From IMG/VR virus record IMGVR_UViG_3300046777_000441, positions 1-30,434 of that record: a stretch of DNA of 30,434 bases. The stretch is one strand, 5' to 3'. The notes below the pieces were generated by a model. The model was not told where the DNA came from. It ran no database searches and saw nothing but the letters and a program-made list of their open reading frames with translations. Source of the DNA: a virus. The translations under genes and the position numbers were made by a program. Positions 1 to 30,434 of this stretch are shown one piece after another. Numbering within the stretch: position 1 is the stretch's first letter; each line of letters starts with the position of its first letter.

Positions 1-735
1 GCAGAAACTAACGCTGAGACTGCAGAAACTAATGCAGAATTAGCAGAAACAAATGCCGAAACTGCAGAAGCTAACGCTGAAACTGCTCAGATTGCTGCCG
101 AGGCTGCACAAGCTGCAGCGGAAGCTGCTCAACTAGCAGCCGAGACTGCCGAAACTAACGCAGAGACTGCTGAAACTAATGCAGAGACGGCTGCAACCAA
201 CGCTGCAAATAGTGCTTCTGCTGCGTCTACCTCCGCAAGTAACGCTTCTACATCAGCAACCAATGCTTCTAATTCCGCTAGTGCTGCAGCGACTTCAGCA
301 ACGAATGCTGCAAATTCTGCTACCGCTGCTCAGACTGCTCAGACTGCTGCTGAGTTAGCAGAGACCAACGCTGAGACTGCTGAGACTAATGCTGAAGCTG
401 CTCAAACCGCTGCAGAGGCAGCTCAGTTAGCTGCTGAAACTGCTGAGACTAATGCAGAGACTGCAGAGACGAATGCAGAAACTGCTGCTACGAATGCAGC
501 AAACTCTGCTAGTGCTGCATCAACCTCAGCTAGTAACGCTGCTACTTCTGCCTCAAATGCTGCTACATCAGAAACCAACGCAGCTAATAGTGCATCTGCT
601 GCATCTACTTCAGCAACTAACGCTAGTAACTCAGCCAGTGCTGCTGCGACATCTGCTACAAATGCCAGCAACTCAGCATCTTCTGCGTCTACTTCAGCAA
701 CCAATGCCAGTAACTCTGCTACCCTAGCTCAAGAC
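1..735 (+). repeat. 35 x 21-bp repeat array encoding alanine-rich heptads
   Basis: The first 735 bases are a 21-nt periodic array inside the tail fibre gene. The DNA copies differ mainly by synonymous changes, so the protein period is better preserved than the DNA period. A second level is visible: the heptads starting at base 127 (AQLAAET, AETNAET, AETNAET, AATNAAN, SASAAST) recur in the same order from base 421, an offset of 294 bases or 14 heptads. This suggests stalk lengthening by tandem duplication. Confidence 0.85.
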
Positions 736-1398
736 TGGGCTACTAAAACAACTGGTACGGTAGATGGTTCTGAGTATTCTGCTAAGTATTATGCTAATCA
801 AGCTGCTACTACGCTGTCGAGTTCGCTGCTAAAAGCAAACAATCTTTCTGATTTAACAAATACTGCAACAGCAAGAACAAACTTAGGCGTAGCAATTGGC
901 ACAGATGTTCAAGCCTATGACGCTGACACCGTAAAGTATGACGATGCAAATCCATCGTTTACTGCTACATCAGCAATCAAAATTCCAGCAGGAACAACAG
1001 GCGAAAGACCAGTAGGAGTCGCTGGTAAGTTACGCTTTAACTCTACAACAAATGAGTTTGAAGGCTACAACGGTACTGCTTGGGCTTCCGTTGGCGGTTC
1101 TGCAATCTCCAACGATACTTCCACTTCTACCGATGTCTATCCTGCATTCCTAAATGCTACAACAGGTACTGCTACGGCTATCTACACCAGTAACGCTAAG
1201 TTACTTTACAAGCCAAGCACAGGAGAGTTAAAGGCTTCTCAGCTTGTAGCAACTAACGGCATTGTAGTAAACAATATGACAATCGGAGCAAACTATACAA
1301 TTCCTAGCGGTTATTCTGCTAGTTCTGTTGGAGCAGTAACAATCTCTAGCGGAGTTACTGTAACAGTTCCTACTGGTAGTCGCTGGGTTGTACTATAA
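1..1398 (+). CDS. Tail fibre protein with long Ala-rich heptad stalk (5' end outside window)
   Basis: The frame is open from base 1 to a TAA at 1396-1398, giving 465 residues of a protein whose start lies before the window. Residues 1-245 form 35 uninterrupted seven-residue repeats of the types AETNAET, AQLAAET, SASAAST and SATNASN. Ala is almost constant at position 5 and Ala or Ser at position 1, which is the 3-4 spacing of an alanine coiled coil. The stalk ends at a DWATKTTGTVDGSEYSAKYY segment, which phage fibres commonly carry after such repeats. The rest (about 265-465) is a Thr/Ser/Gly-rich, beta-type region without a recognised enzyme motif, probably the distal or trimerisation part. 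This is likely the main tail fibre that attaches to the virion and reaches to the host surface. The fibre role is inferred from repeat style and neighbours; which receptor it binds cannot be read from the sequence. Confidence 0.85.
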   Translation, partial: AETNAETAETNAELAETNAETAEANAETAQIAAEAAQAAAEAAQLAAETAETNAETAETNAETAATNAANSASAASTSASNASTSATNASNSASAAATSATNAANSATAAQTAQTAAELAETNAETAETNAEAAQTAAEAAQLAAETAETNAETAETNAETAATNAANSASAASTSASNAATSASNAATSETNAANSASAASTSATNASNSASAAATSATNASNSASSASTSATNASNSATLAQDWATKTTGTVDGSEYSAKYYANQAATTLSSSLLKANNLSDLTNTATARTNLGVAIGTDVQAYDADTVKYDDANPSFTATSAIKIPAGTTGERPVGVAGKLRFNSTTNEFEGYNGTAWASVGGSAISNDTSTSTDVYPAFLNATTGTATAIYTSNAKLLYKPSTGELKASQLVATNGIVVNNMTIGANYTIPSGYSASSVGAVTISSGVTVTVPTGSRWVVL

Positions 1399-1407
1399 AG
1401 GATTAAC

Positions 1408-1992
1408 ATGAGTTCTCTTATCACCAAAGGTAATGCTAGTGGCACAGGCTCAGTAACATTAGAAAGCCCGAATACCAATAGCGACTTTACTCTTACTGTT
1501 CCAGCACATACAGGAACACTTCTTACAACTGCATCTAGCGGTCAGTCTATTCCTAAAGCTGCATTACCTACTGGTTCTGTGTTGCAAGTGGTTAGTGCCA
1601 GCACAAACACACAAACGGAAGTAGCAACTGCTACATACACAGATACAGGATTAACTGCAACAATAACACCGCTATTTTCAAGTAGCAAAATTTTAGTATT
1701 AGTTTCTGCTAATGGTCTTGCAAAGCGTGACCAAAATACTTATGGAAACTTACAATTAGTTCGTGGCTCATCAACATCATTAATAATTTTTGGTGGTCAA
1801 TTTGGTTTTACTGGTGATACATCAAATTCAGGGGTGGCTGGTGCTTCAGTTTCTTATCTTGATTCTCCAGCTACCACTTCAGCAACTTCATATAAAGTCC
1901 AAGTAAATAATATTTTAGCAACTGGTTCAATAAGATTTAACTGGGATACTTCATCGCACTCAACAATTACTCTTATGGAGATTGCGGCATGA
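1408..1992 (+). CDS. Tail fibre-associated/receptor-binding-like protein, 194 aa
   Basis: The start ATG is preceded by AAAGGATTAAC and lies 9 bases after the fibre stop. The N-terminus (about 1-55) has the SGTGSVTLESPNTNSDFTLT and VPAHTGTLLTT pattern that recurs at the start of phage fibre and short-tail proteins. The remainder is rich in Ser, Thr, Ala and small hydrophobics with no charged active-site motif, as expected for a beta-sandwich head domain that packs as a trimer. It overlaps the next small gene by ATGA. The segment at about 75-194 looks like a stand-alone head domain. I infer a virion surface role; ligand and exact position in the tail are unknown. Confidence 0.65.
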   Translation: MSSLITKGNASGTGSVTLESPNTNSDFTLTVPAHTGTLLTTASSGQSIPKAALPTGSVLQVVSASTNTQTEVATATYTDTGLTATITPLFSSSKILVLVSANGLAKRDQNTYGNLQLVRGSSTSLIIFGGQFGFTGDTSNSGVAGASVSYLDSPATTSATSYKVQVNNILATGSIRFNWDTSSHSTITLMEIAA

Positions 1993-2267
1993 TTGATATT
2001 AATTCAGGAATTTTTAAACTTTATCCACAAGTTACTGTTATTCGTGGCGAAACCGCTTACGATGCAGACGGCAACGAAGTCGCATACGATAAAGCTGAGG
2101 TTCAGGCTTATATAGATGCTCATGCTTATATTGCTAAACGAGCCGCAGAATACCCACCCATCACCGATTACATTGATGGTGTAGTAAAGGGCGACCAAGC
2201 ACAGATTGATAAATACATCGCTGACTGCTTAGCAGTTAAGGCTAAATATCCTAAAGGAACAGCATAA
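1989..2267 (+). CDS. Small fibre partner protein, possible tail-fibre assembly chaperone, 92 aa
   Basis: The start overlaps the previous stop (ATGA) and has GGAG eight bases upstream, so translation is coupled. The protein is small and charged. It contains a DADGNEVAYD segment (about 25-34) and a C-terminal PITDYIDGVVKGDQAQIDKY segment. YPxIxDxxDGVVKGD-like motifs are common in small proteins next to fibre genes, where they are annotated as tail-fibre assembly or XkdW-like proteins. It follows a fibre-head gene directly, as the 67-aa protein at 3930 follows another one, which suggests a dedicated chaperone or accessory subunit. The function is inferred from position and motif style only. Confidence 0.6.
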   Translation: MIDINSGIFKLYPQVTVIRGETAYDADGNEVAYDKAEVQAYIDAHAYIAKRAAEYPPITDYIDGVVKGDQAQIDKYIADCLAVKAKYPKGTA

Positions 2268-2268
2268 G

Positions 2269-2823
2269 ATGACCTACGGCACAGTTCAAGCAAACGCAAT
2301 ACAAGGCTCTATCAATACCTTTAGCCCTAATTCTGCTGTATTAGCCAAGCGTTTTAACGAGGCATTTGAGTATCGCAATGGTGAACTGTATTGGAAAATT
2401 GACACCAATAAGTCCTTAAAGAAAAAAGGTAAGCGTGCTGGTTGTATGTCTAGTATGTATGGAGTAGTGAACCTAGATGGTAAGTCGTATTGCTTACACA
2501 AGGTTATTTTCTGTATGCACCATGGCTATATGCCTGAAGTTGTAGACCACATCAATGGTGAAAAGAAAGACCATCGGATTGAGAACTTGCGTGCCGCTAA
2601 CCATGTAACCAACAATTACAATCGAGTTACGCAACGCAACAATAAACTAGGATTAAAGAATATTTCTTGGAACAAGCAAAACAAGAAGTATTGGGTTCAA
2701 TTAACGCAGAACGAAAAGAAGATTGTCAGCGTTATGGTAGATGATTTGGAACTTGCGGAGTTGGTCGCCATCGAAGCAAGGAATAAGTATCATGGCGAAT
2801 TTGCTAATCATGGAGCAAGATAA
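2269..2823 (+). CDS. HNH homing endonuclease with AP2-like DNA-binding segment, 184 aa
   Basis: Residues 77-112 carry an HNH_3-type motif: H77 begins the block, D93-H94-I-N-G follows, then D101, R103 and E105-N106-L-R. This is the beta-beta-alpha metal fold that cuts DNA. Residues about 128-160 (GLKNISWNKQNKKYWVQL) match the AP2-like DNA-recognition segment often found behind HNH_3 domains in phage homing endonucleases. The first dozen residues, MTYGTVQANAIQ, resemble the start of the next gene (MPYGTVNADIVS) rather than an HNH protein, so the nuclease appears joined to a fibre-type leader. It sits between two fibre genes, overlapping the next start by TAATG, and is probably a selfish element that spreads to phages lacking it. 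Nicking versus double-strand cutting cannot be told. Confidence 0.88.
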   Translation: MTYGTVQANAIQGSINTFSPNSAVLAKRFNEAFEYRNGELYWKIDTNKSLKKKGKRAGCMSSMYGVVNLDGKSYCLHKVIFCMHHGYMPEVVDHINGEKKDHRIENLRAANHVTNNYNRVTQRNNKLGLKNISWNKQNKKYWVQLTQNEKKIVSVMVDDLELAELVAIEARNKYHGEFANHGAR

Positions 2824-3929
2824 TGCCTTACGGAACAGTTAATGCAGACATAGTATCTGCGGCAAATGGCGGTAGTATCGGTGCTGGAAGCGGTCTAGCG
2901 TTTGTCAATCGCCTGATAAATGGGGATATGCGTATAGACCAGCGTAATGCTGGTGCTAGTGTTAGTTTTTCTTCTTCTTTTGCTTATTATTTAGATAGAT
3001 TTGGCGGTAGATTGCAAACATCAACTGGTAGCACCATTGCTCAATCATCTGTTGCTCCATCAGGCTTTAATAAGTCTTTGTTAGTAACAATAGGCACAGG
3101 AGCTTCTGCAACTTCAAGTCAATTAAACGCTATATACCAAGCCATTGAAGGCTACAATGTAGCTGATATGAATTTTGGCACAGCAAATGCTAAAACATTT
3201 ACTTTGTCGTTTTGGGTGCGTAGTTCATTAACTGGTACATTTGGCGGTGCATTTCAAAATAACGCTAACAATCGTAGCTATCCATTTACCTACACTATTT
3301 CTGCCGCAAATACTTGGGAACAAAAATCAATAACTGTTGCTGGTGATACAACTGGCACTTGGGAAACAACTAATAACAGCGGCTTAACAATTTGGTTTGA
3401 CTTAGGTTCAGGCTCTAATTTTCAAGGAACTGCTGGAGCTTGGGCTGGGGCAGATTATCGTTCAGCCACAGGAGCAACATCCGTAGTCGGCACAAACGGA
3501 GCAACTTTCTATCTGACTGGCGTGCAACTACAAAAAGGAGATACAGCTACTAGCTTTGATTACAGACCTTATGGAACTGAATTGGCTTTGTGTCAGAGGT
3601 ATTGTATTTCTTATGGGCTTGAATATACAAATGCAAGAATAGCATATGGAGGCTGGGGTTCTTCAACTAGCGCATGGGTAAGTTTTCCTTTTCCTGTAAC
3701 AATGAGGGCAGCTCCAAGTTTTACGCCAGTTGCAAATGGCACACTTCTTTTAGAAGGAGTTGCTTGGTATGCAGTATCAGCTACACCTGTATTAAGTGGT
3801 GAAACTTCTAATAAATTAGGCATTATTAATTTAAGTGTTTCATCTAGTGCTGCTAGTGCTGGGCAAGTAGCAATATGGGGTTCAGGCACCATTCAGCAAG
3901 CAAAATGTATTTTTTCATCGGAGCTTTAA
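2823..3929 (+). CDS. Tail protein with carbohydrate-binding-like jelly-roll domain, 368 aa
   Basis: After the MPYGTVNADIV leader, residues about 25-45 read FVNRLINGDMRIDQRNAG, and near residue 245 there is DYRPYGTELALCQRYC. Both flank a beta-rich domain of about 200 residues that phages use in minor tail and fibre proteins (carbohydrate-binding or concanavalin-like folds). In between are typical signatures such as AKTFTLSFWVRSS, TYTISAANTWEQKSIT and TFYLTGVQLQKGDTATSF. The last 110 residues form a separate, probably head, domain. Its start overlaps the stop of the HNH gene (TAATG). Receptor or glycan binding is an inference from the fold; the sugar is unknown. Confidence 0.75.
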   Translation: MPYGTVNADIVSAANGGSIGAGSGLAFVNRLINGDMRIDQRNAGASVSFSSSFAYYLDRFGGRLQTSTGSTIAQSSVAPSGFNKSLLVTIGTGASATSSQLNAIYQAIEGYNVADMNFGTANAKTFTLSFWVRSSLTGTFGGAFQNNANNRSYPFTYTISAANTWEQKSITVAGDTTGTWETTNNSGLTIWFDLGSGSNFQGTAGAWAGADYRSATGATSVVGTNGATFYLTGVQLQKGDTATSFDYRPYGTELALCQRYCISYGLEYTNARIAYGGWGSSTSAWVSFPFPVTMRAAPSFTPVANGTLLLEGVAWYAVSATPVLSGETSNKLGIINLSVSSSAASAGQVAIWGSGTIQQAKCIFSSEL

Positions 3930-4133
3930 ATGTATAAATTAGCATACAACCCATATGGAAATGCTTTAGCTGTACAACGCTTGTCAGATAGTTCATCTAT
4001 TCCATTCGACCCAGCCAACACCGACTACCAAACCTTCAAAAAAGAAGTCTTAGCTGGTGCAGAACTGCAAGATGCCGATGGGAATGTGATGACACAAGAA
4101 CAAGCTGAACAATTTATTAAGGAGTTACCATGA
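3930..4133 (+). CDS. Small fibre partner protein, 67 aa
   Basis: This gene begins one base after the previous stop with CGGAG six bases before ATG. It is acidic, with DADGNVMTQEQAEQFIKELP at the C-terminus and IPFDPANTDYQTFKKE in the middle. Similar tiny proteins containing IPxDPxNxDYxxF are frequent next to phage tail-fibre genes. The DADGN element also occurs in the 92-aa protein at 1989, so two fibre-head genes here are each followed by a small DADGN protein. A chaperone or accessory role is inferred; no catalytic motif is present. Confidence 0.6.
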   Translation: MYKLAYNPYGNALAVQRLSDSSSIPFDPANTDYQTFKKEVLAGAELQDADGNVMTQEQAEQFIKELP

Positions 4134-5194
4134 GTGTTATTATTGACGGCACAAACGGTATCTCGGATGTAGACGGCTCAGCTTCTACTCCAGCAATCCG
4201 AGGAACTGACGCTAATACTGGTATTTTCTTCCCAGCAGCAGATACGATTGCGTTCGCTGAAGGTGGTACAGAGTCTATGCGATTGGATTCTAGCGGTAAT
4301 GTCGGTATTGGTACTAGTAGTCCTGCAACAAAACTCCATGTAAATCAAACTAACGATGCACTACCAGCACTTCAACTCCAGCATGGAGATGGTGATTTTA
4401 TTCTAATGGAAGAAGGCGGTGGAACTGATTTATTTAAGTTTACTCGTGTAGCTGGAACTAACGATTTACAGATAAACAACATAACCGCTAACAATATTCG
4501 TTTTGCTACCAACAACACAGAACGGATGCGTATCGACTCTAGTGGTAAATTATTGGTTGGTTGTACAACAGAGCCAAATAACACAGTAAATGGTTTTAAA
4601 ACCGACATAAACTATACAATTATTTCAGCTTTTCAGCAGCCTGTTTTATACATTAATCGCAACGGAAACGATGGCGGTTTAGTTGATTTTAGACAAGATA
4701 ATAGCAGCGAAGGTAATATCTCTGTATCAGGAACTACTGTTTCATACAATGGCGGACACTTATCTCGTTGGGCACAAATGCTCACAAAGCCAGACCTTTT
4801 CAAAGGAACGGTGATGTCTAATCTAGATGAAATGAATGTCTATGTTGATAAAGATGGCAATCCAGTAGATAACGAACAGCTAAACAAAGTCAAGGTTTCT
4901 GATGTTGAAGGTGATGTCAATGTGGCTGGTGTATTTGTAAACTGGTCGCATGACGAACAACATAATGTAGATGAAATCAATATGGCTATGACAGGCGATA
5001 TGATTATCCGTATTGCACAAGGTGTTGTAGTTCAACGAGGCGATTTGTTAATGTCTGCTGGCGATGGAACTGCTAAACCCCAAGGCGATGATATTGTTCG
5101 TTCTAAGACAATCGCTAAAGTAACTTCTAATAATGTAACTTGTACATACGAAGACGGTTCTTACTGTGTTCCGTGTGTATTAATGGCTTGCTAA
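4130..5194 (+). CDS. Tail fibre/spike protein with GTxSP repeats and distinct C-terminal domain, 354 aa
   Basis: An AAGGAG site precedes the ATG, which overlaps the prior stop. Two copies of a fibre repeat are visible: SMRLDSSGNVGIGTSSPATKLHV near 63 and RMRIDSSGKLLVG near 132. These are typical of triple-beta-helix fibres that often end in a self-cleaving chaperone domain. The C-terminal third (about 205-354) begins GGHLSRWAQ and has EGDVNVAGVFVNW, VVVQRGDLLMSAGDGTAKPQ and a Cys-containing end. It has no S74-type Ser/Lys signature that I can see. It is reminiscent of peptidase G2-like autoproteolytic tail domains, but I cannot confirm that. It is probably the last fibre/spike component of this cassette. 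Confidence 0.7.
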   Translation: MSVIIDGTNGISDVDGSASTPAIRGTDANTGIFFPAADTIAFAEGGTESMRLDSSGNVGIGTSSPATKLHVNQTNDALPALQLQHGDGDFILMEEGGGTDLFKFTRVAGTNDLQINNITANNIRFATNNTERMRIDSSGKLLVGCTTEPNNTVNGFKTDINYTIISAFQQPVLYINRNGNDGGLVDFRQDNSSEGNISVSGTTVSYNGGHLSRWAQMLTKPDLFKGTVMSNLDEMNVYVDKDGNPVDNEQLNKVKVSDVEGDVNVAGVFVNWSHDEQHNVDEINMAMTGDMIIRIAQGVVVQRGDLLMSAGDGTAKPQGDDIVRSKTIAKVTSNNVTCTYEDGSYCVPCVLMAC

Positions 5195-5213
5195 TAAATA
5201 ATAAGAGATAATC

Positions 5214-5420
5214 ATGGCAGACATCGATCCAGTAGAATACGGCAAGTTAGTTCAAGCTGTTGAGAACTTAGAATCCAAAGTAAGTACAATGGAGTACGAC
5301 ATCAAGAAACTCGTAGCAATGGCTGAGAGATCTAAAGGATCTTTGTGGGCTATCATGGGAGCTGCCTCAGTCTTTGGTGGTTTTGTAACTTGGATGGCTG
5401 ACTTGGTATTTAAGAAATGA
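5214..5420 (+). CDS. Small membrane protein with coiled coil, holin-like, 68 aa
   Basis: Residues 7-40 are a charged amphipathic helix with heptad-like hydrophobics (LVQAVENLESKVSTMEYDIKKL). They are followed by one transmembrane segment (about 44-62, WAIMGAASVFGGFVTWMADLV) and a short basic end, VFKK. This layout matches small XhlA-like or holin-like proteins encoded in tail/lysis regions of phages. A second, clearer holin lies at 14645, so this one may be an accessory pore protein, an antiholin or a virion membrane component. Its stop overlaps the next start (ATGA). Confidence 0.6.
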   Translation: MADIDPVEYGKLVQAVENLESKVSTMEYDIKKLVAMAERSKGSLWAIMGAASVFGGFVTWMADLVFKK

Positions 5421-5764
5421 GTAGACCACATTCCGTAGGTAAAGACTTAGTAGCGAATACTAAGACTACTATGTTTACTGTTCCAACTAGGAACATAGCT
5501 CGTTGGAGTTTACTCTTTGCAGCGAACCACAGTGCTTCTTCTAAGTGGTTTACTTGCTGGTGGTACGACTCCAGTGAAAACACTGAGATCGAAGTAGTCT
5601 TTGAATACGGTCTAACTGCTAAGTCTTTTTTAAAGTTTGATGGATCAGAAGTAATCCTAGACGAAGGTGACGAGATTCGAGTACAGTCTGAGACAGGATC
5701 TACAACGACTTGTATCATTACCGTAGAACTAGAGCAACGCAGTACCGTCCAAAACTTTTTATAA
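5417..5764 (+). CDS. Putative small structural protein, 115 aa, function unknown
   Basis: The start is coupled to the preceding membrane gene through ATGA. The protein has alternating hydrophobic and polar stretches (EIEVVFEYGLTAKSFLKF, EVILDEGDEIRVQSETGSTTTCIITVELEQRS) that predict an all-beta sandwich. It has no signal peptide, membrane segment or catalytic motif. Similar compact beta proteins occur near phage tail genes as decoration or fibre-tip subunits, and the virion-gene neighbourhood agrees. I do not recognise a named family. Confidence 0.55.
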   Translation: MSRPHSVGKDLVANTKTTMFTVPTRNIARWSLLFAANHSASSKWFTCWWYDSSENTEIEVVFEYGLTAKSFLKFDGSEVILDEGDEIRVQSETGSTTTCIITVELEQRSTVQNFL

Positions 5765-5774
5765 GGAGATTTAA

Positions 5775-5909
5775 ATGCCAATGGTAAAAGACAAGAAGTT
5801 CCCCTACACTGCTAAAGGTAAGAAGGAAGCTAAGCAATATGCTCAGAAGACTGGTGCTAAGATGGTAGCTAAGCCAGCTAAGAAGATGGGTGCTAAGCGT
5901 GGCTACTAA
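5775..5909 (+). CDS. Lysine-rich microprotein, 44 aa
   Basis: AAGGAG lies six bases before the ATG at 5775. The 44 residues contain 13 Lys and one Arg, beginning MPMVKDKKFPYTAKGKKEAK and ending KKMGAKRGY. The KxFPYTAKGKxxAxxYA pattern is a recurring tiny protein in podovirus genomes near tail genes. It has no membrane segment. Its extreme positive charge suggests nucleic-acid or DNA-condensing contact, but nothing in the sequence proves this. The stop overlaps the next reading frame, so it is the first member of a translationally linked basic-protein set. Confidence 0.7.
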   Translation: MPMVKDKKFPYTAKGKKEAKQYAQKTGAKMVAKPAKKMGAKRGY

Positions 5910-6084
5910 GCCAAAGTCTAAAGTCAACCAAGCTGGGGTTTACACTAAACCTACTATGCGTAAGAACTTGTTTAACAAGATTAAGGCAGGTAGCAAAGGT
6001 GGAGACCCTGGTGAATGGTCAGCAAGAAAAGCTCAGATGTTAGCTAAGGAATACAAAGCTAAAGGTGGTGGGTACAAGTCATGA
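5899..6084 (+). CDS. Small basic phage protein, 61 aa
   Basis: I chose the GTG at 5899 because it gives MATKPKSKVNQAGVYTKP, the usual start pattern for this small family, and overlaps the previous stop by 11 bases. An upstream GTG at 5890 would add only three residues. The protein has 13 Lys and two Arg in 61 residues, with GSKGGDPGEWSARKAQMLAK and a C-terminal KAKGGGYKS. It ends in an ATGA overlap with the next gene. The family is common in tailed phages but has no assigned function known to me. Confidence 0.75.
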   Translation: MATKPKSKVNQAGVYTKPTMRKNLFNKIKAGSKGGDPGEWSARKAQMLAKEYKAKGGGYKS

Positions 6085-6311
6085 AGAAACCTCAACAGTC
6101 TTTAAAAGATTGGACAGAACAAAAGTGGAGAACTTCAGACGGTTCGCCTAGTAAAGGTAAGAAGCGTTACCTACCAGATGCTGCTTGGAAGGCATTAACT
6201 CCTGCAGAGAAAGCTGCTACGAATAGGGCTAAAGCTGCAGGTAACCGAGCAGGTAAACAATTTGTTAAGCAACCTAAGAAGATTGCTAAGAAGACAGCGA
6301 GTTACAGATGA
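6081..6311 (+). CDS. DUF5872-like small basic protein, 76 aa
   Basis: The sequence contains SLKDWTEQKWRTSDGSPSKGK, RYLPDAAWKALTPAEKAATNRAKAAG and GKQFVKQPKKIAKKTASYR. This is the pattern of the short family usually labelled DUF5872 (assigned from memory). It is strongly basic, predicted helical and soluble. Start and stop both overlap neighbours by ATGA, so it is co-translated with the basic proteins on each side. Location inside the late structural block suggests a virion or packaging role, which is inference. Confidence 0.75.
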   Translation: MKKPQQSLKDWTEQKWRTSDGSPSKGKKRYLPDAAWKALTPAEKAATNRAKAAGNRAGKQFVKQPKKIAKKTASYR

Positions 6312-6577
6312 TTAAAAAAGGTAAAGAAACATTCTCTGGCTACAATAAGCCTAAGCGTACTCCTAATCATCCTACTAAGTCCCATGCTGTATTGGCTAAG
6401 TCTGGTACTCAGGAGAAGCTTATTCGCTTTGGTCAACAAGGTGTAAGCGGGGCAGGTTCAAATCCTAAGACTCCAGCAGAGAAGGCTAGGCAGAAGAGCT
6501 TCAAAGCTCGCCATGCTGCGAATATCGCTAAAGGTAAGCTTTCTGCTGCGTACTGGGCAGATAAAGTTAAGTGGTAG
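6308..6577 (+). CDS. Small basic phage protein, 89 aa
   Basis: ATGA-coupled to the previous gene. Characteristic segments are HPTKSHAVLAKSGTQEKLIRFGQQGVSGAG, NPKTPAEKARQKSFKARHAANIAKGKLSAAYWADKVKW. I recognise this as a widespread small phage protein of unknown function that usually travels with the DUF5872-like gene. It is basic and soluble, with a likely helical C-terminal half ending in aromatic residues. It is the last gene before a sigma-70 promoter and a 35-base gap, so it probably ends a translational unit. Confidence 0.75.
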   Translation: MIKKGKETFSGYNKPKRTPNHPTKSHAVLAKSGTQEKLIRFGQQGVSGAGSNPKTPAEKARQKSFKARHAANIAKGKLSAAYWADKVKW

Positions 6578-6581
6578 GGTA

Positions 6582-6610
6582 TTGACTTTTAACCAATTTT
6601 ATGGTATAAA
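6582..6610 (+). promoter_or_regulatory. Sigma-70 promoter abutting the adaptor gene start
   Basis: TTGACT (6582-6587) and TATAAA (6605-6610) are separated by exactly 17 bases. Transcription would be expected to start near 6616-6618, essentially on the ATG at 6613. It is the only strong rightward promoter I find in the late half. Confidence 0.65.
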
Positions 6611-6612
6611 CT

Positions 6613-7269
6613 ATGGCATCGATGAACTATATCCAACTTGTAAATGACGTACTAGTCAGGCTGCGTGAGCCAGAGGCTTCCTCGGTTTCTGACACTGCCT
6701 ATGTCAAGCTTATCGCTAAGTTTGTCAATGATTCAAAGCGTGTGGTAGAAGATTCCTACAACTGGAATAGCTTGTCTGAGACGCTATCCGCTACGACTAC
6801 TGCTCAGGTATTTAACTATGTTTTAGTAGGCTCAGGACAGCGATTTAGAGTTATTGATGTTATTAACGATACTCAGAATACTTTTGTAAATTTAGCTGCT
6901 ACGAAATGGATGGATCAGCAATTCCTAATGACTACTCCTCAGACTGGTTCTCCTGCGTATTATAACTTCAATGGTACAGACTCCAACGGAGATACGCAAG
7001 TAGATCTCTATCCGATTCCTGATGGTGCTTATAACATTCGTTTTAACATTATCAAACCACAAGAGCCATTAGCAGTTAATGCTGATATACTACTAGTTCC
7101 TCCTGAGCCAGTGATCTTAGGAGCATTAGCAAGAGCTCAGGCAGAACGTGGTGAAGACGGTGGAGTACAAGCTGGAGAGACCTATCAACTCATGCGTCAA
7201 AGCTTAGCAGATGCTATTGCATTGGAGTCGGGTCGTTACTTAGAAGAACAGCAATGGGACTGGGTCTAA
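6613..7269 (+). CDS. Tail tubular protein A-like adaptor, 218 aa
   Basis: The pattern MNYIQLVNDVLVRLREPEASSV, followed by KRVVEDSYNWNSL near residue 42, is typical of the T7 gp11-like/head-to-tail adaptor group. The later YPIPDGAYNIRFNIIKPQEPL and the C-terminal helices (about 165-218) also fit. These proteins form the ring between the portal and the tail nozzle in podovirus particles. No Shine-Dalgarno site precedes ATG 6613, an in-frame TAA at 6607-6609 blocks any earlier start, and a second ATG at 6622 is possible. It is followed immediately by the nozzle-like gene. Family assignment is from motif resemblance. Confidence 0.78.
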   Translation: MASMNYIQLVNDVLVRLREPEASSVSDTAYVKLIAKFVNDSKRVVEDSYNWNSLSETLSATTTAQVFNYVLVGSGQRFRVIDVINDTQNTFVNLAATKWMDQQFLMTTPQTGSPAYYNFNGTDSNGDTQVDLYPIPDGAYNIRFNIIKPQEPLAVNADILLVPPEPVILGALARAQAERGEDGGVQAGETYQLMRQSLADAIALESGRYLEEQQWDWV

Positions 7270-8895
7270 ATGGCAAGTCAACTACAGACAGCCTCGATAG
7301 CAGCTCCTGGATTCTACGGATTAAACACCCAAGAGTCTAGCATTACATTGTCTTCAGGATTTGCTCTGAAGGCACAAAATTGTGTGATTGACAGATACGG
7401 TCGTATTGGTGCTCGTCGTGGATGGACACCAGTAAACACCACTGTCAATACAGACTTAGGTGCAGCTAACGCAGTAGAGTTTTTATTTGAAGTAGTCACT
7501 GGTGGTGGTACTGAAGTATTAAGTGCTGGTAATAATAAGTTATTCGTAGGATCTACTACGATGACTACTAAGACAGTGCGTAATGCAGATAACAGTGGTA
7601 ATGCTACATATACCATTACTGCGAACAACTGGCAAGGTGCTGCTCTGTCGTATGGAGATGTAAACGATTTTCAACCTCATGTCTACTTAGCCCAAGCTAG
7701 TCATCCAATGCTAGTGTGGCATGAGTTACCAGTTTCAGGTGGTGCTTTTGATGCTCATGATAGCGGGACTTTTGGCTTTCAGCGGGTTGGCGACGCAGCT
7801 AAATTGCCATCCAACCACACAACCTCTACATTCATGCCGAGCTGGGTCTTATCCGCTTACGGCAGGGTTTGGTGTGGTGGTATCTCTGGCGACACTCAAA
7901 CAGTATACTTTAGTAACTTGTTAGAAGGTACAGACTTCTTAAACGGTTCTGCTGGTTTCTTGAACTTAGATGAAGTGTTACCTAACGGAGATCCTGTAGT
8001 AGCTGCTGCAGCACATAACGGTTATATTATCTTCTTTGGTAAAAAGAATACAGCTATCTACGCTAATCCTTTAGATACTGCTGCGTTGACCTTAGTTGAA
8101 GTATTAAACAATGTAGGTTGTATTGCTCGTGACTCTGTGCAGAGTATTGGTACTGATGTTATTTTCTTATCGGATGCAGGAGTTCGTAGCCTACAGCGAG
8201 TCATCCAAGAGAAGTCTCTACCAATGCGGGATATCTCTAAGAATGTTCGTGATGATCTAATGTCTGCTGTAGCTTCGGAAACAGACTTAACTAAGATTAA
8301 AAGCATTTACTTTGAGCGTGATGCATTTTATTTATTAACGCTTCCTACTACTAAGTTTGTATATTGTTTTGATACTAGAGCTCCTTTACAAGACGGATCA
8401 ATGCGTGTAACAATCTGGGATAGTATCGAACCTAAGGCATTTGCTACTACGCAAGACAGAAACTTATTAATCGGCAAGCCTGGTTATATTGGTAAATACT
8501 TTGGACATAGTGATAATAACACATCATACCGTTTGCAGTACTTTACTAATTACTTTGATTTTGATGCAGCAACTAATTTGAAAATATTAAAAAAGATTGG
8601 TTGGGTGTTGATAGGCGGTACTAATCAATCAGTAGCTGTGAAGTGGGGTTTTGATTACAGTGAAGGCTATCAAGCTACTACTTATACTTTAGAAACTGCT
8701 GTTGTCTATGAGTATAATATTGGTGAGTATAACATAGCTGAGTACTCCTCAGGTATTGTCTTAGATAGATTTAGTATTAACGCAGGCGGTGCTGGTACAG
8801 TAATGCAACTAGGATTAGAAGCCGACATCAACGGTAATCCATTATCAATACAAAAGATTGACGTAGGAATTAAACAAGGGAAAACACTAGTATGA
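7270..8895 (+). CDS. Tail nozzle/tubular protein B-like structural protein, 541 aa
   Basis: The N-terminus has APGFYGLNTQESS followed by GFALKAQNCVIDRYGRIGARRGW, a hallmark opening of a podovirus tail structural family. The body is beta-rich and has propeller-like stretches (VYLAQASHPMLVWHELP, GRVWCGGISGDTQTVYFSN, IFFGKKNTAIYANP, RDAFYLLTLPTTKFVYCFD). That composition suits a tail nozzle or knob fused to the tubular part. It starts directly after the adaptor stop and overlaps the next gene by ATGA. It probably forms the DNA exit channel. The exact correspondence to T7 gp12 is inferred, and the protein is shorter than T7 gp12 (about 790 residues). Confidence 0.75.
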   Translation: MASQLQTASIAAPGFYGLNTQESSITLSSGFALKAQNCVIDRYGRIGARRGWTPVNTTVNTDLGAANAVEFLFEVVTGGGTEVLSAGNNKLFVGSTTMTTKTVRNADNSGNATYTITANNWQGAALSYGDVNDFQPHVYLAQASHPMLVWHELPVSGGAFDAHDSGTFGFQRVGDAAKLPSNHTTSTFMPSWVLSAYGRVWCGGISGDTQTVYFSNLLEGTDFLNGSAGFLNLDEVLPNGDPVVAAAAHNGYIIFFGKKNTAIYANPLDTAALTLVEVLNNVGCIARDSVQSIGTDVIFLSDAGVRSLQRVIQEKSLPMRDISKNVRDDLMSAVASETDLTKIKSIYFERDAFYLLTLPTTKFVYCFDTRAPLQDGSMRVTIWDSIEPKAFATTQDRNLLIGKPGYIGKYFGHSDNNTSYRLQYFTNYFDFDAATNLKILKKIGWVLIGGTNQSVAVKWGFDYSEGYQATTYTLETAVVYEYNIGEYNIAEYSSGIVLDRFSINAGGAGTVMQLGLEADINGNPLSIQKIDVGIKQGKTLV

Positions 8896-9605
8896 GTAAC
8901 TATGTAAAAGCCACTAACTTTACAGCTAAAGACAGCCTACCTTCAGGCAATGCTGGAAAGATTATTAAAGGTGCTGAGATTGATACTGAATATACAGCTA
9001 TCGCTTCAGCTATTTCTTCTAAAGCAGATTTAAATAGTCCTGCTCTTACAGGAACTCCTACTGCTCCTACGGCTTCTGCTGCTACAAACACTACACAACT
9101 AGCTACTACTGCGTTTGTGCAGACTGCTTTAGCAAGTGCGTTTAGTAGCGGAATGATCATGATGTGGTCTGGCACAATTGCTACAATTCCTACTGGATGG
9201 GTGTTATGTAACGGCTCTAACGGTACTCCTGATTTAAGAAACAGATTTGTAATTGGTGCTCATAGCGATTCTGCTGGTGTAGCATATAGTACAGTTACTG
9301 GAAGCAATACACAAACTGGCGGTACAAAAGACGCTATTAATGTAAGCCATACACATACTGCTACATCAAGTGTATCAGACCCTGGACACGTACATCCTCC
9401 ATTGTCTCCTGCCACGTCTTTCGGAGGATCTCCAAATAACAGTCAAGGACTTAGAGGCGATGTAGCTCAATCAACAAACATGGCTACTACTGGATCAGCC
9501 GTTACTGGAATTACTGTATCGACATCGCTTAGTACTGAAGGTTCTAGCGGTACAAATCAGAACTTGCCTCCGTACTATGCCCTTGCGTTCATAATGAAAA
9601 CGTAA
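8892..9605 (+). CDS. Phage tail collar-domain fibre protein, 237 aa
   Basis: The region at 46-80 (KADLNSPALTGTPTAPTA with TTQLATTAFVQTAL) is the short repeat seen in T4-type long-fibre proteins. Residues about 87-122 form a tail-collar domain (GMIMMWSGT, PTGWVLCNGSNGTPDLRNRFVIG). Two HxH elements follow, SHTHT at 152-156 and GHVHP at 165-169. In some fibre tips such elements coordinate metal ions, as known for T4 gp37. The protein ends NLPPYYALAFIMKT, the usual collar C-terminus. It is probably a short tail fibre or tip protein attached near the nozzle. Confidence 0.82.
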   Translation: MSNYVKATNFTAKDSLPSGNAGKIIKGAEIDTEYTAIASAISSKADLNSPALTGTPTAPTASAATNTTQLATTAFVQTALASAFSSGMIMMWSGTIATIPTGWVLCNGSNGTPDLRNRFVIGAHSDSAGVAYSTVTGSNTQTGGTKDAINVSHTHTATSSVSDPGHVHPPLSPATSFGGSPNNSQGLRGDVAQSTNMATTGSAVTGITVSTSLSTEGSSGTNQNLPPYYALAFIMKT

Positions 9606-9606
9606 G

Positions 9607-9891
9607 ATGAAAGTACCAGTAGTCCTTAGACAAGACTACACGATGTCCTTAGAGTTGTTTGAGGGTATGTTGTGGTTTCATAGTGATGTCCTTAAGTGGA
9701 CACCAACAGTAAAACAAAAGTATATAACAGATTTAAATTTATTACAGCATTTAGTAAGTGTTCCATTAGTAGCGTTAGTGGCTGAAACTAATACAAAGCT
9801 TGCAAAGTTTGGAGAAGTAACAGGATGGAAGAAATTTGATAAGGTAGTTTTTAACGAAGTGAAATACGATATTTATTCTAGGAGCAAATAA
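9607..9891 (+). CDS. Hypothetical protein, weak GNAT C-terminal resemblance, 94 aa
   Basis: The gene starts one base after the collar-protein stop and shares its last base with the next ATG. A segment near residues 56-74, VALVAETNTKLAKFGEVTGW, resembles the end of some phage GNAT-like proteins (P/x-x-N-x-K-x-x-KF-x-x-x-x-GW/F). The acetyl-CoA-binding part is missing at this length, so it may be a degenerate or minimal relative. No signal or membrane segment is present. Position among virion genes allows a structural or scaffold-like role, but function is unknown. Confidence 0.55.
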   Translation: MKVPVVLRQDYTMSLELFEGMLWFHSDVLKWTPTVKQKYITDLNLLQHLVSVPLVALVAETNTKLAKFGEVTGWKKFDKVVFNEVKYDIYSRSK

Positions 9892-10859
9892 TGGGCGGTA
9901 TAGTTAGAAGTGTCGCTAATATCTTTACAGCAGCAGATAGCACTCAACAAGCTGGTGTAGATGCTGCTAATCAGATGCGTCAAGCATCTAGAGAGGGAGC
10001 TGCTGCTGCTGCGTTCAGACCAGTAGGAATGACTACTCGGTTTGGCACGTCTCAGTTTACTCGTGAAGTAGACCCTGCGACAGGTATTCCTTATATCTCT
10101 GAAGCTGGCTATACTCCTGCACCTGAATTTGCTAGATTACAAGACAGACTATTTGCTAGTTTCCTACCATCTCTACAGTATGCAGAGACTGCTGGTGAAC
10201 AACTACAGCCATTAGCTCCTGCAACTCAGCGTTTGTTTGAACTAGGACAACAATATTTAGCAACATCTCCTGAGACTGCTGCTCAGGATTATGTTAATTC
10301 TCGTTTAGCTTTACTCCAGCCAATGCGTAGCAGGGCTTTATCTGATGTACGCAGTAGATTGTTTGCATCTGGCAGAACTGGCTTAGGTGTTCAGACTGGT
10401 ACAGGTAACGCCCCTACCTCGCCAGAACTACAAGCTTTGTTTAATGCACAAGCTGCTCAAGATCTACAGCTTGCTGCTGAAGCTGATCAAGCTGCTCAAC
10501 AACGTATTGCTTTTGGTACTGGTTTGTTTGGTACTGGCTCGAACTTACTAGGCACACAGTATGGCACATTAGCACAAGCTTATCAGCCATTGCTTGGTGC
10601 ATTAGGTGCATCAGGACAAGTAGAACAGATGGCTCAGATGCCTTACCAGTTAGGCTTACAACTAGGTCAAGCTGCTCAGCCAGGTGCGTCACAAGCTGCT
10701 AATATATTTACTGGTGGTCAGACTCAAGCTGCACAGACTCAATATGGTGCTACGGCTGCAGCGAATGCTGCTAATGCTGGCTTCTGGAGTGGATTAATCA
10801 GTGGCGGTGCACAGGCATATGGAATGAGTCGTCGTGGTACAGGCTCATTGTTCGGTTAA
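9891..10859 (+). CDS. Internal virion protein, Ala/Gln-rich (ejection protein), 322 aa
   Basis: Between the collar protein and the very large virion protein lies this Ala-, Gln- and Gly-rich protein. Likely helical stretches are AGVDAANQMRQASREGAAAA (22-40) and LFNAQAAQDLQLAAEADQAAQ (about 183-203). Repeated GTGLFGTGSNLLGTQYG, LGALGASGQ and QLGLQLGQAAQPGASQAA segments resemble glycine-rich internal-core or ejection proteins. Order (small core protein, coiled-coil core protein, very large protein) is the same as T7 gp14-gp15-gp16. That order, not residue identity, is the main reason for the call. Confidence 0.7.
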   Translation: MGGIVRSVANIFTAADSTQQAGVDAANQMRQASREGAAAAAFRPVGMTTRFGTSQFTREVDPATGIPYISEAGYTPAPEFARLQDRLFASFLPSLQYAETAGEQLQPLAPATQRLFELGQQYLATSPETAAQDYVNSRLALLQPMRSRALSDVRSRLFASGRTGLGVQTGTGNAPTSPELQALFNAQAAQDLQLAAEADQAAQQRIAFGTGLFGTGSNLLGTQYGTLAQAYQPLLGALGASGQVEQMAQMPYQLGLQLGQAAQPGASQAANIFTGGQTQAAQTQYGATAAANAANAGFWSGLISGGAQAYGMSRRGTGSLFG

Positions 10860-10872
10860 GTAAAGGATAATC

Positions 10873-11847
10873 ATGGCAACTACATTCGCTAAAGGTTTAT
10901 TTGGAGTCGATCCTGCAGAATATTCTATGCAGCAACAAAAGCTGTGGTCTAATCTTTATGCACAAGCTGGTTCTCCTTATGAGAAGATGGGCATTGCTTT
11001 AGCACAGATTGGTGGAACTGCTCTTGGATTGACAGAGACACCAGTAGATAAAAAGATTGCTGATATTTCTCAAGTATTAAATGATATTGGTACACAGTAT
11101 CAAGTCGGAACAGCAGAATATTACAAGGCTGTCGCTGATGCATTGCCTCCTCAGTATGCTGATGCAAAAGCCTCAGCAATGGCTGAGTTTATTAAATTCA
11201 AACAGGCTGAGACTAAGACATATACTGATGCTATTAAAGCAATTAAAGATAATCCAGAAACAGTAGATACTTTTGCTGATCCTTTAAAAGTAAGTATTCT
11301 TCAGAAAGCTACTCGTAAAGGATGGAGTGAGGAAGAAGTACCAGTACCAACAACTGTTGCTGAGATGACAGACTTTGTTAAGAAGTTTGGTTTAACTACT
11401 GATCCTGAATATCGTCGCTATGTGGCAATGAATAAAGTAGCTGAGAAAGAAAAAGGAAAAGAAAAACAAGAAGAAGAAAAGCGTAGTCTTGATATTCAAA
11501 ATACTAAAGTAATAATTGAAAAGAATCTCAAAGAATTAAAAGAAATTGGCAATGATTTTAAACAAGGTGCTCGTTGGAACGAAGAGCGTGAAGCTGCTAT
11601 CAAGCTTCTCACAGCTAATGGTATTGATTGGACTAAGGAATTAAGCAGACGTGATAGAATGAATCCTGAGCTTGTCACTGCTCAGAAGTTAGCTCTGCGT
11701 AATCCTTGGACAGGTGCTGCAGCAAGTACTATTACTCCTGCTAGAGAGGTAGTTCCTCCACCTCCTGCTGGTAAACGAACCACACAACAAGCTGCTCCAG
11801 CACAATCTGGATGGTCTGCCACAGTTAAATCACCTTCAAAACCATAA
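10873..11847 (+). CDS. Internal virion protein with central coiled coil, 324 aa
   Basis: AAAGGATAATC precedes the ATG. The N-terminal 110 residues are helical, with a MQQQKLWSNLYAQAG segment. Residues about 190-235 are an exceptionally Lys/Glu-rich coiled coil (VAEKEKGKEKQEEEKRSL through KNLKELKEIGNDF). The last 50 residues are Pro/Ala/Ser-rich and probably flexible (REVVPPPPAGKRTTQQAAPAQ). It sits between the gp14-like and gp16-like genes, the slot of an ejection-core middle protein. It is expected to be packaged in the capsid core and injected with DNA, by analogy only. Confidence 0.65.
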   Translation: MATTFAKGLFGVDPAEYSMQQQKLWSNLYAQAGSPYEKMGIALAQIGGTALGLTETPVDKKIADISQVLNDIGTQYQVGTAEYYKAVADALPPQYADAKASAMAEFIKFKQAETKTYTDAIKAIKDNPETVDTFADPLKVSILQKATRKGWSEEEVPVPTTVAEMTDFVKKFGLTTDPEYRRYVAMNKVAEKEKGKEKQEEEKRSLDIQNTKVIIEKNLKELKEIGNDFKQGARWNEEREAAIKLLTANGIDWTKELSRRDRMNPELVTAQKLALRNPWTGAAASTITPAREVVPPPPAGKRTTQQAAPAQSGWSATVKSPSKP

Positions 11848-11856
11848 GGAGCTTCA

Positions 11857-13446
11857 ATGCCAGTGTTTGAAGTAAAAGCACCTGATGGTGCTATTATCGA
11901 AGTCAACGCTCCTGAAGGTGCAACTGAAGCACAAGCTATTGCATATGCTCAACAGCAGTATAATCCTTCTACAAAGCAAGCCCCAATCGCTGATCCATTA
12001 GTAGCTGAGACAAACAAAGCTGCTATTGATCGTATTGCTCAAGCGATACCTGAGCCAGTTAAAGAGATTGCTAGTAAGATTAGTAATGTTGTCAAAGCTG
12101 GTTACAATGCTTTACCTGAGGATGTACAGAAGGCAGGTAAAACTACTGGTAACTTCCTGTTAGATTCCATCGAGATTCTTAGTCGTCCCTTCCAAGCCAC
12201 TGCTGGCTATCTAAAAGCTATCGGACAAACCCCTGAGTTCAAGAGTGGTGCTCCTATTTGGGATATATTGTCCGACGATAACTTAAGAAAAGCTCAGTTA
12301 GCTAGTATTCGTGGTATTAAAGGCGAAGAAAAAACTACATTTCAAGAAGCATTGCCTGAGGATTTTAGGAGAAACAATCCTGTTAAGTCTATGTTGCTTG
12401 GTTTTATGGGTGATGTTATTATTGATCCGCTTAAAGCAGGGACTGTTAAGCCTTTCTTTGATGCAACCAAGACGGCTGCTAAGACAGTAGACGGATCTAT
12501 CGGTATTACTTCTCGCTTAGCTGATAATGAACTCTTCAGAGCTATCAATATCAACACAGGTGATGTAGCTAAGGCACAAGAACTTTTCAATAACTATCGT
12601 TATCTCAAAGATAAAGCAAGAATCGAAGGAGTTCAGAACGCTAAAGCACTAGAGAATCAAATCAAAGCACTGTCTAAGCAGACTGGTCTACCTGTTAATG
12701 AACTAAAAGCTAAGATTGTACAAGACATTGAGACAGGAAACCTATCCGATGATGTGGTTGGTGCTATTGAGCAACGCATTATAGATCGTAACCGTCAGTT
12801 ACTAGAGCAACAACGAGCTGCTGGTGTCGATATCGGTGACTTAGGTGAGACTTACATGCCTCATGTCTTAACTAAAGAAGCAGATGACTTATTTAAAGCT
12901 GAAGGAGCTAAGAACTTCTTTGGTCTTCGTCCATCGGCTAAGACTCCTCAGGGTATTTCTCGTGAGATCGAGGGTACTGTCAAAGAAATTAACGCTAAGA
13001 ATTTATACGGTACAACTAAGTTCTTCCAAGATGACCCTGCTATCCTAGCTGGTTATGCTGAGTTCAATGCTGCTCAGGCGATTGCTGGTCGTAAGTTCTT
13101 GAATGACGCAGCAGAACTAGGTGTGCGTGCTGAAGTAGCTCCTGCTACGTATACAACAGTGCCAGAAATACCAGGGATTAAGTTTCCACCTGAGGTAGCA
13201 CAGCGTCTAAACCGTTCATATCAGACTTTGACAAGCAGTGAAGAGATCAACAAGTTCTTGAAGGTCTACGACGGTGCTCAAAACTGGTGGAAGATGTGGT
13301 CTCTAGGTGCTCGAATACAATTGGTAACTTGTGGAATAATTACCTTGCTGGTGTTACAACACCTAAGCCATACGCTGATGCTGCTGCTTTCCAAGTCAAG
13401 CTCGCTAAGAACAATCTTAATGGATCGATTGCTGGATATAAAGTAG
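11857..13446 (+). CDS. Large internal virion protein, N-terminal part (frameshifted), 529 aa as read
   Basis: AAGGAGCTTCA precedes the ATG. The opening (FEVKAPDGAIIEVNAPEGATEAQAIAYAQQQY) is the short N-terminal module found on large phage virion and ejection proteins. The rest is helical, with AKALENQIKALSKQTGLPVNELK near 265. Through about residue 486 (NWWKMWSLGAR) it looks like one continuous structural protein. After base 13312 the translation turns into an unrelated tail, IQLVTCGIITLLVLQHL..., which is out-of-frame reading of the next gene, and stops at 13446. The matching continuation (NTIGNLWNNYLAGV...) is one base back. The parts would together give 929 residues, the size of a gp16-like ejection protein. 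Either the gene is broken or the sequence has an error. Confidence 0.75.
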   Translation: MPVFEVKAPDGAIIEVNAPEGATEAQAIAYAQQQYNPSTKQAPIADPLVAETNKAAIDRIAQAIPEPVKEIASKISNVVKAGYNALPEDVQKAGKTTGNFLLDSIEILSRPFQATAGYLKAIGQTPEFKSGAPIWDILSDDNLRKAQLASIRGIKGEEKTTFQEALPEDFRRNNPVKSMLLGFMGDVIIDPLKAGTVKPFFDATKTAAKTVDGSIGITSRLADNELFRAININTGDVAKAQELFNNYRYLKDKARIEGVQNAKALENQIKALSKQTGLPVNELKAKIVQDIETGNLSDDVVGAIEQRIIDRNRQLLEQQRAAGVDIGDLGETYMPHVLTKEADDLFKAEGAKNFFGLRPSAKTPQGISREIEGTVKEINAKNLYGTTKFFQDDPAILAGYAEFNAAQAIAGRKFLNDAAELGVRAEVAPATYTTVPEIPGIKFPPEVAQRLNRSYQTLTSSEEINKFLKVYDGAQNWWKMWSLGARIQLVTCGIITLLVLQHLSHTLMLLLSKSSSLRTILMDRLLDIK

Positions 13447-14645
13447 ATGAACTCTATGATGCAATGGCTACTCGTGGTGTGTTCGGTGAAGGACAGTACT
13501 CAGGCGACATCGTAAGAACAGTAGAAGATGTACTCAAAGGTGGTTCGTCTAATCCGTTTACTCTGTCTACTCGTAATCCTATCCTTCGTGGTGGTTTTAA
13601 GATTGGACAGACCATCGAAGATAATGCTCGTATCGCTCTGTTCATTGACTCTCTAAACAAAGGTAAGAACTTTGACGAGGCAGCGTCTCAGGTGCGTAAG
13701 TATCTGTTCGACTACGGTGATCTAAGTCCCTTCGAGCGTAGCACATTGAAGCGTTTAATGCCTTTCTATACATGGTCTCGTAAGAACTTACCTCTCCAGT
13801 TAGAAGCTATTGTTCGTCACCCAGATAAAGTCAATAAGCTTAACTTAGCTCGTGAGAACATCCAGTTTGAGACTGAAGTACCAGATCTGGAAGACGTGCC
13901 TGATTACATTCGTGAAGCCATGCCTATCTACGGTGCTGAGAAGTTCTTAGGAGAGCCAGCTCAGCCAGGAACTGCTAAGGCTATCACATTAGCAAACTTA
14001 ATTCCTTTTGCAGACTTAACTACATTCACTAAGTTCTTAGATGTTGAGACAACTCCTCCGACTACTGAACGAGGAAAGTTATCTAACACTATTTCCACAG
14101 CCTTAGGTGGTGTGTCTCCGTTACTCAAAGCTCCTTTAGAGTTCTTTTCTAACTACGATTTCTTCCGTAAAAAGAACATCGAAGAATACAAAGGACAAAC
14201 CACAGACATGGTTGGTATTGAGATGCCTGTGCACTTAGCTAAGTTATTATCTAACATCGTTATGCTTAACGAGATCGACAGAGCTAACCCAGGTGGTGTC
14301 TTTGGTACTCGCAACGTAGATCCTGTAACTAAAGAAGTCACTACAACTCCTGGAATCCTACAGTTTACACCAAGAGAAGCTCGTAGTGATCTACCTGAGG
14401 AGCAGCGTCAAGCACAGTACTTAACTGGTATTCGTGTATTTGATATTGTCTTTGATGACGTAGCTGAGCGAACAGAAAAGAAAATCCGTAGTGATCTTAA
14501 ATTCTTAGAAGCTAAGATGAAGAAAGCTGACGAGGACGAGAAAGATCGTGAGTTCTTGAAAGCTGAAGAAGCTTTGGAAGCTTACTTAGATGCACTAGAT
14601 CGTATCGACGAAGCACGTAAGCGTCGTCAAGAGAGGGAGAAATAA
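13287..14645 (+). CDS. Large internal virion protein, C-terminal part (frameshifted), 452 aa as read
   Basis: The authentic coding begins at base 13314 with NTIGNLWNNYLAGV; the first nine residues from GTG 13287 are reading into the upstream gene and have no ribosome site. Strong family signatures follow: RKYLFDYGDLSPFERSTLKRLMPFYTWSRKNLPLQ near 138-172 and IPFADLTTFTKFLDVETTPP near 240. These occur in the C-terminal half of very large phage virion proteins that are thought to span the envelope during DNA ejection. The last 50 residues are charged and helical. It runs into the holin gene with a one-base overlap. As a stand-alone protein it would need an unusual start, so I regard it as the second half of the 11857 gene. 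Confidence 0.75.
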   Translation: MEDVVSRCSNTIGNLWNNYLAGVTTPKPYADAAAFQVKLAKNNLNGSIAGYKVDELYDAMATRGVFGEGQYSGDIVRTVEDVLKGGSSNPFTLSTRNPILRGGFKIGQTIEDNARIALFIDSLNKGKNFDEAASQVRKYLFDYGDLSPFERSTLKRLMPFYTWSRKNLPLQLEAIVRHPDKVNKLNLARENIQFETEVPDLEDVPDYIREAMPIYGAEKFLGEPAQPGTAKAITLANLIPFADLTTFTKFLDVETTPPTTERGKLSNTISTALGGVSPLLKAPLEFFSNYDFFRKKNIEEYKGQTTDMVGIEMPVHLAKLLSNIVMLNEIDRANPGGVFGTRNVDPVTKEVTTTPGILQFTPREARSDLPEEQRQAQYLTGIRVFDIVFDDVAERTEKKIRSDLKFLEAKMKKADEDEKDREFLKAEEALEAYLDALDRIDEARKRRQEREK

Positions 14646-15055
14646 TGTTTCCACTAGCAGCGATATTTGAAATCGGTAACAAATTAATTGACAAGTTAAT
14701 TCCTGATCCAGAAGCTAAGGCAAAGGCTCAGGTAGAGCTGCTGAAGATGCAGCAAGAGGGCAGACTAGCTGAGCTCAATGCTGATACGGTTGAAGCTCAG
14801 GAGCTTACTAAACGTCTTCAAGCAGACATGACTAGCGATAGCTGGCTGTCTAAGAACATCCGTCCTATGACCCTTATCTTTATCTTAGGAGCATACTTTA
14901 TATTCGCGATGATGTCAGCGTTTGGCTCTAATGCAAATGAGAAGTATGTCGAATTACTAGGACAATGGGGTATGTTGATTATGTCTTTCTACTTTGGAGG
15001 TCGTACTCTGGAGAAAATCATGGACATGAGGACTAAGAATGCGTCTAAGTCCTAA
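14645..15055 (+). CDS. Holin of the GTA/3TM type, 136 aa
   Basis: Residues 1-65 form a charged helix (KLIDKLIPDPEAKAKAQVELLKMQQEGRLAELNADTVEAQ). After SWLSKNIRPMTL there are two clear hydrophobic spans, about 74-92 (FILGAYFIFAMMSAF) and 104-120 (GQWGMLIMSFYFGGRTLEKIM). The SWLxxxxRP and FYFGGRTxEK patterns are those of the holin_3TMs/GTA_holin family. It would make the membrane lesion that releases the endolysin at lysis. The M15 peptidase gene directly downstream, overlapping by 17 bases, supports a lysis cassette. No spanin gene is obvious after it. Confidence 0.82.
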   Translation: MFPLAAIFEIGNKLIDKLIPDPEAKAKAQVELLKMQQEGRLAELNADTVEAQELTKRLQADMTSDSWLSKNIRPMTLIFILGAYFIFAMMSAFGSNANEKYVELLGQWGMLIMSFYFGGRTLEKIMDMRTKNASKS

Positions 15056-15473
15056 CTTCACATTGGCTGAGATGACAGCGTCTCAGACTGCAGACCGTAA
15101 AGGATTAGACAACACACCCAATGCTACAGCGATTGCTAACCTGACTCGCTTGGCAGCTCTGTTGGAGCAGGTCAGAGCACTAGTAGGTAAGCCTATCTTT
15201 ATAACCTCTGGGTACAGATCTCCTGAAGTAAATATAGCTATAGGTTCTACCAATAAATCCCAACATCCATTAGGTTGTGCTGCTGATTTCAAAGTCCCTG
15301 GATTAACTCCTAAACAGGTCGTAGAGCTGTGCATTAAAGCGGATATACCCTACCATCAGATCATCGAAGAATTCGGCTCATGGACGCATATAAGCGTTCC
15401 TAACACCCCTTCTGAGCCACCCAAGAAACAGGCTCTAATTATAGACCGTCAGGGTACTCGTCCGTTCCAATAA
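15039..15473 (+). CDS. Endolysin, M15-family D,D-/L,D-peptidase, 144 aa
   Basis: GAGG lies seven bases before the ATG. The zinc-peptidase signature SxHxxGxAxD is at S74-H76-G79-A81-D83, and the third metal ligand is in W116-T-H118-like text (SWTHISV, His at 117). SGYRSPEVNIAIG at 57-69 is the usual M15_3 substrate-side segment. These enzymes cut peptide cross-links in peptidoglycan. There is no signal peptide, so export probably depends on the holin at 14645. The last 20 residues (SEPPKKQALIIDRQGTRPFQ) look like a flexible tail. It is the last gene of the rightward block. Confidence 0.9.
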   Translation: MRLSPNFTLAEMTASQTADRKGLDNTPNATAIANLTRLAALLEQVRALVGKPIFITSGYRSPEVNIAIGSTNKSQHPLGCAADFKVPGLTPKQVVELCIKADIPYHQIIEEFGSWTHISVPNTPSEPPKKQALIIDRQGTRPFQ

Positions 15474-15494
15474 AAAAGCCCCTTTGCAGGGGCT
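15472..15494 (-). terminator. Rho-independent terminator for the leftward genes
   Basis: AGCCCC (15477-15482) and GGGGCT (15489-15494) form a 6-bp GC-rich stem with a 6-base loop. On the minus strand the stem is followed by six or seven T (complement of 15472-15477), as needed for leftward termination. On the plus strand the downstream CTTAAATTAG is a poor U-tract, so rightward termination would be weak. It separates the convergent halves. Confidence 0.8.
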
Positions 15495-15500
15495 CTTAAA

Positions 15501-15629
15501 TTAGATCTCAAAAGAAAACAGTAGTCTGAATATTCCTAAGTCTACGATTAGATGTCGACAATCATCATAATCAGAGATGTATTCAAAACCTACCATAAAT
15601 CCAGTGAGGAAGTATAGTTCAAGACTCAT
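15501..15629 (-). CDS. Small hydrophobic phage protein, 42 aa
   Basis: The sequence MSLELYFLTGFMVGFEYISD continues with hydrophobic and acidic residues and ends IFRLLFSFEI. Short proteins with the MSxELYFxxGxMxGFEY start are common at the end of phage early operons; function is unknown. The N-terminal hydrophobic run could sit in the membrane. The ATG overlaps the end of the preceding reading frame, and the gene stops six bases before the terminator stem, so it is the last early gene. Confidence 0.7.
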   Translation of the reverse strand: MSLELYFLTGFMVGFEYISDYDDCRHLIVDLGIFRLLFSFEI

Positions 15630-15780
15630 TTGGTTTTTCCTTATAACTTTCAATTGCTCGGATGATGAGGGCTTCTAAGCCTACCTGAAGCAGAAGCTTC
15701 TTTGCTTCCTCGTCCACATCTACTTCAAGATCAGCAGATCCGTCTTCATTTTCAGTTAAGCTTAGCAGTTCTAGTTTCAT
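15619..15780 (-). CDS. Small acidic hypothetical protein, 53 aa
   Basis: The ATG overlaps the ribonucleotide reductase stop (ATGA), so expression is coupled to it. The protein MKLELLSLTENEDGSADLEVDVDEE... is acidic in its first half, then has a helix KKLLLQVGLEALIIRAIESYKEK. No known domain recognised. Size, coupling and codon use fit a real gene rather than a chance frame. Function unknown; association with nucleotide metabolism is only positional. Confidence 0.65.
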   Translation of the reverse strand: MKLELLSLTENEDGSADLEVDVDEEAKKLLLQVGLEALIIRAIESYKEKPNES

Positions 15781-17684
15781 TTAACTGGACATGCACCACT
15801 GGCACATTCGTCCCCTCCTTCAAACGATGCTTCATCAATCTTAGTAATCAAGCGAGTCTTAGAAACTAGCTCCTCATACTGCTCCTTAGTAATCTCCTCC
15901 AAAGGTGCTTGATGGAAACCATGCTCATTGTGTAGCAAGAATGACAAGGACTTGTGATTGTTCTTGTAGTTCTTAGCAAGATACTTCTTGATCTCAGGTA
16001 GTTCTTCCTTACGATAGTACACTGTACAGGAAACACTATTGTCTGACCAATGAGCTTGCAACCATTTCACAACTTCTAACTGATCAATCGCAGTCATCTC
16101 AGCAGCTAACTTTGTTCCCTCTGGATAGCAGAATGGGAAGCTAACTACCATTGTACTGTGATCTTCACTACCATCAAAGTTACGCTGATACTCCACAGGA
16201 TAACCGTGATCACGACAGACTTGTACTAAAGCGTGGTCTGCTGCGATACGAATCCTACGAATCATGTAACGAGAATACGCAGGATGACAACCAGAAGTAA
16301 CACCTGGCAGCAACGACAGAGTGCCTGAAGGTTTAACAGTGGTAAGTTTTACTGACTCAGGGAAGCCATGCTTAGCACTATACTCTTTATCAAAAGCTCG
16401 TAACTCTTGATAAGCTTCATTCAACCAGCTACGCTGATCGTCGCTTGCTTGTAGGACTCCAGTTACTCCGATGCCCATACGCATATTACTGTGTACAATA
16501 TCTGCTGTCTCTTCGAGATGGCAGGGTAATGCAAGACTATGCTTATTGATTCGATATAGCAGCTTACAGATGTCGATGAATTCTGATTTGCTCGACACAT
16601 TAGGCAGATATATCTCAGCCAAACAGCAAGTCTCATAAGGAGCTAGGGACTGCTCAGCACATGGATTGTAACCCATCACCTTAGGATCAGGATACTGAGT
16701 CTCTCCCAGTCGTCCAATCTTTCTGCTAAGCTTCAGGTTAATTAAACCGTAAGGCTCGCCCTTGCCTTCATACCCATCCCAGAAATACTCGTGAAGATCT
16801 TTGAAGTCGTTACATACTACGCTGTTATTAGACATGGCTCTCCAAGAAGGAATGTTACCCATGTCCCACCGTTTAGCCAGCAAGTATTCAACGTCATCAG
16901 GATCACCAATAGCAATCTGAGCAGATCTACGAACATTACCAGCGACTACAATAGCACCGATGATGTTCATAATATCTAAGCAGTCGATTGAACGCAACTG
17001 TCTTCCAGCTCTCTTCTCCAAGATCTCACCGATCTTCTCAATACCCCAACATAAATCCTCAGCACCTGAAGCAGTGCCACCAAAGCCCTTGATAGGAGAA
17101 CCCTTACCACGAACAAGCTTTGTAGAATAGGTAAATGTTGTAGCAGTATTAGCTAAGAAGGCTGCCTTCAATGTCTTACCTAGTAATTTAACCCATCCTT
17201 CACGAGAGTCAGGTACGATGAAGTCTGCATCATTTGTATCTAATCTCGTAGGAGTCTGAAACTTCTCATTAACTGGAGGAAGCTTAGACACATGCTCTCG
17301 CTGAATGTTGTAGCCTACACCTGAGCCTAACATTAATAGATCCATTGCCCATGTGAACGGACGTACTGGTTGATCTACTACGGTGAATGCACAGTTCTGT
17401 AAACTTGCTAAGCCTAAACGACCTACAGTTTCAGTACCCATCTGCCAGAGGAATCGACCAGCGACTGTGCCTTTCAATTCCATCAGGTACTTCTTCAATC
17501 GTTTCTTCTCAGCTTCGGTAAAGCCTACACCTAACTGATCATTAGATGCTGCAACGACACGATTCACTGTGTCTTCAAACTCTTCTGTAGGACTACCAGG
17601 ATCTGCTTCATTCAATCGACGAGCATATGTCCTTTTGTATGTAATATATCCTACGGTACTAAACGGTGTGTTAAATTCTGTCAT
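15777..17684 (-). CDS. nrdJ: Class II (adenosylcobalamin-dependent) ribonucleotide reductase, 635 aa
   Basis: Converts ribonucleotides to deoxyribonucleotides to feed phage DNA synthesis. The three active-site cysteines align with monomeric class II enzymes such as the Lactobacillus leichmannii triphosphate reductase: C98 (LQNCAF), C342 with E344 (NPCAEQS) and C353 (ETCCLAE). The 11-residue spacing of the last two is conserved. The C-terminal redox pair is in CASGACPVK, which re-reduces the active site through thioredoxin-like donors. No separate small (radical-generating) subunit gene exists here, as expected for class II. At 635 residues it is shorter than the about 739 of the L. leichmannii enzyme, so some allosteric part may be trimmed. 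The start overlaps the 46-aa gene by ATGA. Activity would depend on host cobalamin. Confidence 0.93.
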   Translation of the reverse strand: MTEFNTPFSTVGYITYKRTYARRLNEADPGSPTEEFEDTVNRVVAASNDQLGVGFTEAEKKRLKKYLMELKGTVAGRFLWQMGTETVGRLGLASLQNCAFTVVDQPVRPFTWAMDLLMLGSGVGYNIQREHVSKLPPVNEKFQTPTRLDTNDADFIVPDSREGWVKLLGKTLKAAFLANTATTFTYSTKLVRGKGSPIKGFGGTASGAEDLCWGIEKIGEILEKRAGRQLRSIDCLDIMNIIGAIVVAGNVRRSAQIAIGDPDDVEYLLAKRWDMGNIPSWRAMSNNSVVCNDFKDLHEYFWDGYEGKGEPYGLINLKLSRKIGRLGETQYPDPKVMGYNPCAEQSLAPYETCCLAEIYLPNVSSKSEFIDICKLLYRINKHSLALPCHLEETADIVHSNMRMGIGVTGVLQASDDQRSWLNEAYQELRAFDKEYSAKHGFPESVKLTTVKPSGTLSLLPGVTSGCHPAYSRYMIRRIRIAADHALVQVCRDHGYPVEYQRNFDGSEDHSTMVVSFPFCYPEGTKLAAEMTAIDQLEVVKWLQAHWSDNSVSCTVYYRKEELPEIKKYLAKNYKNNHKSLSFLLHNEHGFHQAPLEEITKEQYEELVSKTRLITKIDEASFEGGDECASGACPVK

Positions 17685-17821
17685 TCAGTTTCTTCCCAAT
17701 CTACTTCTTTTAGAAGTCTGTTATAATCTTCTGAAGCTATGTCGAGTAGCTCCAGAAGTAATACTTCGTCCAAACTCTTCAACCGTTCTTTTAACTCTGG
17801 CAGTGTAAGAGTACGATTCAT
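17681..17821 (-). CDS. Small hypothetical protein, 46 aa
   Basis: MNRTLTLPELKERLKSLDEVLLLELLDISSEDYNRLL-type sequence (here DIASEDYNRLLKEVDWEETE): short, leucine-rich and amphipathic helical. LxLPELxxRLKxxDEVxLLELLxI is a small family I have seen next to phage nucleotide genes, but no function is known to me. It lies two bases after the stop of the gene upstream and overlaps the reductase start by ATGA. Probably a regulatory or inhibitor-type helix bundle; this is speculation. Confidence 0.7.
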   Translation of the reverse strand: MNRTLTLPELKERLKSLDEVLLLELLDIASEDYNRLLKEVDWEETE

Positions 17822-17822
17822 T

Positions 17823-18113
17823 TTACTTTTTCTTAGCAGTTCGCTTAGCAGCATTAACCTTAGCAGCCTTAGCTGGTTGAGTCAAACATGCTTCGATAAA
17901 GTCGATAGTCTTTTGTGCTGCATCTTGGAATGCTTTGAGCTGAGCAACTGATTCTTTATGATTCCAGTCACTACACCAGAAACTTACTACATTCTTGGTA
18001 TCCGCTTGTACTGTCATGTTAACTTGCCAGTCATCGATGTCATCCATGCGTCCGTCCACTGTGATGAATGCATTATCGTCTGGGAAAAACTTATTAAATT
18101 TTACTGTCTTCAT
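17823..18113 (-). CDS. Phage protein of unknown function with basic C-terminal tail, 96 aa
   Basis: I chose the ATG at 18113 because GGAG (18126-18123) lies nine bases upstream; a longer version would need a TTG without such a site. The sequence MKTVKFNKFFPDDNAFITVDGRMDDIDDWQVNMTV continues to an alternating beta-type region, then a helix LKAFQDAAQKTIDFIEACL. It ends in a Lys/Ala tail, AKAAKVNAAKRTAKKK, that could contact nucleic acid. No catalytic motif is visible. It sits between the DUF3310 gene and the 46-aa/reductase pair. Confidence 0.7.
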   Translation of the reverse strand: MKTVKFNKFFPDDNAFITVDGRMDDIDDWQVNMTVQADTKNVVSFWCSDWNHKESVAQLKAFQDAAQKTIDFIEACLTQPAKAAKVNAAKRTAKKK

Positions 18114-18147
18114 TGGTTTCTGCTCCTTCATTGTTTTGTGTGCATCG

Positions 18148-18480
18148 TTAAGAATTTTTACTAATGATGTAGTCAAGGTAATGTCTCGCTTTCTCTAAGT
18201 CTTGTACTCCGTCTTTATGTTTCCAACGTAGTATATATTTTACCACATTTCCTTCCCAGAAGTCAAGCTCCCAAGCATCGATAATATCCCAAGGCTGGAT
18301 GCCGTTACCTTTGTGATAATGCTTACCGCCTACTTGCTTGTCCCTAGGTTTATCTAACTCAGGAATGTAGGAGTCTAACTCTGGTTCTTCTACTTGCAGC
18401 CTACGAAAGTATTCCTCAAGTGTTATCTCACCTTCACATTCTACATATCCATACGGATAAGGCATTGCTACTGGATTCAT
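18148..18480 (-). CDS. DUF3310 protein, T7 gp1.7-like, 110 aa
   Basis: Residues 48-108 carry the DUF3310 signature: DKQVGGKHYHKGNGIQPWDII, WELDFWEGNVVKYILRWKHK, then DGVQDLEKARHYLDYII. In T7 the related gp1.7 is a nucleotide kinase acting on dTMP and dGMP, so a nucleotide-metabolism role fits the reductase nearby. The N-terminal 45 residues (acidic, Pro-containing) are an extra, probably flexible part. Its ATG overlaps the metallophosphoesterase stop (ATGA). Whether this shorter protein has kinase activity is unproven. Confidence 0.88.
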   Translation of the reverse strand: MNPVAMPYPYGYVECEGEITLEEYFRRLQVEEPELDSYIPELDKPRDKQVGGKHYHKGNGIQPWDIIDAWELDFWEGNVVKYILRWKHKDGVQDLEKARHYLDYIISKNS

Positions 18481-19241
18481 AAATACCTCTTCTTTAAAAA
18501 GTCTAAGGAAACAAACATCTCATCGAAGCAACCATCACGAACTTCGTGTAAGACCACAATACCTCGCCAATAGTTGTTACCCTGTGCTCCCAAGTAATCC
18601 TCATCGTGCTCATAACAACTCCCTGCGATTATCGCTGTAAGCGTCTTCCCATCTGCTCTAGTAGCGTAAGCAACTTGTCTGCCTTGCTGATGCCCCACCA
18701 CACACGACTGGTGTTTCTTGGAGATAATCGCTGCTGCCGAGCCAACAGGTCTATTAAGAGCCCCTGCAGTAACATAATGGGAATATAGAACACCATCAAT
18801 AATGATAGGCTGCTCAAACGGAATAACTTCCCAACCAGCTTTAGCATAATTCAAATCCTCAATAGAAATTGTACCATCAAGCATTGAATCGTTTTCAACT
18901 GCACGATTAATACGATGCTCGTGATTACCAATCGTTAACACCATTCGTGGTTTGTACACCTTATCTTTATTTCGACGCTGTCTTGCTTGCAAGTCACGCA
19001 GTGGTTTCAATAAGATGTCTTGTGCTTCATGGACTGCAGCTACATCGTGCTTATATCGTCGACCCTCGAAGGACTTCTTTCCTTTATCATAGCTTGATAG
19101 TGAAGGCATGTCCGCAAAGTCGCCAATATTAACAATAACATCAGGACGCTTCTTAACAATGTAGTTTCCAATCGCTCGTAAGTAAGTGTAATCGTGTCCA
19201 GGTTTTACCTGACAGTCAGGAATTATTAAATGTGTTGGCAT
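18477..19241 (-). CDS. Calcineurin-like metallophosphoesterase, 254 aa
   Basis: The metal-binding blocks of this superfamily are visible in order: IPDCQ (7-11), NIGDFAD (38-44, GD at 40-41), GNHEHR (105-110), a later YSHY (about 153-156) and VVGHQQGR (about 182-189). These bind two divalent metals and hydrolyse phosphodiesters or phosphomonoesters. The substrate is unknown; phage members may act on nucleic-acid ends or nucleotides. The start directly abuts a 39-aa gene and its stop overlaps the DUF3310 gene, so it belongs to the nucleic-acid operon. No signal peptide is present. Confidence 0.88.
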   Translation of the reverse strand: MPTHLIIPDCQVKPGHDYTYLRAIGNYIVKKRPDVIVNIGDFADMPSLSSYDKGKKSFEGRRYKHDVAAVHEAQDILLKPLRDLQARQRRNKDKVYKPRMVLTIGNHEHRINRAVENDSMLDGTISIEDLNYAKAGWEVIPFEQPIIIDGVLYSHYVTAGALNRPVGSAAAIISKKHQSCVVGHQQGRQVAYATRADGKTLTAIIAGSCYEHDEDYLGAQGNNYWRGIVVLHEVRDGCFDEMFVSLDFLKKRYL

Positions 19242-19361
19242 TTATAATAAGTTCCACTTAGCTTCTTTCCAATAATAAATCGAACCTTTGTCGTCTATAC
19301 CTAAGACAGTAAAGTTCGAGTTATCCCCAATAACTTTCCATTCAACTATTTTTATTTCCAT
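19242..19361 (-). CDS. Small hypothetical protein, 39 aa
   Basis: MEIKIVEWKVIGDNSNFTVL continues GIDDKGSIYYWKEAKWNLL and ends one base before the metallophosphoesterase start. Alternating hydrophobic residues and three Trp suggest one small beta hairpin or sheet. Its beginning overlaps the end of the PDDEXK nuclease gene by 20 bases. No family recognised. Confidence rests on the gap-free packing with both neighbours. Confidence 0.55.
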   Translation of the reverse strand: MEIKIVEWKVIGDNSNFTVLGIDDKGSIYYWKEAKWNLL

Positions 19362-19692
19362 TGTTCTTCACCAAGTTAAAAAAGTATTCAGCATCTACTA
19401 AAGCAAGAGGCTTACTATTGTTCTGCTTCAAGATAACGAGTGGCTCGACTAATCCATGCGTCTGAGCTTGTTCATAATCCTTGAAGACAGCAATAGCTTT
19501 ACGGCTCTTGCACTCCACTTGAAAAGGAAAGACCATACGAGCAGCCGAGCTAAGCTGTACATCTTCTCCACTCGCTCCCATGCTTGTGCTTCTGACATCA
19601 TCAGTGCTCAGCGTAGGGAATCGTTGGAGTATCTGATCCCGCACCCACTGCTGCAGTTTTCTTCCTTTTGCTTTTGCTGACTGGGGTTTCAA
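19342..19692 (-). CDS. PDDEXK-type nuclease, Holliday-junction-resolvase-like, 116 aa
   Basis: The start is a TTG with AAAGG nine bases upstream. The fold signature is E43-D44 in GASGEDVQLS and E60-C-K62 in FQVECKSRK, followed by FKDYEQAQTHG; this is the D/E...ExK pattern of PDDEXK nucleases. The family, common in phage replication operons, is usually annotated as resolvase-like. It would cut branched or damaged DNA intermediates. It overlaps the upstream gene by 92 bases. Activity on four-way junctions is expected from the family, not shown here. Confidence 0.8.
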   Translation of the reverse strand: MKPQSAKAKGRKLQQWVRDQILQRFPTLSTDDVRSTSMGASGEDVQLSSAARMVFPFQVECKSRKAIAVFKDYEQAQTHGLVEPLVILKQNNSKPLALVDAEYFFNLVKNNGNKNS

Positions 19693-19942
19693 CTTTAATT
19701 ACCTTTCGTTTCTTAATCCATGCTTTTGGTATGTGCATCCTAGCGTTACTATCTTCCTTAGACACCGTTGATGCTATACACAAAGCGTCCGCTGTTTCAC
19801 TAATCAAGAATCCGATTGTGTGACAGAGGTGGATTTCTGCTTTGACTTCGTCTTCCCAGCCTGAGTCGGCAACTGCGTCGACCCACTGGACGTAGATAGC
19901 TTTGGTGGAGTCCAGATCTCGTTTGGCTGCCTTCTTATCCAC
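19601..19942 (-). CDS. Conserved phage hypothetical protein, 113 aa
   Basis: The conserved part is YVQWVDAVADSGW followed by IHLCHTIGFLISETADALCIASTVS and ARMHIPKAWIKKRKVIK. This is a compact beta-type protein common next to phage exonuclease genes. I placed the start at GTG 19942, which gives 17 residues before the conserved YVQW; earlier codons in this frame lack a better start. It overlaps the exonuclease 3' end by 139 bases and the nuclease start by 92, unusually long for this genome. The C-terminal 30 residues are Lys/Ser-rich and poorly structured. Function unknown. Confidence 0.65.
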   Translation of the reverse strand: MDKKAAKRDLDSTKAIYVQWVDAVADSGWEDEVKAEIHLCHTIGFLISETADALCIASTVSKEDSNARMHIPKAWIKKRKVIKVETPVSKSKRKKTAAVGAGSDTPTIPYAEH

Positions 19943-20574
19943 AGCAACTGTCCGTTCTCCAGCACCCTTGCTTCGTCTCCTTTGTAAGCTTCCAGGACAG
20001 CAAGATACATTTCGTTTTCGTCTTTGCATTCTTTAAGTATTCTTTCCGCTTTAACTGCTCCAATGCCTTTAATCCCAATAACATTGTCTACCCTATCGCC
20101 AGTTAAAATCTGTTTATAAAAATTCCTAATCCCTTCTTCCTCAGTTATGAAGTAACGATGATCTTTTGTAAAGTTAAAGTGATCACCTCGAATCATGTCC
20201 AAGTCTTTATCAATGGTACAGATGCAATACTCTCCAACTTCTAAAGCATACGCTGCAATTCCGATAGCGTCATCAGCTTCTTGGTCTTGTATCATTTCAA
20301 AGTCCCAAGCTTTCTGCATGTAGTCTCGGAGGATGTCGTAATGCTGTGGCTTTGCAGCTTTTCGATTGCCCTTATATGGAGCAGTCTTGGCTATCTCGTG
20401 CCTGAAGTTATTACCACCTGTTAAGAATCCTTGATAGTCTTCGAATCCATTGAAGAGAATTAGGTTCTCTAAGAACTCACCGCACCTAGCTATCGCTATT
20501 GACTCTGGCTCACCCTCTGAGGCAAAGCCAATGCGATACACTAGAATGTCCCCATCAATCAGGGCTAAATGCAT
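19804..20574 (-). CDS. T7 gp6-like 5'-3' exonuclease (flap endonuclease family), 256 aa
   Basis: Conserved metal-binding acids appear in LIDGDILVYR (6-15), QDQEADDAIGI (about 98-108) and TIDKDLDMI (about 121-129). A helix-three-turn-helix DNA-binding block is at TGDRVDNVIGIKGIGAVKAERIL (about 158-180). This is the FEN/5'-3' exonuclease fold that removes RNA primers and degrades host DNA. The last 40 residues (PPKLSTSSGSTQLPTQAG...) are low-complexity and overlap the next gene, so they may be an extension without fold. Its ATG overlaps the SSB stop by one base. It works with the polymerase and SSB in the same operon. Confidence 0.88.
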   Translation of the reverse strand: MHLALIDGDILVYRIGFASEGEPESIAIARCGEFLENLILFNGFEDYQGFLTGGNNFRHEIAKTAPYKGNRKAAKPQHYDILRDYMQKAWDFEMIQDQEADDAIGIAAYALEVGEYCICTIDKDLDMIRGDHFNFTKDHRYFITEEEGIRNFYKQILTGDRVDNVIGIKGIGAVKAERILKECKDENEMYLAVLEAYKGDEARVLENGQLLWIRRQPNEIWTPPKLSTSSGSTQLPTQAGKTKSKQKSTSVTQSDS

Positions 20575-20987
20575 TAGAGAGCTTCTTCTTCTAAGTCCTC
20601 AATGCCGACACCAGTAGGTTTGTATTCAATTAGCTCCGTCACAATCAACTTACTGACACCGACACCAACTCCTTTACCAATAGTGTAAGGATAAGGCTTG
20701 ATCATGGCGACACACTTAGATCCATTAGCGATCTTAGCAGTGATTGGATTACCCTTCTCGTCGACTGCAATGATGGGATAATTCTTGCTCTTAGCTGTGA
20801 CGAAGTTACCTTGATTAGGTTTACGCTCATCCTTCTTAACTGTGATGCCCATCTCAGTCAAAGCCTTGACAGATTCATCAGACAGATTGCAAAGATCTAC
20901 CTGATATTTATTCGAGAACTTGTTCGGGGTATCTAACGAAGCCCAGAAAATATCTGCTTTGATTGGGGTTGGTTTTGCTGCATTCAT
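20574..20987 (-). CDS. Single-stranded DNA-binding protein, T7 gp2.5-like, 137 aa
   Basis: Length, the beginning AAKPTPIKADIFWASLDTPNKFSNKYQVDL, the OB-fold-type alternating middle and the acidic C-terminal tail GIEDLEEEAL fit phage gp2.5-like SSBs. In these the acidic tail contacts polymerase and helicase. A strong AAGGAG site lies eight bases before the ATG and a near-perfect sigma-70 promoter sits just upstream (21047-21019), consistent with high production of a stoichiometric protein. It coats ssDNA during replication and recombination. No alternative call fits better. Confidence 0.8.
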   Translation of the reverse strand: MNAAKPTPIKADIFWASLDTPNKFSNKYQVDLCNLSDESVKALTEMGITVKKDERKPNQGNFVTAKSKNYPIIAVDEKGNPITAKIANGSKCVAMIKPYPYTIGKGVGVGVSKLIVTELIEYKPTGVGIEDLEEEAL

Positions 20988-21018
20988 ATTTATTTCTCCT
21001 TAGTAAACAACTACATAT

Positions 21019-21047
21019 ATTATACACTACGATTAGTGCTTTGTCAA
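21019..21047 (-). promoter_or_regulatory. Sigma-70 promoter for the SSB gene
   Basis: On the minus strand TTGACA (21047-21042) and TATAAT (21024-21019) are separated by exactly 17 bases, matching the bacterial consensus at all twelve positions. The -35 box lies in the last codons of the 59-aa gene. It would drive SSB, exonuclease and the genes beyond, leftward. Confidence 0.85.
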
Positions 21048-21212
21048 CTGCTTCTCATCTAGACCGTCTGTTTCCAAGATAGCGATTGTACGTTCAAGTA
21101 ATTCCAGCGTCTCTTCCTCAGGCAATCTAGTGAATACCATCAAGTAGCCGTCCTTCTCAGCGAGGACAACTAAATCATTTACTCCTTCAGGTAACTCCTG
21201 CATTTCACTCAT
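21033..21212 (-). CDS. Small acidic hypothetical protein, 59 aa
   Basis: MSEMQELPEGVNDLVVLAEKDGYLMVFTRLPEEETLELLERTIAILETDGLDEKQLTKH: a beta hairpin followed by an acidic helix is likely. Its start overlaps the upstream stop by ATGA and it ends within the SSB promoter region. No family recognised. The coupling at the start and sensible composition make it likely to be real. Confidence 0.65.
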   Translation of the reverse strand: MSEMQELPEGVNDLVVLAEKDGYLMVFTRLPEEETLELLERTIAILETDGLDEKQLTKH

Positions 21213-21385
21213 GGTCGAAAGTCCGCATCATGAATCGCTTGAGCTATCTCTGTAATAATTGGGTTAGCATGCTGCGTCTGAGCATCAGCAATATAATCAG
21301 ATAACTTATATAAGATACTCATAACTTCTGTAGGGCTAGTGCCTGAGCGTAACTCCTGTAATACTGCTAATTTCAATCTATCCAT
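21209..21385 (-). CDS. Small hypothetical protein, 58 aa
   Basis: I chose the ATG at 21385 (MDRLKLAVLQELRSG), which overlaps the polymerase stop as TGATG and has AAGGA nine bases upstream; an ATG six codons earlier lacks such a site. The protein is helical: LKLAVLQELRSGTSPTEVMSILYKLSDYIADAQTQ, then PIITEIAQAIHDADF. No membrane segment or enzyme motif. It may be a small polymerase-linked regulator, but this is only positional. Confidence 0.65.
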   Translation of the reverse strand: MDRLKLAVLQELRSGTSPTEVMSILYKLSDYIADAQTQHANPIITEIAQAIHDADFRP

Positions 21386-23115
21386 CAGTGTGTTTCCTTC
21401 CATGAATTACCTACTTTGTACTCGCCAGTGAGAGGGCATCGCATATTCAAGACACGACCTGCTTCTTCGATAGCTTGTACTCCTAACTTACCTGCTTCAT
21501 CTGCTCGTGATTCTTCTACCTCAATCTGCCATTCGTCATGCACATTTGCTACGAACTTGTAACTAATCTTAGCTCGTCTTAGTTTCTCGTTCAAGAGAAC
21601 TAAAGCTTGCTTCATGACAATCGCACCCGCACCTTGGAGAAGAGTGTTGAGTGCTGCGTGGTCAGACCTAACTTGTAGTCTACGTCCATCAAGACCTGGC
21701 AATGTTCCCGACGTACTGCAGATTCGAGCCACTTTCTCCCTAAGCTCTCGAAGTTTCGGGGTGTTCGCCAGAAAAGAATCAATAAGCTTTTGTCCTTCTT
21801 TTGCTCCAGCACCCACAACTTTCCCGATCTTGGCAGCCCCTGCACCATAGAGGAATGCATAGATAAACGTCTTTGCTTGAGCACGTGTTTCGAGACCAGC
21901 AGCTTTTTGGTTTGCTGTGTGGATATCACCTTGTGTGACCTCATAAATATACGCATCGTCTTGCATGTAGTGAGCAAGCATTCGAAGCTCTAGTCCAGAC
22001 GCATCGATACCTACTAACTTATATCCTTTCTCTACAGTCCAAAGATCCCTACACTCTGCTCCGTAGGGGCTACCACAACTAGGGACTTGTGCCATGTTGG
22101 GGCTGTGGTGTGTCATTCGTCCAGTGACTGCACCATTCGTGATGACCTTGCCATGTACTCGTCCATCGTTACCTACTGTCTTCAACCACGAATCAATCTG
22201 TGCTATTCTTTTCTGCAGTAACAAGTACTCAGCGATAGCTTTAGCTTCAGGAAAATCTAAACCTTCGAGCGTCCCTTCGTCGACGATTGGCTGCCCTGTT
22301 TCTGTGAACTTCTCTGGCTTCCAGCCTTTCTCGATGAGTCGTTCCCCGATTTGCTTGCGACTGCCTGGGTTGAAGACTTCGACTTTTGGGGTGAGTTCTT
22401 TTCCTGTCTTGTCTGATATGCGTGGGGTAACTTTGGTTGGAAAAATGTTTTGAAGCTCAGTTTCAAGAAGAACAAGCTTAGCTTGAAGCGTTGATAATAA
22501 AGTGATAGCTTCTTTCTGGTTGAGTTTGAAGCCATTCCTTTCTTGTTTCGCAATGATCGTTTGTACATCGTGCTCAAGTTTAATACTCCTATCGTCAAAT
22601 TTGTTTGCCTTAAGTTCAGCAGTTAAATGAAAGTACAACTTCTCTGTTACTAAAGTATCTTGGATACAGTACGATTCTAATAAGGGCAGTACTGGCTGAT
22701 CAAACTCCAGTCCATCTCGGTAGCCAGTAAATCCTTGTGCCTTCTCATCTGTCACGAAAGTCATGTTAGTCATCCAAGCCCATATCTTTTTATACGGTGC
22801 TTTGAAAACTCCTAAGCGTTGACCCCATGCTTCAAGACTATGACCGCCCTCCAGACTTGGGTTTAGGAGGCGACTTAACACGAGCGTGTCGCACACTTGG
22901 CTCGGCTTCATCGTAACTTTCCAGTTCTCTCTCAGTACTGGGGCATCGAAGCATATTCCGTTGTGCATGATAATCAAATCGCAACTGTCCAAATACTTTT
23001 GTAATCCGTTTGCTTCCTTCCATACTGTAACGTCTCCTCCTACTTCTCTTGTAACACACATCCAGATCTTATCGTGTGTGCTGTTTGTTTCGATGTCGAG
23101 AATAATCTTTCTCAT
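21385..23115 (-). CDS. Family A DNA polymerase (T7-like) with 3'-5' exonuclease domain, 576 aa
   Basis: I start at ATG 23115 (MRKIILDIETNS), because the exonuclease motif follows at once; an upstream GTG would add 21 residues with no ribosome site. Exonuclease motifs: D7-x-E9 (LDIET), NGICFDAPVL (ExoII-like) and YCIQDTLV (ExoIII-like). Polymerase motifs: A, D371 in GIDASGLELRML; B, R411-x3-K415-x7-Y423G424 in RAQAKTFIYAFLYG, with Y419 at the position of T7 Tyr526; C, H526-D527-E528 in NVHDEW. It replicates the phage genome with the helicase, SSB and exonuclease nearby. It is shorter than T7's 704 residues, so the thioredoxin-binding insert is probably absent or small. A tyrosine at this site is usual in lytic phages, which agrees with the missing integrase. 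Confidence 0.93.
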   Translation of the reverse strand: MRKIILDIETNSTHDKIWMCVTREVGGDVTVWKEANGLQKYLDSCDLIIMHNGICFDAPVLRENWKVTMKPSQVCDTLVLSRLLNPSLEGGHSLEAWGQRLGVFKAPYKKIWAWMTNMTFVTDEKAQGFTGYRDGLEFDQPVLPLLESYCIQDTLVTEKLYFHLTAELKANKFDDRSIKLEHDVQTIIAKQERNGFKLNQKEAITLLSTLQAKLVLLETELQNIFPTKVTPRISDKTGKELTPKVEVFNPGSRKQIGERLIEKGWKPEKFTETGQPIVDEGTLEGLDFPEAKAIAEYLLLQKRIAQIDSWLKTVGNDGRVHGKVITNGAVTGRMTHHSPNMAQVPSCGSPYGAECRDLWTVEKGYKLVGIDASGLELRMLAHYMQDDAYIYEVTQGDIHTANQKAAGLETRAQAKTFIYAFLYGAGAAKIGKVVGAGAKEGQKLIDSFLANTPKLRELREKVARICSTSGTLPGLDGRRLQVRSDHAALNTLLQGAGAIVMKQALVLLNEKLRRAKISYKFVANVHDEWQIEVEESRADEAGKLGVQAIEEAGRVLNMRCPLTGEYKVGNSWKETH

Positions 23116-23177
23116 TGAATTCCATTTCCAAAAGTTATTCCAGTTAAATAAATTTAATGGAGGACATTGCCATACCA

Positions 23178-23399
23178 CTACACTGGTACTCCTTGTCTAA
23201 CTCGCCATGGATACTCACGCTCTAGCCAGAAGCAGCGGAGATCTCCGAACTCGTCTCGTGCTAGATAGCCATCCCACTTGGAGTACTTCGTGGAGTAGCT
23301 ACTGCATTGAATGTTATCTAGTCTGTGCTTGTGTTCACTTATTAGAAAGCCAGCCATCAAGCCAAGCAAAGCAGCAACTACGATTAAAGATTGTCTCAT
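23178..23399 (-). CDS. Small membrane-anchored protein, 73 aa
   Basis: Residues 5-20 (LIVVAALLGLMAGFLIS) are one transmembrane or signal-anchor helix. They are followed by a polar domain with two Cys (C32 and C57) and five Trp/Tyr-rich strands (KWDGYLARDEFGDLRCFWLEREYPWRV). The start overlaps the 56-aa coiled-coil gene by ATGA. A periplasmic or external beta domain anchored in the inner membrane is the simplest layout, and the two Cys could form a disulphide. No family recognised. Confidence 0.65.
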   Translation of the reverse strand: MRQSLIVVAALLGLMAGFLISEHKHRLDNIQCSSYSTKYSKWDGYLARDEFGDLRCFWLEREYPWRVRQGVPV

Positions 23400-23566
23400 T
23401 TTGATTTCGCTTTCTTAGCAGCTTGCTCAGCAGCAGCAACTACGTTCTGCTGAGTAGCCATCACGAAAGCGTCTTGTAACTCCTTAACCATTGCTTCCAA
23501 CTTAGCAACTCGTTTACCTAATTCATTCACTGATTCGATAACCTTAGGCATTTGTAATAAACTCAT
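23396..23566 (-). CDS. Small coiled-coil protein, 56 aa
   Basis: AAGGA lies five bases before ATG. The sequence MSLLQMPKVIESVNELGKRVAKLEAMVKELQDAF has heptad-spaced V/L/I residues; the last third (AAAEQAAKKAKSK) is an Ala/Lys tail. It overlaps the membrane gene start by ATGA. It may be an oligomeric linker or regulator; function unknown. Confidence 0.65.
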   Translation of the reverse strand: MSLLQMPKVIESVNELGKRVAKLEAMVKELQDAFVMATQQNVVAAAEQAAKKAKSK

Positions 23567-23596
23567 ATCATTCCTTAATGTAATATAAATGTTACC

Positions 23597-23830
23597 TTAT
23601 AGCCATTTATGTAACTCATATGTTACATAAGAGACTACTCCTGCAAAGTACAGGGCAACTGCTACTGCTTCAACCAGTATCAAAGGTATATCACGCTGCA
23701 GTACACCAGCATAAGTCCACAATGCAGATCCCACCAGTCCAAATAATATATTAAGTGGATATACATTGAAGCTAGTTAACGCTATTCCGATTAAGCATAG
23801 TGCAGTTCCAAACCATTTGATTAATTGCAT
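23597..23830 (-). CDS. Small integral membrane protein (DUF6552-like), 77 aa
   Basis: The ATG at 23830 gives MQLIKWFGTALCLIGIALTSFNVYPLN; earlier codons read through the tail of the 44-aa gene and are rejected. Three hydrophobic spans are visible: about 6-21, 27-43 (LFGLVGSALWTYAGVLQ) and 50-68 (ILVEAVAVALYFAGVVSYV). The KWFGTxLCLIGIALTSFNxYPLN pattern recurs in small phage and marine-bacterial membrane proteins (DUF6552-type, from memory). The role is unknown; membrane effects early in infection are possible. It overlaps the end of the upstream secreted-peptide gene by ten bases. Confidence 0.7.
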   Translation of the reverse strand: MQLIKWFGTALCLIGIALTSFNVYPLNILFGLVGSALWTYAGVLQRDIPLILVEAVAVALYFAGVVSYVTYELHKWL

Positions 23831-23955
23831 ATCGTGACATTCGGGCAAACGGTACAGGTGATGTACTTTCCACCAGATGAAACGATGGTAGTTGTACAAG
23901 CCATACTAATATTATACACGAACATCATAGTTACTGCAAGTAAAATCTTTTTCAT
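23821..23955 (-). CDS. Secreted Cys-containing peptide, 44 aa
   Basis: MKKILLAVTMMFVYNISMA is a signal peptide of ordinary length with a Lys-Lys start. The first residue after it is Cys20 in SMA-C, which is a weak lipobox; cleavage by Sec signal peptidase is also possible. The mature part, CTTTIVSSGGKYITCTVCPNVTICN, has four Cys in 25 residues, so one or two disulphides or metal binding are likely. The start overlaps the upstream PDDEXK-like gene end, and the end overlaps the following membrane gene. A periplasmic or surface role early in infection is plausible; function is unknown. Confidence 0.65.
   Translation of the reverse strand: MKKILLAVTMMFVYNISMACTTTIVSSGGKYITCTVCPNVTICN
23911..23939 (-). 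promoter_or_regulatory. Sigma-70-like promoter inside the secreted-peptide gene
   Basis: TTGCAG (23939-23934) and TATAAT (23916-23911) are separated by 17 bases on the minus strand. The -10 is preceded by GTG and followed by AT, as in the other leftward promoters. It could boost the membrane, coiled-coil and polymerase genes. Confidence 0.5.
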
Positions 23956-24398
23956 AATAATCCTTTCATGTTTTGTTTCACATCTTGAAACATACTGTTG
24001 TGTATTACAACTACTGGTTCTGTCCGCTGTTCTCCTCTGCGTTGCATTACTTTTTCTTCAGGTTCTCCGTCAATGGTAAAGAACTTCAACCCATTATTAA
24101 ATTCTACCACCATGTAAGCACCAATGTTTTCGCTTAGTGCTTTCTGTTTCATTAGATAAAATTTCTTTTTACTGAATTGAAAATCAGGGTATGTTCCGAA
24201 GTTAATAAACCGTCTGCGATATTCTACAATTGCTTTTAGTTTATCTCCTTCGTAAACTTCCCAATCCCAAGTACTAAATTCATGCTGTGGTTTTACCTCC
24301 ATCGATAGAATACTTTCTAATAACTGGCGAGTGTTCTCTTGGTTACGCATGTCAGTCTGTATCTGATCAGCGTTCTTTCGAAACATTCCAGTTTCCAT
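23952..24398 (-). CDS. Hypothetical PDDEXK-like protein, 148 aa
   Basis: Between DMRNQENTRQLLESIL (16-31) and GAYMVVEF (93-100) the middle reads TWDWEVYEGDKLKAIVEYRRRFINFGTYPDFQFSKKKFYLMKQKALSEN. This order (N-terminal helix with E, a D, then E-x-R in a strand, K-rich helix, hydrophobic strand) is that of compact phage PDDEXK-fold nucleases. The canonical Lys of ExK is Arg or Tyr here (VEYRRR), so activity is uncertain. It overlaps the helicase stop by one base (TAATG) and is inside the replication operon. I class it as probable nuclease-fold, not proven enzyme. Confidence 0.55.
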   Translation of the reverse strand: METGMFRKNADQIQTDMRNQENTRQLLESILSMEVKPQHEFSTWDWEVYEGDKLKAIVEYRRRFINFGTYPDFQFSKKKFYLMKQKALSENIGAYMVVEFNNGLKFFTIDGEPEEKVMQRRGEQRTEPVVVIHNSMFQDVKQNMKGLL

Positions 24399-26035
24399 TA
24401 TAATGTTTTCTCCTCAGGTGGTAGCTCAGACATCCGACCAGTATCACGACGATACAGTAGACGACAAGCCAATCCAGTTAAACCACTAAAACGATTCTTC
24501 AATACTCGGACGTAAGTGGTATTCCGTTCCGTCACATCCTCGTGCTGACCGTTACGTTCAAGACCAATCACCATATCTGATAGTTGTGCAATCGATCCAG
24601 ACCCACGCAACTGGGCAAGCGATGTAGCTGCTCCTTCCTCGTGTCCTTTAGATTCAGGACGCTTGAGATGCGACACCACGAACAATGCAATGCCAGTCTC
24701 CTGGACAATCGTGCGAAGCTTAGTCATGATCTCGTCTAATGCTTTCCTTTCGTCACCGTTCTCCTGAGCACTGACAACAATCGATACGTGATCAAGGAAT
24801 ACATACTTACAATTAAGACCTTTTGCCATAAAGCGTACTCGGTTGATAATATTGTCAATGGCGGTAGACCCAAAATGATCAAACAAAAATAGACGATCAG
24901 TTCCAAGGGTAGCATCAAAGGCATAGCGTAACTCCTCATCAGTAGTCTGGCAGTCAGGCAAGTGCAAGGGTTTATTCGCAGCGAGTGCCATTAAACTCTT
25001 CGCAGTTTTCTTAACTGACTCCTCCAAAAACATCAAGCCAATATTGTCATCCGTCTTGCTCAGTATCTGCCACACAATCTCACGCAAGAACTGAGACTTA
25101 CCTAGTCCAGATCCTGCAGTCACTGTCACGAGTTCACCACAGCGAATACCGTAGGTCAAGTCATTCATTCCAAGGTAAGGATAATCTACGTCAGCCTTCT
25201 CCACTGGTTGATTAACTAGCTCCCACAGCGTAGAACCTGAGACGATACCGTCAGGTACGTACTTCTCAGCATTCCACCATGTGTCAATGAATTCTTTATT
25301 CTTACCACGACTCAGGTAATCACAGGCATCCTTGAGTTCCTTGATCGGATACTTGAACACGTGTGCCTTAGCCCCGAAGAGTTCAGCAACTTGGTTACTC
25401 GCTTGCTGTCCTGCTTCATCGTTATCAAAGCAGATCACAATCTTTTCAAACGAATCCAAGTACTCGAAGCTTGCTCGACAATCCTTGAGTGCTGAACTTG
25501 CACCGTTACGAATCGACACCACTGGGAAGCGTGAACCAGTTAGCTGATAGCAAGCCAGTGCATCGAACTCACCCTCGGTAATCGTGATAGCCTTCCCTCC
25601 AGGGGTGAACTTGTTCTGTCCGAATAATACAGCATGCTTCCAGTCACCGATGACAGAGAACTCCTTCTCCTCCACTCCACGAGTCTTGGCTGCAACAATC
25701 TTACCAGACGCATCAGCGTATGGAAAGTAGTATTTATTACCGTCAGAACCTGCACCAAAGTAGTGCATAGTACTAGCAGAAATACCACGCTCCTGTACTG
25801 GGATTGACTCTACATTATTTAATGCCTCTAGCACTGGTTTAAACCCTCCGTATTGCGTTTGTTTATCATGGTTGATACCCTCCCCTGCCCAAGCCTTTGC
25901 CATCGCTTCTGAGCCCTTCTTATACGTTCCACAACGGTGACAGAATTCATGACCGTCATCGTATAGACTGTTGGCATCCGAAGATCCGCAGTTCATGCAA
26001 GGTATATGCTTTAAAAACCTACTCTCTACTTTCAT
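24398..26035 (-). CDS. Primase-helicase, T7 gp4-like, 545 aa
   Basis: Three parts are visible. Residues 13-35 form a zinc-binding domain (C13, C16, C32, C35) used to read primer sites. Residues about 149-240 are a TOPRIM domain: ITEGEFD, with E154, and CFDNDEAG, with D204 and D206. Residues about 265-545 are a RecA-like SF4 helicase: Walker A in AGSGLGKS (307-314), Walker B-like YVFLDHVSIVV, and VVSHLKRP with the sensor His. It unwinds DNA and makes primers for the polymerase, working as a hexamer at the fork. Length is close to T7 gp4 (566). The final residues EEKTL are less acidic than in T7. The start follows a 45-aa membrane gene with an ATGA overlap. Confidence 0.93.
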   Translation of the reverse strand: MKVESRFLKHIPCMNCGSSDANSLYDDGHEFCHRCGTYKKGSEAMAKAWAGEGINHDKQTQYGGFKPVLEALNNVESIPVQERGISASTMHYFGAGSDGNKYYFPYADASGKIVAAKTRGVEEKEFSVIGDWKHAVLFGQNKFTPGGKAITITEGEFDALACYQLTGSRFPVVSIRNGASSALKDCRASFEYLDSFEKIVICFDNDEAGQQASNQVAELFGAKAHVFKYPIKELKDACDYLSRGKNKEFIDTWWNAEKYVPDGIVSGSTLWELVNQPVEKADVDYPYLGMNDLTYGIRCGELVTVTAGSGLGKSQFLREIVWQILSKTDDNIGLMFLEESVKKTAKSLMALAANKPLHLPDCQTTDEELRYAFDATLGTDRLFLFDHFGSTAIDNIINRVRFMAKGLNCKYVFLDHVSIVVSAQENGDERKALDEIMTKLRTIVQETGIALFVVSHLKRPESKGHEEGAATSLAQLRGSGSIAQLSDMVIGLERNGQHEDVTERNTTYVRVLKNRFSGLTGLACRLLYRRDTGRMSELPPEEKTL

Positions 26036-26169
26036 TTCTTTCCTTCTAACAATTCTAGTATCGCTTCATATGCACCCACTATGACCAGCATTATTGAAAA
26101 GATTAAGAGTGCTGGAATAATCCATAAAGGACAAGTGACTGCTAAGATAGCTGCTATAACTTTATTCAT
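26032..26169 (-). CDS. Small membrane protein, 45 aa
   Basis: MNKVIAAILAVTCPLWIIPALLIFSIMLVIVGAYEAILELLEGKK is mostly hydrophobic, with one long or two short helices (about 4-32) and a Lys end. The start overlaps the Zn-ribbon gene's stop region and the end overlaps the helicase start by ATGA. No family recognised. It may anchor or disturb the inner membrane. Confidence 0.6.
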   Translation of the reverse strand: MNKVIAAILAVTCPLWIIPALLIFSIMLVIVGAYEAILELLEGKK

Positions 26170-26401
26170 TTCTTCCCCATCGATGTGTACAATCTGGACA
26201 CTCCCAAGCTACCGTTCTATCTAAGTCTCTGTCGTATATTCCTAGAGCCCTACCCCATTTACCTTCGGTACGAGTAGCTCCGTAGAAACTAGCTGAGACA
26301 TCTGCTTCTTCTTTCGATCCAGTCTGAGCGTAGAAGTATTCCCAAACTAGACCACCATCAAGATCTGCTCCGCATGCGGGACAATAGCCATGCTCGTTCA
26401 T
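26162..26401 (-). CDS. Zinc-ribbon phage protein, 79 aa
   Basis: C7-x2-C10 (YCPACG) and C68-x2-C71 (ECPDC) form one four-Cys zinc ribbon. Between them is a conserved-looking stretch: WEYFYAQTGSKEEADVSASFYGATRTEGKWGRALGIYDRDLDRTVAW. This arrangement is common in small phage proteins near helicase genes. It likely binds nucleic acid or a protein partner; no catalytic residue beyond the metal ligands is visible. It overlaps the 59-aa gene upstream by ATGA and the membrane gene downstream by eight bases. Confidence 0.8.
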   Translation of the reverse strand: MNEHGYCPACGADLDGGLVWEYFYAQTGSKEEADVSASFYGATRTEGKWGRALGIYDRDLDRTVAWECPDCTHRWGRNE

Positions 26402-26577
26402 GAGTATTCGTATCCTATGTCAATCGTCATTGTGTCTTGTGCTTTAAGACGGATGTTCCAAGTATCTACAATGTCTTGCATTACAGCATCAATGCCGTAC
26501 AACTGAGCAAAGTCTACGATTTCCTGCAATGCAAAATGATAAGCCATCTCTTCAGGTTGATCTCTTAAGCTTGCCAT
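26398..26577 (-). CDS. Small hypothetical protein, 59 aa
   Basis: AGAGGAAACC precedes the ATG at 26577. MASLRDQPEEMAYHFALQEIVDFAQLYGIDAVMQDIVDTWNIRL is helical, with a short charged end DTMTIDIGYEYS. The stop overlaps the zinc-ribbon start (ATGA). An AT-rich leader (26578-26652) with a promoter upstream suggests that this gene begins a new transcript. Function unknown. Confidence 0.65.
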   Translation of the reverse strand: MASLRDQPEEMAYHFALQEIVDFAQLYGIDAVMQDIVDTWNIRLKAQDTMTIDIGYEYS

Positions 26578-26652
26578 GGTTTCCTCTTTAAAGTTATGTC
26601 TAAGATATAAACTATATAAAATACATTACTATATAAATATCTCTATAAAGAT

Positions 26653-26681
26653 ATTATAGCACAGTTATTCTTCATAGTCTA
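26653..26681 (-). promoter_or_regulatory. Leftward promoter upstream of the 59-aa gene
   Basis: TAGACT (26681-26676), 17 bases, then TATAAT (26658-26653) preceded by TGC (an extended -10). It reads into the zinc-ribbon, membrane and helicase genes through an AT-rich leader of about 70 bases. It lies partly within the end of the 74-aa gene. Confidence 0.65.
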
Positions 26682-26889
26682 GCTTTTTTTGTGATGTGAA
26701 ATCTGAGTCATCTAGGTCTTCATAGTACTCATCTTCCTCGTCATATAAATCATTACGCTCATATGAAAGTAATTGATCACTAACTGTAGCGTAACATTTA
26801 TTACACATGTCTAGGTACTCTTCCGTATTGATACTCTTACGAGTAGCTTCAAAGTCACTAAGAATTTTATCACAGCAAATGCATCTCAT
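26665..26889 (-). CDS. Small zinc-finger-type acidic protein, 74 aa
   Basis: C3-x2-C6 and C29-x2-C32 make a treble-clef-like zinc site: MRCICCDKILSDFEATRKS, then EYLDMCNKCYATV. The second half is very acidic (NDLYDEEDEYYEDLDDSDF). I recognise the MRCICCxKxLxDFEATRK pattern from many phage early regions, function unknown. AAAGGA precedes the ATG and a promoter lies at 26937-26909. An acidic tail joined to a zinc finger could mimic DNA or bind a host protein, which is speculative. Confidence 0.75.
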   Translation of the reverse strand: MRCICCDKILSDFEATRKSINTEEYLDMCNKCYATVSDQLLSYERNDLYDEEDEYYEDLDDSDFTSQKKLDYEE

Positions 26890-26908
26890 GGTGTATTCCT
26901 TTTCAAAT

Positions 26909-26937
26909 ATTATATCACAATTAAACTAAAGCGTCAC
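26909..26937 (-). promoter_or_regulatory. Leftward promoter upstream of the zinc-finger gene
   Basis: GTGACG (26937-26932), 17 bases, then TATAAT (26914-26909). The -35 box overlaps the last codons of the 63-aa gene, and the -10 is preceded by TGTGA and followed by AT, as in the family of early promoters seen here. Confidence 0.6.
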
Positions 26938-27112
26938 CTAAAATCTTGTAAGCCCACTGAAATTTATTCTCAGGATTACGCTTACGCTCCATCATAAGTA
27001 CTTGAATCTTAAAGGATTTGTCTAGTTTTAAGAATCGTTCTGCCTCTTCTTTATAACCAAATATTCTAACTACTGACCCATCCTCATCTAAAATCTTATA
27101 TAACTTTTTCAT
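26921..27112 (-). CDS. Small hypothetical protein, 63 aa
   Basis: The ATG at 27112 overlaps the previous stop as ATGA, and GGGGAG lies four bases upstream; an ATG four codons earlier is less likely. The sequence MKKLYKILDEDGSVVRIFGYKEEAERFLK shows a beta hairpin followed by helix, then KFQWAYKILGDALV. It is basic and small with no recognised family. It ends within the next promoter. Confidence 0.65.
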   Translation of the reverse strand: MKKLYKILDEDGSVVRIFGYKEEAERFLKLDKSFKIQVLMMERKRNPENKFQWAYKILGDALV

Positions 27113-27660
27113 AGTGCTCCCCATTGTTGTGCCATTGCGTCTGCGATACCCTGGTATGTTGTACTTCTAAGCTTCCATCGATCAGGACTTGGTGGCATCT
27201 TATGTACCTTAGCTTCTCTGCCCTCCACGATGTTAGTAGGTACAAGCTTAGGTAAATTTTTAAGCCACAAGCAAGTAGCTTTCGTTTCGCCATGACCAAA
27301 CTGCCAAGGTTGAATAATCTGATCAGGTTTTCTAATCCTTGAAGAGATAATACTAATCGGATTCTCCAAGGCAATACGCTCAATAGGTGCTGATAATAAT
27401 ACCTTGACAAACTCCAATGCTTCTGCTTGCTCTTGTACCTTATCCTTAAACCATCTAGCCCCTGATACTGCCAAGTGTGTGCAAGGTGGATGAGCGATCA
27501 TCAAATCCCAGCCATCGTTAATGATGTCTAGTACGTCTCCTTGGTAATGCTTTCCTGGAGCATCAGTAGGAAGCAAGTCGCATGATGTTGCGTCATGTCC
27601 AAGCTTAGTAAAAGCATCCCTAACCCGACCACTATACTCACAAGCCACTAGTACTTTCAT
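27109..27660 (-). CDS. C5 cytosine methyltransferase-like protein without recognition domain, 183 aa
   Basis: The ATG at 27660 has CGGAG seven bases upstream and overlaps the 39-aa gene stop. Motif I-like VACEYSGRVRDAF (about 5-17), HPPCTHLAVSG with the catalytic-type Cys60 (57-67) and ENP at 99-101 match the SAM-binding and PPC/ENV motifs of C5 methyltransferases. A normal enzyme has 300 or more residues with a target-recognition domain and motif X; these are absent here. A later block, HGETKATCLWLKNLPKLVPTN, is conserved in the short phage version. It may protect phage DNA or have a different SAM-dependent role. Activity is unproven. Confidence 0.7.
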   Translation of the reverse strand: MKVLVACEYSGRVRDAFTKLGHDATSCDLLPTDAPGKHYQGDVLDIINDGWDLMIAHPPCTHLAVSGARWFKDKVQEQAEALEFVKVLLSAPIERIALENPISIISSRIRKPDQIIQPWQFGHGETKATCLWLKNLPKLVPTNIVEGREAKVHKMPPSPDRWKLRSTTYQGIADAMAQQWGAL

Positions 27661-27776
27661 TGGAAGACTCCGTATAAATAGCATGCTGATTCCGCAAAAA
27701 TATAGTATAGCACATGTCCACTAAAGTATGCAAAAGCTGCCAGTAATGTATACTTTATGAATTTATCCTCGTTCAT
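27657..27776 (-). CDS. Tiny membrane protein, 39 aa
   Basis: MNEDKFIKYTLLAAFAYFSGHVLYYIFAESACYLYGVFQ has a likely transmembrane helix at about 9-30. Its start overlaps the end of the 24-aa frame and its stop overlaps the methyltransferase start by ATGA. Double overlap makes it credible despite its size. An extended -10-like TGCTATACT (27709-27704) lies inside it and may serve the methyltransferase gene. Function unknown. Confidence 0.55.
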   Translation of the reverse strand: MNEDKFIKYTLLAAFAYFSGHVLYYIFAESACYLYGVFQ

Positions 27777-27847
27777 AAGTCTCTCCCAATGTAGTATGTT
27801 AAGCAAACCCAAATGATAATAATGATTGTTTTATAATCAATCTCCAT
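27773..27847 (-). CDS. Candidate 24-aa membrane microprotein
   Basis: AGAGG lies eight bases before ATG 27847; the frame overlaps the previous stop by 11 bases and the next ATG by ATGA. MEIDYKTIIIIIWVCLTYYI is one hydrophobic helix with an acidic start and GRDL end. Such length is at the limit of recognition, so the call depends on its ribosome site and coupled position. Confidence 0.4.
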   Translation of the reverse strand: MEIDYKTIIIIIWVCLTYYIGRDL

Positions 27848-28121
27848 CGGCATAACCTCTAGCGACCGACCTCCAATAGTTTAATACTTTATCCTTCACA
27901 TCATTGGGAGCGAGTTCAAAAGGAATATCCTCGTAAACTGTACCAATAAATCCTGATTCTGCCAAGCCCTCGTACCATTGCTCATCCGCTTTCCAGTAGA
28001 ATTCCCCTTCAGGATCTTCGACCATATTAAACACTCGCTCTTCGATTAACTCTTCGTCAAAGTCCCCGTCCTCGGGCTCGTAATAACGATCGTTATAGTA
28101 CCCGCTATCGTATCTATTCAT
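27837..28121 (-). CDS. Acidic hypothetical protein, 94 aa
   Basis: The ATG at 28121 is chosen because GGAGG lies eight bases upstream; an ATG 13 codons earlier with GGAAAG is also possible. The protein is acidic and tyrosine/tryptophan-rich: MNRYDSGYYNDRYYEPEDGDFDEELIEERVFNMVEDPEGEFYWKADEQWYEGL, then KVLNYWRSVARGYADGD. It is likely soluble and could mimic nucleic acid, but no motif proves this. Function unknown. Confidence 0.6.
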   Translation of the reverse strand: MNRYDSGYYNDRYYEPEDGDFDEELIEERVFNMVEDPEGEFYWKADEQWYEGLAESGFIGTVYEDIPFELAPNDVKDKVLNYWRSVARGYADGD

Positions 28122-28163
28122 GTACTCTTCCTCCAATAAAAATTGTTTAAGTTTGCCCATGTA

Positions 28164-28340
28164 TTACTTTCCATTGGTTAAAATTTTACTTTCCAATTCC
28201 TGTAATCTGTGAAGCTTATCCATTAAAAACTTTCGTATATCCTCATCTATGTGAGGGTTATCCATATCGTTACTGACTTGGTGTTGATTATACCATATTC
28301 CCTGCAATAATAGCGTGCGTTCTTGTGTAGTGAATTCCAT
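28164..28340 (-). CDS. Small hypothetical helical protein, 58 aa
   Basis: MEFTTQERTLLLQGIWYNQHQVSNDM is followed by a charged helix IRKFLMDKLHRLQELESKILTNGK. It starts one base before the peptidase-like gene's end and ends three bases before the first possible start of the 94/107-aa protein. Coiled-coil or helical pair is likely. No family recognised. Confidence 0.6.
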   Translation of the reverse strand: MEFTTQERTLLLQGIWYNQHQVSNDMDNPHIDEDIRKFLMDKLHRLQELESKILTNGK

Positions 28341-28341
28341 T

Positions 28342-28764
28342 TTATCCTACCTTATAAAAGTGTTTTACTCGTGCCTTTGGATTTGGCTCGTGGTTATCAT
28401 ACCATACTCCATCAATTAAAGCCAAGGCATGCTGAGATTTTACCACAATATAGCGTCCTTTAGGGAATAACTCAGCAAACTTTTTTAATGTAATGTTTAA
28501 GTGAGTAGGCATTTTCCAATTACCTTTTACTTTTATGATGTCTTCCTCGTTCTCGATCTGGTAATCCTTTTCAGCATTCATAAGCCAGTTAATAGAGCAT
28601 GCCATCATAAGCCAGGATGATCCCCTACCATGTACCCTACCAAATGCCTTATAAACCTTATAGACATCGTAATAGGGCACGTCTAAGGCTATTGACGTGG
28701 CATTGAGTGCACAAGAGTTACGATCCTCGCTTGGAGCATGTACTATTTTCTTAATGTATTCCAT
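28342..28764 (-). CDS. Papain-like/C39-like cysteine-peptidase-fold protein, 140 aa
   Basis: The catalytic-style pattern is C18 in DRNSCALNATSIAL, H112 in KSQHALALIDGVWYDN and D123/N124 just behind. The arrangement Cys at an N-terminal helix, then HxxxxxDGxxxD in the C-terminal sheet, is that of papain-like and C39-like folds. The middle (LNITLKKFAELFPKGRYIVV) gives the strand before the His strand. It is very short and lacks a signal, so it would act in the cytoplasm. It may cut or bind a host protein early in infection; the substrate is unknown. I call the fold with fair confidence and activity with little. Confidence 0.62.
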   Translation of the reverse strand: MEYIKKIVHAPSEDRNSCALNATSIALDVPYYDVYKVYKAFGRVHGRGSSWLMMACSINWLMNAEKDYQIENEEDIIKVKGNWKMPTHLNITLKKFAELFPKGRYIVVKSQHALALIDGVWYDNHEPNPKARVKHFYKVG

Positions 28765-28777
28765 TTTATAAACCCTC

Positions 28778-29104
28778 CTAAGTATTCCATAAGTTTAATT
28801 CTAGGTTATGTAATTTGTCAACTATTTTTTTATAAACTTGTGCCTTGCTTTTATAGTAGTGGTAATTCTTATCACCTTCCCTAAAGTTTGCCCAAGTATT
28901 ACTTTCCGCATTGTGCAATATATCCCTGATAAGACTAGCGTCTTCGTAATGAGACTTAAAACCGTCAATATTGTAATGAGCGATAAAACCTGAGCATAAA
29001 TATAAATACTTGTATCCCGTCCCGTTAAGTTTGCTGATATCTGAGCATGCCTTAACTACATTATTCACGATTAAATTTTGTTGCTTTATTGTCAATGCCT
29101 CCAT
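28778..29104 (-). CDS. Conserved phage hypothetical protein, 108 aa
   Basis: MEALTIKQQNLIVNNVVKACSDISKLNGTGYKYLYLCSGFIAHYNIDGFKSHYEDA is a pattern seen in many phage early regions. It continues with charged helices to YKSKAQVYKKIVDKLHNLEL. It is soluble and mostly helical, with no enzymatic motif. It begins one base after the 58-aa gene's stop and GAAGGAG lies upstream. Function unknown. Confidence 0.7.
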   Translation of the reverse strand: MEALTIKQQNLIVNNVVKACSDISKLNGTGYKYLYLCSGFIAHYNIDGFKSHYEDASLIRDILHNAESNTWANFREGDKNYHYYKSKAQVYKKIVDKLHNLELNLWNT

Positions 29105-29105
29105 G

Positions 29106-29282
29106 TTAAATTACTCCTTCAAATATAGTTTTAGCGGTCTCTAGATTGTATTGAGTACTTTCGTATACCTGATAATCAGGATTGAATTCACAAAACTCTA
29201 GAGCCTCCTTTAGCGTATCTAATCCAAATATATCAAACTCTCCATGCTCAGTATCTCTATATACCAAATATAAGTTTTTCAT
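29106..29282 (-). CDS. Small acidic hypothetical protein, 58 aa
   Basis: AAGGAG lies nine bases before the ATG. MKNLYLVYRDTEHGEFDIFGLDTLKEALEFCEFNPDYQVYEST predicts a beta-hairpin, helix and strand, then NLETAKTIFEGVI. Tiny acidic alpha/beta proteins like this are frequent in early operons. No family assigned. Confidence 0.6.
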   Translation of the reverse strand: MKNLYLVYRDTEHGEFDIFGLDTLKEALEFCEFNPDYQVYESTQYNLETAKTIFEGVI

Positions 29283-29300
29283 TTTTCAATTCTCCTTAGT

Positions 29301-29942
29301 TTACTTAGTTGCAATAATCTTGATAACTTTAGCCATTTTAACCCCATGGGCTTTATATGCGATAACTTTCACGTCCTTATCATAGCATGCCCTACAACCA
29401 TTACATTTCCCTTCGTGCTCATAAGCTTTACATTCAAAAGCCCCTACTGGTAATGTATCGCTAAATATTGTGCTAGTTGTAGTGCCTTCGATAATTCCAC
29501 CACTAACGCTATCACTCGAAAATCTTACCACTACATTGGGTAAAGCTTGCATTCTAGCGATAACACTAGCAAACTTACTAAATTTATACATGCGAGTAGG
29601 AAGCCAATGTTTTACCCATGGAGTTAAACTCATAACCTGATAAATTTTCTCAGCTAATCGGATGTCGTACATGTCACCACTATCAAACCACCTAAAGTAC
29701 CTGCAAGAATCTAAAGCCAATACCATATCCGTAGTCCATCTAGTACGCTTCCAGTCTTCACGATTCTCTAAGCGTGGTTTCTTAACATTGGAAAACCTGT
29801 AATTACCAGTAGTTGCATAGCATCCACTGCAAGCGGGTACTAACTCTCCGTTAGAATCCTTAGATCCTGGACAAGTTTCCAATGCCTGAAGTGACCACGA
29901 TAAGATCCCATCAAGCTTACTAGTTTTAGACAAATTGATCAT
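29301..29942 (-). CDS. GP88-family (Gene product 88) phage protein, 213 aa
   Basis: The first 60 residues carry SKTSKLDGILSWSLQALETCPGS and ELVPACSGCYATTGNYRFSNVK, with C24, C38 and C41. Later blocks are YFRWFDSGDMYDIRLAEKIYQVM, LTPWVKHWLPTRMYKF and VVRFSSDSVSGG. The C-terminal cluster CKAYEHEGKCNGCRACYDKDVKVIAY holds four Cys. This is the GP88 domain layout of actinobacteriophages and many other phages. Metal or iron-sulphur binding is likely from the Cys pattern; the reaction is unknown. The start overlaps the 39-aa gene by ATGA, and it is an early, immediately expressed gene. Confidence 0.82.
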   Translation of the reverse strand: MINLSKTSKLDGILSWSLQALETCPGSKDSNGELVPACSGCYATTGNYRFSNVKKPRLENREDWKRTRWTTDMVLALDSCRYFRWFDSGDMYDIRLAEKIYQVMSLTPWVKHWLPTRMYKFSKFASVIARMQALPNVVVRFSSDSVSGGIIEGTTTSTIFSDTLPVGAFECKAYEHEGKCNGCRACYDKDVKVIAYKAHGVKMAKVIKIIATK

Positions 29943-30058
29943 TTCGACAACCTTTCAATCATCATTAAACACTCACGAATAAATAAATTATCACGTCTTC
30001 CTTTAGTAATTTTTAGCCTGTATTCTAGTTGCCATTTCCACCATTCTAAATCACTCAT
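29939..30058 (-). CDS. Small basic helical protein, 39 aa
   Basis: MSDLEWWKWQLEYRLKITKGRRDNLFIRECLMMIERLSK is short, basic and Trp-rich. AGGAGGAAGTAATC gives a strong ribosome site before ATG 30058. It overlaps the GP88 start by ATGA. It may bind nucleic acid or a membrane surface; function unknown. Confidence 0.6.
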   Translation of the reverse strand: MSDLEWWKWQLEYRLKITKGRRDNLFIRECLMMIERLSK

Positions 30059-30071
30059 GATTACTTCCTCC

Positions 30072-30170
30072 TTATGCGACATATGATACATAAACAATTA
30101 ACATTGTAAAGCTTACAAGTAAAAACCCTGTATTGAGTAAGCTTATTAGTTTTTCCTTACGTGACATCAT
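30072..30170 (-). CDS. Tiny membrane protein, first early gene, 32 aa
   Basis: AGGAGG lies eight bases before the ATG at 30170. MMSRKEKLISLLNTGFLLVSFTMLIVYVSYVA has a basic start and one transmembrane helix (about 10-31). It is the first gene behind the strong early promoter at 30226-30198, so it is probably made early in quantity. Function unknown; membrane-acting host-takeover or superinfection-exclusion roles are possibilities only. Confidence 0.6.
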   Translation of the reverse strand: MMSRKEKLISLLNTGFLLVSFTMLIVYVSYVA

Positions 30171-30197
30171 AGTTAATTCCTCCTAGTTAGTAACTCA

Positions 30198-30226
30198 ATT
30201 ATCATAGTTTATTCCCATGTTGTCAA
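30198..30226 (-). promoter_or_regulatory. Main leftward early promoter
   Basis: TTGACA (30226-30221), 17 bases, then GATAAT (30203-30198). It is eleven of twelve consensus matches with ideal spacing and is followed by a strong ribosome site for the first early gene. An 11-bp palindrome lies just upstream (30237-30247). Confidence 0.82.
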
Positions 30227-30434
30227 CAATGTTATTTCACAATGTGATAAACTTCTGAGCATGCTTACGAGTATCTATCCTAGGATGGATGTCTAATCAA
30301 GGTACTTATAAATATGCTTAAGAGTGTGGCATCACAACCCACACACTCGCTAAACTAGCAAGTAAACTATCCAACAAGCTTGATAAACTGTACAGCGTAA
30401 CTCTAAAGCATGGGGGAGGGGGCTAGCTGTAAAG
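30227..30434. promoter_or_regulatory. Non-coding control region upstream of the early genes
   Basis: No credible gene is seen. The region holds the palindrome TCACA-A-TGTGA at 30237-30247, the 10-bp palindrome ATCCTAGGAT at 30277-30286, and a 7-bp inverted repeat GAGTGTG (30322-30328)/CACACTC (30342-30348) with a 13-base loop. It also has a direct repeat ATGCTTAnGAGT at 30261-30272 and 30314-30325, and a G-rich run near 30412-30421. Several TAAACT copies are present. It could be an origin, operator cluster or genome-end neighbourhood; none of these is proven. Confidence 0.55.

Follow-up and report, generated by a model that had tools for sequence, protein, structure and literature searches.

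Repeated TG-bearing -10 regions as candidate host-polymerase promoters in an uncultured podovirus-like phage group

Five -10 regions on the minus strand of a viral DNA share a short core that extends beyond a plain promoter hexamer, which raises the question of whether these sites are promoters and which RNA polymerase or accessory factor reads them. The DNA is an IMG/VR virus record, a linear sequence of 30,434 bp that was analysed over its whole length and is termed the window here. Its minus strand carries the replication module, in which a scan against PHROGs recognized genes for ribonucleotide reductase, metallophosphoesterase, a Gp2.5-like SSB, DNA polymerase and primase/helicase, preceded by small early ORFs. 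The remaining large ORFs lie on the plus strand and, judged by orthologues in larger relatives, would represent the structural, late module, the module names being assigned partly by eye. Both modules are present in one such relative, G004 (39.7 kb), beside an ORF whose GRRCGKS motif reads by eye as that of a terminase. A megablast search with positions 15000-30434 matched no phage record, and the best cultured relatives by polymerase and primase protein are the pelagiphages HTVC103P, HTVC104P and HTVC115P (DNA polymerase 47-48%, primase 50-52%), the last of which also has a weak match to the tail protein of the window (27% over 26% of its length). The phage group can accordingly be described as uncultured and podovirus-like, without a close cultured relative; a hunt for the host among cellular genomes with the primase as query found no relative. 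Related sequences were collected as the best 80 of 274 loci bearing the primase and the best 80 of 468 loci bearing a late gene. Among the small early ORFs, the one at 26665-26889 (minus strand) encodes a 74-aa protein with two CxxC-like pairs, conceivably a small zinc-binding regulator, which is matched in 54 of these 80 primase loci and by no PHROG or Pfam family.

Position and register of the repeated sites

The five -10 boxes, together with an early promoter at 30203, lie exactly at the coordinates given in an earlier note on this DNA, counted from the first T of the -10 on the minus strand. The shared core described there is indeed repeated, but it is not one motif, as two registers are mixed. 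The hexamer is TATAAT at four of the five sites and TATACT at 27709, and the exact sequence TGTGNTATAATAT occurs at only two of them (26651-26663 and 26907-26919), with 27709 differing by one mismatch, that in its box. At 26658 (TGTGC), 26914 (TGTGA) and 27709 (TGTGC), TG occupies -15/-14, one base before the -10, in the classical TGn or TRTGn arrangement. At 21024 (AGTG directly followed by TATAATAT) and 23916 (CGTG directly followed by TATAATAT), the n is missing and TG falls at -14/-13, the spacers ending in TAGTG and TCGTG, respectively. The extended -10 proposed in the earlier note thus applies to 26658, 26914, 27709 and the phage group as a whole, and not to 21024 and 23916.

A spacer of 17 bp was found at all of the first four sites, as had been claimed, but calling their -35 boxes identifiable was generous except at 21024. 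This latter site (21019..21047, minus strand) combines TTGACA (6/6), 17 bp ending in TAGTG, and TATAAT, a 12/12 match without TGn, and is the putative promoter of the Gp2.5-like SSB gene at 20574..20987 on the same strand (PHROG 112, E=1.4e-7). The 23916 site (23911..23939, minus strand) consists of TTGCAG (3/6), 17 bp ending in GTG, and TATAAT, and is a probable promoter, not TGn, within a 44-codon ORF. Two candidate extended -10 promoters follow on the minus strand: TAGACT (4/6), 17 bp, TGTGC and TATAAT at 26653..26681, 5' of ORF 26398-26577, and GTGACG (4/6), 17 bp, TGTGA and TATAAT at 26909..26937, directly 5' of ORF 26665-26889. The fifth site (27704..27733, minus strand), a probable promoter in a 39-codon ORF, carries TTGCAT at a spacer of 18 bp, TGTGC and TATACT, so that at four of the five sites the -35 matches at 3-4 of six positions at best. 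The early promoter (30198..30226, minus strand; TTGACA-17-GATAAT) has no TG and, as previously stated, lacks the core. A further TGn match on the minus strand, TTGACT-18-TGTGG-TAAAAT at 18242, lies inside ORF 18148-18480 and was left out of the counts; a site like it is present in G001, G004 and G008.

Conservation and promoter families in relatives

The exact pattern TGTGNTATAAT is present in 11 of 17 records, with 15 matches in all versus one for the reversed control pattern, and the core is biased in strand among the primase loci (31 forward and three reverse in the 40 nearer loci; three and none in the 40 more distant ones). Before the SSB gene, TATAAT is kept in 28 records, including the window, all with a primase identity of at least 68%; among the matches listed, TATAAT is missing from this place in several of the more distant records. 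These promoters comprise 19 distinct sequences, 13 with TGn (mostly TGTGG or TGTGA) and six without, and their -35 match peaks at a spacer of 17. The place of 26658 is taken in relatives by TTGACA-17-ATG[T/C]-TATACT, with TGn in 19 of 19 sites, and both this family and that of 27709 retain the TG but differ at n. Conservation of the 26914 site is poor: counterparts are found only in L001, L023 and L024, and in several relatives among the matches listed its place is coding sequence without such a site.

Families of promoter-like sites were examined in 128 loci and the window, the loci comprising 40 of the 80 primase loci (identity at least 68%), eight genome halves and the 80 late loci, with overlapping loci collapsed by clustering. 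Sites were picked blind to TG, requiring at least 11 of 12 matches in -35 plus -10, and TGn occurred in 14 of 37 such families versus 49 of 1063 weak-site families (p=2e-9), the latter derived from a sample of 1500 out of 4981 distinct weak sites. Before TATAAT or TATACT, TRTGn was present in 4/415, 4/288, 7/98 and 12/33 families at a best -35 match of 0-2, 3, 4 and 5-6, respectively (p about 4.6e-12 for the two extremes), while GTG touching the box showed no enrichment with -35 quality (5/415 versus 2/33, p=0.09). The 13 strong TGn families share TTGACA, an A-rich spacer, TATGn, TATAAT and a following A, and TTGACA or TTGACT is found in many strong families of the relatives. In the phage group, TGn and TRTGn thus stand far above background at good -35/-10 pairs 16-18 bp apart, on both strands and before both replication and late genes. 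Such a rise of TRTGn with -35 quality is what characterizes sigma70-type promoters. The possibility that TGn trades off against -35 quality was considered and rejected, since the mean best -35 match of the SSB promoters is 4.38 for the 13 with TGn and 4.17 for the six without, and since TGn rises with -35 quality across families.

On the late strand, a promoter relic or variant of the window (6582..6610, plus strand) reads TTGACT, 17 bp ending in TATGG, and TATAAA just before ORF 6613-7269. Upstream regions of the orthologues of this ORF were readable in 73 of 81 cases (72 of the best 80 of 468 loci, plus the window), 51 of them distinct, and TTGACT-17-TATGG-TATAAT was found in 28 of the 51. 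TGn occurs in 48 of the 51, 19 of which have TAGGAT (4/6), a sequence that could represent a ribosome site rather than a -10; the remaining three have neither. The copy in the window is six bases shorter than that of G004 and has lost the last T of the -10. Late-strand sites are also among the fullest promoter examples in the larger records (G004 at 5865, 10822 and 35953). In many relatives (L096-L175), only 5-8 bases separate the -10 of the late promoter from the ATG, with no ribosome site discernible by eye, and an mRNA starting from it would be nearly leaderless.

Early promoters of another kind were observed as well. The early region of L005, L006, L011 and L021 contains TTGACA-17-TATAGT without TGn, and the first early promoter of L005, L006, L011, L016 and L088 reads TTGAC[A/T]-17-TATAGT with flanks of GGGAG and mostly CCCTC, possibly an operator over the -10. 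In some relatives, the inverted-repeat symmetry across this promoter is weak, with only seven matching positions of at most 13.

Promoter-like sites inside tiny ORFs

The 23916 site is contained in a 44-aa ORF (23821..23955, minus strand) that was found in 21 loci including the window, starts with MKKILLAVTMMFVYNISMAC and lies between primase and polymerase; its product is exported or lipoprotein-like (MKKILLAV...SMAC, followed by a CTVC..C pattern) and has no PHROG or Pfam match. The 27709 site falls within a 39-aa membrane-protein-like ORF (27657..27776, minus strand) with homologous frames in 17 relatives and the window. The best-surviving alternative, which is nevertheless rather unlikely, holds that 23916 and 27709 are coding coincidences and that only the other three sites are real promoters. 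It draws on the conservation of both ORFs as proteins and on the TTGC-type -35 boxes of the two sites, which are poor by count (3/6). Against it, all 21 loci carry the codons TAT and AAT of the 23916 site and 20 of the 21 carry GTG and CTT, with variable codons between them, whereas the primase of 20 of these loci keeps a single codon in only 3/12 invariant Tyr columns, 1/12 Asn, 0/18 Val and 1/34 Leu columns (46/339 over all residues). Nine-base windows identical in all but one locus are limited to 5 of 539 in the primase of this set (L022 left out), 27 of the 30 other columns of the 44-codon ORF vary synonymously, and L021 retains TTGC in the -35 box although the residue differs. Equally conserved windows are not rare everywhere, which again speaks for coincidence: the polymerase (14 loci) has 41 three-codon control windows that are identical in all but one locus and the exonuclease (12 loci) has 16, and they are commoner there than in the primase. 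At 27709, CATGTGnTATACTAT changes only at n across 18 loci, whereas variation is seen at two further Tyr codons of this ORF. Taken alone this case is weaker, because its loci are more similar among themselves and, in 17 of them (L005 left out), an equal degree of conservation is reached by 38 of 540 windows in the primase. Both sites look as though they were held at the nucleotide level, 23916 on good evidence and 27709 on weaker evidence.

Next to the 27709 site lies a DNA methyltransferase-like gene (27109-27684, minus strand, PHROG 757) that was matched in only three (L010, L012 and L045) of the best 80 of 274 primase loci, suggesting gain and loss.

Which polymerase reads the sites

The sites are best explained as promoters for the host housekeeping (sigma70-type) RNA polymerase, a reading to which a probability of about 0.86 is assigned, and this enzyme would be their simplest reader. 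The host holoenzyme would contact the -35, TGn and -10 elements, and the promoters would serve leftward transcription of the replication module and, in relatives, rightward transcription of the structural module. Here, 26658 and 26914 would act as TGn promoters despite -35 boxes of 4/6, 21024 as a full -35/-10 promoter without TGn, and 23916 and 27709 probably as promoters within tiny ORFs that serve the genes downstream. If the host polymerase transcribes both modules, the timing of early and late genes would be set by something other than promoter class. In a highly speculative extension, a small early protein, e.g. the cysteine-pair product of ORF 26665-26889, would retune the host sigma70 polymerase in favour of TRTGn promoters later in infection, two promoters being located inside the genes of tiny membrane or exported peptides; if true, this retuning would constitute a temporal switch that needs neither a polymerase nor a sigma factor from the phage.

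It is improbable that the sites are mainly read by an alternative host sigma factor of the sigma70 family, similar to sigma-S. The sequences TGTGC-TATACT at 27709 and ATG[T/C]-TATACT in relatives presumably resemble a sigma-S-like -10, and a C precedes TATACT in some sites; the perfect or near-perfect TTGACA and TATAAT of most strong families instead point to a housekeeping sigma factor. No more likely is a phage-encoded sigma factor, co-sigma or activator that reads the repeated flank, which the earlier note had suggested and for which no support was obtained. The core does run past the hexamer, with an A and then usually a T after TATAAT (AT in 12/33 strong versus 36/415 families), and TGn is missing from the first early promoter of the window and of several relatives. 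However, all strongly conserved positions fit sigma70. The single-subunit RNA polymerase model PF00940 matched none of 17 records, G004 included, the window being incomplete and the records possibly fragments; the model matched two of three phage controls (LUZ100 at E=2e-111 and CRP-403, but not HTVC103P) and none of 14 cellular control genomes. Sigma region 4 (PF04545, the one sigma model searched) gave nothing in the window, and in the 17 records one match over the cut-off (G012, a 50-aa frame) and one under it (G006). The PHROGs scan of 20 minus-strand proteins found no transcription-regulator family, and small phage factors that such models do not recognize are possible.

Chance repetition in AT-rich DNA is barely credible: matches to the 13-mer with up to two mismatches are not significant (nine found versus 4.98 expected; 10 of 100 shuffles reach nine) and two-box sigma70 matches in 15000-30434 do not exceed expectation (37 versus 36.4), but the core GTG(n)TATAATAT occurs four times, always on the minus strand, against a mean of 0.05, with none of 300 dinucleotide shuffles reaching four, and the strand bias and conservation in relatives likewise contradict chance. 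With TATACT allowed, five cores were observed against 0.10 expected (0/300 shuffles), and plain TATAAT is depleted in the window (16 versus 25.6). Since the two-box matches equal chance, the case for host sigma70-type promoters rests on TGn and conservation.

No new kind of promoter is revealed, because the early promoters described for the Staphylococcus aureus Kayvirus vB_SauM-515A1 have nearly the same consensus (TTGACW, 17 bp, TRTGN, TATANT; PMC7698491) and the tgTGnT element is textbook knowledge. Both systems are of the sigma70 type; as reported there, that consensus belongs to the early class of a large Gram-positive myovirus, whereas the unrelated podovirus-like group considered here carries TRTGn on late genes as well and has an additional A(T) following the -10 in its strongest families. 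In bacterial extended -10 promoters, TG is placed at -15/-14, one base before the -10, as part of the -15 element tgTGnT, and spacers of 18 or more are said to be favoured in TGn promoters of Escherichia coli (PMC2613000), in contrast to the strong TGn families of this group, which mostly combine a spacer of 17 with a good -35. The Pseudomonas phage LUZ100 shares the T7-like replication genes (polymerase 44% identical) and is described as using host sigma70 promoters for early genes alongside an RNA polymerase of its own that has a separate 17-bp promoter motif (PMC10134795); the records analysed here yielded no such gene. For the pelagiphage Skadi, use of the host polymerase has been argued for a phage without its own (PMC10504331). 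In the 34 kb of HTVC103P that were scanned, the two consensus-type sites that seem to precede genes, at 10717 and 19136, lack TGn. The literature searched contained no description of the promoters of this phage group, though one may exist. The outcome is a map of promoters, obtained by comparison, for uncultured phages that have no close relative in culture; it suggests that host RNA polymerase serves both gene modules and adds two candidate cases of promoters under selection inside very small genes.

Two further observations concern single places. Two promoters of one relative (L090; around 15165 and 18350 of G006, minus strand) have TATAATATATGTA in common beyond the -10 while their surroundings differ. 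Finally, between the convergent modules of the window, a hairpin (GCCCC...GGGGC) and, after it, a T-run on the minus strand were noticed by eye at 15470-15500; they are absent from the program-made listing for the region and likely form a terminator of leftward transcripts.
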